In this document: one piece after another, positions 1 through 64,000 of the stretch
Numbering within the stretch: the stretch's first letter is position 1
Layout: each line of letters starts with the position of its first letter
NCBI GenBank assembly: GCA_947473475.1
Contig: CANJBZ010000012.1
Coordinates: 1 to 64,000 of the forward strand
Reading direction: 5' to 3'
DNA: 64,000 bases
Source: Alphaproteobacteria bacterium
Lineage (GTDB): Bacteria; Pseudomonadota; Alphaproteobacteria; Micropepsales; Micropepsaceae
The notes under the pieces: generated by a model
Database searches by the model: none
What the model was told of the DNA's origin: nothing
Seen by the model: the letters and a program-made list of their open reading frames with translations, nothing else
Program-made: the position numbers and the translations under genes

Positions 1-126
1 CCTTCCAGCCCCTCCATGCCCTTCAAGACATAAAGACGGCCTAGCAGGACCGGTACACTTTGCCGCCGCCTTCCAGCAGCCAAATCAAAGCCGGTTCAGT
101 GGTACACTTTGCTCCCGCGATTTATA
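1..126. repeat. Left arm of a ~126-bp inverted repeat
   Basis: The reverse complement of this stretch recurs at 839-964 with a single mismatch (near position 78), and the similarity may continue beyond the left edge of the window. The arm contains the 12-mer GGTACACTTTGC twice (52-63 and 101-112), 49 bp apart. Duplicated short boxes inside terminal repeats are typical of some insertion-sequence ends (the IS21 family, for example), but no transposase is visible here, so that assignment is only an inference. Confidence 0.85.
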
Positions 127-606
127 AGGCCATTCGGCAAGCGCGCGACCGTGTCAGTGGTTTTAGGCGGGCTCACGATGACCTTAGTCTCGAAGTCCCA
201 AAAGCGGAATGAGCAGTCCCATGGTTCCGGCGCGTGCATCTGGCGGGCTACAGCCCGCGCCCAACCTAACGCCGGCGCGTTAACGCCCCGTGTGATGCCG
301 CTGCCGAATTGGATTCAGTTTTAACCGCCATGCGCCATTGAAATACAAAGATAATTTACGCGACCAGACAGACAACCCACCACCCAACCCACCACTGCGT
401 GGAATTTCGGGGTGCACCACGGCGTGCCGACATATGGCAAGCGCGTCAGCCCGAGGGGTTGCCGGTTGCGCCATCTCGTTGCAGCCGGGACGGATAGACC
501 ACATCGACATTAGCGATCCTAAGATCGCATACACTTGACAAGTTTTGGCCAGCTTGCCCGCGGACGATCGAATGGTTCAACACGCCTGCCGCGTTCACCA
601 GGCCGC
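127..606. other. Non-coding stretch between the inverted-repeat arms
   Basis: No reading frame here has a convincing start, ribosome binding site or recognisable protein. It separates the left repeat arm from the 3' end of the TonB fragment. It may be the former 3' flank of the broken tonB-like gene. Confidence 0.4.
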
Positions 607-837
607 TTACTTTGCACCAAACAAACGTTGGAGCCAGTTAGGCTCAGGCTTTGCAAGGGTCCAAATAACAGTCATAGGGACATCAGCATCGACTGGGCGC
701 CCACCTCGCATTGCTGGGGACCACATGAACTTGGTCCTGCAAAGTTTCTCCGCCGCTTCGTCTAGACGGGACTTGCCTGAAGAAATCGCCACTCGAACAT
801 CCTTGCAGCGTCCGTCGGCGCCCACAGTGATGGCCAA
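607..837 (-). pseudogene. Truncated TonB C-terminal domain (energy transducer fragment)
   Basis: The 76-residue product matches the TonB C-terminal domain pattern: VGADGR near the start, then SSG...LDEAA, then F..SPA..GG.PVDADV and a final I-W. This domain normally contacts TonB boxes of outer-membrane receptors and sits at the end of a protein with an N-terminal membrane anchor and a proline-rich spacer. Here the anchor, the spacer and about the first 20 residues of the domain are missing. The only possible start is a TTG at 837, directly after an in-frame TAG (838-840) contributed by the right arm of the inverted repeat. I infer that the repeat-bearing element cut off the gene's 5' part. 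The sequence beyond the arm (965 onward) shows no TonB-like N-terminus. Identity as a TonB domain is good; expression is doubtful. Confidence 0.65.
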
Positions 838-838
838 C

Positions 839-964
839 TATAAATCGCGGGAGCAAAGTGTACCACTGAACCGGCTTTGATTTGGGTGCTGGAAGGCGGC
901 GGCAAAGTGTACCGGTCCTGCTAGGCCGTCTTTATGTCTTGAAGGGCATGGAGGGGCTGGAAGG
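839..964. repeat. Right arm of the ~126-bp inverted repeat
   Basis: Inverted copy of 1-126 (125 of 126 bases match by eye). GCAAAGTGTACC boxes are at 853-864 and 902-913. The similarity stops sharply at 838/839, where the truncated TonB domain begins. This suggests that the arm is the end of an inserted or rearranged element. Confidence 0.85.
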
Positions 965-1125
965 AAATCTGCGACTTTATGCTTTCTGCCCCCCGATCCG
1001 AGTTTCGCGGTTGCGTGAAGTTTGGGCCAAGCGCGGTTTCCCCCGCCAGAGCCCCAGACTTTCGAGACCCGCCCCCCTCTATCCCCTTGCGGACGAATGT
1101 GTCTAAAGAAGACGAGAGGTGGATT

Positions 1126-1311
1126 ATGGCTGATATTCAGAGGGAGCTCGCAATCCGTTTGGCGTGGTACATGGATCGCTACGGCGAGATACCTCAGCGC
1201 GACCAAATCAAGCTTTGGGTTGCTACTACTCTCGGGCGCAGAGACGAAGAAGGCCAACGGATTACTGCGCTAGCCGACGAGATTCTAGAGTACTTTCAAT
1301 CAATGCAGTAG
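1126..1311 (+). CDS. Small hypothetical protein, 61 aa
   Basis: I chose the ATG at 1126 because AGAGGTGG lies just upstream; the same frame is open further upstream but has no comparable start signal. The product is soluble, charged and probably helical. It begins MADIQRELAIRLAWYM and ends with a helix rich in E, D and Q, with no signal peptide, cysteines or known motif. It lies between the inverted-repeat element and the Sel1 gene, in a region otherwise poor in genes. No function can be assigned. Confidence 0.5.
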   Translation: MADIQRELAIRLAWYMDRYGEIPQRDQIKLWVATTLGRRDEEGQRITALADEILEYFQSMQ

Positions 1312-1734
1312 TGGGCTCACCCGATCGGCCACCCGTCGGGGTCCACGGCGGCTGTCCTGCGCTGGCCGAATTGTTCGGCAGCACCCGAACAGCGTCAAAC
1401 GTGTGCTCGCTGCAAATTAAGGGGAAGCATTGATGATGCCTGACAGAGATATTGCTGGCCGTCATTGCGACCGAGTTAGTTATCGTCGTGATCTTGTTGT
1501 TTTTTATCGGTCTCTCTGTTGAACGCAATTGATCTACCGAGTGCCGCCACACAGCTGAAGGCAATTCAACAGAACGGCGGTGGGGATTTTCCGCGCAGTA
1601 CGCGCGCAGGCGCGGCTTGGAGCTTTTGACCTACCATCCTAACGGCTATGCTCAGGGCAGACCAAAGCGGTGACCGCGCATCCGCCGATCAAATGACGAA
1701 GCGCAACATCGTGCCATGCACGGAGGGCCACATC
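1312..1734. other. Intergenic region with no supported gene
   Basis: About 420 bp. It holds a short frame (about 1440-1532) encoding a very hydrophobic 24-residue stretch, but that frame has only CTG or TTG starts, so I do not call it a gene. Nothing else is recognisable until the ribosome binding site GGAGGG of the Sel1 gene near 1722. Confidence 0.4.
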
Positions 1735-2562
1735 ATGAGAAGCACGATCAAGGCCACGCTTGCCGCTGTCGTCCTGGCGATGAGCCTTGTCGGAACGGCG
1801 GTTGCCGGGCCGTTCGAGGATGGGTTTGCCGCTTTTGGTCGTGGCGACTACGCCACCGCGCTGCGGCTCTACCGTCCACTGGCTGATCAGGGCAATGCCG
1901 TGGCTCAGACCATGCTCGGCCACATGTACGGCAACGGCTGGGGCGTACCGAAGGACGATGCCCAGGCGGTGAAGTGGTATCGCCTCGCCGCTGATCAGGG
2001 CAATGCTGCGGCTCAGGCCTGGCTCGGCGGCATGTACGGCAACGGCCTAGGCGTTCCGCAGGATGATGCCCAGGCGGTGAAGTGGTTTCGCCTCGCCGCT
2101 GATCGGGGCAATGCCGACGCTCAGTACAACCTCGGGCTTATGTACTCCGTCGGCTGGGGCGTTCCGCAGGATGATGCCCAGGCGGTGATCTGGTATCGCC
2201 TCGCCGCCGACCAGGGCAACGCTGACGCCCAGAACAATCTCGGGTCTATGTACCGCAACGGCAAGGGCGTTCCGCAGGATTATGCCCAGGCGGTGAAGTG
2301 GTTTCGCCTCGCCGCTGATCAGGGCAATGCCGACGCTCAGACCCGTCTCGGGCTTGAGTACCGCATCGGCGAGGGCGTTCCGCAGGATTATGCCCAGGCG
2401 GTGAAGTGGTTTCGCCTCGCCGCTGATCGGGGCTATGCTGACGGCCAGTACAATCTCGGCACCATGTACTACTTCGGCCAAGGCGTTCCGCAGAACTATG
2501 GGAAATGTCGGCTTAATTGTCTCACGGATGCTTTGCGCCGCCCCGGTTATCCCCTACATTGA
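1735..2562 (+). CDS. Secreted Sel1-repeat (SLR) protein with truncated repeat array
   Basis: The ATG at 1735 follows GGAGGG and starts a clear Sec signal peptide (MRSTIKATLAAVVLAMSLVG, cleavage near AVAG). The mature part is a run of about six Sel1-like repeats of 36 residues, each with the pattern DDAQAVKW.RLAAD.GNA.AQ..LG..Y..G.GVPQ. Sel1 repeats form an alpha-solenoid used for protein-protein contacts, so an adaptor role in the periplasm or outside the cell is likely. The repeats are nearly identical at the DNA level (108-bp unit), which favours copy-number change. The seventh repeat stops after NYG and is replaced by a non-Sel1 tail of about 20 residues, so the array looks truncated by a deletion or junction near 2500. 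The length is 275 aa. Confidence 0.85.
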   Translation: MRSTIKATLAAVVLAMSLVGTAVAGPFEDGFAAFGRGDYATALRLYRPLADQGNAVAQTMLGHMYGNGWGVPKDDAQAVKWYRLAADQGNAAAQAWLGGMYGNGLGVPQDDAQAVKWFRLAADRGNADAQYNLGLMYSVGWGVPQDDAQAVIWYRLAADQGNADAQNNLGSMYRNGKGVPQDYAQAVKWFRLAADQGNADAQTRLGLEYRIGEGVPQDYAQAVKWFRLAADRGYADGQYNLGTMYYFGQGVPQNYGKCRLNCLTDALRRPGYPLH

Positions 2563-2572
2563 GCGGGATACC

Positions 2573-2584
2573 GGGGGGGGGGGG
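2573..2584 (+). repeat. G12 homopolymer tract before a start codon
   Basis: Twelve consecutive G residues lie 1 bp upstream of the ATG at 2586, exactly where the ribosome binding site would be. Runs this long are prone to slipped-strand changes. It could alter translation of the downstream gene, or it could be an assembly or sequencing artefact. Confidence 0.8.
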
Positions 2585-2585
2585 C

Positions 2586-2999
2586 ATGAGAAATTTAATC
2601 GCGACAGCACTGCTGTTGCTTAGCTCTGCCGCGAATGCAGCGGAGACCACCCAGGCTTATCTATGCATACCCGAATACGCGACTGGGTTTTCCTTCAACA
2701 AGGTTGCAAAACGTTGGCAACCCTCAAACTTTGATCTTGCGGGTAAAAAATACCTCGTTAAGAAAACCGCCAAGGGATGGAGTTGGGCTAATTTCGCCTA
2801 TCCAGATGTCGCGGACGAGTGCGGCAACTTCAATAAGTCAGGTGTTTTGGTCTGCGACGCCTTCCCTGAGGAAGTCTGGTTCAACCGAACTAACGGGCGA
2901 TTCCAGGTGTTCTATTTTGTTGGCTACGTCGGCAACCTCCTTGGGGAAGAAGGTGGCGATAATCCAAACATAGCGATAGGGACTTGCGCTCCGCTCTAG
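2586..2999 (+). CDS. Small secreted hypothetical protein, 137 aa
   Basis: The start at 2586 gives a textbook signal peptide (MRNLIATALLLLSSAANA, cleaved before AETTQ). The mature protein is about 119 aa, rich in aromatic residues and lysine. It has four cysteines (LCIP, DECG, LVCDAF and GTCAPL near the end) that could form two disulfides. I do not recognise a family. Base composition is visibly lower in GC than in the catabolic genes further right, which hints at recent acquisition. The gene follows the broken Sel1 array by 23 bp and is preceded directly by a G12 run instead of a normal Shine-Dalgarno sequence. Confidence 0.65.
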   Translation: MRNLIATALLLLSSAANAAETTQAYLCIPEYATGFSFNKVAKRWQPSNFDLAGKKYLVKKTAKGWSWANFAYPDVADECGNFNKSGVLVCDAFPEEVWFNRTNGRFQVFYFVGYVGNLLGEEGGDNPNIAIGTCAPL

Positions 3000-3392
3000 G
3001 TCTTAGGTTCAACATCTCTGCCATCCCGGAGACGAACGATGTTTAAACGCGCGATCATCGCGACTTTTGCTCTCAAAGCAGTTCGAAGGTGAGCAGCCTA
3101 TCGTTGATGGGGATTTCGACGCGATAACGGAATCGGACGTGAATTATGTCCTTCAATGATGCACCGCGCCGGAAAAGCTCCCAAGTCTTTGACGCATGAT
3201 CCGCTGTCGCCCTGGGCTTGGTTGTCCGATAACACGCCCTGACATCTAGCATCGCCGCTTCGCGTCGTAAAACATTGAGCGCACCGCCGGGCTTCGCTTC
3301 GCTTGCGCCTTAAGGGCGCTCGCTTCGCCCGGCTCGACTCCCACCCTACCCGAGATATAGATATTTAACACCGTTAAGAGTTAGGGCACAGC
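3000..3392. other. Intergenic region with a gene remnant and a REP-like hairpin
   Basis: At 3039-3092 a 17-codon frame (MFKRAIIATFALKAV...) has a fair ribosome binding site (GGAGA at 3028). It resembles the first half of a signal peptide, so it may be the stub of a lost secreted-protein gene. At 3286-3333 there is a palindromic element: GCCGGGC pairs with GCCCGGC, with an inner stem GCGCC/GGCGC. No other gene is visible. Confidence 0.45.
3286..3333. repeat. REP-like palindrome
   Basis: The outer arms GCCGGGC (3286-3292) and GCCCGGC (3327-3333) are complementary. An inner stem GCGCC (3305-3309) pairs with GGCGC (3315-3319). It lies downstream of both convergent neighbours, so it could be a REP element or a bidirectional transcription barrier. 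Confidence 0.45.
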
Positions 3393-4322
3393 TCATACCC
3401 TCGCGGAATACCGCGTCAGCGCATTAATCCTCTGCATGTGCGGCGTCACATTCCGGCGGTATATCTCCGCCCGTAGGAACGCGATTTCCTCGTCCACCTT
3501 GTCTTCGTCCACGTCGATGTACCACGATCTTGGTCGTGCATCGGAGCCGTCGTTCCAGCGGTAGCGACGCTTCTTCAGAGCGTCCTTCAAGTCGTAGGGG
3601 GCGCTTTCGGCCCATATGCGGACCGTGTTTCGCCGGGCGCTGTCGAGCAAGACCGCGAGCCCCGTGCTTCCTGTTTCGCCAATCGGTCTGTCGAGGATTT
3701 CTAGCAGGGCGTTGCAGTCATCAACCGCGCGGTGCGCATCATGGAAGAAACCCGCCCCAACTAGCAGATACGAAAGCCTCGATCCCTCGAACCCATGTGC
3801 TCGCCAGTTGATCTCGTTTACAGAGCAACCCCATGGCTTGTGTTCGAACTCGGTCCAATAGCGTTCTGCGAACTTGCGATCAAAGCCCGCGTTGTGGGCG
3901 ATAACGATATTAGCGTCGGACACGAACGCAGACACAGCAGCAGAATCTATACGCTGCCCTGCAACCATCTCGTTCGTTATGTGGGTCAGTGCAGTGATTT
4001 CGTCTGGTATCGGTTCGCTCGGCTCGTTCAACGCCCCGAAGCGTTCAATCACGTGGGAGATTCTGCCGTCGGCACGGTAGGCGAACTTCACCATGCCAAT
4101 CTCGATGATCTCCGCCGCCCCAGTGTCGAGCCCGGTGGTTTCGAAGTCGATGAGGAGACCAATCTTGGTTGGCTGATCCGGTGAAACCGGGACGCATACT
4201 GCACGGGGGACAAGCCGACGCAGGACCCGGTAATCACCACTGCTCTCTAGGGCCTCCGCCATTGACGAAAGCTCGCCGGAAGTGTGTTGGGTCATGGCTG
4301 GTTTCTTTGCGTCGCCGGTCAT
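3393..4322 (-). CDS. DEDDh 3'-5' exonuclease (DnaQ / Pol III epsilon-like)
   Basis: The protein carries the three DEDDh exonuclease motifs in order: DFETTG (Exo I), AHNAGFD (Exo II) and HRAVDD (Exo III, with the catalytic His). They span roughly residues 50-210. This fold removes nucleotides from DNA or RNA 3' ends using two metal ions. The remaining ~90 residues have no recognised domain. It is a stand-alone exonuclease and not the main replicative epsilon subunit, judging by context: it borders an accessory region and a tRNA gene. The start is uncertain: ATGs at 4322, 4295 and 4262 are in frame, none with a strong ribosome binding site. The frame is open further upstream through a duplicated leader that encodes the same peptide twice. 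Confidence 0.8.
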   Translation of the reverse strand: MTGDAKKPAMTQHTSGELSSMAEALESSGDYRVLRRLVPRAVCVPVSPDQPTKIGLLIDFETTGLDTGAAEIIEIGMVKFAYRADGRISHVIERFGALNEPSEPIPDEITALTHITNEMVAGQRIDSAAVSAFVSDANIVIAHNAGFDRKFAERYWTEFEHKPWGCSVNEINWRAHGFEGSRLSYLLVGAGFFHDAHRAVDDCNALLEILDRPIGETGSTGLAVLLDSARRNTVRIWAESAPYDLKDALKKRRYRWNDGSDARPRSWYIDVDEDKVDEEIAFLRAEIYRRNVTPHMQRINALTRYSARV

Positions 4323-4332
4323 TGTCACAAAC

Positions 4333-4556
4333 GCAGATCGACTGAGCAAATTCGTAGGTAGGGGCTGCGTAGGTACCATCAATGGAAATAGGGGGGTGCC
4401 GGGTAGGTGGGGTCCGACGTGGCGGGATTTTGTAGGGGCCGGGTTGCCACCGGCGCGGATCGGCTGCGCAGATTAGTAAGCAGGGGCTGCTTAGGTACCA
4501 TTTCGGAAAAAGGGGGGGTACCCGGTGGGTGGGGTCGCGCTGGGGGCGGTTTTGGG
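4333..4556. repeat. Imperfect tandem duplication (~122-bp period) upstream of the exonuclease gene
   Basis: Copy A (about 4333-4432) and copy B (about 4455-4556) share blocks such as AGGGGCTGC, TAGGTACCAT and GGTGGGGTC in the same order, offset by 122 bp. Read on the minus strand, both encode a peptide of the form MVP.QPL.TNL.SRSA.V. The duplication therefore lies at or just before the exonuclease start. The stretch 4323-4713 holds no other gene. Confidence 0.65.
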
Positions 4557-4713
4557 TAAGGGCGTGACTTGACGGCGTTCTGGCTACCGTTGCGTGGCGA
4601 CGGATGCCGCGAGGCGGGGCAGCACAATTTCCAGCGCTGCTCTCGCGTGCTGTCCCGGTGCTGTCCGGAAACTAAGCAGCAGCCATAGATTCAAGATAAC
4701 CCATTCATTTGTT

Positions 4714-4788
4714 TGGAGCGGGCGAGGCGATTCGAACGCCCGACCCTAACCTTGGCAAGGTTATGCTCTACCCCTGAGCTACGCCCGC
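4714..4788 (-). tRNA. tRNA-Gly (anticodon GCC)
   Basis: The minus strand folds as a cloverleaf: acceptor GCGGGCG pairs with CGCCCGC, the D-arm contains GCTC...GAGC, the anticodon stem is TAACC/GGTTA with loop TTGCCAA (anticodon GCC), and the T-arm contains GTTCGAATC. The 3' CCA is encoded (TGG at 4714-4716 on the plus strand). The 3' end faces the accessory-looking region at 1-4713, the usual geometry for an island integrated at a tRNA gene. Confidence 0.95.
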
Positions 4789-4897
4789 ACTCCAAACAGG
4801 GGAGCGGTTATTGCCTAAGGTGACCCAAAGTTCAAGGGCATGTTCGGCGCCAACCACGTAAACCTCTCGCGCCCCCTCCGCCCCTGCGGGGGAGTGC

Positions 4898-6247
4898 CTA
4901 GTGCGGCAGAGGCTTGCCTTTGGTTTCCGGCAGGAAGAAGGGCACGATCAGGCCCAGCACATAGATGCTGCTGATGATGAGAGCGGAATTGGTGATGCCG
5001 CCGAATTTCGTGACGATCGTTCCGGCCAGAATGGGGAAAACCCAGGCAATAAGCCGCGCGCCGTTAAATACCACGCTCGCCGCCGTGGACCGCACCGTCG
5101 CCGTAAACAGTTCGACCGGATAGATCGCCATCCACGAAAAGCCGAGCCCCAGTGTAATCATGCCGTTCAGGAAACACAGGATCGAAAACACATATAAATT
5201 GCCGGTCCACAGATAGGTCGCCCAGGTGATAAGCAGCGATCCGGCAAAGGTCGCCAGCAGGTACGCACGCCGCCCGATCCAATCGGCGATAAACCCCGAC
5301 GACATATAAGCGACCACACCGCCCAGCGTGTAGACGAGCGCAATGCGCGGGCCCCACAGGCCTGCCATTTCGCCCTGTGCTTTCGCCAATTGTTCCGCAT
5401 AGATCGGGGTCCATGTAGAAACGGCCCACCAGCCTGTGGTGCTCGCCAGCGACATGAGAAAGGTGAGCCACACGCGGCGACGTGCCTCGGCTGTGCGAAA
5501 TAGCACCGCCAGGGTGAAGGGGCGCTTTCCCTGGCCACCGGTCGCTTGAGTCTGGCCTTCGACGGCATCCCAGCGGCGGTCGCGTACGGCGCTGATCCAG
5601 CGTTCGGATTCCTCAAGCGCCCGCATCAGATAAAAGACGCAGAACGCCGGCAACGCGCCGACCAGAAACATCAGCCGCCACGTTTGGTCCCCCAGGGGCT
5701 GGGTTTGCACCAGGAAATACCAGACAACCGCCGCCAGAAAAGACCCTGCGCCGAAGCCCGATTGCAGCAGGCCCAATCCTTTCGGGCGCGCATGATCGGG
5801 CCAGGACTCGGCGACCAGCGCGATGCCGGTGCTCCATTCGGCGCCGATGGCGAGGCCGGTCAGAAAGCGCATCGCGATCAGCATCGTCAGACTGGTGCTG
5901 AACGCGGTCAATCCGGTAAGCCCCGCATAGAAGACGATGGACAGCATCATCATGCGCTTGCGGCCAAAATAATCGGCCAGAATGCCGCCCGCCAACCCGC
6001 CAATGCCCCAGCCGAGAAGCGTGATCCCTATGGCAAGGCCGGCATAGATGGGGGCGGAAAGCATCTGCTCGGGCGTCAGCAAGGTGTGCAGCGCCGGTGG
6101 CAGCGCGACGATCAGCGCAAACGCCTCATACCCGTCGAAAATCCAGCCCAAATAGCTGCCCCAGAGTACACGCCAATGCTGCGCTGTCAGACCGCTGCGC
6201 CAGCTTGTAATGGGTGTGGATGCGGAAACGGATGTGTCTGTCGTCAT
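4898..6247 (-). CDS. MFS transporter (sugar/organic-acid porter type)
   Basis: The 449-aa protein has about 12 hydrophobic segments and the MFS loop 2-3 signature GGILADYFGRKR. A second, C-half counterpart (GFIADWIGRR) and the terminal LPETKGK motif are typical of the sugar-porter/metabolite:H+ symporter branch. It would be an inner-membrane, proton-coupled carrier. It is the last gene of the minus-strand run that begins with another MFS gene at 9605, and it starts 46 bp after the DUF2283 gene. Its neighbours (UbiD-type decarboxylase, MarR) suggest an aromatic or organic acid as substrate. That is context only; no substrate-specific motif is seen. Confidence 0.88.
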   Translation of the reverse strand: MTTDTSVSASTPITSWRSGLTAQHWRVLWGSYLGWIFDGYEAFALIVALPPALHTLLTPEQMLSAPIYAGLAIGITLLGWGIGGLAGGILADYFGRKRMMMLSIVFYAGLTGLTAFSTSLTMLIAMRFLTGLAIGAEWSTGIALVAESWPDHARPKGLGLLQSGFGAGSFLAAVVWYFLVQTQPLGDQTWRLMFLVGALPAFCVFYLMRALEESERWISAVRDRRWDAVEGQTQATGGQGKRPFTLAVLFRTAEARRRVWLTFLMSLASTTGWWAVSTWTPIYAEQLAKAQGEMAGLWGPRIALVYTLGGVVAYMSSGFIADWIGRRAYLLATFAGSLLITWATYLWTGNLYVFSILCFLNGMITLGLGFSWMAIYPVELFTATVRSTAASVVFNGARLIAWVFPILAGTIVTKFGGITNSALIISSIYVLGLIVPFFLPETKGKPLPH

Positions 6248-6293
6248 GTGGCGCCCGGTGAGCTATCGGAGCCCAAGCACCTATCGCCCGATT

Positions 6294-6500
6294 TCATTCA
6301 GCGGCCTGTGATTGTTCCAGGACCAACCGGGCGATGAATTCGCTTTTGCTCGAAGCATGCTGAATGTCGTAGCCGACCGGTAGCCCGTCGGCCCCGATGT
6401 CTAGCATGACGTCCTCTTCTATTTCGACCGTCCGGCATGACGGTAACGCCCGAACCTCGACATAAAGGCTGTCGGTGCTTTTGTCATAGCGTGTCTTCAT
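6294..6500 (-). CDS. DUF2283-family small protein (possible antitoxin-like partner)
   Basis: The 68-aa protein matches the DUF2283 pattern: it opens MKTRYDKSTDSLYVEV, then has a conserved VEIEEDVMLDIGADG.PVGYDI core and a short C-terminal helix. DUF2283 proteins often lie beside small DUF4258-type proteins and are discussed as antitoxin-like. Here the start overlaps the upstream gene's stop by 4 bp (ATGA), so the two are translationally coupled. Being the fourth gene of a transporter/decarboxylase operon is unusual for a toxin-antitoxin module, so the role remains open. Confidence 0.7.
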   Translation of the reverse strand: MKTRYDKSTDSLYVEVRALPSCRTVEIEEDVMLDIGADGLPVGYDIQHASSKSEFIARLVLEQSQAAE

Positions 6501-6772
6501 GGCGGAAAATCTTCGTCCGGAAACGCATTATGGACTGTCTCACCGTCCGACAATAGCACGACCCGCCGATAGCTTCCGAGCGTTTCCGAATAACCGTAAA
6601 GGCGGATGCGGCCGTCGTTCTGCACAAGCTTGTGTTTCGGCTGAGCAACAATGCGGCGGATTTCAAGAAGGTCCAATCCCGGACGGGGTGGAAGGACGTC
6701 GAACGCGAAATAGCGTGTGCGCCAAAACGGGGGCGGCGGCAGTCGCTCGGGCTCGTCCGCGCTCGTCGTCAT
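6497..6772 (-). CDS. DUF4258-like small protein (possible toxin-like partner of DUF2283)
   Basis: The 91-aa protein contains an RIRLYGYSE..G.YRRVV core followed by LSDGETVHNAFPD. I associate this pattern with DUF4258-like proteins encoded directly upstream of DUF2283 genes. It overlaps the UbiD gene upstream by 4 bp and the DUF2283 gene downstream by 4 bp. Such coupling implies production at fixed ratio to the decarboxylase. Toxin function is an inference from pairing only; no nuclease catalytic residues can be pointed to with confidence. Confidence 0.6.
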   Translation of the reverse strand: MTTSADEPERLPPPPFWRTRYFAFDVLPPRPGLDLLEIRRIVAQPKHKLVQNDGRIRLYGYSETLGSYRRVVLLSDGETVHNAFPDEDFPP

Positions 6773-8361
6773 CCCGGCGGTTTGCGTTGGCGCCCCAGTT
6801 TTTCGCCGGTTTCGAAATAGCGGCCCGTTACGGCGCGTTCCGCTTCGTCCGCATTTTCATCCGTCCAGGCGGATAGGGGGTAGCCGTGCCACGGCGTTTG
6901 CAGATCGAGCCGGGGCAGGCCGAGCGTTTCCCAGCGGGCGAGGGCCGTTTCCATGAAGTCCCGCCGCGGAAGGGAAACCGGCAGATAAGGATGTTCGCGG
7001 CACGCATTGATGAGAAGGGCCGAAGCGCCTTGGCCGTCGGGATATGCGAACTGCCGCGCGTCATCCGACGGCGTGACGGACGGGTCCAGTCTCGGCACTT
7101 TGCCGCGGATGATCTCCACATCGCGATGCGGCTGCATGGAATAGGACAGCGCCCACAGCACTGCATCCATCGAATTGGGCTCGATGTCCGCATCCACGGC
7201 AATGAAGATTTTTCCCAGCGACGGATCGAACGCAGCTGCCGCGCGCAATGCTTGCCACGGCTGCCCGAGAGCCGGTGAGGAAAGCTGAATCACGAACATC
7301 ATGTTGCAGCTTGCCATCTCGTGGCAGGCGACCTTGGTCACCGACGGGATGTTGCAGGCGTTCTTCAGGTGATTGAGATAGATCGCGTCGAACGCCGCTT
7401 TGCGCACGACCGTGCTTTCGCTCGGGGGGAATTCGCTGATGATGCCCTGGTAAACCGGCCGTGCGCGTTGCGTGATGGCGGTGACTTCGAAAATCTTCTC
7501 CATTTTGCGCGGGCCGAGATAACCGCTCGCCTCGCCAAAGGGCGCTTCGGGTTCAAGCAGGTCGGTGCGGATGCGCCCCTCTATGACGATCTCCGCATGC
7601 GCAGGAACAACGGCGTCGAATGTTTCCGCCTGCACCACTTCGATGGGGGCGCCGTTCAACGCGCCTGCGAGTCCATATTCATCCACGCCATAGGGGACTT
7701 TGCTGGCGGCGGCGAGCAGCAGTGCCGGCGGGCCGCCGATGAACACCGCTGCTTCCAAAGGCTGTTTCCGCGCGCGCGCTTTTTCCCATTGGATGGCGAG
7801 ATGCTGCGTTGGCACATCGGTGGCGCAGCCGATGCGATCGGGCGCTTTGATCATGCCGCGGTAGATGCCCAGATTATACGCGCCGTTTTCCGGATCGCGT
7901 GTCACCCAAACACCCGCGGTAATGAACGGCGCAGGGTCGAATCCCGGCGTTGAGATCAGATGCGGAAACCGGTCGATGCCACCGTTCAGGTCTGGTGCGC
8001 GAAGGACGATTTCCTTCACCGGCGCCGCGCTTCGCGCCACACGCTCGGGCGGCAGATGGTTCTTGTGCGCGCGCGCCCACGAGGACGCGATTTCATCGGC
8101 AGAGACGCCCAGCGCCGCACCGTAAACGGCACGCGAGCTGCCGAGCGCCCCCAGCACCACCGAGCCATCGAAGCTGCGCCCTCGTGCGTCCGTGACGTTG
8201 CGGAACCAGAACGCTTTGCGTTGCTCTTCCGCAAGGCCGCGAAATTGCAGCCGTACCAGCGGCACAAGCTCGGTATCTTTGCAGATTGGCTCATCGACAA
8301 TGTTCAGCAGGCCGCGCGCGCTTAGGGCCTCGATGTATTCGCGTAAATCGCGGTAAGCCAT
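6769..8361 (-). CDS. UbiD-family (prenylated-FMN) decarboxylase
   Basis: The 530-aa protein begins MAYRDLREYIEALSARGLL and has the UbiD-family layout: an N-terminal domain, a central split-barrel part containing GEASGYLGPRK, and a C-terminal part with SESTVVRKAAF. UbiD enzymes reversibly decarboxylate aromatic or unsaturated acids using prenylated FMN made by a UbiX enzyme, which is not encoded in this window. The start ATG at 8361 overlaps the MFS stop by one base (TGATG). An open frame upstream is a shadow of the MFS gene. Close coupling to an ACS-type transporter suggests uptake and then decarboxylation of the same acid. This is probably not the ubiquinone enzyme, because the context is catabolic. 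Confidence 0.88.
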   Translation of the reverse strand: MAYRDLREYIEALSARGLLNIVDEPICKDTELVPLVRLQFRGLAEEQRKAFWFRNVTDARGRSFDGSVVLGALGSSRAVYGAALGVSADEIASSWARAHKNHLPPERVARSAAPVKEIVLRAPDLNGGIDRFPHLISTPGFDPAPFITAGVWVTRDPENGAYNLGIYRGMIKAPDRIGCATDVPTQHLAIQWEKARARKQPLEAAVFIGGPPALLLAAASKVPYGVDEYGLAGALNGAPIEVVQAETFDAVVPAHAEIVIEGRIRTDLLEPEAPFGEASGYLGPRKMEKIFEVTAITQRARPVYQGIISEFPPSESTVVRKAAFDAIYLNHLKNACNIPSVTKVACHEMASCNMMFVIQLSSPALGQPWQALRAAAAFDPSLGKIFIAVDADIEPNSMDAVLWALSYSMQPHRDVEIIRGKVPRLDPSVTPSDDARQFAYPDGQGASALLINACREHPYLPVSLPRRDFMETALARWETLGLPRLDLQTPWHGYPLSAWTDENADEAERAVTGRYFETGEKLGRQRKPPG

Positions 8362-9605
8362 CAGTGCGTCCGGATCAGCGGCAGCATGGCGAGCGAGCAG
8401 ACCATGCAGGAGAGGACAAGGAACTCCAATCCGGCGGTGAAACTGCCCGTGGCGCTGAGAAGCACGCCCATGATGAAGGGCGCGGATGACCCCACGATGT
8501 TGGCCAACCCGGCGAGAATGCCGAAGCCCGTGGCGGAGACCTCCTTCGGGATAATCTGCATGCTGAGCGCAAAAAGTGGCGGCGTAGCCCCGCCCCAGAA
8601 GCCCGCGCTGATGGCGATGCACCAGGCCGCGACATTGGCGTCGGGCGCGATGGCGGCGAGATAGCAGAACACGCCGGTCATGAACAACGTGCCGCCGCAG
8701 ACGGCCGCTCGGCGTCCGGTCTTGTCGCCAAGCCAGGCGAAGAAGAGCTGTCCGGCAATGACGAAGGCAAACGGCAGCGCCGAATAGAAGCCGGTCATCG
8801 CGATGTTGAAATGGCGCGCCTGCTGCAGATAGGTGGGCAGCCAACTGTTCAGGCCCCAGAGATAAATCAGCGTGCCGGAATTGTTCAGCGGCAGCAGCCA
8901 GAAGCGCCAATCGCCGCCCAGCCGCCGCATCGCCTGACCGAACGAAAGCTGCGGCGCTGTCGAGCGCGGTTCTACGGGGCTGGGTGGCCGATCTTTTAAG
9001 AACAACCAGACGAGCGGCAGAACCACGAGGGCGTTCAACGCCGCCAGCGCATAAAACGAAGCGCGCCAGCCATATTGCGTGACCAGAAATATGGCCAGCG
9101 GAAAGCCGATCAACGAACCGAGTGGACTGCCGATGGTCCATAGGGAATTGGCCAGCGCCTGCTCGCGCTGCGGAAACCAGCGCTTTACAGTGGTTGCCGC
9201 GGTGGCGAATTGCGGGCCTTCGGTAACGCCGATCACGACACGGCCGGCAAACAATACGGCATAAGAACTGGCCGCACCCATGAACGCCATGGTGGCGGCG
9301 AGAATCGCCGCAATCGCCGATAGCGTCCGCCGAGGGCCGAACGCATCGCCGAACACGCTCAACAGAACCGCCGACGCCCCATAGGGGAACACGAAGGCCG
9401 TCATCAAAAGTCCCATCATCGCGGGATCGCTGACGCCGATGTCGCTTTGAAAGGCCTTATTGTTGAACAGGACGGCAATGTTGATGCGGTCGAAAAAGGC
9501 GGTCGTGACCGCGATCAAAAGCAGAAGCGAAACCATCCAGCGCGTGCGCGCGGTTGTGCCCGCAGGCGTCGAAAGCGGAACGGCGTGAACGCCAGCGTCG
9601 TGCAA
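8361..9605 (-). CDS. MFS transporter, ACS (anion:cation symporter)-like
   Basis: The 414-aa protein has 12 predicted membrane segments. Its first segment contains TAFFDRINIAV, the D-R-x-N-I pattern seen in the ACS family (relatives carry tartrate, phthalate or 4-hydroxyphenylacetate). The start is best placed at the TTG at 9605, preceded by GGGAGA at ideal spacing; an ATG at 9536 lies right before the first membrane segment and would be the alternative. It is the first gene of the minus-strand operon and is divergent from the MarR gene, with a 294-bp gap filled by a large palindromic repeat. Confidence 0.85.
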   Translation of the reverse strand: MHDAGVHAVPLSTPAGTTARTRWMVSLLLLIAVTTAFFDRINIAVLFNNKAFQSDIGVSDPAMMGLLMTAFVFPYGASAVLLSVFGDAFGPRRTLSAIAAILAATMAFMGAASSYAVLFAGRVVIGVTEGPQFATAATTVKRWFPQREQALANSLWTIGSPLGSLIGFPLAIFLVTQYGWRASFYALAALNALVVLPLVWLFLKDRPPSPVEPRSTAPQLSFGQAMRRLGGDWRFWLLPLNNSGTLIYLWGLNSWLPTYLQQARHFNIAMTGFYSALPFAFVIAGQLFFAWLGDKTGRRAAVCGGTLFMTGVFCYLAAIAPDANVAAWCIAISAGFWGGATPPLFALSMQIIPKEVSATGFGILAGLANIVGSSAPFIMGVLLSATGSFTAGLEFLVLSCMVCSLAMLPLIRTH

Positions 9606-9676
9606 TGAGGTCTCCCGTTTCCCCGAGCATAGATAAGGCACCGGACCTGCGCCAGATACAGCGTTGCGGAAAAAGG

Positions 9677-9797
9677 GGTTACACAAAGGGCACGAAGAAG
9701 AAGCACAAAGAGCACAAAGAAAACTTTGTCGCGCTTTGCGCGCCAGAATCCGTTCTTCGTGTCCTTCGTGTTCGTTCTTCGTGCTCTTTGTGTAACC
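9677..9797. repeat. CACAAAG/CACGAAG-type imperfect palindrome, copy 1
   Basis: The left arm (9677-9722, starting GGTTACACAAAGGGCACGAAG) is complementary to the right arm (9752-9797, ending CTCTTTGTGTAACC). The centre carries GCGCTTTGCGCGCC. A related element, with the same centre in opposite orientation, lies at 43267-43489. It occupies most of the intergenic region 9606-9899 between the divergent MFS and MarR genes and therefore sits in or near both promoters. Confidence 0.8.
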
Positions 9798-9899
9798 TCT
9801 TCTTCGTTTCCGCGGCTCCGCGAGAAAAATCCTTCGGCCCCAATCTGGGAAACGGCAGTCAACAAAGCTAGTTTGGTGAGGCAATCGGGAGAGACGGCT

Positions 9900-10418
9900 A
9901 TGCGCGTGGTTGACGCCAAACGCCTGGAGCGCGGTCGCGCCAGGGCCGTCAAAGCGCGCGGCACCGCCGACCGGCGGTCCTATTTTAAGGGCGTGGCGCA
10001 GGCGCGCTATGTGCTGCGCAAGGTGTTTCGTTTGGTCGAAGAAGAAGCCAAGCGCGCCGGTATCGATCCCCTGGCTCATCAGGCTTTGATCCAGATTTAC
10101 GGAAGTCCCACCGGAGTGCTGAAGGTAAAGGATGTGGCCGAGCGGCTGGACATCACCCCGGCATTCGCATCGAGCCTGGTTAAGGCTCTGGCCGCGAAGG
10201 GCCTGATCGAGACGAAAAAAGATAAGCAGGACAGCCGAGTCAACTGGGTGCATGTCGCCAAAGACGGCCAGGCTTTGCTGCATCGCATCGACGAGCAGGT
10301 CCAGAACCATGTCGAGTACTTCACGCGCGGCCTGACGTCGGAAGAAACCGAAGGGGCGCTGTCCATCCTTATGTTCTATGCCGGCGTCTCGCTGAACGCG
10401 GCTGGAAAAGCTGAGTAG
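9900..10418 (+). CDS. MarR-family transcriptional regulator
   Basis: The start at 9900 follows a GGGAGAG ribosome binding site; the frame is open upstream, but only through the repeat element. The 172-aa product has a winged helix-turn-helix of the MarR type: a recognition region around GVLKVKDVAERLDITPAFAS, then KALAAKGLIETKKD and the wing DSRVNWVHVAKDG. MarR proteins act as dimers that release DNA on binding phenolic or similar ligands. It lies between two catabolic transcription units, divergent from MFS-UbiD and 47 bp upstream of the flavin reductase gene, so it probably controls one or both in response to an aromatic ligand. The target operator is not evident. Confidence 0.88.
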   Translation: MRVVDAKRLERGRARAVKARGTADRRSYFKGVAQARYVLRKVFRLVEEEAKRAGIDPLAHQALIQIYGSPTGVLKVKDVAERLDITPAFASSLVKALAAKGLIETKKDKQDSRVNWVHVAKDGQALLHRIDEQVQNHVEYFTRGLTSEETEGALSILMFYAGVSLNAAGKAE

Positions 10419-10465
10419 ACAAACCTATTTGACGTACCTAATATTTAGCCTCTCAAGGAGCCGCC

Positions 10466-10975
10466 GTGACCGCAGACGACGCACTGTTCCGCCAATCCAT
10501 GCGCCTGCTTGCCTCTGGCGTCACCATCGTCGCGAGCGTCCATGAGGGCCGCCGCAGTGGCCTGACGGCTACGGCAGTATGCTCGCTGGCGCTGTCGCCG
10601 CCGCGCATACTCGCCTCCATCAATATGCAGGGCCACACCTACGGGATTGTCGAGCAGAGCCGTTGCATGTCGATAAACCTGTTGGCGGAAAACCAGCAGG
10701 TTTTGGCGGATCATTTTGCGTCGAAGCGGGCGGCGGAAGATTCCGACCGCTTTATCAACGGCAACTGGATCACGCGTGCGACGGGGGCGCCTATCCTTGC
10801 CGATGCGCTGGCGGCGCTCGATTGCCGCGTAACCAACATTATTCCCCTCGACACCCATGCCATTTTGATCGGCGAGGTCGACGACATTGTCTTTGGGCCG
10901 CAGGCCGCGCCGCTGATCCATTTTCAGGGGGCGTACACGTCCATTCTCGCCGCCCACACGGAAAAATCCTCATGA
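10466..10975 (+). CDS. Flavin reductase (HpaC-like component)
   Basis: A GTG start at 10466 is preceded by a perfect AAGGAG. The 169-aa protein fits the flavin-reductase-like fold: FRQSMRLLASGVTIVAS at the N-terminus, then SGLTATAVCSLALSPPRIL, which binds FMN or FAD. Such proteins reduce free flavin with NAD(P)H and pass it to a partner monooxygenase. Its stop overlaps the ATG of the HpaB-type gene (ATGA), strong support for a two-component hydroxylase. It is the first structural gene of the operon 10466-17665. Confidence 0.9.
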   Translation: MTADDALFRQSMRLLASGVTIVASVHEGRRSGLTATAVCSLALSPPRILASINMQGHTYGIVEQSRCMSINLLAENQQVLADHFASKRAAEDSDRFINGNWITRATGAPILADALAALDCRVTNIIPLDTHAILIGEVDDIVFGPQAAPLIHFQGAYTSILAAHTEKSS

Positions 10976-12435
10976 AGAAAGTTAAGGGCATGCGTACCGG
11001 CGCGCAATTTCTTGAGTCCATCCGCGAAGACGGGCGGCAGGTCTTTTTTGACGGTGAACTCGTAAAAGACGTTACGACCCATCCGGTTTTCCAAGGTGCG
11101 GCGCATTCCATCGCGCGGCTCTACGATGTGGCTGCCGATCCGGTAAATGGCGCGCTGATGACGATTCCTTCTCCCGTTACGGGCGATCCGGTCCTGCGCT
11201 GCTACCAGATACCCACCTCCGCTGCCGATCTTGCGGCAAGGCGGGCCATGAGCACCCGCTGGGCGGAAGAGACGTTCGGTCTGATGGGCCGCACGCCCGA
11301 TCACGTTGCGGGATTTCTCACCGGCTATGCTGCCAAGCCCAGCGTCTTCGCCGAAGCCGGAAAGCAGTATGCGGAAAACGTGACGCGCTATCACGGCTAT
11401 GCGCGCGACAATCATTTGTATGTCTCGTACGCAATTGTGCCGCCGCAGATCGACCGTTCCAAACCACCGCACAAGCAGTCCGACCCGACGCTGTATGCCG
11501 GCGTGGTCGCGGAACGCGACGGCGGCATTGTTCTCAAAGGCGCGCAGCAGCTCGGCACGGGCTCGGTGTTCTCGGACGCGCTCTACATCAGCTGCATTCA
11601 TCCGCTGGCGCCCGGCGATGAGGCCTATGCGTTCGCGGTGGCGGTGCCCTGCAACACGCCCGGCCTCAAGATTTATCCCCGCCGTCCTTACGCCGCTGGG
11701 GCGACGAGTGCGTTTGACTATCCGCTTTCGTCGCGGTTCGACGAGACGGATTCCCTGATCGTTCTGGACGATGTTTTCGTGCCGTGGGAAAACGTCTTCT
11801 GCTACCGCAACCTCCAGCTCTGCCGCGATCAGTGGTGGCGCACGCCCTCGCACTCCTACGGCAACCACCAGGCGCAAGCGCGCTACGCGACAAAGCTGCG
11901 GTTCCTGATGGGCCTGACGAAGCGGCTTTGCGAAATCACCGGCGTCGATCCGATGCCGCCCGTGCAGATCATGCTGGGCGAGATGGCGGCCTACGCGACG
12001 ATTGTCGAGTCCATGCTGCAGGCGCAGGAAACCCAGGCGAGCGTCGATGCCGAAGGCGTGGTGTGGCCGTCCAAGAGCGCCCTATATGCCGTGATGGCGC
12101 TGCAATCGGAAATCAACCCCAAGCTGCTGAACATGGCGCGTGAGCTGGCGGGCGGTTCCATGATCATGCTGCCCTCGACGGTGAAGGATTTCGACAATCC
12201 GGCTATTGCGGCCGACCTGGACCGCTATGTGGCCTCGCCGGGCTTCCCCTCGCGTCTGCGCACGCAAGTCCTGAAGCTGGTTTGGGACCTGATCGGGACC
12301 GAATTTGCCGGCCGCCACGAGCAATATGAAAAATTCTATGGCGGGGCGTCGTTCTTGGTTAAGCAGAACATGGCCCGCGCCTATGATTTCAAGGCGGCGA
12401 CCGCGCTGGTGGATAAGGCCCTCGCGCTGACGTAA
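10972..12435 (+). CDS. HpaB-type flavin-dependent aromatic hydroxylase, oxygenase component
   Basis: The 487-aa protein resembles the large component of 4-hydroxyphenylacetate 3-monooxygenase along its length: an N-terminal helical domain (MRTGAQFLESI), a middle beta domain, and a C-terminal acyl-CoA-dehydrogenase-like helical domain. The conserved RNDNHLYV-like segment appears as ARDNHLYVSYAIVPPQIDRS. These enzymes use FADH2 from a reductase to hydroxylate phenols ortho to an existing OH. The ATG at 10972 overlaps the reductase stop; MRTGAQF (10990) is an alternative start. A family relative is 4-hydroxybutyryl-CoA dehydratase, but the adjacent reductase argues for a monooxygenase. The substrate is unknown; neighbours suggest an aromatic carboxylate. 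Confidence 0.88.
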   Translation: MKKVKGMRTGAQFLESIREDGRQVFFDGELVKDVTTHPVFQGAAHSIARLYDVAADPVNGALMTIPSPVTGDPVLRCYQIPTSAADLAARRAMSTRWAEETFGLMGRTPDHVAGFLTGYAAKPSVFAEAGKQYAENVTRYHGYARDNHLYVSYAIVPPQIDRSKPPHKQSDPTLYAGVVAERDGGIVLKGAQQLGTGSVFSDALYISCIHPLAPGDEAYAFAVAVPCNTPGLKIYPRRPYAAGATSAFDYPLSSRFDETDSLIVLDDVFVPWENVFCYRNLQLCRDQWWRTPSHSYGNHQAQARYATKLRFLMGLTKRLCEITGVDPMPPVQIMLGEMAAYATIVESMLQAQETQASVDAEGVVWPSKSALYAVMALQSEINPKLLNMARELAGGSMIMLPSTVKDFDNPAIAADLDRYVASPGFPSRLRTQVLKLVWDLIGTEFAGRHEQYEKFYGGASFLVKQNMARAYDFKAATALVDKALALT

Positions 12436-12514
12436 GGAAACGGGGCCACAGAAGCGTTGCAAAACGAGGCGCGATGCTCGACAAACCGCGTCAGAGAAAA
12501 TCCAGTGAGGGCCG

Positions 12515-14044
12515 ATGACAGCGGATCGCAAACCGGTCGCGTTCGGGGACATGAGGGGCTGGATCGATGCCCTGCGTGCCGAAGGCGAACTGAAGGACAT
12601 CAACGCCCTCGTCGACTGGAACGTCGAACTCGGCACCATCGTCCGCGTCGCTCAGGGCGCCGGCACCGGCCCGGCTCTGCTGTTCAACAACATCAAGGAT
12701 TATAACGGCCCTAACGCGCGCAGCCGCCGGGTCTTCGCCGGTTCGATGTCGAATTACCGCCGCATGGCGATGGTGTTTGGAATGGATCCTGACACGCACC
12801 CGCGCGAACTGGTGAAGCTGGCCCGCAACATCATGGCCAGCACGATTCCGCCCAAGATCGTCGAAACCGGGCCGGTGAAGGAGAACATACTCACCGGGAA
12901 AGATATCGATCTTTTCGATTTTCCGACGCCCTTGTGGAATAGGGCCGATGGCGGCCGTTACATCGGCACCTATGCCGGCTGCGTAACGAAGAATCCCGAT
13001 ACCAACGTTATGAATGTGGGCGCCTATCGCGGCATGATCGGCGATAAGAACCGCATTCCCATTTACATGTACCGTGCTCAGCATATCGGCCATCACGCGC
13101 TCGCCTGGCAGCAGAAGGGCGCCAAGGAGATGCCGATTGCCTATGTGATCGGCTGGGAGCCGACGCTGGATTTCTGCTCCGGTTCGCCGGTGCCGATGGG
13201 CGTGTGTGAATACGATGTTATGGGCGCGATCCGCGGGACACCGGTCGACCTTGTAAAATGTGAAAGCCACGATCTGTACGTCCCGGCGACGGCGGAAATC
13301 GTCATCGAAGGTTTCCTATCCTTCGATCCGGAAACCTATATGCAGGAAGGCCCGTTCGCCGAGTTTACCGGCTACATCGCCGGTGAGCGGATGCCCCGCC
13401 CGGTGGTTCGCGTAACCGCCATCACGCACCGCAACGACGCGATTTTGCGGGGCACGGTGGAAGGTGCGCTGCCCAAGAGCTATTCCGAAAATTCGATGTG
13501 CAGCTCCATTATGCGCTCGGCGATTGCGTGGAATGTGCTCGACCGCGCGGGCGTTCCCGGCGTCACCGATGTGTGGGGTCCGCCCGTGCACGGTACAATG
13601 AATTTGAATGTGCAGATCAAGCAGACCTATCGCAATCAGGCCAAGCAGGTGGCAAACGCGATCTGGGGAAGTTCGGCCTCGCACGTGCGCTATAAGCATG
13701 TGACCGTGGTCGATGACGATATCGATATCCACGATTACGCCGCGGTGGATTGGGCGATCGCCTATCGCGTGAATGCGGGCGAGAACGATATCGTTATCAT
13801 GCCCTCCACCTTTGGCGCGGGCCTCGATCCTTCGACGCGCAAACGCGACCGCAATATCGCGCTGTTCGGCAGCGGCAAGTGGAATCGCGTGCTGATCGAT
13901 GCGACCATCAATCTCGATTACGATCCCGATCCCGATTTCGGCGGCAATCGTTATCCGCCCACGGTTTGGCCCGCGCAGAAAGACGTGGACGCGGTGGCCG
14001 CACGCTGGCAGGAATTGGGCTTGGGCAAATGGAAGCCGGATTGA
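12515..14044 (+). CDS. UbiD-family decarboxylase (second copy in the region)
   Basis: The 509-aa protein has UbiD-family hallmarks: a GPALLF segment near residue 50, VNVGAYRGMI in the middle, and the cofactor-site stretch EGPFAEFTGYIAGERMP. The family uses prenylated FMN to add or remove CO2 on aromatic rings. It shares only general family resemblance with the UbiD protein at 6769-8361, so the two probably act on different substrates. It lies 79 bp after the hydroxylase and 20 bp before the Mo-hydroxylase FAD subunit, implying a hydroxylated acid as a plausible substrate. No ubiX gene is in the window. Confidence 0.88.
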   Translation: MTADRKPVAFGDMRGWIDALRAEGELKDINALVDWNVELGTIVRVAQGAGTGPALLFNNIKDYNGPNARSRRVFAGSMSNYRRMAMVFGMDPDTHPRELVKLARNIMASTIPPKIVETGPVKENILTGKDIDLFDFPTPLWNRADGGRYIGTYAGCVTKNPDTNVMNVGAYRGMIGDKNRIPIYMYRAQHIGHHALAWQQKGAKEMPIAYVIGWEPTLDFCSGSPVPMGVCEYDVMGAIRGTPVDLVKCESHDLYVPATAEIVIEGFLSFDPETYMQEGPFAEFTGYIAGERMPRPVVRVTAITHRNDAILRGTVEGALPKSYSENSMCSSIMRSAIAWNVLDRAGVPGVTDVWGPPVHGTMNLNVQIKQTYRNQAKQVANAIWGSSASHVRYKHVTVVDDDIDIHDYAAVDWAIAYRVNAGENDIVIMPSTFGAGLDPSTRKRDRNIALFGSGKWNRVLIDATINLDYDPDPDFGGNRYPPTVWPAQKDVDAVAARWQELGLGKWKPD

Positions 14045-14064
14045 GCAGCCATGGGTGACGTCCT

Positions 14065-14922
14065 GTGATTCCGTTCGACTGGGTTGAGCCGGCAAGTCTG
14101 AAAGAAGCGGTTTCGCTGCTCGATGCCGACGATTCGACGGTGCGCCCGATTTCCGGCGGCACGGCGTTGATGCTGATGATGAAGCCCGGCTTCTTTGTAC
14201 CGTCGCGGCTGGTCAGTCTTGCAAAGATCGAGGCGGATTATTCCTCCATTCGCGCCGGTGGCGATGGCAGCTTGCGCGTGGGGGCTATGACCTCGCTCGC
14301 AGAGCTTGAGCGGTCGGCGGCGGCTATCGTGAATTTCCCGGTGATGAAGGGCGCGCTTCAAACCCTGTCGAACATCCGCGTACGCAATGTCGCGCGTGTC
14401 GGCGGGGCTTTGGCGCATGGCGATCCGCATATGGATCTGCCGCCGTTGTTTGCGACGTTAGGCGCGCGCGTGTCCGTGGTTGGCCCGGATGGCACACGCG
14501 ACATCGCGGTGGAAGACCTCTATCTGGGTTACTACCAGACCGTGCTGAAGAACAACGAGTTGATTGCCGAAGCTATTGTGCCGCCGCTGAACGGTGCGCG
14601 CGCGGCGTATAAAAAGATCACCTCGCGGTCCGCTGACGATTGGCCGGCCCTCAACATGGGCGTGCGCCTGGAAATGGCGGACGCGAATACGATCAAGGCC
14701 GCGCGCGTGGTTCTCGGCGCGGCGTCCGAGCGGGTGACGCGCTTGGCGCAGACGGAAAGCCTGTTGACCGGCGCCATTGTAAACGACGGACTTCTAAAGC
14801 GCGTGAGTGAGAGTGCGGCTGCGGAAGCGCGTTTTGTTTCCGACGCCCACGGTTCTGCCGCGTACAAGCGGGAATTGCTGCGGGTCTATCTGCCGCGCAC
14901 CATCAAGGAGGCGCTCTCATGA
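14065..14922 (+). CDS. Molybdenum hydroxylase FAD subunit (CoxM/XDH family)
   Basis: The GTG start at 14065 gives a 285-aa FAD subunit. FAD-binding motifs are visible: SGGTALMLMMKPG near residue 30 and NIRVRNVARVGGALAHGDPH near residue 110. The C-terminal CO-dehydrogenase flavoprotein domain follows. The sequence contains no cysteine at all. The 4Fe-4S insertion that marks 4-hydroxybenzoyl-CoA reductase beta subunits is therefore absent, and the complex is better called a xanthine-dehydrogenase-like or CoxM-like hydroxylase. Its stop overlaps the next ATG by 4 bp. The cytosolic complex would pass electrons from Mo through 2Fe-2S clusters to FAD. Confidence 0.87.
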   Translation: MIPFDWVEPASLKEAVSLLDADDSTVRPISGGTALMLMMKPGFFVPSRLVSLAKIEADYSSIRAGGDGSLRVGAMTSLAELERSAAAIVNFPVMKGALQTLSNIRVRNVARVGGALAHGDPHMDLPPLFATLGARVSVVGPDGTRDIAVEDLYLGYYQTVLKNNELIAEAIVPPLNGARAAYKKITSRSADDWPALNMGVRLEMADANTIKAARVVLGAASERVTRLAQTESLLTGAIVNDGLLKRVSESAAAEARFVSDAHGSAAYKRELLRVYLPRTIKEALS

Positions 14923-17186
14923 CCGAGATGGGCCGCAGCCTGCCGCGTCTAGAAGCCCGCTCCAAAGTGACGGGCCGTGCCGATTACGTCCACAACATGC
15001 GCGTGCCCGGCATGCTGCACGCGAAGATTTTCCGCAGCACCATTGCGCATGGGCGCATTCTGTCCATCGACACGAGCGCCGCGCGTGAGATGGAAGGCGT
15101 GCATTCGGTGCTGACGGGCGAAGACATCACCCGCGTCATGGCCAAACCCTATTTCGGCCCGGCCTTCCACGATCAGGCGATTCTGGCGCTCGAGAAGGTT
15201 CATTTCATCGGCGAGCCGGTTGCCGTCGTGCTTGCGGACGATCCGCATGTCGCCGCCGAAGCCGCCAAGCTGATCCTCGCCGATTACGAGGAACTGGAGG
15301 CGGTGTTCGACGAAGTGGAGGCGGTGACCTCCAAGGCGATCGTTCATGATGAGCTGAAGCCCGCCGGTACGTTTGCGGATTTGAAGCATCTGGCCGGGCG
15401 CCGCAATACGAATGTCACCCTGGATTATCAGCTCCGGCGCGGTGACGTGGAAAAAGCCTTCGCCGAATGCGACCACGTCTTTGAGCATACTTTCCGCACG
15501 CAGCAGGTGCTGCACGTGCCGTTGGAATCGCACGCGTCGCTTGCCATACCGGGCCACGACTCGCTCGTCATTCACACCTCCACGCAGACGCCGTCTTTTG
15601 TGCGCACCGAAATCGCGCGGCTGCTCGGCTGGGCGGACAATCGCGTCAGCGTGCAGGTGCCGTTCCTCGGCGGCGGCTTCGGCGCGAAAGTTTATGTGAA
15701 GATGGAAGCCCTGGCGGCAGCGCTCGCGCTGCTGGTCAAGCGTCCCGTGAAAATTGCTCTCACCATGGAGGAGCAATTCTACACCATCAGCAAACACGCC
15801 ACAACGTTCCGCATCAAAAGCGGCGTGAGCAAGGATGGCCGCATCGTGGCGCGCGCCTGCGATGTGTGGTGGAACGGCGGCGCCTATGCCGACATCGGTC
15901 CGCGTGTCGCGCAGAAGACGGGATTCACCGCGGCAGGTCCGTACGACATCGAGAATGTGCGCATCGAATCGACGGAGGTTTACACGAACCGTCCGCCGGC
16001 TGGCGCGCTGCGCGGCTTCGGCGTGCCGCAGCTTGTATGGGCGTATGAGAGCCACACCGACATGATCGCCCGCGCGCTAGGCATGGATACAGTGGAATTC
16101 CGCCGCAAAAATATCCTGCGCGAAGGCCGTCCGCAGGCGACCGGCACCGCGATGCGCGATGCGGCTATCGACAAGGTTCTGGACTGTGTCGCGGAACGTA
16201 TGAACTGGACTGCGCCCTTTGACCGCGGCGCCGGCGCCATCAAGCGCGGGCGCGGGGTTGGCATTGGCTTCAAGGCGTCGATCTCGCCGACCACCTCAGG
16301 CGCTATCGTGAACATCAGCGCGGACGGCAGCATCGTGCTGTACACGAACACCATCGATATGGGGCAGGGTTCCGACACCGGCATGGCGCAACTCGCCGCC
16401 GAAGTCCTGAACGTGCCGGCGGAATCCATCAAGGTCGTGCATGGCAACACCGATGTTGCGCCCTACGATATGGGCACGCTCGGCTCGCGGTCGACCTTCC
16501 ATATGGGCAATGCGGTCAAGCTGGCGGCCGAAGATGCCAAGGCGAAATTGGCGGCGCTGGCGGCCGAAGTCGGTCTGCCCGAAGGCACCAATTACGACGT
16601 GAAGGAAATCTTCCGGAAGCGCTATGGGATGCAGGCGGGCAACGTCGTTGGCGTCGGCACCTATGTTCCGCGCTATACGCCGCCCGATCCGAAAACCGGC
16701 CAATCCGACAATGTGACGCCGTTCTGGATGATCGGCGGCACCGGCGCGGAAGTGGAAGTGGACACCGAAACAGGCCATGTCCGCGTGATACGGCTCGTGA
16801 ACGTGGCCGATGCCGGCAAGCCCATCAATCCGAAGATCTGCCGGACCCAGCTTTCAGGCGGCGCGATCATGCAGCTCGGCTTCACGCTGACGGAAGATAT
16901 GGTCTTCGACGGTGGCCAAGTGACCAACCCATCCTTTGCCGATTACAAAATTCCTGGCTTCCGGGATGTGCCGGTGATGGAATCCGAACTGGTTACCGCG
17001 ACACAGGAAACCGGCCCGTTTGGAGCCAAGGGCATCGGCGAGTCATCCACCTTCGGTGTCTCGCCCGCCATTGCCAATGCTATCGAAGACGCCGTGGGTG
17101 TCCGCATCACCGAACTTCCCATTCGGCCCGAGGCGGTGTTGCGCGCGCTGCGGGCCGCCGAAGGCCGTCCCCTGGAGGCCGTATGA
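14919..17186 (+). CDS. Molybdenum hydroxylase large subunit (molybdopterin-binding, XDH family)
   Basis: The 755-aa protein has the two domains of the family: an ald_Xan_dh_C-type N-terminal domain (GRADYVHNMRVPGMLHAKI) and the Mo-cofactor domain. Key parts visible are PFLGGGFGAKVY, PPAGALRGFGVPQ and GQGSDTGMAQ. Near the C-terminus is GAKGIGESS, whose Glu is the base that activates the Mo-bound water in this family. The enzyme would hydroxylate an aromatic or N-heterocyclic ring, or reductively dehydroxylate a thioester substrate. It overlaps both neighbours by 4 bp. No XdhC-like maturation factor is present in the window. Confidence 0.9.
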   Translation: MTEMGRSLPRLEARSKVTGRADYVHNMRVPGMLHAKIFRSTIAHGRILSIDTSAAREMEGVHSVLTGEDITRVMAKPYFGPAFHDQAILALEKVHFIGEPVAVVLADDPHVAAEAAKLILADYEELEAVFDEVEAVTSKAIVHDELKPAGTFADLKHLAGRRNTNVTLDYQLRRGDVEKAFAECDHVFEHTFRTQQVLHVPLESHASLAIPGHDSLVIHTSTQTPSFVRTEIARLLGWADNRVSVQVPFLGGGFGAKVYVKMEALAAALALLVKRPVKIALTMEEQFYTISKHATTFRIKSGVSKDGRIVARACDVWWNGGAYADIGPRVAQKTGFTAAGPYDIENVRIESTEVYTNRPPAGALRGFGVPQLVWAYESHTDMIARALGMDTVEFRRKNILREGRPQATGTAMRDAAIDKVLDCVAERMNWTAPFDRGAGAIKRGRGVGIGFKASISPTTSGAIVNISADGSIVLYTNTIDMGQGSDTGMAQLAAEVLNVPAESIKVVHGNTDVAPYDMGTLGSRSTFHMGNAVKLAAEDAKAKLAALAAEVGLPEGTNYDVKEIFRKRYGMQAGNVVGVGTYVPRYTPPDPKTGQSDNVTPFWMIGGTGAEVEVDTETGHVRVIRLVNVADAGKPINPKICRTQLSGGAIMQLGFTLTEDMVFDGGQVTNPSFADYKIPGFRDVPVMESELVTATQETGPFGAKGIGESSTFGVSPAIANAIEDAVGVRITELPIRPEAVLRALRAAEGRPLEAV

Positions 17187-17665
17187 GCGAGACACGCACC
17201 ATTCGTTTCACGCTGAACGGCCGCCCGGCGAGCGCCGCCATTCAGTCGCACCACAACCTCGTCGAATTGTTGCACCAGTTGGGCCTGTTCGGGGCGCGCG
17301 AAAGCTGTGGCCAGGGACTGTGCGGCTGCTGCACCGTGCTGGTCGATGATGTTGCGGTGTCGGGCTGTCTTTATCTTGCTCTCGGTGTGAACGGGAAAAG
17401 CGTCACCACGATCGAGCATCTGGACGAGAGCGGTACACTCTCGCCGGTGCAGCAGGCCTTCATCGAGGCGGGCGCCTTCCAGTGCGGCTTCTGTACGCCG
17501 GGCTTCGTGCTGATGACCCATCAATTGCTCAAGCAGAACCCCGATCCGAGCGAAGATGAGATTCGGCATTATCTGGCCGGGAATCTTTGCCGCTGCGCCG
17601 CCTATCCCGAAATCGTGGAAGCGGTGCGGCTTGCTGCGCGCACCATGAAGCAGGCTCGGGCCTAG
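17183..17665 (+). CDS. Molybdenum hydroxylase [2Fe-2S] subunit
   Basis: The 160-aa protein has the plant-type ferredoxin cluster motif ESCGQGLCGCCTV...SGC and the second, helical cluster motif with CGFCTPG and CRCAAYPE. Both are standard for the small subunit of the xanthine dehydrogenase family and all eight cysteines are present. It overlaps the large-subunit gene by 4 bp and ends the operon. Length is normal (about 150-170 aa). Confidence 0.92.
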   Translation: MSETRTIRFTLNGRPASAAIQSHHNLVELLHQLGLFGARESCGQGLCGCCTVLVDDVAVSGCLYLALGVNGKSVTTIEHLDESGTLSPVQQAFIEAGAFQCGFCTPGFVLMTHQLLKQNPDPSEDEIRHYLAGNLCRCAAYPEIVEAVRLAARTMKQARA

Positions 17666-17686
17666 ATTCCCCTACGCGGAAGTGTG

Positions 17687-17703
17687 CGGCGATTTTTTCG
17701 CCG
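17687..17703. terminator. Small hairpin after the Mo-hydroxylase operon
   Basis: CGGCGA (17687-17692) pairs with TCGCCG (17698-17703) around a T5 loop. There is no T-run after it on the plus strand, so termination efficiency is uncertain. Confidence 0.3.
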
Positions 17704-17747
17704 AACATTACCAAAACCGTGAGGGAACCGGTCTGCTCCTCCGTATT

Positions 17748-17762
17748 TGAGAATGAGTGGCA
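17748..17762. promoter_or_regulatory. Possible Fur-like operator upstream of the TonB-dependent receptor
   Basis: TGAGAATGAGTGGCA resembles the 7-1-7 Fur consensus TGATAATnATTATCA at about 10 of 14 informative positions and lies 46 bp before the receptor start. Receptor plus PepSY protein is a typical iron-uptake pair, so iron control would make sense. The match is weak. Confidence 0.25.
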
Positions 17763-17807
17763 TTAGAGGCGGACATACCGCTCCGCTCGCCACAGAGGGA
17801 GGATTTC

Positions 17808-19835
17808 GTGCGTCGCAGCATCCAACTCGCGCGCGCTTTTGCGCTCGCGAGCACAAGCTTTGTCTGCCTTATTGAAGGCGCCTTTGCCCAGCAGGTCGCC
17901 GCCGTTTCCGGCGTCCCGGAGCAGGTGATCATTACCGGCCGCTTGGAAGAAGACCTGCCCGCGCGGCTGGCGCAGACCGGTACCCGGGTGGAAGCCATCA
18001 CCGCGGCGGACATCCTGAACAGCGGCGCGCTGGACATTGCGCAGTCGCTGCCGGCACAGATCCCCGGTCTTTACGTCTCGCTGAAAAACGGTCCCTTCGA
18101 TTACGTCGATGTGTCGCTGCAGGGCTCGCGCACCCAGGACGTGCTGTGGCTGGTGGACGGCGTCCGCGTCAATAACCGGCTGTACGCCGGCACGACGCCG
18201 CTGGACACGCTGCCTGCCGCCATGGTGGAGCGGGTTGAAGTGTTGGAAGGCCCGCAGTCGCTATTTTACGGCACGCAAGGCATTGCCGGCGCGGTGAACA
18301 TCGTCACCAAAAGCTTCTCCGATCGGCCGAGCGGTTCAATCATGGTCGGCCTCGACACCCAGGGCGGACGCCACATCGACGGGAATTTCCGCGATTCCGT
18401 CGGCGCCCACCATTTCGTCGTCTACGGATCGGGCGATCATTCCGACGGCTATCAGCCGTTCCGAGATCAGGATTATCAGCCGAGCGGCACGGATCGCAAT
18501 CGCAGCTACGACGTGCTGACCCTCGGCGGCAAGTACGCCTACGACTTCAACACCGCGCTGCGCTTCACCCTGTCGGAACAGCACACGGACGCGACGCTCG
18601 ACTTCGCCAATCCCTATTTGACGCTGACGGAAACCAACAAGCGCAACGAAGACGTGCTCAGCGCGAAGTTCGATTATACGCCAGACAACGAAGTCCAGTT
18701 CTTCGTCAAAGGCTATTATCACTGGTGGTATTCGTACGTCACGCATTTGCAGAACGCGGTGAATTCGTCCACCGGCGCGCTGACGGGCGGCATCAACGTC
18801 ATCGACAATCACGATTTCTGGGGCTTCACCGATTACGGCGCGAACGCCATGGGCAAGTATGCGCCCCAGGGCAGTCCGCTCGAATACTATCTCGGCTACG
18901 ACTATCAGAATTACACCGGCCGAGATGCGGTGCTCGTCATCACCCAGAAGACCGAGCATGTTCACGCGATCTTCGGCGAAGTCGCCAGCACCACCGATAT
19001 GTCGCGCGATTTTCAGCTGTCGGCCGGCTTCCGTTACAATTCGCCGAACGTCGGAGAAAGCGCCACCGTCTGGAACGTCAGCGGCAAGTGGAACATCAAC
19101 AACAATCTGTTTGTACGCGGTTTGGTGGGAACGGGCTTCCGGCTTCCGACGGCCGAAGAATTGTTTGCCGACGATCCCAACGACGAACGCGGCAATCCCA
19201 ATCTGAAGCCGGAAAAGAGCACCAATTTCAACGGCTCGATCGGCGGCACTGTCGGCGATTGGCTGCGCTGGGAAGCGATTTATTTCCACCGCGACGTGAA
19301 AGATCTGATCGATCTGGATACGTTCGACTCGACGACCAATCAGGACGTGTTCGGCAACGTTCCGGGCGCCATCCGCGTGCGGGGCGGTGAGTTCGTCGTC
19401 AATGCGGCGATGTCGAACGACATTTCACTGAATGGCAGCTTTACCTTCACCGAATCGAAGAACTCGCTGACAGACCTGCAAATCAACCGGGTGCCGGAGC
19501 AATTGGGGCAGGTATCGCTCGACTATCATCCGATGAGCAGCATGTTCGGCTTTACCGCGTCCCTGAACTATGTGGGTCAAGTCCACGACACGCTGGGCGG
19601 CGGAATCGGGCGCCAGGAATACGGCAATTACGTCGTGGTCGATCTGTCGGGACGGGTGTTTCTGGACAACGACCGGCATCACCGCTTCGACGCCGGCGTG
19701 CGCAACCTGTTTGACGAAGAATATGCGTCGCGTCTGACGCGGGGCCGCCGCGATTTGGGCAACACGTCCTATCTCGCCCAATCGCTCGGCTGGCCGCAGA
19801 CCTTTTACGCCCGCTATACCTACAGCTTCTTTTGA
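17808..19835 (+). CDS. TonB-dependent outer-membrane receptor
   Basis: The GTG at 17808 is preceded by AGGGAGGA at good spacing and starts a signal peptide ending in IEGAFAQ. A plug domain follows (residues about 45-160), with the typical VDGVRVNNRLYAG and VERVEVLEGPQS motifs. The rest is a 22-strand beta-barrel ending in aromatic residues (YARYTYSFF), the outer-membrane insertion signal. At 675 aa it is in the size class of siderophore and cobalamin receptors. It would import a ligand with energy from TonB. The PepSY membrane protein downstream suggests a siderophore ligand, although the catabolic operon just upstream leaves an aromatic chelator possible. Confidence 0.9.
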   Translation: MRRSIQLARAFALASTSFVCLIEGAFAQQVAAVSGVPEQVIITGRLEEDLPARLAQTGTRVEAITAADILNSGALDIAQSLPAQIPGLYVSLKNGPFDYVDVSLQGSRTQDVLWLVDGVRVNNRLYAGTTPLDTLPAAMVERVEVLEGPQSLFYGTQGIAGAVNIVTKSFSDRPSGSIMVGLDTQGGRHIDGNFRDSVGAHHFVVYGSGDHSDGYQPFRDQDYQPSGTDRNRSYDVLTLGGKYAYDFNTALRFTLSEQHTDATLDFANPYLTLTETNKRNEDVLSAKFDYTPDNEVQFFVKGYYHWWYSYVTHLQNAVNSSTGALTGGINVIDNHDFWGFTDYGANAMGKYAPQGSPLEYYLGYDYQNYTGRDAVLVITQKTEHVHAIFGEVASTTDMSRDFQLSAGFRYNSPNVGESATVWNVSGKWNINNNLFVRGLVGTGFRLPTAEELFADDPNDERGNPNLKPEKSTNFNGSIGGTVGDWLRWEAIYFHRDVKDLIDLDTFDSTTNQDVFGNVPGAIRVRGGEFVVNAAMSNDISLNGSFTFTESKNSLTDLQINRVPEQLGQVSLDYHPMSSMFGFTASLNYVGQVHDTLGGGIGRQEYGNYVVVDLSGRVFLDNDRHHRFDAGVRNLFDEEYASRLTRGRRDLGNTSYLAQSLGWPQTFYARYTYSFF

Positions 19836-19843
19836 TTGAGGCA

Positions 19844-19869
19844 GGGACGGGCGAAATATCGCCCGTCCC
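19844..19869. terminator. Perfect 11-bp hairpin between receptor and PepSY genes
   Basis: GGGACGGGCGA (19844-19854) and TCGCCCGTCCC (19859-19869) form an uninterrupted stem with an AATA loop, 8 bp after the receptor stop. No T-run follows, so it may be a partial terminator, an attenuator or an mRNA-stabilising element that sets unequal expression of the two genes. Confidence 0.6.
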
Positions 19870-19909
19870 ACGTTCCCCATGTATAGTTGTTGGAGGGAGC
19901 GGCTCCATC

Positions 19910-21415
19910 ATGGCTCGAATGATTTGGCGTTCGACGGTTTTCATCCATCGCTATCTCGGCGTGGCAGTGGGGCTGTTGATGCTCGTGTGGTTCGTCTCGG
20001 GCATCGTGATGATGTACGTGCCCTATCCCGACATCACCGGGAAAGAGCGCCTGCAAACGCTCAATCCCATCCCGTGGGGAAGCTGCTGTTCACTGGAGGC
20101 GCAGGGCGTCGCCGTGGATGAACCGATCCGCGGCGCGCAAATTGCGGCCATCGCCGGCGAACCGGTGCTTTTTCTGCGTCCTGATGGGCGTCCGCCCAGG
20201 CTTTCCAGCCTTGGTCCGTCTGGGCCGTCCTTAGACGTCGATCAAGCGAAAGCCGATGCCGTCATCGCACAAGCGGCGCCTCGCATTTTGGGCAGCACAA
20301 TGAAGCCTGTCTTGCGCGAGTCCATCGAGCGCGATCAGTGGACGGTCGGTGAGGTGGGCGCGGGCAACCGGCCGCTGTTCCACTACGTCTTCGATGATTC
20401 CGCGCGCACGCATATCTATGTGTCGAGTACGAGCGGCGAGATCGTTCTGTATACGCGGGGATGGCAGCGTTTTTGGAACTGGTTCGGTTCGGTTCCGCAC
20501 TGGCTCTATTTCACTGAACTGCGCAAGGACGGTGCGGTTTGGGCCCAGGTCATTATCTGGACGTCGATCGTCGGCGGCTTTTTGACCGCGCTCGGGCTTT
20601 ATCTCGGCATCGCGCAGATCAAGGCCAACAGACGCGGACGCTTCTCGCCCTATGGCGGCTGGTTTTACTGGCACCACATTACCGGGCTTGTCTTCGGTAT
20701 CGTTACGCTGACCTGGGTGGTGAGCGGTACGTTCTCCATGAACCCCTGGGGCTTTCTAGAAAGCGAAGGCGGCGATGAGCGCATCCGGGTTGCGGGGGAG
20801 ACGCTTTCGTGGAGCGCGTTGCGCACCTCCATCGACGCGCTGAAGCAGAACGCACCGCGAAGCGCGGTACGGCTTTCCGCTGCGCCGCTCGACGGTAAAC
20901 TGTTCTGGATCGCCTATGGCGCGGACGGCAGCGAGATGCGTCTGGATGCGGAAGGGCTGCCGGTCAGTGTAACGCCAACCGATTTGCAAGGCGCGGCGCA
21001 GCGGCTGGCGCGGGACAGCACCATCGAATCGCAAGAGATGATGATGGGCGAGGACGCCTATTATTACGATTTCTCGGTTGCCGAGCGCGGCGATGCGCCG
21101 CCGTTTCCTGCCTATCGTGTCGTTCTGAACGATGCCGAGCACACACGCTATTATCTCAGTCCCGAGACCGGCCAATTGTTGCGCACAGTAGACGCCAACG
21201 GCCGCGGCTCGCGCTGGCTGTTCAGCGGCTTGCACCGCTTTGACTTTTTCGCGTGGCTGCGTGTGCGCCCCCTATGGGACATTATCGTGCTCGCGCTTCT
21301 TTTGGGCGGCACGGCGGGGACCGGAACCGGCGTTTATCTCGCGTACAAGCGGATCAAACGCGATCTCGGATTCAAGCGCAGGCGGGTGGCTCCTCCCTTG
21401 CGGAGCGAAGCGTAG
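19910..21415 (+). CDS. PepSY-domain inner-membrane protein
   Basis: The start at 19910 has GGAGGGA upstream. The 501-aa protein has the layout of PepSY-associated TM proteins: a first membrane segment beginning STVFIHRYLGVAVG, a periplasmic part, a central pair of segments (WAQVIIWTSIVGGFLTALGL and HHITGLVFGIVTLTWVVSG), a second periplasmic PepSY-like part and a last segment near residue 460. Proteins of this type often accompany siderophore receptors and are thought to help reduce or release iron in the periplasm. It follows the receptor by 74 bp. Confidence 0.85.
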   Translation: MARMIWRSTVFIHRYLGVAVGLLMLVWFVSGIVMMYVPYPDITGKERLQTLNPIPWGSCCSLEAQGVAVDEPIRGAQIAAIAGEPVLFLRPDGRPPRLSSLGPSGPSLDVDQAKADAVIAQAAPRILGSTMKPVLRESIERDQWTVGEVGAGNRPLFHYVFDDSARTHIYVSSTSGEIVLYTRGWQRFWNWFGSVPHWLYFTELRKDGAVWAQVIIWTSIVGGFLTALGLYLGIAQIKANRRGRFSPYGGWFYWHHITGLVFGIVTLTWVVSGTFSMNPWGFLESEGGDERIRVAGETLSWSALRTSIDALKQNAPRSAVRLSAAPLDGKLFWIAYGADGSEMRLDAEGLPVSVTPTDLQGAAQRLARDSTIESQEMMMGEDAYYYDFSVAERGDAPPFPAYRVVLNDAEHTRYYLSPETGQLLRTVDANGRGSRWLFSGLHRFDFFAWLRVRPLWDIIVLALLLGGTAGTGTGVYLAYKRIKRDLGFKRRRVAPPLRSEA

Positions 21416-21430
21416 CGGGGGAGGAATAAT

Positions 21431-22969
21431 TTATTCCGCTTCCTGTGGGGTCAGCGTTTTCAGGCCACGCGGTGAGGGGATAGTCGACTCGCCGGTGGTG
21501 AGTTGGACGCCCTTCCGCTCGATCCCGAACCCGACCAGCAGCGCAATCGCGACCGCCGCGCATGCCGCCACAGCGGCAAGCGCCGTGCCGTAATCGTTGC
21601 CATGCTCCGTCGCATAGCCCGATTGAATCGTAGCGTTGACCGAGGCCAGGAGATTTCCAAGCTGATACACGAAGCCCGGAAAGGTGCCACGCACTTCCGG
21701 CGGCGACAATTCGTTCAGGTGCACGGGCACAATGCCCCAGGCCGCCTGCACCATGAACTGCATCAGGAAAGAACCCACCGCCAGCCAGATGGGCGCTCCC
21801 GCAAAGGCCCATAACGGAATCACGGGGAGCGAAATCAGCGAGGCGATGACGATGGCGCGGCGCCGTCCGATCCGCTCGGACAGCGAGCCGAAGGTTAGGC
21901 TGCCGAAAATGGCGCCCAGGTTATAGACGACCGCAATGATGCTGACGGTTGCGGGCGAGAACTGATGCTGCACCTGTAGGAAAGTGGGGTACAGGTCCTG
22001 GGTGCCATGGCTGAAGAAGTTGAACGCGGTCATCAGCAGCACGGCATACAGCCCAATGCGCCAATGCTGCTTCAAGAACACGCCGGCCAGCACACCCGCG
22101 ACGTTGTAGATCACGGCCATGATCGTTGGGATGGAGTGCGTAACGACCGAAAAATAATCGACCAGCAGCAAGCCGATGACCGCGAAGAACTCGATCCAGA
22201 CTCCGGGATCGCGTGAGGCGAGGAACAGGCTCACAAGAATCGGAATGGCGATGCAAGCCGCCGCGACGGCCGGCTGCTCGACATAGAGACCGGCCCCGAC
22301 CCAGAGCAGCACGGCGTAAATGATGAGCCGGCCATAGGCAGTCAGCGTGGCGATGGAATCGTTGCCGAGCGCCGGCTTGGGCGTCCATTCCGGCGATTCC
22401 TTGACGTTGCGAAGAATCCAGAACGCCACGAAGCCCGGGATGATGCCGATCATGAACATGCCGCGCCAGCCGAGCATGGGATACAAAAAGCCGTACACGA
22501 CGGAGGCCACAAGGTAACCCGTGGGATAGCCCGCCTGAAGAATCCCCGAAACGAAGCCGCGGGCCTTGGGCGGAATGCTTTCCATGGCGAGCGAAGCCCC
22601 GACGCCCCATTCCCCACCCATGGCGATGCCAAAAAGGGCACGGAGAACCAGCAACATGGTGAGACTGGTCGCGAAGCCGGAGGCGAAGGCGAGGATCGAG
22701 TAGCAGAAAATAACGGCGGCGAGGACCGGACGGCGTCCGTATCGATCCGCCGCACGGCCGAAGATGAAGGCCCCGATGGGCCGCATGGCGAGGGTCAGCA
22801 CAACGGCGACGGCGACGTCTGGAATCCCTACATTGAACTCCTTGGCGATGTCCCGAAAGACGAAGACCATCAGGAAGAAATCGAACGCATCGAGCATCCA
22901 GCCCAGATAGGCCGCGAGAACGACGCTCTTTTGTTCCTTGGTCCAGCCGGACAACGCAGCGATGGCCAT
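21431..22969 (-). CDS. MFS transporter, SHS/lactate-permease-like
   Basis: The 512-aa protein is long for an MFS carrier. The N-terminal half carries YLGWMLDAFDFFLMVFV, the D-x-F-D-F pattern of the sialate:H+ symporter group that includes lactate permeases, and the loop motif GRAADRYGRRPVL. An extra pair of hydrophobic segments in the middle accounts for the length. It probably imports a monocarboxylate with protons. It is convergent with the PepSY gene (15-bp gap) and divergent from the M3 peptidase gene. Confidence 0.85.
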   Translation of the reverse strand: MAIAALSGWTKEQKSVVLAAYLGWMLDAFDFFLMVFVFRDIAKEFNVGIPDVAVAVVLTLAMRPIGAFIFGRAADRYGRRPVLAAVIFCYSILAFASGFATSLTMLLVLRALFGIAMGGEWGVGASLAMESIPPKARGFVSGILQAGYPTGYLVASVVYGFLYPMLGWRGMFMIGIIPGFVAFWILRNVKESPEWTPKPALGNDSIATLTAYGRLIIYAVLLWVGAGLYVEQPAVAAACIAIPILVSLFLASRDPGVWIEFFAVIGLLLVDYFSVVTHSIPTIMAVIYNVAGVLAGVFLKQHWRIGLYAVLLMTAFNFFSHGTQDLYPTFLQVQHQFSPATVSIIAVVYNLGAIFGSLTFGSLSERIGRRRAIVIASLISLPVIPLWAFAGAPIWLAVGSFLMQFMVQAAWGIVPVHLNELSPPEVRGTFPGFVYQLGNLLASVNATIQSGYATEHGNDYGTALAAVAACAAVAIALLVGFGIERKGVQLTTGESTIPSPRGLKTLTPQEAE

Positions 22970-23129
22970 GTTTCCCGTTCCCTCTTATCCCCGTTTGGGG
23001 CCATTCTTAGCGGGTTAAGTGGCCAGCGCCAGCCCTGGGTTCCATGCGCGCAATCTTTGCCGTGGAGGGTAGGTTTTTTGCCGGACCCTCGGCTAAGCTG
23101 GGCGGCTCACCGAGGGACTGCCTACCGCT

Positions 23130-25040
23130 ATGACGCCAATCATGGGGTCTCTCTTTCACCCGGCACGTTTGGGTATCGCAGCAGCGCTAATGGCGCTTTT
23201 GCTGACGCCCCTGCCGGTGACCTACGGCGCGGCGGCACCCGCGCCTGCTACAACGGACATCGCTATGTGGGATTTATCCGATCTTTATGCCTCGCCTGAA
23301 GCCTGGGCCGCTGAATATGAGCGCGTGAAAGCACAAGCGCTGCAACTCGATCTATACAAGGGCACGCTTGGAACGGGCGCGAACGAAATGCGCTCCGCCC
23401 TCGACGCCATGACGGCGGTGCACAAAGACGCAAACCGGCTTTATTCTTACGCCAGCCTTAGAGCCGATGAGGATCTGAGCATCGCGCGCAATCAGGAGCG
23501 GCGGCAGCAGGCGGGGGCGCTGAACACGCTGATCGGTGAAAAGACGGCGTGGCTCGCGCCCGAAATCCTGGCGCTGGGCGAAGCGAAGGTGCGGGCCTTT
23601 CTGCGCGAGGATAAGGCGCTTACCGGCGATCACGATTTTCTCCTCATGAATGTCTTGCGCGCAGGCCCGCACACGCTCGGGCTCGAAGCGGAGTCGGTGC
23701 TGGCCGCCGCGGGCGATGTGCTGCAACAACCCGACGCCGTTTATGGCCAGCTCGCCAATTCCGATTTGCCGTACCCGACCGTGACGCTGTCGGACGGAAC
23801 ACAGGTCCGGCTGGATCAATCCGCCTACGAACGATACCGGCAATCGCCGAACCGTGCCGACCGCAAGCTGGTGTTCGATGCCTTCTGGGGCGCGTGGAAG
23901 GGTTTTGAAAGCACGAATGGCGCCATTCTGACCGCGGGCGTGATGGGCAATGTCTTTGCCGCCAAAGCGCGCAAGCACGGCAATGCCCTGTCAGCGGCGC
24001 TTTTTCCCGACAACATGCCGCAAAGCGTTTATCGCATGTTGGTCGCCCAGGCCAATGCCGGGCTGCCAACGCTGCATCGCTACTTCCGCCTGCGCAAGCA
24101 ACTGCTCGGCATCGAGGGAGAGCTGCATTATTACGACGTGTATCCAACCATGTTTCCGGGTCGGAACGTTCCGAAATTCACCGTCGCCGAATCCGAGCGG
24201 CTGTCGGTGGAAGCGCTCGCGCCTTATGGGGCGGAATATCTCGATCTCCTAAAGCATGGTTTCACCGGCAAGTGGACCGATGCATACCCGCGCGCGCACA
24301 AGGCGTCAGGCGCTTATATGAACGGCTCGGCCTATGACGTGCATCCCTATCTGCTGCTGAACCACAACGACGATTACGCGGCGCTTTCGACCTTTGCCCA
24401 TGAATGGGGCCACGCGGTTCACACGCTGCTGTCGGTGAAGAACCAGCCTTTCGAGAAGGCGAATTATTCGACGTTCATCGCGGAGTCGGCCTCGATCGCC
24501 AACGAGATGCTGCTGAACGACTACATGGTGGCGCACGCCAAAACGAAAGAGGAAAAGCTCTATTATCTGGGCGAAGGTCTGGAATCGATCCGCGGCACGT
24601 TTTACCGCCAAACCATGTTCGCGGAATTCGAGCTGGCCATTCACGAAGAGATCGAGCACGGACGGCCGTTGTCGGGCGCGCGCATGACGGAAATGTATTG
24701 CGACCTGATGAAGCGCTATCACGGCGACGCCCAGGGCGTGATGACGATCGACCCGGCCTATTGCATCGAATGGGCGTTCGTCCCGCACTTCTTCTACAAT
24801 TTCTATGTCTACCAATACGCGACATCGATGGCGGGCGCGGCGCAATTCACCGACGCGATTGCCAAAGAGGGAAAGCCCGCGGCCGAGCGTTTCCTGAACA
24901 TGTTGCGCGCGGGCGGTTCGGATTATCCCTTCGAACTGTACAAACGCGCCGGCATCGATATGACCAGCGAAGCCCCCTACAAGGCGCTGGTCGCCCGCAT
25001 GAACCGCATCATGGACGACATCGAGGCGCTGAGACGGTAG
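23130..25040 (+). CDS. Periplasmic M3 oligoendopeptidase F-like metallopeptidase
   Basis: The 636-aa protein begins with a signal peptide (hydrophobic stretch around residues 14-34, ending TYGAAA). It has the M3 zinc motif HEWGH at residues 424-428, followed by the third zinc ligand in a FIAESASIANE segment. PepF enzymes degrade peptides of about 7-17 residues. Most are cytosolic; the signal peptide here indicates periplasmic peptide turnover. A second in-frame ATG lies at 23142. The gene stands alone and is followed by a REP-type repeat. Confidence 0.9.
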   Translation: MTPIMGSLFHPARLGIAAALMALLLTPLPVTYGAAAPAPATTDIAMWDLSDLYASPEAWAAEYERVKAQALQLDLYKGTLGTGANEMRSALDAMTAVHKDANRLYSYASLRADEDLSIARNQERRQQAGALNTLIGEKTAWLAPEILALGEAKVRAFLREDKALTGDHDFLLMNVLRAGPHTLGLEAESVLAAAGDVLQQPDAVYGQLANSDLPYPTVTLSDGTQVRLDQSAYERYRQSPNRADRKLVFDAFWGAWKGFESTNGAILTAGVMGNVFAAKARKHGNALSAALFPDNMPQSVYRMLVAQANAGLPTLHRYFRLRKQLLGIEGELHYYDVYPTMFPGRNVPKFTVAESERLSVEALAPYGAEYLDLLKHGFTGKWTDAYPRAHKASGAYMNGSAYDVHPYLLLNHNDDYAALSTFAHEWGHAVHTLLSVKNQPFEKANYSTFIAESASIANEMLLNDYMVAHAKTKEEKLYYLGEGLESIRGTFYRQTMFAEFELAIHEEIEHGRPLSGARMTEMYCDLMKRYHGDAQGVMTIDPAYCIEWAFVPHFFYNFYVYQYATSMAGAAQFTDAIAKEGKPAAERFLNMLRAGGSDYPFELYKRAGIDMTSEAPYKALVARMNRIMDDIEALRR

Positions 25041-25048
25041 GGGCGGTC

Positions 25049-25102
25049 GCCCCCTCCACCATGCTTCGCATGGTCCCCCTCCCCCGCTTCGCAGGGGAGG
25101 AT
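25049..25102. repeat. 54-bp dispersed repeat, copy 1 (double hairpin)
   Basis: This sequence is identical to 58679-58732. It contains two short palindromes: ACCATGC-TTC-GCATGGT and CCTCCCC...GGGGAGG. It lies between the convergent M3 peptidase and SIMPL genes. A degenerate relative (CTCCC...GGGGGAGG) occurs near 21397-21424. Confidence 0.85.
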
Positions 25103-25106
25103 CATA

Positions 25107-25844
25107 TTACTGAATCGCGTAGGTCATCGACACGTTGACCGAGACCGACTCTTCGCCGATGGCGATGGGCGGGGGCGCGGCGGCGGCGAATGTCGCGCGC
25201 GCTTCGAACATGGGCACCGGGCGGATGCCGCCGCCTTCCTGAATCGACAGCAGAGGGCCGAGCGTCACGCCGGCTGCGGACGCAAGCGTCTTGGCTTTAG
25301 CAACCGCGTCTGCCACGGCGGCGGCGCGTGCGCGTTCAGCAAGCGGTTTGGGATCGGCGATGGAAAATGATACGCCGCCCAGATCGTTGGCGCCGCTTCT
25401 CACCAGCGCATCCAAGGCCGGGCCGAGCTTGGTCAGATCGTCGACCACCACACTTACCTGGTTCGACACCTGATAGCCGGTGATGTTTCTGGGCGTGGGA
25501 TTTTCCTGCCGGAACGGCGCGTATTGCGGCTGTACCGAGAAGTTCGACGTCTGAATCTTATTGTCCGGAATGCCCGCGGTTTTCAGCGTTGCGAAAACGC
25601 GGTTCATCGCGGCGGTGTTTGCGGTCAGCGCGGCGGCGGCCGTCGGCGCCTGAGTCAAAACACCTGCGGAAAGCCGCGCCTGATCCGGCTTTCCCAGAAT
25701 CTCCCCCGTGCCGCTGACGCTGATGGTGCGAGGAAACGCATTGCTCTCGGCCGCATCCGCGCGCATCGCGATGGGAGCAAGCGCGCTCCCGAGCAGTGCA
25801 AGTGCGGCGAAACGGGCGATCCGGGGACGGGGCAACATGCGCAT
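25107..25844 (-). CDS. SIMPL-domain (DUF541) periplasmic protein
   Basis: The ATG at 25844 is chosen because AGAGGAT lies just upstream and the signal peptide (MRMLPRPRIARFAALALLG, cleaved after MRADA) follows directly. The 245-aa product has the SIMPL pattern: ISVSGTGEILGKPDQA at the start of the domain, IQTSNFSVQPQY in the middle, and a repeated-alanine helix before GVTLGPLLSIQEG. SIMPL proteins are periplasmic, oligomeric and of uncertain function; some are linked to oxidative stress. It is the last gene of the minus-strand run from LysRS. Confidence 0.85.
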   Translation of the reverse strand: MRMLPRPRIARFAALALLGSALAPIAMRADAAESNAFPRTISVSGTGEILGKPDQARLSAGVLTQAPTAAAALTANTAAMNRVFATLKTAGIPDNKIQTSNFSVQPQYAPFRQENPTPRNITGYQVSNQVSVVVDDLTKLGPALDALVRSGANDLGGVSFSIADPKPLAERARAAAVADAVAKAKTLASAAGVTLGPLLSIQEGGGIRPVPMFEARATFAAAAPPPIAIGEESVSVNVSMTYAIQ

Positions 25845-25917
25845 GGCGATCCTCTTCTTCAGCATTGGACAGCCTAAAAACGCAATCGCGGCCTTTGTGG
25901 GGCCGCCGCGTGGTGCG

Positions 25918-26280
25918 CTAAGCCTCACGCCCGCCGGAAAGTTTTGAACCTTGCCCGATTTCCATCGGCAGGCTGCGCGCATCCACATCTTCGATGCAGC
26001 CCATGTTGACTGCGATCCAGTCCGGCTTCATGCGCGGCTGGTGATGGGTGTAGATGCCGCAATGCTTGCAGAAATAATGCTTCGCGATGCGCGTATTCCA
26101 TTGATAGAGCGATAGTGCGTCTTCGCCCTTCACCAGCCGGAACTGCTCCTTGGGCATGCGAAACATGATGGCGTTCCTGCGGCGGCAGAGAGAGCAATCG
26201 CACATGAAGCCAGCCGATAGGTCGCCTTCGACTTCGAATTCCACCGCGCCGCAATGGCACGAACCTTTATGCACGCTCAT
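25918..26280 (-). CDS. GFA-family (glutathione-dependent formaldehyde-activating enzyme-like) zinc protein
   Basis: The 120-aa protein has the family's zinc-binding cysteine motifs in order: CHCGAV, CDCSLCRR and CKHCGIYTHH. The family is named after an S-hydroxymethylglutathione synthase, but most members, including this size class, have no proven activity. It is in the LysRS-led minus-strand run, 37 bp after the DUF952 gene. Confidence 0.88.
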   Translation of the reverse strand: MSVHKGSCHCGAVEFEVEGDLSAGFMCDCSLCRRRNAIMFRMPKEQFRLVKGEDALSLYQWNTRIAKHYFCKHCGIYTHHQPRMKPDWIAVNMGCIEDVDARSLPMEIGQGSKLSGGREA

Positions 26281-26317
26281 GATCTACTCCTGAAGGACAA
26301 CATTTTTCTTCTTCATT

Positions 26318-26665
26318 TCACGGAATCTCAGGCGGAAACATCGCGGATCCATCCGCACCGCGTTCGATCGAAACGATGGAACGCACATCGCTGAGAGCAA
26401 GCGGTCCGTACAGATGCGGAAAACTATCGCCCTTGCGCGAAACTTCCCATTTCAAAGCCGGACCTAGCCGCTGCGTATCCACCGCGACCAGCAAAAGATC
26501 GCGTTCACCGGCAAAGTGAATGGCGCAGGTGCCGCGCACCTGTGCGGCCGCGGAGAAATGGATAAAGCCGTCGCGCTTGTCGTCCGCAGAACCGGTGAAA
26601 ACGCCTGCCTTTTCGGCTTCCGCCCATTCCGCTTTGCGCGCGATTTTGTAAATGAGATCGCTCAT
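26318..26665 (-). CDS. DUF952-family protein
   Basis: The 115-aa cytosolic protein shows the DUF952 pattern: IYKIARKAEW..A...G, then DGFIHFSAA.Q, LLLVAVDTQRLG..LKWE and FPHLYGPL. Its biochemical role is unknown; the fold is related to ADP-ribosyltransferase-like proteins. Its first base overlaps the last base of the upstream gene, so the two are coupled. Confidence 0.88.
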   Translation of the reverse strand: MSDLIYKIARKAEWAEAEKAGVFTGSADDKRDGFIHFSAAAQVRGTCAIHFAGERDLLLVAVDTQRLGPALKWEVSRKGDSFPHLYGPLALSDVRSIVSIERGADGSAMFPPEIP

Positions 26666-27492
26666 CAGGACGGATACCCCTGATAACGGTTCACCAGCGC
26701 CAGATAGTCCGCGCGCTTGTTCGTTTTGATCAGATCGAGCAGCCGCAGCGCGCGTTGTTTAATGACGCCCTCATAGGCTGTGCGCGGTTCGATTGCGCGA
26801 ACAGAGTCCAGGACTCCCGAAACCGGACCGCTGTTCGCATCGTAGTCGTAGCCCGATAGGGACAAGGCATACTGAAAGCGCGTGACGAGATTTTTCGGCT
26901 CGGCTGCGAACGCCTTGTAGAACAGCTCTTTCCCCGTCTCGATCCGCGCGCCATAGATCGCCCGGGCCAAAATGCTTCCCCCGTTGCGCACCACCTCAAT
27001 GTGCCAGGCAGCGAGAGCCGCAAGAGCCCAATCGTCATTCGGCGCCACCATCAGCGCGTGATCGAGCGCTTCCTTGGCCTGCTCGGGATAACGGCGAAAC
27101 TTCGCCGTCAGCGTGCCGACGATACGGGCTTGGTAGCCGAGCGCAGCGGCAAGATAGACAAACGGCTCCGGATGGCCGTTGTCGAGCGCAATGGCTTGCC
27201 GAGCATAACCCTCGACGCGTTCGAGGCAGGGCAGGCATGGTTTCTCGCTCAAATTGGCTTCGGCGAATGCGGCGCGCGCCGCAACCGCAAGGGATTGCCC
27301 CGTATGCGCTGCTTCTCCCGCCTTTATCGCCTCTTCGTACCGGCCCGCTTTATACAGGTCGAACGGCGCCGTTTCGGCAGCGACGCCGGGCGAGACGGCG
27401 GCGACGGCTAAGGCAAACACCGTGCAAACGAGGCGGCGAAAACGTCTGCGCGCTTTTGCAGAAAGTGTCTCACGCGAAACGTCCTGCGCCAT
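26665..27492 (-). CDS. Secreted TPR-like hypothetical protein
   Basis: The 275-aa protein has a signal sequence after a basic N-terminus (hydrophobic stretch LVCTVFALAVAAVSPGVAA). Helical repeats of the tetratricopeptide type follow: AGRYEEAIKAGEAAH, GYARQAIALDN and AKEALDHALMVAPNDDWALAAL. A CLPC motif sits near residue 85. TPR proteins usually mediate protein contacts; no enzyme motif is visible. The gene is 9 bp downstream of LysRS and coupled to DUF952. Confidence 0.75.
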   Translation of the reverse strand: MAQDVSRETLSAKARRRFRRLVCTVFALAVAAVSPGVAAETAPFDLYKAGRYEEAIKAGEAAHTGQSLAVAARAAFAEANLSEKPCLPCLERVEGYARQAIALDNGHPEPFVYLAAALGYQARIVGTLTAKFRRYPEQAKEALDHALMVAPNDDWALAALAAWHIEVVRNGGSILARAIYGARIETGKELFYKAFAAEPKNLVTRFQYALSLSGYDYDANSGPVSGVLDSVRAIEPRTAYEGVIKQRALRLLDLIKTNKRADYLALVNRYQGYPS

Positions 27493-27501
27493 TGGTCTGT
27501 G

Positions 27502-29115
27502 TCAGCTCTTCTGCGCGGGTGGCAAGAATGCGCCCGACAGCGCGGTGCGAATGAGCACGGCGGTCTCAGCACAGCCGAACAATGCCGCAAACGATCCGAA
27601 GCGTGGGCCTTGTTCCTGACCCAACGCGACTTCGTAAATCGCTTTGAACCAGTCGCGCAGCGGCTCGAAGCCATGCGTCTTGCCGATCTCGTAAATGAGG
27701 TTCTGTACGGTCTCGGCGTTTCTTTCCTCGGCCATGTTTTCCAGCGCATCGGCGAGCGCGGACAGGGCTTCGCGCTCTTTGGCGTCCGCCGCGCGATAGC
27801 GCTTCTGCGGCTTCACGAAGTCCTCGTAATACTTCAGCGCATAGGTCACGAGCCGGTCGAGGCCGCGATGTGTCTCCGGTCCCGCGTGCGGCGCATAGCT
27901 GCGGATGAAGCCCCACAAGACATCGCGCTCGCTGGCGCCCGACGCGCTGACAAGATTCAACAGCAGCGCGAAACTGACGGGGTATTCCTCTGCCGGCGGA
28001 TCGCCCGCGTGAATGAACCAGGCGGGATTTTCGAGCCCCTTGGCCGGTTCGCTATCGTCGCGATGATGCTGCGCAAGGAAGGCGATGTAATCGTCGACCG
28101 CCCGCGGAATGGTGTCGAAATAAAGACGCTTGGCCGCGCGCGGCTTTTGAAACATGAACAGCGCCAGACTTTCCTCGGAGCCGTACGCCAGCCATTCGTC
28201 CACGGAAAGACCATTGCCTTTGGACTTGGAAATCTTCTGGCCCTGTTCGTCCAGGAACAGCTCATAGTTGAAGCCCTCGGGCGGCTGTCCCCCGAGAACG
28301 CGCACGATTTTGGCGGACAATTCGACAGACGGAATGAGGTCCTTTCCGTTCATCTCGTAATCGACGCCAAGGGCAAACCAGCGCATGGCCCAGTCGGCTT
28401 TCCATTGCAGCTTGCAATGGCCGCCGGTGACCGGCACCTCGGTGCGCGTGCCTTCTTCGTCGTAAACGACCGTGCCCGCCTTTGCGTCCCAGGCGACAAT
28501 CGGCACTTGCAGCACACGGCCCGTTCGTGGGCAAAGCGGCAAGAACGGGCTGTACGTCGCGCGGCGCTCCGGCCCAAGCGTCGGCAGCACGACATCGCGC
28601 ACCGCTTCGTAATTCTGCAACACGCTCAGCAGTGCCGCATCGAAGCGGCCGCTCTTGTAGCACTCCGTCGCGCTATAGAATTCGTAGCGAAAACCGAAGC
28701 GGTCGAGAAACGCCTTCAACCGCGCATTGTTATGCGCGCCAAAGCTGTCATGCGTCCCGAACGGATCGGGAATCTCCGTCAGCGGCTTTCCCAGGTGCTC
28801 GCGGAGTTTGTCCTGATTGGGGACGTTGTCCGGTACTTTGCGCAGGCCGTCCATGTCGTCGGAAAAGGCGACAAGCCGCGCCGGCACCTCCGACATGGCC
28901 TCAAAGGCCTGACGCACCCAGCTCGTGCGCGCGACTTCGCCAAACGTGCCGATATGCGGCAGCCCCGAAGGGCCGTAGCCGGTCTCGAACAGGACTTCTT
29001 TAACGTTTGCGCCTGCGGCTCGCTTTTTATCGATGCGCGCAACGAGTTTGCGGGCCTCTTCGAAGGGCCATGCACGGGCAGCTAACGCAAGTTCACGGCG
29101 GGCGCCGAGGTTCAT
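27502..29115 (-). CDS. lysK: Lysyl-tRNA synthetase, class I
   Basis: The 537-aa protein has the class I synthetase motifs: PHIGT (HIGH-like) at residues 53-57 and KISKS at 294-298, with the class I LysRS insertions ([15 protein letters not shown]). It attaches lysine to tRNA-Lys. Class I LysRS is common in archaea and found in alphaproteobacteria, which supports the host assignment. Most bacteria use a class II LysRS instead. It is the first gene of the minus-strand run LysRS-TPR-DUF952-GFA-SIMPL. Confidence 0.95.
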
Positions 29116-29231
29116 TGAAAGTCCTGATGTTAAGCGGATCGAAAGAGCCGGAAAGCTAGGCTCAGCCCTACACTAGGTCAACGCAAGCGAAAAGGCCCGG
29201 TGCAATAGGCGATAGCGCCGATCAGGGAGTC

Positions 29232-31004
29232 GTGGTGAACAACGACGGTGACGTAAACCGTTCCGATGTGCGCGCCGGCATCTTGCCGTCCGGCGGCGTG
29301 GCTTTAGCCGATTGGCTGGGCGCGGGATCCGTGCTGCTGCTCGTCGCGTCTGCGTTGTTGCACGCGCTGAACCCGCTGGTCGCAGCTCTCATCACTTTGC
29401 CGCTCGCCGGCGCCCTTTGGAGCCATCGAAGCCATTCCCGGCAACTCTGGGAAGAGCTGCTGCGGCTTAGCGGCGACAAGGCCGAACTGGAGCGGCAACT
29501 TGCCGGTGAGAAACAATCCACCACAGCCATACACGAAGCGGCGCAGGCGGACGAGCGGGCCAAGTCGGCATTCATTTCCAATATCAGCCACGAATTGCGT
29601 ACGCCGCTGAACGCCATGATCGGCATGGCGCAATTGCTGGAACGCAGTGAGCTCGCCAAGGAGCAGCGCGACCGCGTCAAGGTTTTGCTGGAATCGAGCC
29701 GCGGTCTCAAAACGCTGCTCGATGACATCATCGCTCTCTCGCAGAACTCCGGCGAATCGCTTTCGTCTCCCGAGGACGGCTGCGACGCGGGGCAAGCGGC
29801 ACGCACAGTGGTGCGTCTGCTGCAACCCAATGCGTGGGAAAAGCGGTTACGGCTAGCCATCAATGTCGAACCGGGCCTGCCAAGGGTCGCTGCCGATCCG
29901 CGCCTTCTACGGCGGGTCTTGTTGAAACTTGTCGGCAACGCGCTGAAGTTCACCGAGCGGGGCAAAGTCGAGATCAATCTGGACGCGACGGCCGGCGCGG
30001 ACGGTGCTCCGCGGGTTCGTTGCGCGATCACCGATAGCGGCCCTGGCATTCCGGGGCATCTGCTGGCCGCGATTTTCGAGCCGTTCACCAAACAGGACGA
30101 TTCGTACACGACGCGTCACGGCGGGGCCGGCGTCGGTCTTGCGGTGGCCAAGCGTCTGATTGAATCCATCGGCGGAACGATCGGCGTCGAAAGCGAGGCG
30201 GGGCTAGGGGCGAGCTTCTGGATCACCGTCCCCGCAGCAAAAGCCGCGGCGCAGGACGAATGGGCGAGCGACGAACAGGTACAGCCGCCGAGCGGTCTTA
30301 TGATCCTGGCCTTCGTTTCCACGGAAGAGGCGCGTTCCGCGCTCGACCGGTTGCTGACCCCGTTCGGCAATTCGGTCGTCCACGCCGAGACTTTGGCACA
30401 GGCCGTGACCATGTCGGCACGCGGCGGCTACAGCGTGGTCATCGCCGCTGCGGCAAGTGTTGCGGCGCTCGCGGCAACGCCGGGGCAGCACACGCCTATT
30501 CTTGCGCTCGTTGCGGCCGATGAAGCTTCGCCCGACGGCGCCGATGCCACGTTGCGCTGGCCTTCCGCGGCGAGTGGGCTCTTTGCCGCCGTGTCCAACC
30601 TCACCGGCGACACCGACCGGCCCGCCGATCACGCGGAAGCCGAAAAGGTCGAAGCCGCCATCGATGCCAAGGCTTTCTCGGATCTGGAAAAGTCGCTCGG
30701 CATCAAAACTTTGATCGATATTTTGCAGTCTTACCTCGTGACCGCCGAATCGCTGGCGCAGTCACTCACTGCGGCGTCTGAAAAAGAAGAGTGGAGCCAG
30801 GCTGCCCGTCTGGCCCAGGATTTTGCGGGCGCGGCCGGCGGCTTGGGCTTGAGCGCCCTGACAACGGCGGCCCGTGCCCTTGCCCAGAGCGCACGCGACG
30901 GCGCCAACACGAATGTGCTGGCCATTGGGACAAACAGCATCATCGCCGAACATACGCGCGTGCGTGAGGCGCTGCGGCGCTTATATCCCGACCTAGCCGC
31001 CTGA
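29232..31004 (+). CDS. Hybrid-type sensor histidine kinase with degenerate receiver and Hpt domains
   Basis: The product is about 590 aa with tandem GTG start codons at 29232/29235. Two membrane segments lie around residues 29-63. The HisKA domain has SHELRTPLN with phospho-His 120. The ATPase domain has NALKFT (237-241), DSGPGIP, FEPF and GGAGVGLA. Next comes a receiver-like domain (about 355-460) in which the phospho-Asp position reads Ala (SVVIAAAAS), so it cannot be phosphorylated normally. The last domain (about 475-575) has Hpt architecture, but the canonical AH-x-LKG motif reads AQDFAG (528-533), with no His. The kinase core looks active, yet both built-in relay domains look dead. It is followed by the DinG-like helicase gene, with no adjacent response regulator. 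Confidence 0.85.
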   Translation: MVNNDGDVNRSDVRAGILPSGGVALADWLGAGSVLLLVASALLHALNPLVAALITLPLAGALWSHRSHSRQLWEELLRLSGDKAELERQLAGEKQSTTAIHEAAQADERAKSAFISNISHELRTPLNAMIGMAQLLERSELAKEQRDRVKVLLESSRGLKTLLDDIIALSQNSGESLSSPEDGCDAGQAARTVVRLLQPNAWEKRLRLAINVEPGLPRVAADPRLLRRVLLKLVGNALKFTERGKVEINLDATAGADGAPRVRCAITDSGPGIPGHLLAAIFEPFTKQDDSYTTRHGGAGVGLAVAKRLIESIGGTIGVESEAGLGASFWITVPAAKAAAQDEWASDEQVQPPSGLMILAFVSTEEARSALDRLLTPFGNSVVHAETLAQAVTMSARGGYSVVIAAAASVAALAATPGQHTPILALVAADEASPDGADATLRWPSAASGLFAAVSNLTGDTDRPADHAEAEKVEAAIDAKAFSDLEKSLGIKTLIDILQSYLVTAESLAQSLTAASEKEEWSQAARLAQDFAGAAGGLGLSALTTAARALAQSARDGANTNVLAIGTNSIIAEHTRVREALRRLYPDLAA

Positions 31005-31053
31005 CGCCGAACCGGCCATAGTCCCGTCGCGTTCGATTCCCGCGAGAGGCTGT

Positions 31054-33819
31054 TTGCGTCTTCCCCAGATGGATTTGCCGGCTCTGGCGCTTACCGGCGG
31101 TGGCGCCGTGCTGGCGCAACCATCGGGAGAGGTGCGAGTCCTTTCTGTCGCTGAAGCGCGCAATCTGATTGCGAACGGCGACATCCTCACCTGTCACGCG
31201 ATGTTCGTGGCGCAACGATTGGGCGCGCGTCCGGTACGGCCGGTTTTCGATGTGCTGGAGCTGTTTGCTTTCGTGCATCCCGGCGTGCCTTGCCTGCCAA
31301 GCCCGCTCGGCCTTGCCCGTGCGTTGCGTTTGCCGGAGCCGCATACGGCCGATGACGGCGCGCGCACTCTGACACGGGCGGCAACGGTTTTGTTGGACGG
31401 CCTCGTTGCAGCCGAGGCTCTGGACAAAGAGCGCGCCCGGAAAACTGCCAGCTATATGAACAAAGCCGGGTGGCGCTGGGGTCCCGCCGTGCTGGCCGTG
31501 CTGGGCGAACCCGAGCGCGCACCGGGGCCGCTGACCGGCGTCGACGTGTGGCGGATTTTACCGGACTGGGAGGATGAGCCGCCGCCCGCGCGCCCATCGA
31601 GTCATCCGGTCGCCCCCGAAGAGGCGGAAGCACGGCTCGCCGCTTTGGTCGGACGCAAAGGCGTCGTGCGCCGGCAGCAGCAGGATTTCACGATCGCGGC
31701 GACGGTGGCCTTCGCCCCGCGCGAGCGTGTTGGCTCGCCGCGGATTGCCTTGGTGGAAGCGGGGACGGGCACCGGCAAGACGCTGGGCTATCTGGCGCCG
31801 GCGTCGGTATGGGCGGAAAAGAACGGTCCCGGCCTTTGGATATCGACCTATACGCGCAATTTGCAGCGGCAAATTTTGCAGGAAGCGCAGAAGCTCTCGC
31901 AGGAAAGTCTCGGGCGCCCGTTGAAGGTGGTCCTGCGCAAGGGGCGCGAGAATTACCTGTGCCTCCTCAACTTTGAAGAGGCCGCCAAACGGCATGCGAT
32001 GCTACCCGGTCAGCGCGCCGTCGCGCTGGGGTTGATCGCGCGCTGGATGACGGTCACCTCCGACGGCGACTTTTCGGGCTTAGGCTTTCCGGCGTTTCTC
32101 GCGGCCAGTGTTCCATTGCGCGAACTGACGGACCGGCGGGGGGAATGCATCTATTCCGCCTGCATGCATTATCGCAAATGCTTCATCGAGCGCACGCTGC
32201 GCAAAGCGCAAGTCGCCGACATCGTCATCGCGAATCATGCGCTGGTCATGGCGCAAGGGACACCGGACGGATTCGCCGCGGAGGAGGCGGACGACATCGC
32301 GCCAGCCGCGCGCGTGCGCTACGTGTTCGACGAGGGCCACCATCTGTTCGACGCATCGGACTCCGCTTTTTCCGCGGAGCTGTCGGGTGCGGAGATGGCC
32401 GAGTTGCGCCGCTGGATCAGAGGGCCGGAAGGCCGGCAATCGCGTGCGCGCGGGTTGAACGAGCGGATACGGGAACTGGTTGCCGACAAGGACGGCGCGG
32501 CGCCTTTGGACGAGGCTCTATCGGCGGCCGCTTCGCTTGCCGGTGAGGGCTGGCTGCAGCGGGTGAAAGGCGGCGGCCCGCGCGGTCCGGGCGAAACGTT
32601 TCTGGCGCTGGCATACGATCACGTGCGCGCGCGAAGCACCGATGCGGAATCGCAATATGGGCTGGAAGCCGATGTCCGGCCGCTGCGTCCGGAACTGCAA
32701 GAGGCCGCGCGCGCCCTCAATCGCTCCCTTGGGCAGATCGCCGCGCCCCTCACCCGTGTTGCGGCCCATTTGCGCGGACGGCTGGATAAGGAAGCCGCCG
32801 AGCTGGAGACCGGAACGCGCGTACGGATCGAAGCCGCGGTGCGCGGCTTGGAGCGCCGGTCGCAGCTTTTGATCCCATCCTGGCGCGCGATGCTGGCGGC
32901 GCTTGAAGTAGAGGCAAGCGAGACGAGCGAATTTGCCGATTGGTTCGAGATCGGCCGCGACGAGGGACGCGACACCGATGTCGGTCTGAAGCGTCATTGG
33001 ATCGATCCAACCATTCCCTTTGCCGAAACCGTGCTGAAATCCGCGCACGGTGCGCTGATCACATCGGCGACCTTGCGCGACGCGGGCAATGACGACGCGC
33101 CGGACAGCGATTGGCGTGCGGCCGAAGTGCGTGTCGGCGCGCATCATCTGCCCGAACCGCCGCAACGGGCGATGTTTGGTTCGCCCTTCGATTGGCGCAA
33201 TCAGGCGCGCGTCATCGTTGTGCGCGACGTGGACCGGCACGATTGGGATCAGCTTGGCGCGGCGTATCGCGAGCTGTTCCTGGCGTCGGGGGGCGGCGCG
33301 CTCGGGTTGTTCACAGCGGTCAAGACGCTGCGCGCGGTGCATGCCCGTATCGCCGGGCCGCTCGCGGACGGTGGTATCGCGCTGTATGCGCAGCACCTGG
33401 ATGCGTTCGACACCGGCACGCTGGTCGATCTTTTCCGGAGCGAGGAGAACGCCTGCCTACTCGGAACCGACGCTTTGCGCGACGGCGTTGATGTGCCGGG
33501 CCGTTCGCTTCGTCTGTGCGTTTTCGACAAGGTGCCTTGGCCCAAGCCAACCATCCTGCACAAGGCTCGCCGCGCGCGCTTCGGCAAGACCTATGACGAT
33601 CTGCTCGCGCGCCTGCGGCTGAAGCAGGCGTTTGGCCGCCTGATCCGCAGCGAAACCGACAGGGGTGTGTTCGTCGTCTTGGATGCCGCCTGTCCCTCGC
33701 GTCTGCTTTCCGCCCTGCCTTCGGAGATTCCGGTCCTGCGCTGCGGGTTTGCCCAAGCCCTCGCCGAAGTGCGCAACTTCCTTGTAAAGACGCCCGTGTC
33801 AGTGGAAGCTTGCGAGTGA
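31054..33819 (+). CDS. DinG/Rad3-like ATP-dependent DNA helicase
   Basis: The TTG at 31054 has GAGAGG at good spacing; an ATG at 31069 is the alternative. The 921-aa protein has a superfamily 2 helicase core: Walker A EAGTGTGKT (235-243), a DEGHH box and motif VI QAFGRLIRS. Four cysteines (NYLC, then ECIYSAC...RKC) are placed as in the Fe-S cluster of XPD/DinG enzymes. DinG-type helicases unwind DNA:RNA and forked DNA 5'-3' during repair. The first ~110 residues resemble a DnaQ-type exonuclease domain (ILTCHAMF, PVFDVLELF) but lack the DxE motif, so that domain looks vestigial. Confidence 0.88.
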   Translation: MRLPQMDLPALALTGGGAVLAQPSGEVRVLSVAEARNLIANGDILTCHAMFVAQRLGARPVRPVFDVLELFAFVHPGVPCLPSPLGLARALRLPEPHTADDGARTLTRAATVLLDGLVAAEALDKERARKTASYMNKAGWRWGPAVLAVLGEPERAPGPLTGVDVWRILPDWEDEPPPARPSSHPVAPEEAEARLAALVGRKGVVRRQQQDFTIAATVAFAPRERVGSPRIALVEAGTGTGKTLGYLAPASVWAEKNGPGLWISTYTRNLQRQILQEAQKLSQESLGRPLKVVLRKGRENYLCLLNFEEAAKRHAMLPGQRAVALGLIARWMTVTSDGDFSGLGFPAFLAASVPLRELTDRRGECIYSACMHYRKCFIERTLRKAQVADIVIANHALVMAQGTPDGFAAEEADDIAPAARVRYVFDEGHHLFDASDSAFSAELSGAEMAELRRWIRGPEGRQSRARGLNERIRELVADKDGAAPLDEALSAAASLAGEGWLQRVKGGGPRGPGETFLALAYDHVRARSTDAESQYGLEADVRPLRPELQEAARALNRSLGQIAAPLTRVAAHLRGRLDKEAAELETGTRVRIEAAVRGLERRSQLLIPSWRAMLAALEVEASETSEFADWFEIGRDEGRDTDVGLKRHWIDPTIPFAETVLKSAHGALITSATLRDAGNDDAPDSDWRAAEVRVGAHHLPEPPQRAMFGSPFDWRNQARVIVVRDVDRHDWDQLGAAYRELFLASGGGALGLFTAVKTLRAVHARIAGPLADGGIALYAQHLDAFDTGTLVDLFRSEENACLLGTDALRDGVDVPGRSLRLCVFDKVPWPKPTILHKARRARFGKTYDDLLARLRLKQAFGRLIRSETDRGVFVVLDAACPSRLLSALPSEIPVLRCGFAQALAEVRNFLVKTPVSVEACE

Positions 33820-33841
33820 GGGACCACGGCAGAGCGGAACG

Positions 33842-35254
33842 ATGAAGCGCATACTCATTGGCGTAAGCGCAGTGCTTGGGTTGCTGCTCGTGTTCATGCT
33901 GGTGCGCACGCTCATGGTGCCCGCGCCTGCGGTGGAAGCTGCCGCTCCGCCGATCGCCGTGGATGCTGACTTTGCCGCGCGGCATCTTTCGCAGGCGGTG
34001 AAGTTTCCAACCATTCCCTCAGATGCCCTTGTGAAGGAAGGCGAACAGGGAAGCGCGCTCGACGCGATGCAGGCGTGGATGGACACGACCTATCCCTATT
34101 TCCACGAAGCGGCAGGGCCCGAGGTTTTCGGGAAGAGTCTTCTGTTCACCTGGATCGGTAAGAATCCCAATGTTCTGCCGGTCCTCGTGTTGGCGCACAT
34201 GGACGTGGCGCCGGTCGCGCCGGGCACGGAGAAGAATTGGACGCACGCGCCGTTCTCGGGCGACATCGCCGATGGCTTCGTGTGGGGCCGCGGTACGCGC
34301 GACGACAAAGGGCCGCTGATCGCCTTTCTGGAAGCGACAAACCGCTTGGCGCAGGAAGGCTTCCAGCCCGACCGCACCATCATGTTCGCGATTGGTCACG
34401 ATGGAGAAACCGGCGGCAGCGGCAGCGCGGCCATCGCCAAGGCGCTGCAGTCGCGCGGCTTGCATTTCGCCTGGGTGCTGGACGAGGGCGCCGCCATCAG
34501 GAACGAGCCCTATCCTGGCGTACACAAGCCGGTAGCGTTTCTCTCCGTTGCGGGAAAAGGATTGCTGAGTCTGGAGCTGACGGCGCGGGGGGGAGGCGAC
34601 AATGCGGCGCGCCTTTCCAAAGCAATCGCCAATGTTGCGAATTACAAATTCCAATCCGGTTTGGATGACATCCAGCGGGCTAAATTCGCCGCGATTGCGC
34701 CCCTGGCGCCGTTCGGCGGAAAATTCGTCCTGGCCAATCTGTGGGCGCTGAATTCGGTCGTGTTGGGCGGCATGGAAGCCGTGCCCGATTCAGCAGCGGC
34801 TCTGCACACGACGATGTCGCCGCCAATCATGAGCGCCGGCGGGAAGGACGCCGCGCGCGCCATCATCAATTTCAATTTGCATCCCCGCGATTCCCTAAAG
34901 ACGGTGCTGGCGCAGATAAAGTCCGCCGTCGGTGACCCCAAGGTAGACGTGACAGAGCGCAAGGACATCAATTCCGAGGCAACAAAAACGACGTCCGTCA
35001 CCGGACCGGCATTCACCCATATTGCTGGTCTGATCAAATCGACCTATGGCGTACCGGTAGCGCCGGACATGTCGGCTTGGGCCACCGATTCGCGCCATTA
35101 TCTGCCGATTGCCGATGAGGTGGTGCGCTTCAGCCCCTATCATGAGGATCAGGCGGATGGTGCGCGCTTGCATGGCGCCAATGAGCGGTTGGCGGTCAGC
35201 GATCTGGGGCAAGCCGTCAGCTTTTACATGCGTCTCATCCAAGAATTGAAGTGA
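33842..35254 (+). CDS. M20-family peptidase/amidase (PM20D1-like) lacking the usual catalytic Glu
   Basis: The 470-aa protein has an N-terminal membrane anchor or signal (hydrophobic residues 4-26). M20 metal-site motifs are present: LAHMDVAP (His119, Asp121) and GRGTRDDKG. The position that normally reads HDEE here reads HDGE: residue 188, codon GGA at 34403-34405, is Gly where the general-base Glu is expected, while the metal-ligand Glu189 remains. Relatives hydrolyse dipeptides or N-acyl amino acids in the periplasm. Without the base the enzyme may be weak, altered or inactive. The gene lies 22 bp after the helicase gene and 19 bp before a MaoC gene. Confidence 0.82.
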   Translation: MKRILIGVSAVLGLLLVFMLVRTLMVPAPAVEAAAPPIAVDADFAARHLSQAVKFPTIPSDALVKEGEQGSALDAMQAWMDTTYPYFHEAAGPEVFGKSLLFTWIGKNPNVLPVLVLAHMDVAPVAPGTEKNWTHAPFSGDIADGFVWGRGTRDDKGPLIAFLEATNRLAQEGFQPDRTIMFAIGHDGETGGSGSAAIAKALQSRGLHFAWVLDEGAAIRNEPYPGVHKPVAFLSVAGKGLLSLELTARGGGDNAARLSKAIANVANYKFQSGLDDIQRAKFAAIAPLAPFGGKFVLANLWALNSVVLGGMEAVPDSAAALHTTMSPPIMSAGGKDAARAIINFNLHPRDSLKTVLAQIKSAVGDPKVDVTERKDINSEATKTTSVTGPAFTHIAGLIKSTYGVPVAPDMSAWATDSRHYLPIADEVVRFSPYHEDQADGARLHGANERLAVSDLGQAVSFYMRLIQELK

Positions 35255-35273
35255 GGAGTATCGAGCCGCCTTC

Positions 35274-35729
35274 ATGACCGATCTTATCTATTTCGACGAT
35301 TTCCAAGCCGGCCAAGTTTTCCAGCTGGGGACGCACCTGCTGACGGCGGAGGAAATCATGGAATTCGCCGCCGAATTCGATCCTCAACCGCAGCATCTGG
35401 ATGCCGGAGCAACAACCGACATCTTGGGCGGGCTGGCCGCAAGCGGCTGGCACCTGTGCGCTCTTTCCATGCGCATGATGGTGGACGGTCTGTTCTGCCG
35501 CGCGGCCAGCGTTGGGGCTCCCGGCGTCGATGAGCTGCAATGGCGCAAGCCCGTGCGCGCAGGCGATACGCTGCGCCTTGAGGGCGAGGTGCTGGCCACG
35601 CGCAAATCATCCAAGGGCGCGCGGGGCTACGTTCAATTCCGCTTTTCCATGTGGCGCGGTGAGGAACGGGTGATGATGTTTGTGTGCTGGCCGATGTTCG
35701 GCTGCCGTGCAGCGGCAGGGGCAGGTTGA
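35274..35729 (+). CDS. MaoC-family dehydratase (hot-dog fold), first of two
   Basis: The 151-aa protein has the hot-dog-fold hydratase motif EFAAEFDPQPQHLDA near residues 30-45, with the Asp and His that act on the acyl-CoA double bond, then a helix GGLAASGWH. Such enzymes hydrate enoyl-CoA or dehydrate hydroxyacyl-CoA. It is directly followed by a second MaoC gene (1-bp gap), so the two could form a heterodimer, as known for other paired MaoC proteins. The acyl substrate is not evident. Confidence 0.85.
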   Translation: MTDLIYFDDFQAGQVFQLGTHLLTAEEIMEFAAEFDPQPQHLDAGATTDILGGLAASGWHLCALSMRMMVDGLFCRAASVGAPGVDELQWRKPVRAGDTLRLEGEVLATRKSSKGARGYVQFRFSMWRGEERVMMFVCWPMFGCRAAAGAG

Positions 35730-35730
35730 A

Positions 35731-36204
35731 ATGGGCGTGTGGTTCGAAGACGTGCCGCTCGGCGGCAAAGTAACAATCGGCTCCTACACCTTCACCGAAG
35801 AGAACATCATCGCATTTGCCAAAAAATACGATCCGCAGCCGTTCCATATCGATAAGGAAGCCGCGGCGCTCTCACCCTATGGCGGTATCATCGCCAGCGG
35901 TTGGCAGACGGCGCTTGTCTGGATGAAGCTGATGATCGCGCATCGCAACGCCGCTGTTGCGGTGGGTGAGGTACGCACGCAGGAGAATTACGTCTCGCCG
36001 GGATTTCGGGATTTGAAATGGTTGAAGCCCGTGCGTCCGGGAATGACGATCACCTACACCAACGAGTCCATCGCCAAGCGCGATTGGAAATCGCTGCCGC
36101 AATACGGACTGCTGGAAGGCTATAACGAAGGCATCGATCAGGACGGAACGCTAGTCTACAGCTTCATCAATCGCGTGCTGATCGCGCGAAAACCTGCGGA
36201 GTAG
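35731..36204 (+). CDS. MaoC-family dehydratase, second of two
   Basis: The ATG at 35731 is chosen, 2 bp after the upstream stop, with GGCAGG as ribosome binding site. The 157-aa protein carries the full motif AFAKKYDPQPFHIDKEAA and GGIIASGWQTA, as in (R)-specific enoyl-CoA hydratases. It shares general layout with the preceding protein but is diverged. Both are on the plus strand after the M20 gene and end at a hairpin that separates them from the minus-strand TPR gene. Confidence 0.85.
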   Translation: MGVWFEDVPLGGKVTIGSYTFTEENIIAFAKKYDPQPFHIDKEAAALSPYGGIIASGWQTALVWMKLMIAHRNAAVAVGEVRTQENYVSPGFRDLKWLKPVRPGMTITYTNESIAKRDWKSLPQYGLLEGYNEGIDQDGTLVYSFINRVLIARKPAE

Positions 36205-36211
36205 ATGCGAA

Positions 36212-36241
36212 AAGGGCCCACTGCTTGCGCAGGAGGCCCTT
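36212..36241. terminator. Bidirectional hairpin between convergent genes
   Basis: AAGGGCC (36212-36218) pairs with GGCCCTT (36235-36241), 8 bp after the MaoC stop and 25 bp from the end of the minus-strand TPR gene. It has a small inner stem (CTGC/GCAG) in the loop. It is a likely terminator for one or both genes. Confidence 0.55.
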
Positions 36242-36265
36242 GAAACGCATGCTTCGTAAAATTTT

Positions 36266-37240
36266 TTACGGGCAGAGATCCTTATTCAGTTCGCAGGCCT
36301 TGTCGTTGTCGGCCGCGCCTTCGGTGCGCTGATCCAGCATGTTGTAGGAGAAGCCGCGCATGCGGTAGGCGGGGCCGTTCTTTTCATCGGCTTTCAGCAC
36401 GACGGACATGTCTTCGACCACGCCCTTATAATCCTTCTGGCCGAAGCGCATCGCGCCGCGGCGGAAACGCGCGTCGGCATCGTCACCCTTCAGCTTCAAG
36501 GCTTCGTCGAAATCGGCCAGCGCCTTGGCGAAGTCGTTCTTCTTTCCGTGGGCCACTGCGCGCATGACGTAGTCATAATGGGCGTCGGAGCCCTTTTCCT
36601 TCTTCTCAAGCGCGGCCGTGAAGGCGGCAATTGCCGCATCGGCGTTGTCTGCTTCCAAAGCCGTCGCGCCGGCCTTTTCATCGGCCGTCGGACCGGCGGG
36701 GGCAGCCTGAGCGGCAGCGGCGGCCTGCGCGGGGGCGACGCTCGCCACCTGCACATTGGGATTGTCGAATACCATAATGGACGTGCCGAGCTGTTTGCCG
36801 TTGCGGTCGTAAACCTGCTCGCGCAACGTCATGGTCTTGCCGTCGGGCGTGACGGACCGGGCGCCCAGAACCATGATGTTCTTGCCCTTGTTGTACTGGT
36901 AGCTCGTGTTGGTGTCGCTATAGCGGGTCCAAGTCGCCGTATCGACATCTGGGATGCTGGTGATCGGGTGCGGCTTGCCGTCGGCGGTGACGGTATAGTT
37001 CTGCTTCACCGGCTTGCCCGAGGCATCGACGCCTTCGGCATCGACCATGTCGCCCGCGCCACCGATCTTCATCGTCATGCTCTTGTAGCGTGCGGGGCCT
37101 GTGGACTTCTCGGGTACGAGGTTCCAGGTGCCCACGAGCGCATTGGTTTGGGCATCGACCATTTGCGGAAGTGTTGCCCCAATGGCAGCAAAAAACGCCA
37201 CGGCGGCGCCGCGCGCCAAAACTGAACGCGTAGGATTCAT
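36266..37240 (-). CDS. Secreted lipocalin-like/TPR hypothetical protein
   Basis: The ATG at 37240 has GTGAGG upstream and starts a signal peptide (MNPTRSVLARGAAVAFFAAIG, cleaved after VDA). Residues about 33-155 form a beta-rich part beginning LVGTWNLVPEKST, a pattern common in secreted lipocalin-like or DUF-type proteins. An Ala/Pro linker follows. Residues about 190-324 hold three TPR-like repeats (ADNADAAIAAFTAALEKK, NDFAKALADFDEALKLKG, KDYKGVVEDMSVVLKAD). The fusion suggests a periplasmic scaffold. I cannot name a function. Confidence 0.75.
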   Translation of the reverse strand: MNPTRSVLARGAAVAFFAAIGATLPQMVDAQTNALVGTWNLVPEKSTGPARYKSMTMKIGGAGDMVDAEGVDASGKPVKQNYTVTADGKPHPITSIPDVDTATWTRYSDTNTSYQYNKGKNIMVLGARSVTPDGKTMTLREQVYDRNGKQLGTSIMVFDNPNVQVASVAPAQAAAAAQAAPAGPTADEKAGATALEADNADAAIAAFTAALEKKEKGSDAHYDYVMRAVAHGKKNDFAKALADFDEALKLKGDDADARFRRGAMRFGQKDYKGVVEDMSVVLKADEKNGPAYRMRGFSYNMLDQRTEGAADNDKACELNKDLCP

Positions 37241-37507
37241 CTGACTTACCTCACTCCCAAATAGGATAACTAGACGGCGTTTTTTTCCGACACGCATGGC
37301 TGCGGGCGTAACGCCTTCAGGCCAAAGTATAGGATCGGGGTTAACAACAGGGCAAGGTGGCAAAGCTGACATTGCTGCGAGCCCCGCCCTGGGCGAATGC
37401 CCCATTGCCAAAATCGTGCGGTTTTCCCGGTTTTGCACTGCACACTCGCGAACCCCGCTCGGTCCGCATCGAAATGCGTTGTTGACCAAACTTTGAGCGC
37501 CCCCGGA

Positions 37508-37876
37508 TCAGGACGTTGCTGGCGCCGGGTTGGCAAATTGCTGCTGCAGATATTGCATGAGCTGAACGGCCATCTCCGGCGGAATGGCGAAGGAGATCGG
37601 CGCGCCGCCGACCATGAAATCCATCACCACGGCGTCGGGCTGGACCAGAACCCCCACCCGCTCGGCAACCAGGACCGAGCGCTGGTCGGATGCCTGAAAG
37701 CGTTCGGCGAAAAGCTGCTTAACCTGCAACAGCAGGCCGATGGTTTCGTCCAATTGGGTGCTGGGGAAATCCAGCCGGCCCGTGGCGCCGTCTTCCTTCT
37801 CAAATTCCACCAGGCATTGCGAGCCGTTGGCCGAGAGGCCGAAACGGACAAGTTTTTTGGCTGCGATTTCGGTCAA
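37508..37876 (-). CDS. Hypothetical protein, 122 aa
   Basis: A TTG start at 37876 overlaps the stop of the upstream quinoprotein gene (TTGA), so translation is coupled. The product is soluble, without a signal peptide, rich in Q and V, and ends in a proline/alanine-rich tail. Sequence such as SFAIPPEMAVQLMQYLQQQ suggests a helix after a beta-rich core. I do not recognise a family. The coupling suggests a role with the PQQ enzyme or just operon sharing. Confidence 0.6.
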   Translation of the reverse strand: MTEIAAKKLVRFGLSANGSQCLVEFEKEDGATGRLDFPSTQLDETIGLLLQVKQLFAERFQASDQRSVLVAERVGVLVQPDAVVMDFMVGGAPISFAIPPEMAVQLMQYLQQQFANPAPATS

Positions 37877-39369
37877 GGTACAAGCATCCGTATCATGCCG
37901 TCCTGACGGGAGGTGAGTAGCAGCTCCCCATTGCGGGTCCGGCTTATGTGAAGGTCGGCGCGCGGAATTTTCGCCCCCATGGTTTTCTCGATAAGCTCTT
38001 GAAAGGAAACGTCCACGCGCTTGCCGCTGGTATCCTTTATATAAAGCTGCACTTCTTCGATCGGCGCAACCGTTTGCGGGATGCCGTCATCGGCTTTTTT
38101 CAGGGCGGCGATGTCGGCGGCGAAAATGCGGCCGCGCTGGATGTCCCCGAACACGAACTTCCCGCGCAGGGCGGCGATTTTCCCGTGATAGGCAAAGCCA
38201 TCGGTGATTGAGCGGCCCTCGTCGTGGTCGTACATGGCGACGGGGTAGGTGTAACCGTCCTTCTGCCGGCCATCCAAAATCTCCGCCGGTAGGGGATAGA
38301 GCTGGTTCAGCGCGCCGCCCCGGAAACGGCCGTTTTCGAACAGGCCTTCCCGGCGCATCCAGCCGTAATTCTCGCCGTTGCGGACGATGTTCAGCTCCTC
38401 GATGTTGTCCATGCCGATGTCAGAGGCATACATCGTGCCGTCTTCCATGTCCCACGACAGGCGGTGGGCGTTTCGGAAGCCATAGGCGTAGATTTCGCCC
38501 AGCGTTTTGGGATCGCCGTCCGCCGCGAATTTGTTGGCCATGGGGATCGTGTAATCGCCAAGGCCTTTCTGACCGTGCGTCTCCGACGGGCTGCGCGGAT
38601 CGATGCGCAGGATCGCGGTCATGATGGTGTCCAGCCGCTGGGTCTGCGTCGGGTTGCTGGCGTTGGGGCCGCCGCCGTTGCTGAAGCCGTGGTCGCTTCC
38701 GCTGGTGTAGAGCAGTCCGTAATCGGCATCGCCGGGTTTAGCGGTCGGGTTGAATTCCAGCGCACCCATAGGGTGGGTCAAATTGGCGACGACATGGGCC
38801 TCGCGCAGGATTTCGCGCCGCGTGCCTTCGAAGGTGTTCGAGGCCGGGTTCGTCGCGTGCCATTCGGTGATGACGTTGTGGAAGGTCACGTCCTTCAGCC
38901 CGTAGCCCGGCGGAATGAAGTCCGGCGTCTTGGGATTGCCGGGACCGCGCTCGCTGTGGACCGTGTAGAACAGACCGTTGCGCGCGAAGTCGGGGTGGAA
39001 GGCAAAGCCGATGAAGCCGCTTTCCAGCCGGTTGAAGACCGCGTTGGGAAAGGCCTTGGCCACATCGGTATAGACCTGCGGCTGGTTGCTCGCGTCCAGC
39101 AGGTACATGAAGCCACGGGAATCATTGGCGAAACGCCGGCCATCCGGCAGGTCTTTCACATAGGAGATGCGGGCCCAGCCTGCGGGGTTAACGTCATCCA
39201 TACCGTGGATGCCGCGCGTATCGGGCAGGCGCACCAGATCTTTCACCTCGACCGCAAGCCCGCGTTTCTCAAGGGGGGCGGGAAGCGGATTGCTGGTGAT
39301 CTGGCTCTGCGCCGGAGCGGCGAACAGGGCGAGCAGCGAAATGACGGCAAGCGGCTTCGGAATGCGCAT
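37873..39369 (-). CDS. PQQ-dependent sugar (aldose) dehydrogenase, soluble sGDH/Asd-like
   Basis: The ATG at 39369 has GGAGGGG and begins a signal peptide (MRIPKPLAVISLLALFAAPA, cleaved after QSQ). The 498-aa product has the glucose/sorbosone dehydrogenase beta-propeller motifs: IGFAFHPDFARNGLFYTVHS, the GEIYAYGFRNAHRLSWD metal/PQQ segment, NGENYGWMRREG and FGDIQRGRIFAAD. These periplasmic quinoproteins oxidise sugars to lactones and pass electrons to the respiratory chain. No pqq biosynthesis genes are in the window. It is divergent from the secreted-protein/quinoprotein block at 39502-43260. Confidence 0.85.
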   Translation of the reverse strand: MRIPKPLAVISLLALFAAPAQSQITSNPLPAPLEKRGLAVEVKDLVRLPDTRGIHGMDDVNPAGWARISYVKDLPDGRRFANDSRGFMYLLDASNQPQVYTDVAKAFPNAVFNRLESGFIGFAFHPDFARNGLFYTVHSERGPGNPKTPDFIPPGYGLKDVTFHNVITEWHATNPASNTFEGTRREILREAHVVANLTHPMGALEFNPTAKPGDADYGLLYTSGSDHGFSNGGGPNASNPTQTQRLDTIMTAILRIDPRSPSETHGQKGLGDYTIPMANKFAADGDPKTLGEIYAYGFRNAHRLSWDMEDGTMYASDIGMDNIEELNIVRNGENYGWMRREGLFENGRFRGGALNQLYPLPAEILDGRQKDGYTYPVAMYDHDEGRSITDGFAYHGKIAALRGKFVFGDIQRGRIFAADIAALKKADDGIPQTVAPIEEVQLYIKDTSGKRVDVSFQELIEKTMGAKIPRADLHISRTRNGELLLTSRQDGMIRMLVP

Positions 39370-39501
39370 GAACCCCTCCAAGCTAACGAGCACTTGGGGC
39401 GCTTATAGCAGATGCCCGCCCGCCCGCCATGTAACGCCTGGGCGATGAGCGCCGGGGAGTGCTATTGTTCCGGCAGCGGTTACGAACGAGGGAGGCACGT
39501 C

Positions 39502-40338
39502 ATGTCCCGGGGCGCTTTGCTGTCATGCATCTTTGCCGGGGGCGCAGCCGCGCTCGCTCTTGCCGCCTCCGCGGCGGCGCAAGCGCCCGTGGCGCCGCCC
39601 GATTTTTCCTCGGATCAAACCGCTTGGCAGACGCCCTTCGGCACCGATTACATCGAGATACCCGGTACCCCGCCGCTCGTCACGAACGATTCTTCGCACC
39701 CCTACATCAGTAACGGCGTTGCGATCCGTACCGGGCAGCAGCCGACCTATCGCATCGCGGATTTGACCAATCCCAATCTAAAGCCATGGGCCAAGGACGT
39801 GATGAAGAAAGACAATGACGAGGTGCTGAAGGGGAAGATCGGCTTCACGCCGAGTTCGTCCTGCAAGCAGCCCGGCGTGCCCGCGATCTGGCTCGCTGGA
39901 GGACCCTTCTACTTCATCCAGTCGCCGAACGAAGTGCTGATCGTGGAGGAAGGCGACCGGCACGCGCGGCGCATTCGCATGAATGGCCCGCACACGGCTA
40001 ACCCCAAGCCGTCCTGGTATGGCGAATCTGTCGGCCACTATGAAGACGACACGCTTGTCGTCGATACCGTCGGCTTCAACACCAAGACGTTCGTCGACAA
40101 TTACCGCACGCCGCACAGCGATAAACTGCATGTGGTGGAGCGTTACCGCCTGATCCAGGACGGCAAGACGTTGGAGGTGCGGTTCATGGTCGAGGACCCC
40201 GAGACGTTCAATCAGCCTTGGATGGCGGTTCGGCGGTTCAACCGGATCAAGGCGACCCTGGGCGAACAGATTTGCCAGGAGGGCAATTTCACCCTCTTCG
40301 ATTACGGGATTCCCGTCGCCAAAACGCCGGATTTCTGA
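39502..40338 (+). CDS. Secreted hypothetical protein, paralog A
   Basis: The ATG at 39502 follows GAGGGAGG and begins a signal peptide ending ASAAAQ. The 278-aa protein has strongly patterned segments: PTYRIADLTNPNLKPWAKDV near residue 90, PSWYGESVGHYEDDTLVVDT near residue 175, and TPHSDKLHVVERYRL near residue 210. The same segments recur in the protein at 42448-43260, and the two genes bracket a PQQ dehydrogenase. I know this pattern as a widespread secreted family of unknown function in soil bacteria, but cannot give a domain name. The HIS/TRP/TYR-rich core could bind a ligand or metal. Confidence 0.75.
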   Translation: MSRGALLSCIFAGGAAALALAASAAAQAPVAPPDFSSDQTAWQTPFGTDYIEIPGTPPLVTNDSSHPYISNGVAIRTGQQPTYRIADLTNPNLKPWAKDVMKKDNDEVLKGKIGFTPSSSCKQPGVPAIWLAGGPFYFIQSPNEVLIVEEGDRHARRIRMNGPHTANPKPSWYGESVGHYEDDTLVVDTVGFNTKTFVDNYRTPHSDKLHVVERYRLIQDGKTLEVRFMVEDPETFNQPWMAVRRFNRIKATLGEQICQEGNFTLFDYGIPVAKTPDF

Positions 40339-40465
40339 GCGGCGCCTTTTGGCGGCCGTTCCCGCACCGGCGTCTTTGGAGTAAGGTCGCCAATCTGCTC
40401 CCGCGCGACCGGCCGAAAGACGACACCCGCCGATTGGACGAGAGCCTGCATCGGCGGAGGGCACC

Positions 40466-42427
40466 ATGCGCGTTCGCGTTTTTGCGTCGATAGGTTTAGC
40501 GGCATTCGTACTGGCGGCGAGCGCCGGCAACGCACAGCAAGGAACGCGCGGCGGGGAATGGCGCTATCACGGCGGCGATCTCGGCAGCACGAAATACGCG
40601 CCACTCGATCAGATCAATGCGGGGAACGTTGCGCGTTTGCGCATCGCGTGGCGCCGCCCAGCGGTAGACGCAAGCATTCTGCAGCGCAATCCAAACGTAA
40701 AATACAACCGCGATTTCCGCGCCACGCCGATTCTAGTCGACGGCGTGCTCTTCACCTCGGACGGTGTTGGGCTCATTGAAGCCTTCGATCCCGGCACGGG
40801 ACGCACGATCTGGGTCGAACAACCCTTTGCGGATGAGCGGATGGCGCCCAATCCCAGCGCCACGCGTGGGATCGGTTATTGGTCGCAAGGTAACGACAAA
40901 CGCATCTTCGTCATTCGCGGCGAAAATCTCGTCGTGCTGGACGCCAAGACCGGTAAGCCGGTTGCCAATTGGGGCGAGAGCGGACGTGTGAACTTAAAAC
41001 GCGCGCTCGGACCGCGTGCGACGGCCTATTCTTCATCGAGTGGCCCACAGGTCTGCGGCGACGTTGTGATGACCGGCGGCAATATGAGCGACCGGCCGGA
41101 AGTAAAGTTGCAAGTGCCCGGTGACGTACAAGCCTTCGACGTCCGCACCGGCAAGCCGCGCTGGACCTTCCACGTTATCCCGCGCGCGGGCGAATTCGGC
41201 AGCGACACCTGGGAAAAGGACTCCGCGTCCTATACCGGCATGGCGAATCTGTGGTCGCTCATCAGCGCCGATGAACAGTTGGGAATTGCCTATTTTCCGC
41301 TGACCAGTCCCACCAACGATATGTATGGCGGCCAGCGGCTCGGCAACAATCTGTTCAGCGACAGCATCGTCGCGGTGAAATGCGCCACCGGAGAGCGGCT
41401 CTGGTACTTTCAAACGGTCCACCACGATCTGTGGGATTACGACAATCCCGCCGCGCCTATTCTGGCTGACATCAATGTCAACGGCCGGCCGATCAAAGCT
41501 GTCGTGCAACTGACCAAGCAGGGTTTCGCTTTCGTCTTCGACCGTGTGACGGGACAGCCGGTGTGGCCTATCGAAGAACGGCCGGTTCCCACGTCCACGA
41601 CGCCGGGCGAGCGTACATCGCCGACGCAGCCCTTCCCGACGCAGCCCGCGCCCTTCGAGCGGCAGGGCGTCACCGAGAACGATCTCATCGACTTCACGCC
41701 TGATCTCAAGCGGCAGGCGCTGGACTTGGTGAAGCAATACAAGCTCGGCCCGATGTTCACGCCGCCTACGGTGGCCGGGAATGGCGTCAAGGGAACGGTG
41801 CAATTGCCGGGCTCGGTCGGAGGCGCGGATTGGCAAAGTGGGGCCTTCGATCCGGAAACGGGAATTCTCTATGTGCAGTCGATCACAGCCCCGTTCGTTG
41901 CCGACCTCGTCAAGGGCGATCCACGGGCGACGGATTTGGACTATGTGCCGGGGTTGCGCGCCTATCCGGCGGGGCCGCAAGGCCTGCCGCTGTTGAAACC
42001 GCCTTACGGCCGCATCACGGCCATCAATCTGAACACCGGCGATACGCTGTGGCAGGTCGCCAACGGCGATGGTCCTCGCAATCATCCTCTGCTCAAGGGG
42101 CTCAATCTGCCTCCGCTTGGCAACCCAGGGCGGGCATCGCCACTGCTGACCAAGACACTGCTGTTTGTCGGCGAAGGCGATCTCATTATGGCGCGCGCAG
42201 GATCGCGTCTGCCGCCGGAAATGCCGGTTGAGATTTCGCCGGGCGCGGGCGGAAAGAAATTTCGCGCTTTCGATAAGAAGACGGGCGCGGTGCTGTGGGA
42301 AATGGAATTGCCCTCGGGCACGACGGGTGTTCCGATGACGTATATGCACCAGGGCAAACAATTTATCGTGGTGCCGGTTGGTAGTGCGGATCGCGATCCG
42401 GAATTCGTGGCGTTAAGCCTGCCCTGA
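40466..42427 (+). CDS. PQQ-dependent dehydrogenase (quinoprotein, GCD-like beta-propeller)
   Basis: The 653-aa protein has a signal peptide (MRVRVFASIGLAAFVLAAS, cleaved near GNAQ) and an eight-bladed quinoprotein propeller. Visible elements are GEWRYHGGDLGSTKYAPLDQI at the start of the propeller, FDVRTGKPRWTFHVIP, the WYFQTVHHDLWDYDNPAAP segment typical of glucose-dehydrogenase-like enzymes, and a late PGSVGGADW. It oxidises an alcohol or aldose in the periplasm. It has no membrane domain of the classical Gcd, so electrons must go to a separate acceptor. Paralogous secreted proteins are encoded on both sides, which suggests a functional set. Confidence 0.9.
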   Translation: MRVRVFASIGLAAFVLAASAGNAQQGTRGGEWRYHGGDLGSTKYAPLDQINAGNVARLRIAWRRPAVDASILQRNPNVKYNRDFRATPILVDGVLFTSDGVGLIEAFDPGTGRTIWVEQPFADERMAPNPSATRGIGYWSQGNDKRIFVIRGENLVVLDAKTGKPVANWGESGRVNLKRALGPRATAYSSSSGPQVCGDVVMTGGNMSDRPEVKLQVPGDVQAFDVRTGKPRWTFHVIPRAGEFGSDTWEKDSASYTGMANLWSLISADEQLGIAYFPLTSPTNDMYGGQRLGNNLFSDSIVAVKCATGERLWYFQTVHHDLWDYDNPAAPILADINVNGRPIKAVVQLTKQGFAFVFDRVTGQPVWPIEERPVPTSTTPGERTSPTQPFPTQPAPFERQGVTENDLIDFTPDLKRQALDLVKQYKLGPMFTPPTVAGNGVKGTVQLPGSVGGADWQSGAFDPETGILYVQSITAPFVADLVKGDPRATDLDYVPGLRAYPAGPQGLPLLKPPYGRITAINLNTGDTLWQVANGDGPRNHPLLKGLNLPPLGNPGRASPLLTKTLLFVGEGDLIMARAGSRLPPEMPVEISPGAGGKKFRAFDKKTGAVLWEMELPSGTTGVPMTYMHQGKQFIVVPVGSADRDPEFVALSLP

Positions 42428-42447
42428 CCCCATTCTAGGAGGAACGA

Positions 42448-43260
42448 ATGCGCGGATTTTCCTCTCCTGTATTGCTGCTTACGATCTGTGCCGCTACCGC
42501 TGCGGCACAGCCGGTGGCATCGCCGCCGGATTTTTCCTCGGGCGGCATTTCCTGGAACGGGATTGGTGGGGGCGATCTGCTTGCGGTGCCGGGTTCTCCG
42601 CCGCCGGTGTCGCAAGACCCGCGCTACAAATACACGCCGAACAATCTGGGCGCCCAGCCGACCTATCGCATCAGCGACATCACGAACCCCAACCTCAAAC
42701 AATGGGCCAAGGACGTGATGAAAAAGGACAACGACGAAGTCCTGGCGGGTAAGATCGCCTACACCGCGCGTTCTGCCTGCAAGCCGGGCGGTGTTCCGGG
42801 CTTCATTACGTTAGGCGGTGGCGCTTTGTATTTCGTCCAATCCCCCAAGGAAGTGACGATGATCTTCGACGGCAACGCGGAGACGCGGCACATTTATTTG
42901 AACGTGCCGCATGCGGCGAACCCGAGACCGTCCTGGTACGGCGATTCGATCGGCCATTACGAGGGCGACACGCTGGTGGTCGATACCATCGCGATGAATG
43001 ACAAGTCCTTCATCGACGCCTACCGCACGCCGCACACCAATAAGATTCACGTTACGGAGCGGTGGCGGTTGGTTGAAAACGGCCAGAAGCTGGACGTCGT
43101 CGCGACCATCGACGATCCCGACACCTTCAACAAACCCTGGCAGGCGTCACGCCAGTACCGGGTGGGAAGAAACCGCCCGCTGGAAGAAAACATCTGCGCC
43201 GAAAACAACAACAACCTATTCGACTACGGCACGCCGACCGCCAAGGCCCCCGATTTTTGA
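42448..43260 (+). CDS. Secreted hypothetical protein, paralog B
   Basis: The 270-aa protein has a signal peptide (MRGFSSPVLLLTICAATAAA) and shares with the protein at 39502-40338 the segments TYRISDITNPNLKQWAKDV, PSWYGDSIGHYEGDTLVVDT and the ending NLFDYG.P.AK.PDF. It starts 20 bp after the PQQ dehydrogenase with AGGAGG upstream, so it is in the same transcript. The function is unknown; the tight link to a quinoprotein suggests a role as electron-transfer or substrate-binding accessory, which is an inference. Confidence 0.75.
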   Translation: MRGFSSPVLLLTICAATAAAQPVASPPDFSSGGISWNGIGGGDLLAVPGSPPPVSQDPRYKYTPNNLGAQPTYRISDITNPNLKQWAKDVMKKDNDEVLAGKIAYTARSACKPGGVPGFITLGGGALYFVQSPKEVTMIFDGNAETRHIYLNVPHAANPRPSWYGDSIGHYEGDTLVVDTIAMNDKSFIDAYRTPHTNKIHVTERWRLVENGQKLDVVATIDDPDTFNKPWQASRQYRVGRNRPLEENICAENNNNLFDYGTPTAKAPDF

Positions 43261-43266
43261 TTGGTC

Positions 43267-43489
43267 CTCGCGGAGCCGCGGAGAATCGCGGAGGTAAGAA
43301 GAAGGGGAACCACAAAGGGCACGAAGGAGACACAAAGGACACAAAGTTTCTCGGAACCTTCTTAATTCTTGGGAGGTTGCGGTTGTGCCTGGCGCGCAAA
43401 GCGCGCCAATTTTCTCTTTGTGCTCTTGGTGTCTCCTTCGTGTCCTTTGTGGTTCCCCTTCTTCTCTGCGCTCTCCGCGCCTCCGCGAG
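43267..43489. repeat. CACAAAG/CACGAAG-type imperfect palindrome, copy 2
   Basis: The left arm (43267-43346) runs from CTCGCGGAG through GGGGAACCACAAAGGGCACGAAGG. It pairs with the right arm (43414-43489), which reads CCTTCGTGTCCTTTGTGGTTCCCC and ends CCTCCGCGAG. The middle GGCGCGCAAAGCGCGCC is shared in reverse with the copy at 9677-9797. This element is longer because it includes CGCGGAG-type outer arms; the first copy keeps only one (about 9812-9824). The element fills most of 43261-43531. Confidence 0.8.
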
Positions 43490-43531
43490 AGGCAACTTTT
43501 CTCTAGCACCGGCTCATGCCAAGGTGGCCAT

Positions 43532-43681
43532 ATGAAAAGGCCGGACATGTTCGATTATTTTGGCGGTGCGCTCATCGCGATGACGGTTGCGATGTGGATT
43601 GCCCATTTTGTGCTGCCGCCGCTGCCACCCGAACCGCCGCAGCCAACGCTGCCGGGCGCGATAGGAAAAGGGCCCGTCTGA
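43532..43681 (+). CDS. Small single-span membrane protein, 49 aa
   Basis: The ATG at 43532 has AAGGTGG at good spacing. The product is MKRPDMFDYFGGAL, then a hydrophobic span (ALIAMTVAMWIAHFVLPPL) and a proline-rich tail. Length and composition fit a small inner-membrane protein. Its stop codon overlaps the following terminator hairpin, which supports it being a real, separately terminated gene. No function can be assigned. Confidence 0.6.
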   Translation: MKRPDMFDYFGGALIAMTVAMWIAHFVLPPLPPEPPQPTLPGAIGKGPV

Positions 43682-43698
43682 AAACAGACGAGCCCTTT
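43667..43698. terminator. Bidirectional rho-independent terminator
   Basis: AAAGGGCCCGTCTG (43667-43680) pairs with CAGACGAGCCCTTT (43685-43698) around an AAAA loop, with one mismatch. It separates the small membrane protein gene from the convergent amidohydrolase gene. Read on the minus strand, a short T-run follows the stem. Confidence 0.75.
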
Positions 43699-43721
43699 GT
43701 CGACCGCTATATCGTGGAAAT

Positions 43722-44951
43722 TTACGGCCGCTTGGAACGGTCCACAGCCGCACCACGCAGATATACCGCCCAAATCTTGCGCGTGTTCTTGATGTCGTCG
43801 AGCGGGTTGGCGTCGAGCACCAGCAAGTCCGCGCTCTTGCCTGCTTCAATCGTACCGGCATCGCCCAGCCGCAGGAACTCCGCCGCAATCTTGGCGGAGG
43901 CGGTGATCACTTGCATAGGCGTCATGCCGGCGATGACCATGTCTTCCATTTCGATGTGTGGGCCATAAGAGGTGTTGCCGTCTTCGCCTTCGACGATCTT
44001 CACGCCGGCCGCTGTCAGCTTGGCGAGATTGCGCGCCTGGATGCCGTAAGCCGTCTGCGCCCGCTGATTGTCGACGTTCTCTTCCTGAACCTTCTGGAAT
44101 TCGGCTGCGGGAAGGCTCGCCTGCAGCCATGCCACGTCGGTCTTCACGCCACGGTCGGGCAGGTTGGGGTTCACCACCAGATTCGGACGCTGCTTCACCA
44201 GGGTCATGAACTCATCGTCCACGTCCTTGTCGCGCACGCTGTGGGCGAATGCGTCGACTCCGGCGCGCAGCAGGCCCTTGGCGTCTTCCAGGGTAAAGAT
44301 GTGTGCCGTCACGCGAAGGTTGTTCTTGTGGGCCTCGTCGATGATCGCCCCATAGAGCGCGGGCGTCAGCTTGGGATACATGCCGTTGCGGTCGTCCACC
44401 CAGATTTTCACGATGTCGACCTTGTTGGCCGCCAATTCCCGCACGACACCGCGCGCCTGTTCTTCCGTGTCGACCCAGAAGGGGGTGTTGTCGCGTCCGG
44501 GTTCGGGCCGCGTGATGCCGCGTCCGGCGCTGAGATAACGCGCCCCACCGGGGACGTTTTCGCCGCGGACGGGCAGCAGGTTGAACCCGTTGGTGCCCAT
44601 GCTCTGCGCGGTGCTGATTCCGTAATAGGCGCGCTGTTTCAGATCGCGGATCAGCCCGTCGCGGTTGTTCGTCAGATGCACATGCGTGTCCACGATCATG
44701 GGCATCACGGTCTTGCCCGCGAGATTCACGCGCGTGGCGCCCGCCGGAACCTGAACGCCTGTTGACGGTCCGACCTGCTGGATGCGCGCGCCATTGACGA
44801 TGATCGTGGCGTTCTCGATCGGCGCGCGGCCGTCGCCCACGATGACTCGGGCGCCTTCGTACGCGGTAATCTGCGCGCTAGCAGAGTTCGATGTCGCGGA
44901 AAGCGCGAGGCCTACACTCGCGGCCAGTGCAAATGTCTTCAAAAGACGCAT
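43722..44951 (-). CDS. Periplasmic metal-dependent amidohydrolase
   Basis: The ATG at 44951 follows GGGAGGGA and starts a signal peptide ending NSASAQ. The 409-aa protein has amidohydrolase features: a urease-like N-terminal beta domain (YEGARVIVGDGR), VDTHVHL (the HxH zinc pair), VTAHIF, VDAFAHSV and a C-terminal ALEAGK..DLLVLDANPLDD equivalent. Relatives include imidazolonepropionase-like and prolidase-like secreted hydrolases. The ligands His, His and late Asp are in place by eye. The substrate is not known. Confidence 0.85.
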   Translation of the reverse strand: MRLLKTFALAASVGLALSATSNSASAQITAYEGARVIVGDGRAPIENATIIVNGARIQQVGPSTGVQVPAGATRVNLAGKTVMPMIVDTHVHLTNNRDGLIRDLKQRAYYGISTAQSMGTNGFNLLPVRGENVPGGARYLSAGRGITRPEPGRDNTPFWVDTEEQARGVVRELAANKVDIVKIWVDDRNGMYPKLTPALYGAIIDEAHKNNLRVTAHIFTLEDAKGLLRAGVDAFAHSVRDKDVDDEFMTLVKQRPNLVVNPNLPDRGVKTDVAWLQASLPAAEFQKVQEENVDNQRAQTAYGIQARNLAKLTAAGVKIVEGEDGNTSYGPHIEMEDMVIAGMTPMQVITASAKIAAEFLRLGDAGTIEAGKSADLLVLDANPLDDIKNTRKIWAVYLRGAAVDRSKRP

Positions 44952-45105
44952 GAAATCCCTCCCAGGAAAAATCGGCGGCACTTTAGCGGGGAGAACCGCA
45001 AGGCGGGAGTGGCAGGCTGGCGGTCGGAAGCGGGTGTCATGGCAGCAGGGCGCGCATTGGAGTAGTTTGGCGGTCGATGGGACGCCTGTTTTGCAGCGTT
45101 TCCGG

Positions 45106-45906
45106 ATGGAGAACCGCTTGGCTCTGTTCAAACCGGGACTTGTTTTCAGCCGCCGACACTTTCTCGTGAGCGGCGCGGCCAGTCTCGTTTTGGCCGGCTG
45201 CGACCGGCTTTCGTCCGCGCCGTCGTTTCAGCAGCTTCTACGGGCGGCAGAGGGCATGAGCTACGGCGCGCAACGCTCACTGATTCCAAGGGACGCGCTG
45301 GCGCCGGAATACAGTCCGCGCGACGTGTCGCATCCGTTCAGGGCCAATGGTTCGCAGGACAGCTACAACCTCGACCCCGCCTATCTGGAACACGCCAAAG
45401 ACAAATATGCGCGCTGGCAGGTGAAGGTGGATGGGCTCGTCATGCGGCCCTCCGCGTTTTCGCTGACCGATTTGCGCGGCCTGGGAACGCGCTCGCAGAT
45501 CACCCGCCACGATTGCGTGGAGGGCTGGAGCGCCATCGGAAGCTGGACCGGAACGCCGCTTTCCGCCGTGCTGCAGAAGGTGGGTCTACGTCCGAAGGCG
45601 CGGTTCATCGTCTTCCACTGCGCCGACGAGCAGCTTCGCTATCAGGAAGGCACGCACACCTATTATGAAAGCATTGATCTGATCGATGCGTTTCATCCGC
45701 AGACCATTCTCGCCTACGAGCTGAACGGCGAGCCGTTGCCGCTGGCCAATGGCGCGCCGCTGCGTCTGCGCGTGGAACGGCAGCTCGGTTACAAGATGGC
45801 GAAGTTCATCGTGCGCATCGAAGCGGTTGACCGCATCGACACTATTCGCGGCGGCCACGGCGGCTATTGGGAAGACGACGGCTACGAGTGGTACGCGGGG
45901 ATTTAG
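45106..45906 (+). CDS. SUOX-family molybdopterin oxidoreductase, Tat-exported lipoprotein
   Basis: The 266-aa protein has a twin-arginine signal (SRRHFLVSGA) that leads directly into a lipobox (LAGC, Cys about residue 32), so it is probably exported folded and lipid-anchored. The Mo-cofactor domain contains TRHDCVEGW, whose Cys ligates Mo in sulfite-oxidase-type enzymes, and HTYYESIDL. The domain is compact and without the heme or dimerisation domain of full sulfite oxidases, similar to YedY (MsrP) in size. No MsrQ-like membrane heme partner is adjacent. The natural substrate is unknown. Confidence 0.82.
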   Translation: MENRLALFKPGLVFSRRHFLVSGAASLVLAGCDRLSSAPSFQQLLRAAEGMSYGAQRSLIPRDALAPEYSPRDVSHPFRANGSQDSYNLDPAYLEHAKDKYARWQVKVDGLVMRPSAFSLTDLRGLGTRSQITRHDCVEGWSAIGSWTGTPLSAVLQKVGLRPKARFIVFHCADEQLRYQEGTHTYYESIDLIDAFHPQTILAYELNGEPLPLANGAPLRLRVERQLGYKMAKFIVRIEAVDRIDTIRGGHGGYWEDDGYEWYAGI

Positions 45907-45914
45907 AACGCAAT

Positions 45915-46012
45915 TGTCATCCCGGACGGCGCATCAGCGCCGATCCGGGACCCACCGAGAGTGATTGATCCGTGGGTCCCGGGTTCACGCTATCGCGTGC
46001 CCCGGGATGACA
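45915..46012. repeat. Palindromic intergenic repeat (TGTCATCCCGG type)
   Basis: TGTCATCCCGG at 45915 is complementary to CCGGGATGACA ending at 46012. An inner pair GATCCGGGACCCAC... / GTGGGTCCCGGG forms additional stems. It lies precisely between the convergent SUOX-type and SUMF1-type genes. The shape matches palindromic intergenic units common in alphaproteobacteria and may serve as a terminator or a mobile REP-like unit. Confidence 0.75.
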
Positions 46013-46014
46013 GA

Positions 46015-46848
46015 CTATGGCGCTCGCGCCACGCGGAAGCCGTCGGCCCAGGATTGTTCGTCGGTGCCGCTGCCGACGCGCGCGGATGCGCGGACGTCGC
46101 CGGGATAATCCTCCCAGGAGCCGCCGCGCATGACGTGGCCGCCGCAGTTGGGTTTCACGTAGGGCTTGCCGTCGGACGGTGTTGCGGCGGTGTATTCGTC
46201 GGCCCAGCAATCGTCGATCCATTCCCAGACATTGCCGTGCATGTCGTGTACGCCGAAGGCGTTGGCGGGAAAACTACCGGCGGGCATGGTCTTTTCGCGG
46301 TTGATCCCCTTTGGGCCTTTGTCATAGCCGGTGCTGCCGTCGAAATTTGCCTGGGCCGTGGTGATGGTTGCGCCAAAGGAAAATGGCGTCGTGGTTCCCG
46401 CTCGCGCTGCGTATTCCCATTCCGATTCGGACGGCAGTCGGTATTGCTTGCCCGTCTTGCGCGAGAGCCACGCGGTATAGGCTTTGGCATCGTCCCAGCT
46501 TACGCCAATGACGGGGCGCATTCCCTTGCCCCAGCCTTGGTCGTCCGGATGGTGCCCGCCGCAGCCCTTATCGGCGACGCAGGCTTCCCATTCCGCGAAG
46601 GTGACTTCGTATTTTCCGAGCGCAAAGGACGGGACACTGACGCGGTGTTGCGCTTCCGCTCCGCGATACAGCTCACCGGAAGGCGAGCCCATGGTGAATT
46701 GTCCCGCGGGAATGTTCACCATTTCCGGGCATTGGGCGCAGTCCTTGAACGCGGCGGTGCTTGCCGCCTGTCCGCTGCCGATGTGAAGGATCACAGCGAG
46801 AAGGGCGGCGGCGATGCTGATAAAAACCAATGACGTGCGAAGTTTCAT
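46015..46848 (-). CDS. SUMF1/FGE-domain protein, membrane-anchored or secreted
   Basis: The 277-aa product has an N-terminal hydrophobic segment (LVFISIAAALLAVILHIGS) followed by a complete formylglycine-generating-enzyme-like domain: MVNIPAGQFTMGSP, KYEVTFAEWEACV, RLPSESEWEYAARAG, DMHGNVWEWIDDC and a final GGSWEDYPGDVRASARV. Domains of this family bind many ligands and often do not generate formylglycine; no sulfatase gene is nearby, so enzymatic function is doubtful. Upstream start choice: ATG 46848 precedes the hydrophobic segment. It is convergent with the SUOX gene. Confidence 0.82.
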   Translation of the reverse strand: MKLRTSLVFISIAAALLAVILHIGSGQAASTAAFKDCAQCPEMVNIPAGQFTMGSPSGELYRGAEAQHRVSVPSFALGKYEVTFAEWEACVADKGCGGHHPDDQGWGKGMRPVIGVSWDDAKAYTAWLSRKTGKQYRLPSESEWEYAARAGTTTPFSFGATITTAQANFDGSTGYDKGPKGINREKTMPAGSFPANAFGVHDMHGNVWEWIDDCWADEYTAATPSDGKPYVKPNCGGHVMRGGSWEDYPGDVRASARVGSGTDEQSWADGFRVARAP

Positions 46849-46947
46849 GGAGTGACCAATCCGATGGGCGGCCCATATTAGCCGGGAACCACATGGCGGA
46901 TATATGTCATGATTTCGCCAGCCGCCCCGTCCTGATAGGTATTGCGC

Positions 46948-47688
46948 ATGAGCGGTAAAATTCACATCGGCATTGGCGGCTGGACCTTTGAGCCCTGGCG
47001 CGGCGTGTTCTATCCCGAGAAGCTGCCGCAGAAGCGCGAGCTGGAATATGCCAGCCGCAAGCTGACCTCCATCGAGATCAACGGCACCTATTATACCACC
47101 TTCAAGCCCGCGAGTTGGGCCAAATGGCGCGAGGAAACGCCGGATGGTTTCGTGTTTGCGGTGAAGGCATCGCGCTATTGCACGAACCGGCGCGAGCTGG
47201 CTGGGGCAGGGGAGGCGGTCGAGCGCTTCATCGGCCAGGGAATGAACGAGCTGAAGGACCGCCTGGGGCCGATCAATTGGCAATTCATGGGCACCAAGAA
47301 ATTCCAGCCGGAAGATTTCGAAGCGTTCCTGAAGCTGCTGCCGCGCGAACTGGCTGGTGCGCCGCTGCGCCACGCGCTGGAAGTGCGCAACGCGACGTTT
47401 AGGAGCGAGAAATTCTACGATCTGGCGCGCAAGTACAACGTGGCGATCATCTTCGCCGATGATGATGAATTTCCTGCCATCGAAGAACCGACCGCCGATT
47501 TCACCTATGCGCGGCTGATGCGCACCAAGGAAGACGTCGAGACGGGCTACACGCCCAAAGAGCTGGACGGCTGGGCCAAGCGCGCCTTGGATTGGGCCAA
47601 GCGCGGCGATGCATTCGTCTATTTCATCTCGGGCGCCAAGGTGCGTGCCCCCGCCGCCGCCGAAGCCCTCATTAGCCGCGTTGGATGA
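46948..47688 (+). CDS. DUF72-family protein
   Basis: The 246-aa protein opens IHIGIGGWTFEPWRGVFYP, the hallmark of DUF72, and continues with the TIM-barrel-like segments YYTTFKPASW and FVFAVKASR. C-terminally it contains a DAFVYFIS segment. The family (YecE-like) has no firmly established activity. The ATG at 46948 is preferred to a TTG two codons upstream. The following hydrolase gene starts 50 bp downstream. Confidence 0.88.
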   Translation: MSGKIHIGIGGWTFEPWRGVFYPEKLPQKRELEYASRKLTSIEINGTYYTTFKPASWAKWREETPDGFVFAVKASRYCTNRRELAGAGEAVERFIGQGMNELKDRLGPINWQFMGTKKFQPEDFEAFLKLLPRELAGAPLRHALEVRNATFRSEKFYDLARKYNVAIIFADDDEFPAIEEPTADFTYARLMRTKEDVETGYTPKELDGWAKRALDWAKRGDAFVYFISGAKVRAPAAAEALISRVG

Positions 47689-47737
47689 CGCGGGTACGCA
47701 GTCTATTCTCCTCGTCGTTTCTGCCGGAGTCGTAAGA

Positions 47738-48739
47738 ATGCGCCGTCTTGCCGTGCTGTTGTCCCTCGCATGCATCCTGTTCCAGACGACTCTCGTACGA
47801 GCCGCCGAGCCATACGGCATCGGCCTGGAAGGGTTCGCCTATCCGTATCCGGTGTCGATGCTGGCGGTGCCGACCGAAGGCGAGGCGCTGCGGCTGGCCT
47901 ATATGGATGTGAAGCCGACAGGGGCAGCGAACGGGCGCACTGTGCTATTGCTGCATGGGCGCAATTTCCCGTCGTCTTATTGGGAACCGACAATCAAGGT
48001 GCTGACCGCCGCGGGCTATCGCGTCGTCGTGCCCGATCAGATCGGATTTGGAAAATCGTCGAAGCCGCTGTTTGCGCTGTCGTTCGACATGCTGGCGCGA
48101 CACACCGCGCTGTTGCTGGATCATCTGAACCTGCCGAAAGTCGATGTTGTCGCGCATTCGCTGGGTGGCATGTTGGCGGTGCGCTTCTCGCGCGCGTACC
48201 CGGCGCGCGTGGATCGGCTGGTACTGGAAGCGCCCATTGGACTGGAGGACTACCGCAACTTCGCGCCACCGGTGGAAACCGAGCGCCTGCTGACCATCGA
48301 AGATGCGCTGACGGCGGACGGTTACCGGCAGCAATTGGTCACCAATTATTCGCTGACGCTGCCGCCGGAAGACATTACGCCGTTCATCGACGCGCGCATG
48401 CGCATCAAGGACGCCGCCGATTACCCGCGCTGGCTGCGCGCCTTCGTCAGCTCCTACCAGATGCTCTACAGCCAGCCGGTTGTGTACGAATATCCGCTGC
48501 TGACCCAGCCGGTTCTGTTCCTGATGGGCGCCAACGATCACAACGCCCCCGGCCGTCCGTTCGCGCCGGAAGCACTGCGGCCCAAAATGGGCGAGAACGC
48601 CAAGCTGGCCGGAGAGATTGCGGCAAAGATGAAGAACGCCAAGGTCGAGGTCTTCCCGGGCGTCGGCCATCTGGTCCATCTGGAAGCCAAGGACCGTTTC
48701 AACGCCTCCATGCTGTCATTCCTGAACGCACCGCGATAA
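47738..48739 (+). CDS. Secreted alpha/beta-hydrolase
   Basis: The 333-aa protein has a signal peptide (MRRLAVLLSLACILFQTTLV, cleaved after RAAE) and the alpha/beta-hydrolase fold: an oxyanion-hole segment LLHGRNFPSSYW, the nucleophile elbow AHSLGG (Ser), an acid in GANDHNAPG and His in GVGHLVH. It would hydrolyse an ester, amide or C-C bond in the periplasm. It lies 65 bp upstream of the first aromatic-acid transporter gene, suggesting release of an aromatic acid from an ester before uptake. That is inferred from context. Confidence 0.85.
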   Translation: MRRLAVLLSLACILFQTTLVRAAEPYGIGLEGFAYPYPVSMLAVPTEGEALRLAYMDVKPTGAANGRTVLLLHGRNFPSSYWEPTIKVLTAAGYRVVVPDQIGFGKSSKPLFALSFDMLARHTALLLDHLNLPKVDVVAHSLGGMLAVRFSRAYPARVDRLVLEAPIGLEDYRNFAPPVETERLLTIEDALTADGYRQQLVTNYSLTLPPEDITPFIDARMRIKDAADYPRWLRAFVSSYQMLYSQPVVYEYPLLTQPVLFLMGANDHNAPGRPFAPEALRPKMGENAKLAGEIAAKMKNAKVEVFPGVGHLVHLEAKDRFNASMLSFLNAPR

Positions 48740-48803
48740 CCACCCGGCCCCCTGGACTTGCCGGGCAGACCGGGCACTATGCGAAGCTCATTTGAGGCCC
48801 CGC

Positions 48804-50198
48804 ATGGATACCTCGCGCGCCCGCGACATCGACGTTGCCGAGCTTCTCGAAACGCGCTCGCTTGGGCGGTTTCAGTGGCTGACGCTGCTGTTCGGGTGTC
48901 TCATTCTGTTTGTCGATGGCTTGGACTTCAGCGCCATTAATGTGGGTGCCCCGGCCATCCTGCGCGCGTTCCATGCCGAGCGCAGCGCGATGGGTTTCGT
49001 GTTCAGCGCCGGCTTTGTCGGCATCCTCACCGGCAGCCTGTTGTTCGGCTATATCGGCGACAAATTTGGGCGCAAGGCCGGTGCGATTGCGGGTGTGCTT
49101 GCCTACAGCATCCCGGCGTTGCTGACGGTGTTTGCGACATCGCTCGACCAATTGGCGGTGTTTCGGTTTCTGTCAGGTCTAGGCATGGGCGGTGTGGTGC
49201 CCAACGTGATTGCGTTGCTGACGGAGACCGCGCCCAAGCCCTATCGCATCACCTTCGTGATGGTCGCCTATATGGGCTATTCGATGGGCAATGCGGTGAT
49301 CGCGCAAGTCGCGGCGTGGCTGATTCCATCGCTCGGCTGGACGGTGGTGTTCACCACCGCGGGCGCCGTGGGATTGGCGCTGGCGGTTGCGCTTGTTTTT
49401 CTCCTGCCGGAGTCGATTGCCTATCTCGCCGTCACCAAACCCGGATCGCCGGAGTTGCGGAAGCTCGTGCAACGCGCCGCGCCTGATGTGCGCATCGAAC
49501 CGGAAACGCGCCTGGTTTTGCGCCGTCCTGCCGCGCACGAAAAATTCTCGCTGAAGCTGCTCTTCACCGAAGAGCGGCGCATTGCGACGCCGCTTCTGTG
49601 GCTTGGGTTCTTTTCGGAATCGCTGGTCTACATGACGTTTTCGGCGTGGTTCTCGGTTGTGCTGGAACAGGCGGGTTTGCCGCCGACACAAGCGGCGCTC
49701 ACTTTCTCCATCGCCTATGTCGGCGCGATGGTCGCTATTCTCGGCCTTGCGCGCTTACTTGATGCGTTCGGACCGAAGGCCAGCATCATCACGGCGCTGG
49801 GCGCCATTGCGGCGTTTCTCGTGCTCGGCACGCCCGGACTCTCCGCAACCGCGATCATGGCGGCGGGCGTGTTGGCGATGTCGTGCTCGTCATCCACCCA
49901 TCAGGCGTTGAACGGCATTGTCGGCGGCTTCTATCCAACGGTCGTGCGCAGCAACGGCGTCGGCTATGCGTCGGGCATGGGACGGGCGGCCGCGATCATC
50001 GGCCCGGCCATCGCGGGCTATCTGCTGTCGGCGAATCTGCCGCTTCAAACCGTGCTCGCGGTGATGGTGTCGCCTTATCTGGTTGTCATCGCGGTTTGTC
50101 TCGCATTGAGCCGGCTCAAAACAAAAATGACGGCGAATGCCGCAGGTAACGAAACGCAGGTTCCGGGGAGAGAATGGTCGCCCGCGACATCGACATAG
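48804..50198 (+). CDS. MFS transporter, AAHS (aromatic acid:H+ symporter)-like, first of two
   Basis: The 464-aa protein has 12 membrane segments. Segment 1 contains ILFVDGLDFSAIN, matching the DG.D signature of PcaK-type 4-hydroxybenzoate and benzoate carriers; the loop motif GYIGDKFGRKAG and central LLPESIAYL are also typical. It probably imports an aromatic carboxylate with a proton. It shares clear similarity with the next gene, which starts 25 bp before this one ends, so a tandem duplication is likely. Confidence 0.88.
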   Translation: MDTSRARDIDVAELLETRSLGRFQWLTLLFGCLILFVDGLDFSAINVGAPAILRAFHAERSAMGFVFSAGFVGILTGSLLFGYIGDKFGRKAGAIAGVLAYSIPALLTVFATSLDQLAVFRFLSGLGMGGVVPNVIALLTETAPKPYRITFVMVAYMGYSMGNAVIAQVAAWLIPSLGWTVVFTTAGAVGLALAVALVFLLPESIAYLAVTKPGSPELRKLVQRAAPDVRIEPETRLVLRRPAAHEKFSLKLLFTEERRIATPLLWLGFFSESLVYMTFSAWFSVVLEQAGLPPTQAALTFSIAYVGAMVAILGLARLLDAFGPKASIITALGAIAAFLVLGTPGLSATAIMAAGVLAMSCSSSTHQALNGIVGGFYPTVVRSNGVGYASGMGRAAAIIGPAIAGYLLSANLPLQTVLAVMVSPYLVVIAVCLALSRLKTKMTANAAGNETQVPGREWSPATST

Positions 50199-51547
50199 GA
50201 CCGTTGCTCGAAAACCGGCGCATCGGCCGGTTTCAGGCGCTGACGCTCTCTTTGGGCGTGCTCACGCTTTTTGTCGATGGGTTCGACTATAGCTCAGTCA
50301 ATGTCGGCGCCTCCGCCATTGTCAGTTACTTCGGCGTCGAACGCAGCGCCATGGGATGGGTTTTCAGCATGGGCTATGTCGGCATTTTCGTCGGCACCGT
50401 GCTGTTCGGCATCATTGGCGACAAATTTGGGCGTCGGCCTGCGCTGATTGCAGGTGTGCTTGCCTATAGTCTCCCCGCGCTGGCGACAATGACGGCATCA
50501 TCGTTTCAAGACATCATTATGTGGCGCTTTCTCGCAGGGATAGGCATCGGCGGTGTCGTACCGAACGTTATCGCGCTGCTGACCGAAGCGGCGCCCAAAC
50601 GTCATCGCGTCACGTTTGTAATGGCAGCATTCGTTGGTTATTCGACCGGCAACGCCACCATTGCCCAAGTCGCTGCCTGGTTCATTCCGGCTTACGGCTG
50701 GCAGGTTGTGTTTCTTGTCGCGGGCGTCGCAGGCATGGTGTTCTCCATTGTGTTGGCGCTGTTTTTGCCGGAATCGGTTCCGTATCTCGCGGCGACAAAG
50801 CCGGATTCGCCGAAGTTTCGCGAACTCGTGCGGCGCGCCTTGCCGGAATTGGCGTTGACGCCTGACGACCGGGTGAGTTTGCACCGGCCCACGAGCGAAA
50901 CGCGCTTTTCTCTGCGTCTGTTATTTGAATCGTACCGCCGCATTGCGACGCCGCTTCTGTGGATCGCCTTCTTCGCGGAATCGCTGACGTTCATGACGTT
51001 CTCGTCGTGGCTTGCGCTGATCCTTGAATCGGCGGGCCTCTCGGCGCAGCAGGCGACGCTGGCGTTTTCCTATGCCTCGTTCGGCGCGATGATCGCGGTT
51101 TTCGTCCTGGGCCGGTCGATCGACTATTTCGGCCCCATGGCCAGTGTCGTGTCCGCCTCCTTTGCGGTTGCGATGATTATCTATCTCGGCTTTCCCGGCC
51201 TTTCGCCGGCGATGATCGTGGCCGTCGCCGTAGTGGGGCAGGCCGCGGCTTCCGCGACGCATCAATCGCTTAACGGTATTGTCGGCGCGTACTATCCGAC
51301 GATTATTCGCGGCAATGGCGTGGGCATTGCCACGGGCATGGGACGCGTTGCCGCAATCATCGGCCCAGGCGTTGTGGGGTATCTGATAGCCGCGAAAGTG
51401 CCGTTGCGGGAGGTTCTTATTTACATTGCCGCGCCTGATCTGGTTGTTGCCGCCGCTTGCGTCGGTCTGCACCTGTTGCGGCGCAACCCGGAGGCCAAAG
51501 CCGATTTCGAACGGCCGGCCGCGATTGCGAAAGAGCAAATGGCATGA
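50174..51547 (+). CDS. MFS transporter, AAHS-like, second of two
   Basis: The 457-aa protein is a paralog of the preceding carrier (ALLTEAAPK, THQSLNGIVG.YYPT, same DGFDYSS signature and GIIGDKFGRR loop). It overlaps the upstream gene by 25 bp, which implies translational coupling. Two related carriers back to back may handle two substrates or may form a heteromer; the sequence cannot tell. Its stop overlaps the next gene by 4 bp. Confidence 0.88.
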   Translation: MVARDIDIGPLLENRRIGRFQALTLSLGVLTLFVDGFDYSSVNVGASAIVSYFGVERSAMGWVFSMGYVGIFVGTVLFGIIGDKFGRRPALIAGVLAYSLPALATMTASSFQDIIMWRFLAGIGIGGVVPNVIALLTEAAPKRHRVTFVMAAFVGYSTGNATIAQVAAWFIPAYGWQVVFLVAGVAGMVFSIVLALFLPESVPYLAATKPDSPKFRELVRRALPELALTPDDRVSLHRPTSETRFSLRLLFESYRRIATPLLWIAFFAESLTFMTFSSWLALILESAGLSAQQATLAFSYASFGAMIAVFVLGRSIDYFGPMASVVSASFAVAMIIYLGFPGLSPAMIVAVAVVGQAAASATHQSLNGIVGAYYPTIIRGNGVGIATGMGRVAAIIGPGVVGYLIAAKVPLREVLIYIAAPDLVVAAACVGLHLLRRNPEAKADFERPAAIAKEQMA

Positions 51548-52101
51548 GTACAAAAATTCCTCGCCTCGAAATGGATCAGCTTGCGCCCAACGTGCAGGAA
51601 ACCCTGGCCGCGCGCGTGAAGCGGCTCGGTTATCTCGGCGAGTTCTTCAAATGCTCCGGGCACAATCCCGATGTGCTCGTCGAATTCATGGAAATGACGG
51701 AGGCGCTGAAGCATTCGCTACCCGACCGGTTGACCGAGGTGGGTTCGCTGACCGTGGCGGGGCTGATGGGCAACGCCTATGAGCGCAACCAGCATGAGCG
51801 CCTCAGCGAGAAGCTTGGCTTCGGGCGCGATTGGGTCGCCGCCGTTAACCGTCTTGAACCCGATGCCGCCGGGCCGCTGAGCGAAGACGAACGCGCGGTT
51901 CAACGGCTGGCGATTGCCGTCGTCGAGCGGCGCGGCCATGGCGTCGAAAAAGAACTGGACGCCGCGATAGAGCGCATCGGCTATGCCCAAGCCATGGCGG
52001 CGTTGTTTCTGATCGGCCGCTATGTCATGCACGCTTACGTGGTGAACGCGCTGAACCTGGCGCCACCGGTGCCATCGATCTTCGCCGGAGAAAAAGCGTG
52101 A
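51544..52101 (+). CDS. Carboxymuconolactone-decarboxylase (CMD)-like protein
   Basis: The 185-aa helical protein has a CMD/AhpD-like core: RLTEVGSLTVAGLMGNAYERNQHERLSEKLGF matches the E...Y-E-x-x-x-H pattern, but the usual Cys pair of AhpD is absent, so it is not a peroxidase-type member. CMD-family proteins without cysteines occur in aromatic catabolic clusters, sometimes as decarboxylases. It is coupled by 4-bp overlap to both the transporter and the next dehydrogenase gene. Confidence 0.7.
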   Translation: MSTKIPRLEMDQLAPNVQETLAARVKRLGYLGEFFKCSGHNPDVLVEFMEMTEALKHSLPDRLTEVGSLTVAGLMGNAYERNQHERLSEKLGFGRDWVAAVNRLEPDAAGPLSEDERAVQRLAIAVVERRGHGVEKELDAAIERIGYAQAMAALFLIGRYVMHAYVVNALNLAPPVPSIFAGEKA

Positions 52102-53087
52102 GCGATCCCCTCTGGATCACCGAGCAAGACGTCGTTGAGGTCATCAGCCTGCCCGAAGCGATTCCGGCTTTGGAGGCGGGGCTTGCGCTTGAAGCGGCGG
52201 GTTCGGCCCGCAACATGGAAAAGACCCATCAGATTTGGGGTGGGCACCACACGCTGCATGCCATCGGTGCGGTGGTGGAGGGCGCGCATGTCGTCGGCAC
52301 GAAAACCTGGGCGCATACCGCAGGCGGCGCGACCCCGCTGGTGACATTGTGGAACAGCGACACCGGCAAGCTGGAAGCGATCATTGAAGCGTTCGCCTTG
52401 GGCCAGATGCGCACGGGCGGCATTTCCGGCGTTGCGACGGGATGCATGGCCAAAGCCGATGCGGACGATCTCGCCATTATCGGCACCGGCAAGCAGTCGA
52501 TGACGCAGGTGGTGGCCGTCAACGCGGTGCGTCCGCTGAAGCGCATCCGCGTGTTCAGTCCCACCGCGGAAAACCGCCGCGCGTTTCTGGCGCGGCTGGA
52601 AAAGCTGTTTCCGACGGCCACGCTCGTGGAAGCGGCGTCCGTAGAAGAGGCCGTGAAAGACGCGCCGATCATCACGCTGGTCACGCGCGCGCGCACGCCG
52701 GTATTGACCGCGAGCATGATTGCGCGCGGGGCGCATCTAAATGCGGTTGGCGCGATTACGCCTGAACGCGAAGAATTCACGCAGGATGTGTTCGATCGCA
52801 TCTCCGTGATTGCCGTCGACATGGTCGAGTCGGTGAAATCGCTGAGCGCCGAATTCCGCAAACGCTTCGGCGATGGCGACTGGTCGCAAGTGCGGCCGCT
52901 GTCCGAGCTGGTCGCCGCGAAAGCCGAACGCCCGAAAGATGCTGACATAACGCTGTTTAAAGCCATGGGCATGGGACTTTCCGATCTCGCCCTTGGCATC
53001 GAAATATTGAAGCGCGTGCGCGCAAAAGGGCTTGGGCGAGCGATGCCGCATCCCAAGCCCGCGCAGCCGCGCCTTACCCAGTCATGA
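52098..53087 (+). CDS. Ornithine cyclodeaminase/mu-crystallin family NAD(P)-dependent enzyme
   Basis: The GTG start overlaps the previous stop by 4 bp (GTGA). The 329-aa protein has the family layout: an N-terminal substrate domain (THQIWGGHHTLHAIGAVV) and a Rossmann domain with DLAIIGTGKQS as dinucleotide loop. Members cyclise ornithine, or reduce ketimines or oxidise amino acids (alanine dehydrogenase of archaea). The neighbouring dioxygenase and aldolases make a role on a cyclic imine or amino acid derived from a heterocycle possible, but this is speculation from context. Confidence 0.83.
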   Translation: MSDPLWITEQDVVEVISLPEAIPALEAGLALEAAGSARNMEKTHQIWGGHHTLHAIGAVVEGAHVVGTKTWAHTAGGATPLVTLWNSDTGKLEAIIEAFALGQMRTGGISGVATGCMAKADADDLAIIGTGKQSMTQVVAVNAVRPLKRIRVFSPTAENRRAFLARLEKLFPTATLVEAASVEEAVKDAPIITLVTRARTPVLTASMIARGAHLNAVGAITPEREEFTQDVFDRISVIAVDMVESVKSLSAEFRKRFGDGDWSQVRPLSELVAAKAERPKDADITLFKAMGMGLSDLALGIEILKRVRAKGLGRAMPHPKPAQPRLTQS

Positions 53088-53102
53088 CATCAGGAGTGGA
53101 AG

Positions 53103-54185
53103 ATGAATAACTATTTCCGCGATCAGACGGGCCTGTCCCCCAAACCGCTCGATCTTTGGGAGCCGATCGTCATCCCGAAGGAAGTCATCGACGCCGAAAT
53201 CGACCGGCTGGCATCCTTGCCGCAACCGGCCAATGGACGCCGCCGTTCGGCCTTTGTGCATCCGCGCAATCAGAAATCTGAAGGCTTGGCGCCAGGCATC
53301 CAGGTGACGTTGGATGTGTTGAAACCCGGCGAACGCACCGTGGCGTTTCGTCAGAACTCGACGCAGGTGAATTTCGTCATTCAGGGCAAGGGTTCGTCTT
53401 TCGTCGGCGGCAAGCATGTCGATGTCGGGCTGTACGACGTGTGGAACACGCCGTCGATGCACCCCTATTGGCATCACAACACGGGCGATGAGCTGTTCGT
53501 GCGGCTGACCTATTCCAACGCCGCGCTGCTCGACATGATGAATGTTCACTATGCGGAGGAAAATCCCTCCCCGGTCGAAGCGGTGCCGCATGAAGAAATG
53601 TCAGAGGAGGACAAGAAGCGCCGCTCCAGCCCCTTCGGCACCTTCAAGCTGAACGACGAGGGCGCCTATTTGATGCCCTACGAAATCCTCATCAGTCCGC
53701 CGACGGTGCATTCGCCCGCGCTGCATTGGCCGTGGCAGGAGGTGAAGTCGCACTTGGATAAGCTCGAAGCGTTGGGCAAAGATTACGTCGGACGCCGCTT
53801 GTATCTGCTCTACAATCCGATGACCGGCCGCACGAATGGCACCACGCCGAACTTCTTCGCCACCATGACAATCCGCCCGCCAAAGATCGTGGATCGTCCG
53901 CACCGCCACACCTCAGCGGCGATCAACTATTACTTCCACGGCAGCGGGCGCTCCACGGTGGAAGGCAAAGTCTATCAGTGGAAAGCGGGCGATCTGATGC
54001 TGTCGGCGCCGGGATGGGCGGTACACAACCACGCCTCGTACGACGATTATGTCTATGAGTTGACGGTCCAGGATCAGCCGCTGAACATCGCGATGGAGAG
54101 CCTCTTGTGGCAGGAAAGCCTGAAGTTGCCGATGGCTGTGCTGGGCGTTCAGGAAGGCGTTGGCACCAATCGGGCGGCGGGCTGA
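53103..54185 (+). CDS. Bicupin dioxygenase, gentisate 1,2-dioxygenase-like
   Basis: The 360-aa protein starts 15 bp after its neighbour, with AGGAG upstream. It has two cupin domains: the first around HPYWHHNTGDELF, the second with RPHRHTSAAINYYFHG and later AVHNH. The second domain therefore keeps an HxH...H set expected to bind Fe(II). Gentisate dioxygenases and related salicylate or hydroxynaphthoate dioxygenases have this form and cleave the ring next to a carboxylate. It is the likely ring-opening step of the block 48804-55817. Exact substrate unknown. Confidence 0.78.
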   Translation: MNNYFRDQTGLSPKPLDLWEPIVIPKEVIDAEIDRLASLPQPANGRRRSAFVHPRNQKSEGLAPGIQVTLDVLKPGERTVAFRQNSTQVNFVIQGKGSSFVGGKHVDVGLYDVWNTPSMHPYWHHNTGDELFVRLTYSNAALLDMMNVHYAEENPSPVEAVPHEEMSEEDKKRRSSPFGTFKLNDEGAYLMPYEILISPPTVHSPALHWPWQEVKSHLDKLEALGKDYVGRRLYLLYNPMTGRTNGTTPNFFATMTIRPPKIVDRPHRHTSAAINYYFHGSGRSTVEGKVYQWKAGDLMLSAPGWAVHNHASYDDYVYELTVQDQPLNIAMESLLWQESLKLPMAVLGVQEGVGTNRAAG

Positions 54186-54186
54186 T

Positions 54187-55089
54187 ATGATCCGGCTCGA
54201 TGACAAGGCTCTGAAGGGCTCATTCCCTCCGGTCGTGACGCCGTTCAAAGAAGACGGCTCCGTCGATTACGACACCTATGCGAAACTCGTCGACTTTCAC
54301 GCCAAAGGCGGATCGGCCGGCGTCGTGGTTACCGGCACCACGGGCGAGCCGTCGGCGCTGACGACGGACGAGCGCATTCTGTTGGTAAAAGTGGCGATCG
54401 ACGCCGCTGCCAAGCGCATTCAGGTGGTTGCCGCGACGGGCACGCAGAATCACGCCGACACGGTGGTGATGACTGAAGCCGCCACACGCGCCGGCGCAGA
54501 TGCGCTCTTGATCGTGACGCCCTATTTCATCCGCCCGCCGCAGCGCGGGCTGGAAGCGTATTATCTGGATCTGTGCAAGCGCACCGATCTGCCGGTAATG
54601 ATTTATCACATTCCCGGTCGCGCGGCGGTGAACGTGACCGCCGAAACGGTGGTGCGTATCGCCGATGCTGCGCCAAATTTGGTTGGCATCAAACATGCGG
54701 TGAGCGAGCTGTCGCTGGTGTCCGATCTGATCGCGCGGCTCGGCACGGAATTCCGCATTCATGTCGGCCTGGAAGACTTGTCGTTCCCGATGGTGTGCCT
54801 TGGCGCGCACGGGCTGATGAATGCGGTCGGCAATCTCCTGCCCGGCAAGGTACAGGAGCTTTACGCGGTCACCGCCGCGGGCGATCTGAAACGCGGGCGC
54901 GCCTTGCATTATGAACTCTGGGAATTGAACCAGGCGATTTTCTTCGACACCAACCCGATACCGATGAAATACATGATGATGCGACTGGGCCTTTTGCCGA
55001 ACGAAGTTCACCGCTTGCCGATGGTTTCGACCACGCCGGAATTGCGCGCCAAGTGTGACGGCGTTCTGCAGCGCGCGGGGCTGATCTGA
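54187..55089 (+). CDS. DapA-family Schiff-base aldolase/hydratase (not a clear DHDPS)
   Basis: The 300-aa TIM-barrel protein has the family core TGTTGEPSAL, the Schiff-base Lys in VGIKHAVSE (normally GIKEA), and MIYHIPGR with the Tyr and Arg of the active site. The second Tyr of the catalytic triad (PYYNKP in true DHDPS) reads PYFIRP, a Tyr-to-Phe change. That, together with the catabolic context, argues against dihydrodipicolinate synthesis. Catabolic members cleave or add pyruvate (hydratase-aldolases, or N-acetylneuraminate lyase), which would suit a ring-cleavage product. Start at 54187, 2 bp after the dioxygenase stop. Confidence 0.82.
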   Translation: MIRLDDKALKGSFPPVVTPFKEDGSVDYDTYAKLVDFHAKGGSAGVVVTGTTGEPSALTTDERILLVKVAIDAAAKRIQVVAATGTQNHADTVVMTEAATRAGADALLIVTPYFIRPPQRGLEAYYLDLCKRTDLPVMIYHIPGRAAVNVTAETVVRIADAAPNLVGIKHAVSELSLVSDLIARLGTEFRIHVGLEDLSFPMVCLGAHGLMNAVGNLLPGKVQELYAVTAAGDLKRGRALHYELWELNQAIFFDTNPIPMKYMMMRLGLLPNEVHRLPMVSTTPELRAKCDGVLQRAGLI

Positions 55090-55817
55090 TGGATCGTGCT
55101 CTTGCCGACATCGATCCGGCGCTGATCGAAGACATGGTCGATGCCAATCATATTCTCTATCATTTGGGCGTCGTAGACGGCTTCGGTCATGTCAGCGCGC
55201 GCGATCCGAACGATCCCTCGCGCTTCATCATCTCGCGCAGCATGGCCCCCGCGCTGGTGGGGGCGGACGATCTGATGTCCATTCATCTGGACGGTCGTCC
55301 GGTGTCCGACAACGCGCCAACGGCGTATCTGGAACGCTTTATCCACGGCGAGATTTACCGCGCACGCCCCGATGTGGTGGCTGTGGTTCACAGCCATTCG
55401 GCGGCCGTGATTCCGTTCTGCATCGTGTCCACGGCGACGTTGAAACCCGTCTACCACATGAGCGGCTTCATCGGCGAAGGCGCCCCCGTTTTCGAAATCC
55501 GGGACACGGCCGGTTCGTCCAGTGACATGCTGGTCCGCAGTAATGAGTTAGGCGCCGCGCTGGCGCGTTCTTTGGGCGGCAACAATATCGTCTTGATGCG
55601 CGGCCACGGCTCGACGGTGATCGGCTTCAATCTCCGCCAAGCCGTCTATCGCGCCGTCTACGCCGAACTGAACGCCAAGCTGCAAGCCGAAGCCCTGCGG
55701 CTCGGTACGCCGAATTATCTAACGCTTGGCGAAGCGGTGGAATCGGCCAAAGCCAACGATGGCCAACAAAACCGCTCCTGGGAACTGTGGAAGCGCGAAG
55801 TTCGCGGCGAGCGCTAA
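55089..55817 (+). CDS. Class II aldolase/adducin-family protein
   Basis: The 242-aa protein has the class II aldolase domain: GHVSARDP, the metal pair HSHSAAVIPF, YHMSGFIGEGAPVFE and RGHGSTVIG with another His ligand. Family members include fuculose-phosphate aldolase, but also aromatic decarboxylases such as 3,4-dihydroxyphthalate decarboxylase and hydroxymethylpyridine dicarboxylate decarboxylase. In a cluster with aromatic-acid carriers and a cupin dioxygenase, a decarboxylase role is as likely as an aldolase role. Its ATG overlaps the preceding stop by one base (TGATG). Confidence 0.82.
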   Translation: MDRALADIDPALIEDMVDANHILYHLGVVDGFGHVSARDPNDPSRFIISRSMAPALVGADDLMSIHLDGRPVSDNAPTAYLERFIHGEIYRARPDVVAVVHSHSAAVIPFCIVSTATLKPVYHMSGFIGEGAPVFEIRDTAGSSSDMLVRSNELGAALARSLGGNNIVLMRGHGSTVIGFNLRQAVYRAVYAELNAKLQAEALRLGTPNYLTLGEAVESAKANDGQQNRSWELWKREVRGER

Positions 55818-55871
55818 ATACGTTCGGCGGCGGTGAGGGCCAAGCATAGGCGCTGAGAAGGAGTAACGATC

Positions 55872-57401
55872 GTGAAGTTACGAAATTACTTTCTCAGTTC
55901 TTTGCTTGTGCTCACCCTTGCCGGGCCGGCGCTTTCGCAAACCGGCGCAATATCCGCCGATCTCGTTCAAAAGACCTCACAGGCCAATTTCGCGGAATTT
56001 TTTGACCTGCTGTCGTTGCCGAATGATGCGGTGAACGCGCAGGACATTCAGAAAAATGCCGGGTGGCTGGAGACGGCGTTTCGCAAGCGTGGGTTTACGA
56101 CCAGGCAATTGCCAAATGACGGTAAGCCTCTTGTCTATGCGGAATTTACGCGCAAGGCGGCAAACGCAAAAACCGTTTTGTTCTACATCCATTTTGACGG
56201 ACAGCCCGTCGTTCCCGAGCAATGGGCGCAGAAGACGCCCTGGAATGCCGTCCTGAAACAGCGTGACGCCAAGGGCGCGTGGCATGACATCGACCGCAAT
56301 CAGCTGTTGAATGGGCGCATCGATCCGGAATGGCGTTTATTCGGGCGTTCGACGTCGGACGACAAAGGTCCGATTATGATGTTCTTGACGGCCTTCGATG
56401 TGCTGAAGGCAGCGAACCAAAATCCGGCGATCAATGTGAAGGTTCTTCTCGATAGTGAAGAAGAAAAAGGCTCACCGCAGATTGGCAAGGTTGCGCTGGC
56501 GAACCGCGATCTCCTGAAGTCCGATGCTATCGTCATCAATGACGGGCCGATGCATGAGAGCAACCGGCCAACGATTGTCTTTGGCAATCGCGGGGACACG
56601 CCTGTGCGGCTCACGGTCTATGGGCCCAAAAGCAATCTTCACAGCGGCCATTACGGCAATTACGCACCCAATCCCGCGCAGCTGCTTTCGGCGCTGCTCG
56701 CCAGCATGAAGGACGATGACGGCCGCGTGACCGTCGCTAGATATTATGACGGCGTCAAACTCAGCGACGACGACAGGAAGCTGCTTGCGGCGGTGCCGGA
56801 TGACGAAGAAGCGCTTGTGAAGCGGCTCGGCATTTCCAAACCGGAAAAAGTTGGTCGCAACTATCAGGAGGCGCTGCAATATCCCTCGCTTAACATCCGC
56901 GGTATGGCGGCGGCGTCCATCGGCGACAAGGTCGCTAACATCATCCCGGCCTTTGCGGTCGCCGAGCTCGATCTTCGCACCGTGCCGGGCGCCGACCCGG
57001 CCTACCTCACAGCGGCGCTCGAACGGCACATTCGCGGCAAAGGCTATTACCTCACCAAGGGCGAACCGACAGACGCCGAGCGCGCGAAATACGACAAGAT
57101 CGCCTCGCTGGTTCCTGGCGGTGGAAGCAAAGCGGCGATTGTCGCGCCAGATTCACCCGCCGGGAAATGGGCGCAGACCGCTTTGGCGGTTGGCGGAAAC
57201 GCCCAAAGCGTCGTGCGCATCCGCATGATGGGTGGAAGCGTACCGACGGACAAACTGGTCGATGCACTGCAAACGCCGTTTTTGCTGGTGCCCCTCGTGA
57301 ACAACGACAACAACCAACACAGTTTCGACGAGAATCTGCGCATCGGTCATTTCTTCGAGGGCACACGCGCGTTTGCAAACCTCGTCACCACGCCGTTTTA
57401 A
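55872..57401 (+). CDS. Periplasmic M20-family peptidase (full active site)
   Basis: The GTG start at 55872 has GAAGGAG upstream. The 509-aa protein has a signal peptide (MKLRNYFLSSLLVLTLAGPA, cleaved after LSQ). M20 motifs are complete: FYIHFDGQPV, FGRSTSDDKGPI and LLDSEEEKGSP, where the EE pair includes the catalytic base that is missing in the M20 protein at 33842-35254. A dimerisation domain with PVRLTVYGPKSNLHSGHYG follows, as in CNDP-type dipeptidases. It probably hydrolyses dipeptides or N-acyl amino acids. It ends the plus-strand run 47738-57401. Confidence 0.87.
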   Translation: MKLRNYFLSSLLVLTLAGPALSQTGAISADLVQKTSQANFAEFFDLLSLPNDAVNAQDIQKNAGWLETAFRKRGFTTRQLPNDGKPLVYAEFTRKAANAKTVLFYIHFDGQPVVPEQWAQKTPWNAVLKQRDAKGAWHDIDRNQLLNGRIDPEWRLFGRSTSDDKGPIMMFLTAFDVLKAANQNPAINVKVLLDSEEEKGSPQIGKVALANRDLLKSDAIVINDGPMHESNRPTIVFGNRGDTPVRLTVYGPKSNLHSGHYGNYAPNPAQLLSALLASMKDDDGRVTVARYYDGVKLSDDDRKLLAAVPDDEEALVKRLGISKPEKVGRNYQEALQYPSLNIRGMAAASIGDKVANIIPAFAVAELDLRTVPGADPAYLTAALERHIRGKGYYLTKGEPTDAERAKYDKIASLVPGGGSKAAIVAPDSPAGKWAQTALAVGGNAQSVVRIRMMGGSVPTDKLVDALQTPFLLVPLVNNDNNQHSFDENLRIGHFFEGTRAFANLVTTPF

Positions 57402-57430
57402 TCAAGTTTCGGATTCGATTTACCCACCTA

Positions 57431-57527
57431 TGTCATGGCCCGGCTTGACCGGGCCATCCAGCAGGCGCGCGTCCGTGCGCCATTGAGTCTGTGTCGCCTG
57501 GATGGCCCGCTTTTGCGGGCCATGACA
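57431..57527. repeat. Palindromic intergenic repeat (TGTCATGGCCCG type)
   Basis: TGTCATGGCCCG (57431-57442) is complementary to CGGGCCATGACA (57516-57527). Inner segments CGGGCCATCCAGCAGGCG and CGCCTGGATGGCCCGC also pair. It lies between the convergent M20 and ABC ATPase genes. It has the same organisation and TGTCAT ends as the repeat at 45915-46012. Confidence 0.75.
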
Positions 57528-57557
57528 CTGCGATTAAATGCGAACGAAGTATCTAGA

Positions 57558-58673
57558 CTAGACGGTGGCGAGAGCCACGGTGTGTTCGGCGGCGAAGGTG
57601 AGTGTGACGGCGTCGCCTTTGGCGGCGGCGCCTGACAGCGTGCGCACGATGATTTCGTTGGCGCCGGCTTGGACCAGATATTCGACCATTTCGCCCAGAT
57701 AGATTTCGCGGATGACGTGCCCGGCCAAGCGGTTTGTGTTCGGATCGCGCTCTTCAACGCTGTTCACCTTGCGGATGGCGATGTGCTCCGGCCGTATTAC
57801 CAGCGCAACCTTGCTCTGCGCCGCCGCTGCGTTCGGGAAAAGGCACAGCAATTCGCCCATATCTGTTGCTACGGGGGAGATAGTTTCCGCCGCGGCATTC
57901 CTTGTCAGCGTGCCCCGTAGGAGGTTCGTGCGGCCGATGAAATTGGCGACAAATTCGGACGCCGGACGGCTGTAGATTTCCTTGGGCATGCCGAGCTGCA
58001 CGATGCGGCCTTCGTTCATTACCGCAATGCGGTCGGAGATCGCCAGCGCTTCGGCTTGATCGTGCGTCACGTAAACCGCAGTGACGCCGGTTTCCTGTTG
58101 CAGCCGTTTCAGCTCGACGCGCATCTGCTCGCGCAATTGCGCATCCAGATTCGACAAGGGTTCGTCCAGCAGCAAAAGCCGCGGCTCCCGCGTGAGCGCG
58201 CGTGCCAAGGCGAGGCGCTGCTGTTGGCCGCCGGACAATTGCGGCGCAGGACGTTTGGCGTAGGCATTGAGCCCGACAAGTTCGAGCGTGCGCATGACTT
58301 TGGTCTCGATCTCGCGCTCGCTGTGTTTGCGGCCCCGCGATACGCGAAGAGGATAGGCGGCGTTCTCGAACACGGTCATATGCGGCCAGATGGCGTAGGA
58401 CTGAAACACCATGCCGATGTTGCGATCGTACAGCGCGACATTCACGCCGGATTGCGAATTGAACATTTCCTGCCCGCCGATCGCGATGCGACCGGTATCG
58501 GGCGTCTCGAGCCCGGCGACCGCGCGCAGCGTCGTCGTCTTGCCGCAGCCGGACGGCCCCAGCAGCGTGAACAACTCGCCTTCGCGCAGCGTAAAGCTCG
58601 CGCCCAGCACGCCTCCGCCGGGCCTGCCGTCAAAGGCAGTATATTGTTTCTTCAGATTCTCGACGTGCAGCAA
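57558..58673 (-). CDS. ABC transporter ATP-binding protein (Fe3+/polyamine/thiamine import type)
   Basis: The 371-aa protein has Walker A GPSGCGKTT near residues 39-47, the signature LSGGQQQRLALARAL, Walker B LLLLDEPLSNLD and the H-loop VYVTHDQAEA, followed by a C-terminal TOBE domain. It groups by eye with the FbpC/PotA/CysA type of importer ATPases. A solute-binding protein gene is upstream (69-bp gap holding the 54-bp repeat), but no permease gene is present here, so the transporter is incomplete in this window. Confidence 0.9.
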   Translation of the reverse strand: MLHVENLKKQYTAFDGRPGGGVLGASFTLREGELFTLLGPSGCGKTTTLRAVAGLETPDTGRIAIGGQEMFNSQSGVNVALYDRNIGMVFQSYAIWPHMTVFENAAYPLRVSRGRKHSEREIETKVMRTLELVGLNAYAKRPAPQLSGGQQQRLALARALTREPRLLLLDEPLSNLDAQLREQMRVELKRLQQETGVTAVYVTHDQAEALAISDRIAVMNEGRIVQLGMPKEIYSRPASEFVANFIGRTNLLRGTLTRNAAAETISPVATDMGELLCLFPNAAAAQSKVALVIRPEHIAIRKVNSVEERDPNTNRLAGHVIREIYLGEMVEYLVQAGANEIIVRTLSGAAAKGDAVTLTFAAEHTVALATV

Positions 58674-58678
58674 GCGAA

Positions 58679-58732
58679 GCCCCCTCCACCATGCTTCGCA
58701 TGGTCCCCCTCCCCCGCTTCGCAGGGGAGGAT
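58679..58732. repeat. 54-bp dispersed repeat, copy 2 (double hairpin)
   Basis: Identical to 25049-25102. Here it lies in the gap between the solute-binding protein and ABC ATPase genes of one operon, where its hairpins could lower expression of the ATPase relative to the binding protein. Confidence 0.85.
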
Positions 58733-58742
58733 TATCATGCCA

Positions 58743-59813
58743 TTAGCGGAAGTATTTGTTGAAGAGCGCGGCGGCTTGGTCGCGCGATTGGAACATCAAT
58801 TCGGGCGTGAAAACAGTTTCTTTCATGCCGTTCAAGCGCGGTACGATCTTGCGCAAGGACGGATCGATGTCCACCTGCGGGTTTGGCGAAAGGTATTGGG
58901 CGGCCTTGAAAACTTCCTGGCCCTCTTTCGACAGCACGAAATCGATGAACAAAAGCGCGGCGTTCGGATGCGGCGCATTCTTCGCCAGTTGAATGGTGCT
59001 CAACGCCGACGGCACCGGATCAAGCATCTGCGTATCCAGTGGGGCGCCTTTGGCTTTGCTGATCAGCGGATGATGCGCGTAAATTTCCAGCGCCATTTTG
59101 TATTCGCCTTCGCCGACGCGGTCGACCAGGGCGCGCGCACTGCCCGCGTAATTCACAATGCGCTGGGCTGACAGACGCTTCAGATAGGCCTCACCTTTTT
59201 CCGGCCCCATTTCGCGCATGACGCCCGCGATGAATAGGAGCGCGCCGACTTCTGAATCCGCGCGCCAGGCAATCGCGCCTTTCCACTTCGGATCGAGCAG
59301 CGCCTCGTACGTCTTGGGCACGTCCGCCGCGCTGACTTGGCGCGTGTTAAAGGCCATGCCGAAATAATCCAGCCGCGAGGCGATCCACATACCGTTGGGG
59401 TCGATGTAATTGGCGGGGAAGCCGGCCGCCGAAGGCGAATAGAACGGCTCGGTCGCGCCCGCGCGGATAAGAGCCTGCGCCCCTCCAGTGGATTCCAGAA
59501 TATCGCCGATCACGCGGTTGGCGCGCTTTTCCGTCAGCGCCTTCTGCACGATGCCGCGCGAATCGCCACGCCAATATTCGACGGCGATGAACGGGTATTT
59601 TTTCTTGAAGGCGTCTGCCAAGGGCCGCAGCGCCTGATTTTCGATCATGCCGGAATAGAAGGCGACTTTGCCCTCGGTCTTCGCGCCCGCAAGGATGCGT
59701 TGGGCACGATCCGTTCCTTTGTACAAGGCGAGGCTCGCAGCTGGTGCGGCCAAAGCTGGAGCGGCCAGCGCGAATGCTGCCGACCCCAACGCCGCTTCGC
59801 GCCGCGTGATCAC
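58743..59813 (-). CDS. ABC extracellular solute-binding protein (class of Fe3+/2-aminoethylphosphonate binders)
   Basis: The 356-aa protein has an RR-containing signal (MITRREAALGSAAFALAAPA). The mature part is a periplasmic binding protein of the type-1 (Fe3+/AfuA) family: EGKVAFYSGMIENQALRPLADAFKKKYPF, DILESTGGAQAL, LDYFGMAFNT and LDPKWKGAIAW. Such proteins bind iron, phosphonates, thiamine or small organic acids. Its ATG overlaps the enolase-superfamily stop by 4 bp, so ligand and metabolic enzymes are probably matched. That favours an organic acid ligand here. Confidence 0.87.
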   Translation of the reverse strand: MITRREAALGSAAFALAAPALAAPAASLALYKGTDRAQRILAGAKTEGKVAFYSGMIENQALRPLADAFKKKYPFIAVEYWRGDSRGIVQKALTEKRANRVIGDILESTGGAQALIRAGATEPFYSPSAAGFPANYIDPNGMWIASRLDYFGMAFNTRQVSAADVPKTYEALLDPKWKGAIAWRADSEVGALLFIAGVMREMGPEKGEAYLKRLSAQRIVNYAGSARALVDRVGEGEYKMALEIYAHHPLISKAKGAPLDTQMLDPVPSALSTIQLAKNAPHPNAALLFIDFVLSKEGQEVFKAAQYLSPNPQVDIDPSLRKIVPRLNGMKETVFTPELMFQSRDQAAALFNKYFR

Positions 59814-60907
59814 GATTCCACCGCCTTCAACTGCCGCTCCTTGGTTTTCAAATGGACGCCTGAACCCGCACCGTCAGGCAATGCGAGGCAGCCATTCTCG
59901 ATTTCGATCCCCTCGAAGGGGTCGTCTAGCAGCCGCGCGAATTCGCCCAGTTCGCAGGCATAGTCCACGCCGGGCAAGCACGCCGCCATATGCATGGCGT
60001 GCGCCGACAGCAGCCGCGAACCGACGGCCGCGCCCATGCGGTAGCGGATATGGCCTGCCTCGCATATGCGGGCCGCGGCCAGCGTGTTGCGCAAGCCGCC
60101 AAGCTTGGGGATTTTCAAACTCACCGCATCGACCACGCGGTTCGCGACCAGATGCATGACATCCGCAACCGAGGCCGCACTTTCATCGGCTTCCACGGTG
60201 ACGGGCACCGATTCGGTGACCAGCTTCAGCCCGGCAAGGTCCCCGGCGGCGACGGGCTGCTCCACGAGATCGATGTCGAATTCCGCCATTCGGGTGATGG
60301 CCGCAATCGCGTCCTTCACCGAATAGGATTGATTGGCGTCAATGGTCAGATGCACCGCGTCGCCAACCTGCGCGCGGATGGCGCGCACGCGGGCGACGTC
60401 TTCCTTCATCTCGCCATGCACTTTGATCTTCAGATAGCGATAACCGGAGTCGGTCAGCTTCTGCGCCTGCGCCGCCATTTCTTCCGGCGCTTTAATGGCG
60501 AGAATGCGCAGGATCGGGACGCTGTCGCGCAGCTTGCCGCCGAACAATTGATGCAGCGGCACGCCCAGCAGACGCGCGTTCAGATCGTGCAAAGCGCAGT
60601 CGATTGCCGCTTTGGCTTGGTTGTTCGCCGCCAGGTCGCGGTCCAGCACCTGGAGAATTTCTTCCACAGCAAACGAATCACGCCCTTTCACCAGTGGCAC
60701 GAAGCGCGTCAGTGCCGCCAACAGACTATCGCGCGTGGCGCCCATGTGCGGCGTCGCGGAGCCGTAGCCAAAACCCTGCACACCGCTTTCCGCGGTTAGC
60801 GTCACGATAACGCCGTCCGTCACCGGACTGGCGCCGAGCGCAAAGCGCCACTTTGGGTCTTCTTTGCGCAAGGTGCAGGGCGAAAGCTCGGCGCCGGCAA
60901 TCAGCAT
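59810..60907 (-). CDS. Enolase-superfamily enzyme (mandelate racemase/muconate cycloisomerase-like)
   Basis: The 365-aa protein has the MLE/MR architecture: a capping N-terminal domain (residues 1-120) and a barrel with YLKIKVHG (K-x-K), metal-ligand segments LTIDANQSY (Asp), DLVEQPVAA (Glu) and VEADES (Glu/Asp), and VSLKIPKLGG with the second catalytic Lys. The two-lysine arrangement is that of the muconate-lactonising/dipeptide epimerase subgroup, not mandelate racemase. It probably cyclo-isomerises or epimerises a carboxylate. It is coupled to the binding-protein gene downstream. Confidence 0.87.
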   Translation of the reverse strand: MLIAGAELSPCTLRKEDPKWRFALGASPVTDGVIVTLTAESGVQGFGYGSATPHMGATRDSLLAALTRFVPLVKGRDSFAVEEILQVLDRDLAANNQAKAAIDCALHDLNARLLGVPLHQLFGGKLRDSVPILRILAIKAPEEMAAQAQKLTDSGYRYLKIKVHGEMKEDVARVRAIRAQVGDAVHLTIDANQSYSVKDAIAAITRMAEFDIDLVEQPVAAGDLAGLKLVTESVPVTVEADESAASVADVMHLVANRVVDAVSLKIPKLGGLRNTLAAARICEAGHIRYRMGAAVGSRLLSAHAMHMAACLPGVDYACELGEFARLLDDPFEGIEIENGCLALPDGAGSGVHLKTKERQLKAVES

Positions 60908-60931
60908 CGGGCAGGCCTTTGGGTAAGGGGC

Positions 60932-61981
60932 TTAGTTCAGGCCGTAAAGCGCGCGCGCGTTGGCGTCGAGGATGCGGTCGACAATCGCAGGCGCCACCTT
61001 TCCCTCCGTCTTCAGCAGCCTCAGCGCCTCGATTTGCGAGGAGGTATCGGCATGGCCGTAATCGGTGCCGATCACCAGATTGTCCTGGGCGCCGTGCCTG
61101 AGGATATACTCCAGGTCGTCCGTACACTGACAGGCGACATACATCCGGTTTTCCTTCAGCGGGTCGGCCGGGAATTTGCGGCCTTTGCGCTGATAGCGAA
61201 GCGCCAGATCGTTATAGACGTAAGGAATCCAGGCCGCGCTGACCTCGATAAAGGCCCAGCGGACCTTGGGAAACTTGTTCGGCAGATCGTCCATCAGGAT
61301 GTTGTGGAAGGCGCCGATCACTGGAAGCTTGGAGCGCGAGAAGCCGCCTTCGGTGGCGTAGATGTCGCGCACCTGGAAGCTGTTGTTGCCGGAGTGGAAG
61401 CAGATGGGCAGATCGAATTCCTGCGCCATCTCATACAGCTTGAAGAAGTAAGAATTGGTCAGTCGCATTTCGGCTTCCAGGCCGCGGATGAAAATGCCGC
61501 AGGCGCCGTTTTCCTTGCCGAATTTCAGCTCTTTCCGCGTCTCCTCCATCGAACGCAAAGGCGGCATCACCACCCAGCGCAGGCGTCCCTTGCTCTGCTG
61601 CCAGATGTCCGCCAGCCAGCGATTGTAGCTGCGGCAGAGCGCCACTTCGACGGTCGGATCTTGCGTCCAGGCGCGCAGGAAGACGGTGGGATAAAGTACC
61701 TGCACGTCGATATTCAGCGCGTCCATATGGTCGAGCCGCGCCTGCACGTCGCGCATCTCGCGGGACACGTCCGACGTATTGGAGCCGACATTGTGTTCCT
61801 TCGGCTGCAAGCGGCCGTCAATGATCCAGTATTCTTTTTGAATGCCGCCTTCGTTGCTGCGGGCGTGCTCGCCCTCGATCTGGCGCACCACGCGGGGGCG
61901 CAGATGGCGGTATTCCGGGTCGATGTAGTCGAAAGTCGTCATCGTTTCGATGACGTGTGCGTCAGCGTCGATACTTCCCAT
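60932..61981 (-). CDS. ACMSD-like metal-dependent amidohydrolase/decarboxylase
   Basis: The 349-aa protein begins IDADAHVIET, the variant metal motif D-x-H of the amidohydrolase_2 group, and includes PICFHSGNN, GAFHNILMDDLP and the late GTDYGHAD with the catalytic Asp. Members include 2-amino-3-carboxymuconate-6-semialdehyde decarboxylase, gamma-resorcylate decarboxylase and 5-carboxyvanillate decarboxylase, so non-oxidative decarboxylation is plausible. It is the first gene of the minus-strand run 61981-57558 with the MLE-like enzyme and the ABC genes. Confidence 0.85.
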   Translation of the reverse strand: MGSIDADAHVIETMTTFDYIDPEYRHLRPRVVRQIEGEHARSNEGGIQKEYWIIDGRLQPKEHNVGSNTSDVSREMRDVQARLDHMDALNIDVQVLYPTVFLRAWTQDPTVEVALCRSYNRWLADIWQQSKGRLRWVVMPPLRSMEETRKELKFGKENGACGIFIRGLEAEMRLTNSYFFKLYEMAQEFDLPICFHSGNNSFQVRDIYATEGGFSRSKLPVIGAFHNILMDDLPNKFPKVRWAFIEVSAAWIPYVYNDLALRYQRKGRKFPADPLKENRMYVACQCTDDLEYILRHGAQDNLVIGTDYGHADTSSQIEALRLLKTEGKVAPAIVDRILDANARALYGLN

Positions 61982-62062
61982 GGTTTCCTCGAAAGCTAAT
62001 TTTTATGTCGAGGAACATAGCCGTGAAGGTGGCGGCGCGAAAGCGCAGCCCACGCCGCACGC

Positions 62063-62473
62063 TTAAGGTTTTAACAGGCTCTGCAGGAAAGAGCGGAGCT
62101 TGGGGCTCATCCCCACGGCAAAGCCCGCCACCAGGGCGGCCAGCAGCCCACCGTTGGCATTGGAATCCATCATGCCCCGGACTTTGCGCGCAATCTCGCC
62201 GCCGAGATCGGCTGCGTCCTCGGCTGCTTCCAGGTTTGCCGGCCGGCGCCGCCGGCGCGGCCGCATGCCGGCACGGGTAGCGGCGGCCAGGATCAGAACG
62301 GCGACCAGCACCAGAACGCCGGTCAGCAGCGCGGCGGCGGGCGGCGCCACCCACATCAGCAGCAGCAAATAAAGGGCGAAGGCGAAATACACGATGGCCG
62401 TGATCGCCGCGATGAGGGCGATCAAAACCACCGCCAGCGAAACAGCCAGACGTGCGAGAAAGCGGCTAATCAC
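62063..62473 (-). CDS. Phage-holin/YqjE-like membrane protein
   Basis: The 136-aa protein has a long hydrophobic hairpin (LARLAVSLAVVLIALIAAITAIVYFAF and ALLTGVLVLVAVLILAA), then an arginine-rich loop (RPRRRRRP), an acidic helix and a shorter hydrophobic C-terminal segment with GVMSP-like GMSPKLR. This layout is that of YqjE/holin superfamily III-type inner-membrane proteins paired with YqjD/ElaB. It is 5 bp downstream of such a gene. Confidence 0.7.
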   Translation of the reverse strand: MISRFLARLAVSLAVVLIALIAAITAIVYFAFALYLLLLMWVAPPAAALLTGVLVLVAVLILAAATRAGMRPRRRRRPANLEAAEDAADLGGEIARKVRGMMDSNANGGLLAALVAGFAVGMSPKLRSFLQSLLKP

Positions 62474-62478
62474 CGCCG

Positions 62479-62784
62479 TTACCGGCGGCCGCCGAGCATC
62501 AGACCGACCAGCATGCCCGCCACAAAGACGGCCATACCGGTTGCCAGCGGACGCTCTTCCATCTCCTCAAGCACGTTCTGGGCAGTGCTTCTGGCTTCGG
62601 TCCAGCCACGTTCGGCGGTGCTGCGAATGCGGTCGGCGGCTTCCGCGCCGCGATTGCGTGCGACGTCCTTCAGGGTTTCGCCGACTTTGGCGAAGTCTTC
62701 GCGCAGCTTTTTCAGCTCGGCGCGCAGCGTTTCAACATCACCAGCGCTGGCGGTGTCTTCGGTGCTCATGGTGGCGTCACTCAT
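62479..62784 (-). CDS. DUF883 (ElaB/YqjD-like) membrane-anchored protein
   Basis: The 101-aa protein has an N-terminal Ser/Thr/Asp-rich part, a long amphipathic helix (ETLRAELKKLREDFAKVGETL), a second helix, and a C-terminal transmembrane segment PLATGMAVFVAGMLVGLMLGGRR, the DUF883 pattern. E. coli relatives bind ribosomes at the inner membrane in stationary phase. The neighbouring holin-like gene mirrors the yqjD-yqjE order. An FNR-like box lies about 200 bp upstream, with a terminator in between. Confidence 0.85.
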   Translation of the reverse strand: MSDATMSTEDTASAGDVETLRAELKKLREDFAKVGETLKDVARNRGAEAADRIRSTAERGWTEARSTAQNVLEEMEERPLATGMAVFVAGMLVGLMLGGRR

Positions 62785-62884
62785 GCTGATCCCCTTTGAT
62801 CCGACCCACGGGCGATGATCCGTGGCAATATTTCAACAAGCCGGGTGAACCCTCAAGTGGGTCCAAATCACCGTTACTATACAG

Positions 62885-62915
62885 AAAAAAAGCCCCGGCG
62901 GGGGCCAGGGCTTTT
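62885..62915 (-). terminator. Rho-independent terminator of the M19 dipeptidase gene
   Basis: AAAAGCCC (62888-62895) pairs with GGGCTTTT (62908-62915), and an A-run (62885-62891) reads as T7 on the minus strand directly after the stem, as expected for a terminator of transcription coming from 63116 and beyond. Confidence 0.85.
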
Positions 62916-62986
62916 AAGGGAGGGCAGACGGGAAGGAAGGAAGGAACTGCCCGGCCCCTTATCTAGACCCATCCGTCCCCGCCGCA

Positions 62987-63000
62987 TTGATCTGGATCAG
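62987..63000. promoter_or_regulatory. FNR/FixK-like operator (TTGAT-N4-ATCAG)
   Basis: TTGATCTGGATCAG matches the consensus TTGAT-N4-ATCAA with one mismatch. It is 203 bp upstream of the DUF883 gene on the minus strand, but the terminator at 62885-62915 lies between. It could be a real oxygen-responsive site whose promoter is downstream of the box, or a chance match. Confidence 0.4.
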
Positions 63001-63115
63001 ACGACATGCGTCCGATTAGGACCCGGCGGCAGCGCTTCGCCTTGGTTACGCTCAGCGGCGGAGAAGGTTCAGCGGGAACTCGACGGAAGGCATGCCCGGC
63101 TGCGGCAATTTGCCG

Positions 63116-64000
63116 TTATTTGCGGGCCAGCTGGGAGGCTTTGGCTTCCGTCTCGCGTAAGACCCGCAGCGCATTACCGCCCCAGATATTGGCAAGGTCG
63201 GCTTCGCTGTATCCGGCGGCCAGCAGGCGCTTGGTGATTTCCGGAATGCCGGCCACGTCCTCCATGCCCACAACGCCGCCGCCGCCGTCTAGGTCGAGCC
63301 CAATGCCGACATGGTCCGGCCCGGCCAATTTCAGCACGTGCAGAAGATGCGCCATCACGTCATCCATGGTGGCGCGGGGAAGCGGGTATTGCGCCTCGAT
63401 GGCGTGGCGCTCGGTCATGTAGGCCTTCAGTTTGTCGCTCCCGAGGGCGCGGAAGGGGCCATATTTCATCCCAAGCGCCCGCATCGCGGCATCGCGCGCC
63501 GGGATGTCGGGCATCTGGATCAGATAGTCGCTGTAAGAATTGACCTGGATGACGCCGCCCTTGGCCGCGAGTTGTTTGATGCGGGCATCGTCGATGTTGC
63601 GCGGGTGTTTGAAGATCGCACTGGACCCGGAATGGGAAAGGATAATCGGCGCGGCGGACAGCGCCAGCATCTGATCGAACACCTCGTCGGAGGCGTGGCT
63701 GGCGTCCAGCACCATGCCCAGACGATTGGCTTCGGCGATGAATTCTTTGCCCAGCGGCGATAGGCCATGCCATTCCGGCCCCTTCAGGTCGATGGACGAA
63801 TCGGCCAGATCGTTGTTGGTGAAATGGACCGGCCCGATCATCCGCACGCCCAGCGCATAGAACGTCCGCATCAGCGAAAGGTCTTTGCCCAGGGGGTACG
63901 AATTTTCGATGCTCATGAAGACGAAGCGCTTGCCGCGCGCGGCGATGCGGGCGGCATCGTCGGCCTTCAGCGCCAGCTCGAATTTGTCCGGGTGCCGCGC
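63116..64000 (-). CDS. Membrane dipeptidase (M19 family), partial at window edge
   Basis: The gene runs off the right edge; the frame is open through 64000, and the part beyond the internal ATG at 63916 reads as M19 sequence too (ARHPDKFELAL then GKRFVF). Visible family features: MSIENSYPLGKDLS, the GVRMIGPVHFTNND segment, DASHASDEVFD, ILSHSGSSAI with the zinc His, and C-terminal HVGIGLDLDGGGG. M19 enzymes cleave dipeptides, often with D-amino acids, and are zinc dependent. The 5' part, including any signal peptide, is outside the window. Confidence 0.88.
   Translation of the reverse strand, partial: ARHPDKFELALKADDAARIAARGKRFVFMSIENSYPLGKDLSLMRTFYALGVRMIGPVHFTNNDLADSSIDLKGPEWHGLSPLGKEFIAEANRLGMVLDASHASDEVFDQMLALSAAPIILSHSGSSAIFKHPRNIDDARIKQLAAKGGVIQVNSYSDYLIQMPDIPARDAAMRALGMKYGPFRALGSDKLKAYMTERHAIEAQYPLPRATMDDVMAHLLHVLKLAGPDHVGIGLDLDGGGGVVGMEDVAGIPEITKRLLAAGYSEADLANIWGGNALRVLRETEAKASQLARK

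What the first reader, a model, noticed from the sequence alone, without database searches (positions are those of the whole stretch)
9677..9797. CACAAAG/CACGAAG palindrome at the MarR-controlled divergent promoter
A large imperfect palindrome occupies the intergenic space between the divergent MFS-UbiD and MarR genes. A related element with inverted centre lies 33 kb away. It may have inserted into a regulatory region and altered control, or it may itself carry promoter or RNA-structure activity. Elements of this type are scattered in many phyla and their origin is not clear to me.
Basis: partly seen in the sequence, partly recalled or inferred. Interest (0 to 1): 0.5.

Follow-up and report, generated by a model that had tools for sequence, protein, structure and literature searches.

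The report
Nuclease-linked mobile palindromic repeat element
The palindrome is one of dozens of gene-less copies of a small repeat element that turns up in many bacteria and some archaea, and elsewhere the same kind of repeat surrounds the gene of a small uncharacterised nuclease, which suggests, without proving it, how such repeats arise and spread.

Summary
Confirmed, and wider than described. Window 9669-9805 is a 137-nt palindrome of inverted tandem CACRAAG heptamers. Its genome has 111 hits of the double heptamer (0 for the reversed control) and at least 42 elements. The element is missing from the same divergent gap in two congeners, and six congeners carry 0-1 CACRAAG hits each. The genome's single GxxExxY gene (PDDEXK_3, PD-(D/E)XK fold) lies in the loop of one copy. 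This generalises: of 103 GxxExxY loci (about eleven phyla by record title), 71 have CRCNNAG-type heptamer chains on both sides, inverted; controls gave 3 of 550 pseudo-genes, 2 of 515 shuffles, 0 of 20 Y1-transposase loci. Heptamer type matches between sides, agrees with the genome's other arrays, and tracks the protein weakly. Best reading: a non-autonomous mobile palindrome related to GxxExxY-bearing elements; that the nuclease moves it is inferred. Against: no target-site duplication, gene copies within a genome diverged, 8 of 24 array-rich genomes without the gene. Closest architecture: 23S rRNA intervening sequences with S23 genes. Ten open-access paper searches showed no description.

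The parts
9669..9805 (.). palindromic element, copy 1 (gene-less), 137 nt
   Evidence: member of a family of at least 42 copies
9669..9734 (+). left arm: AAAAAGGGGTTA end followed by CACRAAG heptamers at 9682, 9691, 9704, 9713
9740..9805 (-). right arm: inverted heptamers at 9755, 9764, 9777, 9786, end TAACCTCTTCTTC
9730..9742 (.). centre hairpin CGCGC-TTT-GCGCG; a strict form of this centre is found in 17 of 42 copies
43299..43463 (.). palindromic element, copy 2, 165 nt, 39 nt after the stop codon of ORF 42448-43260 (+), facing ORF 43722-45131 (-)
43266..43298 (+). outer left array of CGCGGAG-type heptamers beside copy 2
43464..43491 (-). outer right array of CGCGGAG-type heptamers beside copy 2
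9622..9635 (.). stretch CCCGAGCATAGATA kept in G001 on the MFS-gene side of the insertion
9861..9875 (.). dyad AACAAAGCTAGTTTG next to the marR start, kept in G001; possible MarR operator (inference)

Best explanation
The palindrome is a gene-less, non-autonomous copy of a mobile element whose two arms are inverted tandem arrays of a heptamer (here CACRAAG; generally CRCNNAG). Other copies, one in this genome, carry in the loop between the arms a gene for a small PD-(D/E)XK protein, GxxExxY. SHOWN: the family, its size classes, its lineage-specific abundance, its absence from the same site in two congeners, the position of GxxExxY genes between matched inverted arrays in about eleven phyla, and the agreement of heptamer type between the two sides of the gene and with the genome's other arrays. 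INFERRED: GxxExxY, or a complex that contains it, recognises the heptamers (as duplex, or as an extruded hairpin or single strand) and cuts there, so that both gene-bearing and gene-less palindromes are copied or moved into gaps between genes, mostly just behind stop codons. Once landed, the hairpin with a T-run on both strands probably works as a harmless two-way terminator, which would let it persist; at 9669 it separates two divergent promoters. That it terminates transcription is not shown.
For: At least 42 copies with common ends and quantised lengths (98-99, 106-109, 124-130, 161-168, 197-219; gene-bearing 501 nt; lengths from the 35 of 42 copies with both arms alignable). 59+52 hits against 0 for the reversed control; six congeners have 0,0,0,1,0,0. 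The same gap is 148 and 152 nt shorter in G001 and G003. The single PF13366 match of the genome (E 9e-39) is at C2:195279-195626, inside a copy at C2:195188-195688 with the family's ends. Of 103 GxxExxY loci with at least 150 nt on both sides, heptamer chains on both sides in 71, one side 22, none 10; wrong orientation 10/31/62; shuffles 2/22/491 of 515; pseudo-gene positions in the same loci 3/64/483 of 550; Y1_Tnp loci 0 of 20, Mrr loci 0 of 23 with the same flanks (1 of 20 and 1 of 23 with wider flanks). Heptamer profile distance between sides 0.54 against 1.79 when loci are re-paired (p 1e-4). Protein distance against heptamer distance: Mantel rho 0.26, 0.14 for between-phylum pairs with GC partialled out (p 0.001). 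Array-rich genomes have PF13366 in 16 of 24, others in 10 of 72 (p 2e-6). In 20 genomes chosen by the heptamer of their GxxExxY locus, the genome-wide arrays lean the same way (p 6.5e-4). Heptamer letters 98.5% conserved against 66% for the spacer, while the arms of one copy are no more alike than arms of different copies (0.786 v 0.791, p 0.75), which speaks for recognition of sequence, not for maintenance of base pairing. Conserved D62, E72, K74, Q86; confident PD-(D/E)XK-type model (pLDDT 95.8). No Y1_Tnp (RAYT-type) gene in this genome nor in 13 others of 29 searched. One pair of copies in another genome is 93% identical over 131 nt with flanks that look unrelated.
Against: No excess of direct repeats at the ends of 35 copies, so no target-site duplication. 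GxxExxY copies within one genome are only 39-75% identical (8 genomes compared): no sign that the gene-bearing form has moved recently. 8 of 24 array-rich genomes have no PF13366 match, one of them a complete single-contig genome with 65 array hits (G067). 10 of 103 GxxExxY loci have no chain on either side, and some of the 71 rest on chains that look weak by eye (for example L098, L142, L180, L181 upstream). One CGCGGAG palindrome carries an Mrr gene instead. The protein-heptamer link is modest: the nearest protein of another phylum shares the consensus heptamer in 12 of 71 against 6.1 expected (sd 2.3). Nothing here shows binding, cleavage or movement.
Confidence: 0.5

Rival explanations
1. 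The arrays are a mobile or copied repeat spread by another enzyme or by replication, and GxxExxY is a passenger or a homing-like gene that settles in the loop of palindromes (as S23 in hairpin tips of 23S rRNA, or the one Mrr gene found).
For: Arrays without GxxExxY in 8 of 24 array-rich genomes; an Mrr gene in a CGCGGAG palindrome of a genome without PF13366; gene-bearing copies of one genome are diverged; S23 genes have a similar setting with another unit.
Against: Heptamer type agrees between the two sides, with the genome's other arrays and, weakly, with the protein; Mrr loci otherwise lack arrays (1 of 23); no alternative enzyme was identified, and Y1_Tnp is absent from this genome and 13 others of 29.
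Confidence: 0.27
2. The palindromes are host-useful sites, above all two-way transcription terminators or RNA-processing hairpins, and are kept and multiplied for that use, not as selfish DNA.
For: 20 of 39 elements lie between convergent genes against 32 of 207 background gene pairs (p 4e-6) and only 2 between divergent genes (ORF heuristics, one further element undetermined, the two window copies not counted); most lie 10-60 nt from a gene end; conserved A-run and T-run outside the hairpin on both strands; extreme hairpin stability.
Against: Six congeners do without the CACRAAG type; the copy in the window sits between divergent genes; pairing within a copy is not better kept than between copies; the terminator scan did not call the element itself (its rules allow short loops only).
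Confidence: 0.13
3. It spreads through RNA, as a relative of 23S rRNA intervening sequences: transcribed hairpins inserted at hairpin tips and copied back into DNA.
For: Same anatomy as intervening sequences (small gene between inverted arms); 15 of 18 CGCGGAG double-heptamer hits of this genome lie within about 40 nt of, or inside, a CACRAAG element, as if one palindrome was set into another (compared by hand).
Against: No reverse transcriptase link was looked for or seen; the conserved part is the heptamer sequence, not the pairing.
Confidence: 0.05
4. The sequence is the ancestral MarR operator region, not an inserted element.
For: Position in the marR promoter gap.
Against: At least 42 copies elsewhere in the genome and absence from the orthologous gap of G001 and G003.
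Confidence: 0.02

Closest known systems
23S rRNA intervening sequences (IVS) with the S23 / IVP gene (PF05635); passages of PMC4990558 seen
   Same: Small gene between inverted arms that form a long hairpin; sporadic distribution; origin and mobility unexplained. In 12 S23 loci of the same order I see inverted arrays by eye in about ten, with another unit (GCGARTAG, TGAGTAG, or CAGATATCAGATG in the two that lie in 23S rRNA).
   Different: Other protein fold family, other repeat unit, not in rRNA, and dozens of gene-less copies between protein genes.
REP / REPIN with RAYT (Y1) transposases, and TIRtrons; passages of PMC3733652 seen, others only in a search listing
   Same: Many intergenic palindromes per genome, a single related gene flanked by the same repeat, proposed movement in trans.
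   Different: Arms are tandem heptamer arrays; the linked gene is a PD-(D/E)XK protein; no Y1_Tnp gene in this genome.
MITEs, in particular the hupL MITE family of Thiomargarita proposed to derive from a PD-(D/E)XK_2 element; passages of PMC4853749 seen
   Same: Gene-less inverted-repeat element with a proposed PD-(D/E)XK parent.
   Different: That parent is a YhgA-type PD-(D/E)XK_2 protein, with 10-bp direct repeats and 19-bp inverted repeats; here there is no direct repeat at the ends and the arms are tandem heptamers.
GxxExxY protein family (TIGR04256; PF13366 PDDEXK_3)
   Same: The gene in the loop is a full member (TIGR04256 E 6.5e-41; PF13366 E 3e-39).
   Different: No role or repeat context for the family appeared in the two papers that my search for its name returned.

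Membership tests
REP/RAYT system | Y1 (HUH) transposase gene in the genome | tested here: not met
   PF01797: no match in G000; 15 of 29 genomes have one
REP/RAYT system | short 20-40 nt palindrome with GTAG or CGTC tag | tested here: not met
   Elements 98-219 nt, ends AAAAAGGGG(A/T)A, heptamer arrays; the definition is from PMC3733652 (abstract passages)
MITE of a classical transposon | terminal inverted repeats | tested here: met
   Common inverted ends in 35 of 42 copies aligned on both arms
MITE of a classical transposon | target-site duplication | tested here: not met
   Longest direct repeats at the ends no longer than with re-paired flanks, 35 copies
MITE of a classical transposon | parent transposase with the same ends | tested here: inconclusive
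   One copy with the same ends holds GxxExxY, a nuclease-fold protein, not a known transposase
23S rRNA intervening sequence | lies in rRNA | tested here: not met
   Intergenic between protein genes; the only Rfam match in the window is a tRNA
23S rRNA intervening sequence | S23 gene in the loop | tested here: not met
   The loop gene is PF13366; the genome's S23 gene (C2:46963-47277) has no CACRAAG array beside it
23S rRNA intervening sequence | excision of the hairpin by RNase III | not testable with these tools
   needs RNA work
PD-(D/E)XK nucleases | catalytic D ... (D/E)xK in the right fold | tested here: met
   D62, K74, Q86 invariant, E72 in at least 90% of 28 sequences; Pfam PDDEXK_3; best VIA-align Z 9.4 to Cas4-like SSO0001, 8.2 to 3ijm, 7.2 to Hjc; Foldseek best E 0.012, none at or below 0.001
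PD-(D/E)XK nucleases | nuclease activity | not testable with these tools
   biochemistry needed

The most novel reading that the evidence does not exclude
A phylum-spanning class of selfish hairpin elements in which a small gene sits in the loop of a palindrome built from tandem copies of the very motif its product recognises: GxxExxY with a CRCNNAG code that diversifies together with the protein, S23 with a GCGARTAG-type code. Gene-less copies spread by the hundred, and the long-known 23S rRNA intervening sequences are only the special case that landed in rRNA.
Probability: 0.33. Interest if true: 0.9.

Novelty: new variant of a known kind. Interest (0 to 1): 0.7.

Why it matters
GxxExxY is a widespread family named after a motif because its role is unknown, and the heptamer palindromes are widespread unnamed repeats. 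Placing one inside the other gives both a testable role: a small nuclease with its own recognition array, and a source for gene-less palindromes that sit behind genes as potential two-way terminators. The many natural pairs of protein and heptamer are ready material for working out a recognition code. It also gives the 23S rRNA intervening sequences, whose origin is unsettled, possible relatives outside rRNA.

Tried and rejected
Rfam: only a tRNA in the window. RAYT as mover: no Y1_Tnp in this genome. Mrr as a regular second cargo: only 1 of 23 Mrr loci has arrays. Target-site duplication: none; a possible direct repeat beside L246 was seen by eye only and is not claimed. Compensatory pairing within copies: none. 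Recent copying of GxxExxY within genomes: not seen. Phages: no tblastn match in 50,697 records with one query protein; plasmids: 8 of 72,556 records. PDB by sequence: one weak Cas4-family match, E 0.78. A local-alignment score of upstream against downstream flank was positive but cruder than the chain test (43 of 103 above the 99th percentile of cross pairs, 21 above their maximum). For S23 the same score separates same-locus (median 37.5) from cross pairs (median 19) poorly at the top (cross maximum 55), because the S23 arrays of different loci share one unit. Papers, ten searches: no description of heptamer palindromes with GxxExxY; only an open-access library was searched, and five papers were seen in passages, the rest as listings.

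Limits: the GxxExxY set is capped (best 80 of 574 confirmed stretches, plus 30 loci of the own order); 7 of the 110 were dropped before the count for flanks under 150 nt. The list of array places in the own genome was capped at 100 of 111, so 42 is a minimum. Phyla were assigned by me from record titles. Gene context rests on a home-made ORF caller.

Full report
OBSERVATION. The palindrome at 9669-9805 is real, far beyond chance, and folds as a near-perfect hairpin on either strand. A second copy lies at 43299-43463. The pattern CACRAAGNNCACRAAG occurs 111 times in the 3.87-Mb genome and never in reversed form. From the 100 listed places I fetched 39 stretches with hits and, with the window, counted 42 elements. 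Their plan is AAAAAGGGGAAC-CACAAAG-nn-CACRAAG-nnnn-CACRAAG-nn-CACAAAG, a centre that is often GGCGCGC-nnn-GCGCGCC (strict form in 17 of 42 copies), then the mirror image ending in CTTTGTGGTTCCCCTTTTT. The window copy belongs to a minority with GGGGTTA/GGGGTAA ends. In the 35 copies with both arms alignable, lengths fall in classes (98-99, 106-109, 124-130, 161-168, 197-219, and 501 nt for the gene-bearing copy).

INSERTION. Six congeners have 0-1 hits of the pattern. In G001 and G003 the marR/MFS gap is 148 and 152 nt shorter, and the ends of the gap in G001 keep CCCGAGCATAGATA and the dyad next to marR. The simplest reading is an insertion in the window's lineage; loss elsewhere is not excluded. 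No target-site duplication is visible in 35 copies. Of 40 elements in the fetched stretches, 20 lie between convergent genes, 17 between tandem genes, 2 between divergent genes, 1 undetermined; 32 of 207 background pairs are convergent. The window copy is thus at an unusual place. CGCGGAG-type arrays, rare in this genome (18 strict hits), lie within about 40 nt of, or inside, CACRAAG elements in 15 of 18 cases (coordinates compared by hand), which suggests nesting or composite elements.

THE GENE IN THE LOOP. From memory I suspected GxxExxY and S23 genes, and tested both. The genome has one PF13366 match, exactly between the arms of one copy, a GxxExxY protein. Its S23 gene has no CACRAAG array. 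In 96 genomes of the order, 26 have PF13366; looking at 30 loci, I saw inverted arrays around most, with locus-specific heptamers (CACAAAG, CGCGGAG, CGCAGAG, CGCCAAG, CACTGAG). Eighty named loci, the best of 574, were added, from about eleven phyla by title, archaea included.

STATISTICS. With one rule (two or more CRCNNNG heptamers, 8-14 nt apart, at most one difference between neighbours, within 300 nt), 71 of 103 loci have chains on both sides in the inverted sense, 22 on one side and 10 on none; wrong orientation 10, 31 and 62; shuffles 2, 22 and 491 of 515; pseudo-gene positions in the same loci 3, 64 and 483 of 550. Other genes in array-rich genomes: Y1_Tnp 0 of 20, Mrr 0 of 23 with the same flanks; 1 of 20 (unconvincing) and 1 of 23 (real) with wider flanks. 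In the 71 loci, position 1, 3 and 7 are fixed by the rule itself, but A at position 6 (367 of 408 heptamers) and R at position 5 (402 of 408) are not. The two sides agree in heptamer (0.54 against 1.79, p 1e-4). Protein distance and heptamer distance correlate (rho 0.26; 0.14 between phyla with GC partialled out, p 0.001), a weak but significant link. The nearest protein from another phylum shares the consensus heptamer in 12 of 71 against 6.1 expected.

GENOME-WIDE AGREEMENT. Of 96 genomes, 24 have ten or more hits of CACRAAG or CGCGGAG double heptamers; 16 of these have PF13366, against 10 of the other 72 (counted by hand). Some carry hundreds of hits (G048: 174 forward, 155 reverse, with one GxxExxY gene). 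Eight array-rich genomes have none, G067 as a complete genome among them. I picked 20 named genomes by the heptamer of their GxxExxY locus: CGCAAAG-type genomes have more CGCAAAG than CACAGAG arrays in 9 of 10 (exception G098, 6 against 33); CACAGAG-type genomes the reverse in 8 of 10, with 2 ties (G113, G114); in one of the 8 (G111) the count, 4, does not exceed its control, 5 (p 6.5e-4). The locus's own array is included in these counts.

WHAT IS CONSERVED. Fixed heptamer letters are 98.5% conserved over 70 arms, the spacer 66%; the two arms of a copy are no more alike than arms of different copies (0.786 against 0.791, p 0.75). The sequence of the heptamers is kept, the exact pairing is not. 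This favours recognition by a protein and speaks against selection on a precise RNA structure.

THE PROTEIN. 28 aligned sequences keep D62, E72, K74 and Q86. The model is confident (pLDDT 95.8) and resembles PD-(D/E)XK proteins: Cas4-like SSO0001 (Z 9.4), a restriction-endonuclease-like protein (3ijm, Z 8.2), AF1548 (8.1) and, lower, Hjc resolvase (7.2); Foldseek gives no match at E 0.001 or below. The fold is thus supported, the substrate open. A cut at hairpins or cruciforms would suit the setting, but this is inference.

MECHANISM. Most likely the palindrome moves as DNA with the help of GxxExxY acting on the heptamer arrays; steps shown and inferred are separated in Best explanation. Results against it are the missing duplication, the divergence of GxxExxY copies within genomes (39-75%), array-rich genomes without the gene, and one Mrr cargo. 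One pair of copies 93% identical over 131 nt in different surroundings shows that copying is recent in at least one genome (G102).

COMPARISON. It works like REP/RAYT or MITE/parent pairs but fails their defining features where tested (Y1 gene, duplication). The nearest anatomy is that of 23S rRNA intervening sequences. In this order 12 of 96 genomes have S23 genes; about ten of the 12 loci examined show inverted arrays of another unit by eye, and two lie in 23S rRNA. A PD-(D/E)XK parent for a MITE has been proposed once to my knowledge, for Thiomargarita (PMC4853749, passages). Ten searches of an open-access library showed no account of the present system, which is no proof that none exists.

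Noticed in passing
L032, L205-L215 (PF05635 loci of the order): S23/IVP genes outside rRNA lie between inverted arrays of another unit (GCGARTAG / TGAGTAG) by eye in about ten of 12 loci; in two loci (L212, L213) the gene lies in 23S rRNA with a CAGATATCAGATG-type unit.
   Followed up: partly
L217:711-1810 (G020:C1:54210-55309): A CGCGGAG palindrome carries an Mrr restriction endonuclease gene (PF04471 E 6e-35) in its loop, in a genome without PF13366; no such array at 22 other Mrr loci.
   Followed up: yes
window 43266-43491; L046, L064 and others: CGCGGAG-type outer arrays enclose or adjoin CACRAAG elements: 15 of 18 strict CGCGGAG hits of the genome lie within about 40 nt of, or inside, one, as if one palindrome were nested in another.
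   Followed up: partly
L245, L246 (G102): Two CGCAAAG-type copies 93% identical over 131 nt with flanks that look unrelated: good material for finding exact ends.
   Followed up: partly
G048: 329 CGCGGAG double-heptamer hits with a single GxxExxY gene: the most heavily colonised genome of the 96 searched.
   Followed up: no
window 1882-2493: Tandem repeat with a 108-base period, 5.7 copies, 81% matches, probably inside a repeat protein gene.
   Followed up: no

Follow-up and report, generated by a model that had tools for sequence, protein, structure and literature searches.

The window analysed here, a 64,000-nucleotide stretch of an alphaproteobacterial contig, carries at positions 48804-55817 seven + strand genes encoding two transporters, a CMD-like protein, an ornithine cyclodeaminase (OCD)-family protein, a bicupin and two aldolase-type enzymes, raising the question of which ring they could degrade and what a cyclodeaminase-like enzyme would do in such a pathway. 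A sequence-only reading had described a coherent catabolic block, with genes joined by overlaps or gaps under 16 bp, and had seen in the cyclodeaminase-like gene a hint at a nitrogen-containing ring. All seven genes were located, each either overlapping its neighbour or separated from it by no more than 15 bp (ORF coordinates), and Pfam and NCBIfam profiles agree with the family calls for each of them except the CMD-like protein. We propose, at slightly less than an even chance, that these genes form an operon for the catabolism of an aromatic acid, following the general scheme given below. The coherence of the block, with its gentisate-dioxygenase-like bicupin, pyruvate-type DapA aldolase and class II enzyme (most likely a decarboxylase), is supported; the inference of a nitrogen ring is not.

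Gene organization and the predicted iron site of the bicupin

The first two genes, MFS1 (48804..50198) and MFS2 (50174..51547), overlap by 25 bp and encode MFS transporters of the aromatic acid/H+ symporter type; TIGR00895 is still the top NCBIfam model for both, although their scores (296.8 and 276.0 bits) are below its curated cut-off of 418.55, and the first 1.2 kb of MFS1 share 68% DNA identity with MFS2. The CMD-like gene (51544..52101) starts at ATG 51544, in an ATGA overlap with MFS2, and overlaps by 4 bp the gene for an OCD/mu-crystallin-family oxidoreductase (52098..53087). After 15 bp comes the bicupin gene (53103..54185), followed, 1 bp further, by the gene of a DapA-family class I aldolase (54187..55089), which shares 1 bp with that of the class II aldolase-fold protein (55089..55817). 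The order CMD-OCD-bicupin-DapA is kept on a short contig of a congener with 77-83% identity, so this order is not due to chance.

The 17 best PDB matches of the bicupin model (Foldseek) were all gentisate or salicylate 1,2-dioxygenases. Like these enzymes, the protein has two cupin barrels, a 3-His iron site (predicted ligands H267, H269 and H308) and equivalents of SDO R83 and H162 (R231 and H310), the residues that hold the substrate carboxylate in place (PMC11264262, PMC10306065); all five positions are invariant in 47 aligned bicupin relatives. The 3-His iron site and the R83/H162 equivalents are those of bicupin-fold class III, and we predict that the protein is an Fe(II) dioxygenase of this class, cleaving a hydroxylated aromatic acid between C1 and C2. 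The iron of the salicylate/gentisate 1,2-dioxygenases, however, is bound in the N-terminal barrel, whereas that of the window's bicupin would sit in the C-terminal one: its HxH...HxH motif lies at 267-310 of 360 residues, compared with ~108-173 in C19 and C1, two classical GDO-like bicupins also encoded by the host, and 115-159 in a PhdI-like protein. In the tree, the clade of the window's bicupin stands apart from the gentisate/salicylate dioxygenases with 100% support, and the protein misses the cut-offs of the models for gentisate 1,2-dioxygenase (TIGR02272, 64.6 vs 442.1 bits) and for the 5-aminosalicylate 1,2-dioxygenase MabB (NF049978, 82.4 vs 650 bits). Profile matches pair the barrels crosswise, the C-barrel of the window's protein with the GDO N-barrel and the GDO C-barrel with its N-barrel. 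This would suit a pure domain-order swap, but sequential Foldseek alignments work too, so that the C-terminal iron site could equally reflect an ancestor with two sites, one of which was lost.

Four residues conserved in gentisate/salicylate 1,2-dioxygenases, Q108, R127, W172 and D174 (PMC11264262), are absent from the window's bicupin, which has T256, N275, E319 and T321 instead. Across the 47 relatives the changes of Arg127 to Asn (N275), Gly106 to Thr, Asp174 to Thr (T321) and Trp104 to Phe are invariant, the gentisate-recognising residues being substituted in 47/47. As R127 is essential for salicylate turnover by SDO (PMC10306065), the invariant Asn at this position makes salicylate itself a doubtful substrate, and we consider it unlikely that the ring is unsubstituted salicylate.

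The OCD-family, CMD-fold and class II proteins

The OCD-family protein passes the Pfam OCD superfamily cut-off (142 vs 24 bits) and misses those of the curated OCD equivalogs (best 160 vs 417 bits). In its NAVGAI motif, I220 occupies the position of the catalytic Asp of cyclodeaminases (D228 in the P. putida enzyme), a position that is filled by Asp in the aligned AlaDH; the Ile is invariant in the window's protein and 30 relatives. The cofactor loop resembles the NADPH type. We thus predict, from these residue patterns, that the protein is an NADPH-dependent reductase and not a cyclodeaminase, which removes the basis for presuming a nitrogen ring.

The window's CMD-like protein has no family match of its own in Pfam/NCBIfam profile searches, and its orthologs score 21.3-21.6 bits against Pfam CMD, slightly below the cut-off of 23. 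Its predicted model has the AhpD/CMD fold (Foldseek TM 0.81 to Bmp8/AhpD-like proteins), Y79, E80, Q83, H84 and E85 are invariant in the alignment, and the CxxC of the AhpD peroxidase branch is absent; the protein is perhaps an isomerase or a decarboxylase.

The class II protein shares 44.9% identity over 225 residues with HMPDdc 2Z7B, a pyridine-dicarboxylate decarboxylase (PMC11841055), and its H101, H103 and H173 align with the metal-type His of that enzyme. No vitamin B6 degradation genes were recognised in the operon. The protein is most likely a decarboxylase, predicted to act on a hydroxyarene carboxylate as a feeder step; it misses the cut-off of the PhtC 3,4-dihydroxyphthalate decarboxylase model NF053537 (71.6 vs 200 bits). 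Its gene was seen near a bicupin in just three lineages (the window, L033 and L087), and homologs elsewhere adjoin phthalate-type genes. Pyruvic oxime dioxygenase, also of class II aldolase fold, was considered and rejected, as its structures match the class II protein only at E 2e-8, vs 4e-61 for 2Z7B.

A recurrent core with exchangeable feeders and tails

The CMD-OCD-bicupin set recurs as a core across Pseudomonadota and in further phyla; in relatives it is followed by DapA or by HpaH+HpaI, the latter often with a succinate-semialdehyde dehydrogenase (SSADH); in some relatives (e.g. Binatia L050-L053, L035, L084) the bicupin occurs without nearby OCD, CMD or recognised tail. The HpaH and HpaI neighbours score 354-454 and 386-399 bits against curated cut-offs of 351.5 and 368.8, respectively, and are found in both bicupin clades; an SSADH-like ALDH also occurs beside the bicupin in relatives. 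The substrates of HpaH and HpaI are the C7 compounds 2-oxoheptenedioate and 4-hydroxy-2-oxoheptanedioate. Across 59 loci, DapA occurs alone in 20, HpaI alone in 19 and both together in none (hypergeometric 5e-5, relatedness ignored), with at least five switches between the two tails on the bicupin tree, suggesting that DapA and HpaI probably do the same job in these loci.

The best-scoring model for the window's DapA-type protein is TIGR02313 (HpaI-NOT-DapA), yet with 278.4 bits against a cut-off of 396.7. With the lysine-biosynthesis model TIGR00674 (cut-off 206.15) it reaches 254.5 bits, and another host gene, a second, housekeeping DapA, scores higher (322.8 bits). Profile searches of the host genome found neither HpaH nor an HpaI equivalog, and an SSADH scoring above its cut-off. 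The Tyr, Arg and Lys of DHDPS are kept. DHDPS joins pyruvate and aspartate semialdehyde; its reaction reversed, minus the amino group, is the conversion of 4-hydroxy-2-oxoheptanedioate to pyruvate and succinate semialdehyde, which suits the predicted role of the window's protein as a 4-hydroxy-2-oxoheptanedioate-type (hydratase-)aldolase. With only ~20% identity to the known hydratase-aldolases NahE and PhdJ, the protein was placed outside their clade by identity and tree, which makes hydration by it uncertain.

The feeders of the core vary among relatives, being salicylate-5-hydroxylase-like Rieske oxygenases or 4,5-dihydroxyphthalate-decarboxylase-like proteins. The HpaH/HpaI/SSADH neighbours, the Rieske oxygenases and the phthalate-type decarboxylases fit a carboxylated benzene ring, which further weakens the earlier inference of a nitrogen ring. 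An aminohydroxybenzoate or hydroxypyridine carboxylate, with the OCD-family enzyme reducing the alpha-imino acid from ring cleavage, would nevertheless agree with the imine reductases or deaminases that make up most OCD-family relatives, with the invariant basic residues K42, K69 and R105, suited to an imino or keto acid, with the pyridine-dicarboxylate substrate of 2Z7B and with the bicupin's weak match to the MabB model. We judge such a substrate quite improbable, because the C7 HpaH/HpaI tail of relatives has no room for nitrogen, the cyclodeaminase Asp is replaced by an invariant Ile, and the conserved core, as seen in the neighbourhoods of relatives, includes neither an amidase nor a deaminase nor a pyridine hydroxylase.

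The Rieske oxygenases also bear on a gentisate-type variant, in which the ring substrate would be 5-hydroxylated and the bicupin product maleylpyruvate-like; the OCD-family enzyme would then reduce the 4-keto group ahead of a DapA/HpaI split, or a C=C ahead of a split by an FAH-type hydrolase. Relatives from the host's own family have, immediately after DapA, a Rieske oxygenase gene whose product has salicylate 5-hydroxylase 7c8z as best PDB match, FAH adjoins OCD-bicupin in 18 of 19 clade B loci (all 19 with a Rieske oxygenase), and DapA loci would need no hydratase. However, the 5-OH-binding Asp174 and Trp104 of SDO/GDO are the invariant Thr and Phe noted above, and 5NSDO, which shares their loss, does not use gentisate (PMC10306065); moreover, the HpaH accompanying HpaI elsewhere would be left without a role, and C19 and C1 already give the host two separate GDO-like bicupins. 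This variant is, in our opinion, rather unlikely. It is very improbable that the OCD-family enzyme acts before cleavage, as a dehydrogenase/reductase turning an oxygenase product (e.g. a cis-diol acid) into the bicupin substrate: Rieske oxygenase genes adjoin the core in many loci and clade B operons have no other evident diol dehydrogenase, but the OCD-bicupin pair is kept in many loci without a nearby Rieske oxygenase, including the window and most sphingomonads.

Proposed pathway and known systems

From these observations we infer a scheme in which the aromatic acid would be imported by the two symporters and lose a carboxyl adjacent to a ring hydroxyl through the class II decarboxylase. 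The resulting ring, of 2-hydroxybenzoate type (salicylate-like), would be opened by the bicupin between C1, which bears the carboxyl, and C2, which bears the hydroxyl, giving a 2-oxohepta-3,5-dienedioate-type C7 compound, perhaps isomerised by the CMD-fold protein. As salicylate cleavage leaves one double bond too many for the C7 tail, we assign a single NADPH-dependent reduction, to the 2-hydroxyhepta-2,4-dienedioate / 2-oxoheptenedioate level, to the OCD-family enzyme, the core's only other oxidoreductase. The DapA-type enzyme would then hydrate the reduced compound and split it in a retro-aldol reaction into pyruvate and a C4 semialdehyde, e.g. succinate semialdehyde, to be oxidised by a semialdehyde dehydrogenase encoded outside the operon. 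Several points speak against the scheme: the Asn in place of R127, the fact that we know of no OCD-family enzyme that reduces C=C, the low identity of DapA to NahE and PhdJ, the relatives whose bicupin has no OCD, CMD or recognised tail nearby, and the few lineages with the class II gene near a bicupin. It is possible, if somewhat short of an even call, that the scheme represents an uncharacterised aerobic route of wide distribution. In it, a bicupin with second-barrel iron would open a mono-hydroxylated benzoate directly, an OCD-family enzyme would reduce an unsaturated keto acid instead of an imine and so feed a homoprotocatechuate-type tail, and DapA would act as hydratase and aldolase in one step.

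Several known systems share parts of this scheme. The core's relatives carry HpaH, HpaI, an SSADH-like ALDH and an HpaG-like FAH, as in the homoprotocatechuate lower pathway (HpaG/HpaH/HpaI, SSADH), for which the window has DapA in place of HpaH+HpaI; the extradiol HpaD of that pathway is absent from the core, where entry would be through the bicupin and the OCD-family protein. The lower route of phenanthrene degradation (1-hydroxy-2-naphthoate dioxygenase, trans-2'-carboxybenzalpyruvate hydratase-aldolase, ALDH) has the gene logic of the window. On plasmid pASPHE301 (Sphe3, L118), a bicupin gene, an overlapping DapA-family aldolase gene and an aldehyde dehydrogenase gene follow one another, presumably for opening hydroxynaphthoate and splitting it to pyruvate, an order that provides a precedent for our scheme. 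Unlike the window, the annotated stretch of pASPHE301 has no OCD or CMD, the iron motif of its bicupin is in the N-terminal barrel, and its DapA and the window's share only 21% identity. Riboflavin catabolism, with Rieske and retro-aldol steps in common, was set aside because it uses an extradiol dioxygenase (PMC12746152). In full-text searches of mainly open-access literature, we found no characterised pathway with bicupin, OCD and Rieske genes or with direct salicylate cleavage followed by HpaI/DapA, and no characterised gentisate or phthalate pathway containing this core; membership of relatives in such a gentisate or phthalate pathway was what the sequence-only reading had named as counting against it.

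If the proposed route is true, genes annotated as cupin protein, ornithine cyclodeaminase, hypothetical protein and DapA would form one widespread ring-cleavage module, to be re-annotated together; the reduction so far lacking for direct cleavage of salicylate-type rings would be supplied, the OCD family would gain a new reaction, and a bicupin active site would be shown to have relocated between barrels. The modular layout, with a fixed core, exchangeable feeders and two exchangeable tails, makes the substrate testable with few purified enzymes.

On the same strand, an alpha/beta hydrolase gene (47609-48739) lies 64 bp upstream of the block and an M20 peptidase gene (55872-57401) 54 bp downstream; given these short distances, the transcription unit may extend past the seven genes.

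The seven-gene block and its surroundings

The sequence-only reading had described a tight catabolic block of seven genes, which is borne out: the genes lie at 48804-55817 (+), adjacent ones overlapping or sitting ≤15 bp apart, and Pfam and NCBIfam matched two MFS carriers (nearest model, an aromatic acid/H+ symporter) and four enzymes of the OCD/mu-crystallin, two-cupin (bicupin), DHDPS (DapA-type) and class II aldolase-fold families. The seventh, CMD-like protein has no family match of its own in these databases; its orthologs reach 21.3-21.6 bits where the Pfam CMD cut-off is 23, and its predicted model (pLDDT 95) reaches a TM-score of 0.81 to AhpD/CMD-fold structures. Since it lacks CxxC, AhpD peroxidase chemistry is not expected.

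The intervals separating the block from the upstream alpha/beta hydrolase and downstream M20 peptidase genes showed no terminator-like site, and no promoter match was obtained; the transcription unit could extend beyond the seven genes. These flanking genes (47609-48739 and 55872-57401, both +) lie ≤64 bp away; their products both apparently carry signal peptides, as judged by eye, and may serve extracellular release of the aromatic acid. A first catabolic block (10579-17665, +) comprises genes for an HpaB-type hydroxylase, a UbiD decarboxylase and three xanthine-dehydrogenase-type subunits, the HpaB, UbiD and large-subunit genes being backed by Pfam; it does not correspond to the standard homoprotocatechuate route, because the host genome lacks HpaH. 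A divergent group (57558-61981, -) encodes an ABC transporter ATPase, a 2-aminoethylphosphonate-type binding protein, a mandelate racemase/muconate-lactonizing-family enzyme and an amidohydrolase_2 protein; genes of the ABC and enolase families likewise flank the bicupin loci L098 and L106.

Distribution of the core and its alternative tails

Among 84,980 species genomes scanned, 80 loci with bicupin relatives (46-78% identity) were recovered, in Sphingomonadales, Burkholderiales, Rhodospirillales, Binatota, Acidobacteriota, Actinomycetota, Bacteroidota and others. Neighbourhoods were counted in the 59 loci with sufficient flank, 40 from the near clade A and 19 from the far clade B; as loci were sampled through the bicupin, OCD and CMD counts hold for bicupin-bearing loci only. 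An OCD gene lies near the bicupin in 49/59, mostly as immediate neighbour, and a CMD gene in 24/40 clade A and 3/19 clade B loci. In a congener, CMD-OCD-bicupin-DapA is conserved at 77-83% identity; within the host's own order, the bicupin occurs in only 4 of 96 genomes and is thus accessory. Novosphingobium naphthalenivorans NBRC 102051 carries two differing CMD-OCD-bicupin-HpaH-HpaI-ALDH clusters (L041, L063) on separate branches of the bicupin tree. In several Burkholderiales loci, a divergent citrate synthase gene with an N-terminal HTH domain adjoins the bicupin (L076:8454-9704 (-), L079, L081, L115).

Sphingomonad loci are arranged CMD-OCD-bicupin-HpaH-HpaI, in most cases with an SSADH-like gene next in line, and HpaH and HpaI score above curated cut-offs in the clade A loci L039, L060 and L072 and in the clade B locus L096. 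DapA stands in place of HpaH-HpaI in the window and other loci: 20 of the 59 bear DapA, 19 HpaI, 20 neither and none both (P = 5e-5, relatedness ignored). The bicupin tree, which requires at least five switches of tail type, is the better argument for this alternation. The core-linked DapA proteins group apart from housekeeping DapA with moderate support (84/87), are distant from NahE/PhdJ, and retain the DHDPS Thr-Thr, Tyr, Tyr, Arg and Lys residues. Reversal of the DHDPS reaction on a deamino analogue, 4-hydroxy-2-oxoheptanedioate, gives pyruvate and succinate semialdehyde, which is the HpaI reaction. The host genome search returned no HpaH and no HpaI equivalog; a separate DapA gene and an SSADH above cut-off are present. 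The proposed reading as a ring-cleavage block with a pyruvate-releasing tail is upheld.

Predicted ring cleavage and the OCD-family protein

All of the top 17 PDB matches to the AlphaFold model of the bicupin (pLDDT 86) are gentisate or salicylate dioxygenases (GDO/SDO). Its predicted metal motif lies in the C-terminal barrel; the N-terminal barrel houses it in the host's classical paralogs (C19 and C1), in a PhdI-like protein, and in GDO/SDO (PMC10306065). R231 and H310 correspond to SDO R83 and H162; W104, G106, R127 and D174 of SDO are replaced by invariant F, T, N and T, and Q108 mostly by T. Given the published residue roles (PMC11264262, PMC10306065), recognition of gentisate's 5-hydroxyl would not be expected, and the missing R127 makes unsubstituted salicylate a less likely substrate; a more acidic phenol would be a plausible candidate.

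The OCD-like gene had been taken to point to a nitrogen-containing ring. On balance this does not hold: the cyclodeaminase/AlaDH Asp is Ile. Among solved structures, the protein is closest to pyrroline-carboxylate reductase and alanine dehydrogenase. K42, K69 and R105 are invariant. The second strand ends in Ser, with Arg downstream, where NADH-binding relatives have Asp, which suggests NADPH as cofactor. The protein is best read as a reductase. Relative to the HpaH substrate, the product of salicylate-type cleavage would be more oxidised by two electrons, so the OCD protein may supply the missing reduction, bringing the ring-cleavage product to the HpaH-substrate level.

Enzymes that may supply the ring substrate

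The core's neighbours differ between loci. A salicylate-5-hydroxylase-like Rieske oxygenase occurs in 19/19 clade B loci and, in two genomes belonging to the host's family, immediately 3' of DapA; relatives of 4,5-dihydroxyphthalate decarboxylase 9jp7 lie beside the core in 10/40 clade A loci; other neighbours are VanA-type oxygenases with a VanB-type reductase, and TauD-type oxygenases. In the window, the neighbour is the class II enzyme, which shares 45% identity with the Mn(II) decarboxylase HMPDdc 2Z7B (PMC11841055). Its homologs lie near phthalate-type genes in L114 and adjoin a 4,5-dihydroxyphthalate-decarboxylase-like gene in L163. Because of this similarity and these neighbours, it is best read as a decarboxylase producing the hydroxybenzoate. 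A class II paralog also occurs in the host at L131 (G000:C16:48000-58000), together with two bicupins, FAH and a 4,5-dihydroxyphthalate-decarboxylase-like gene, possibly a second ring-cleavage cluster.
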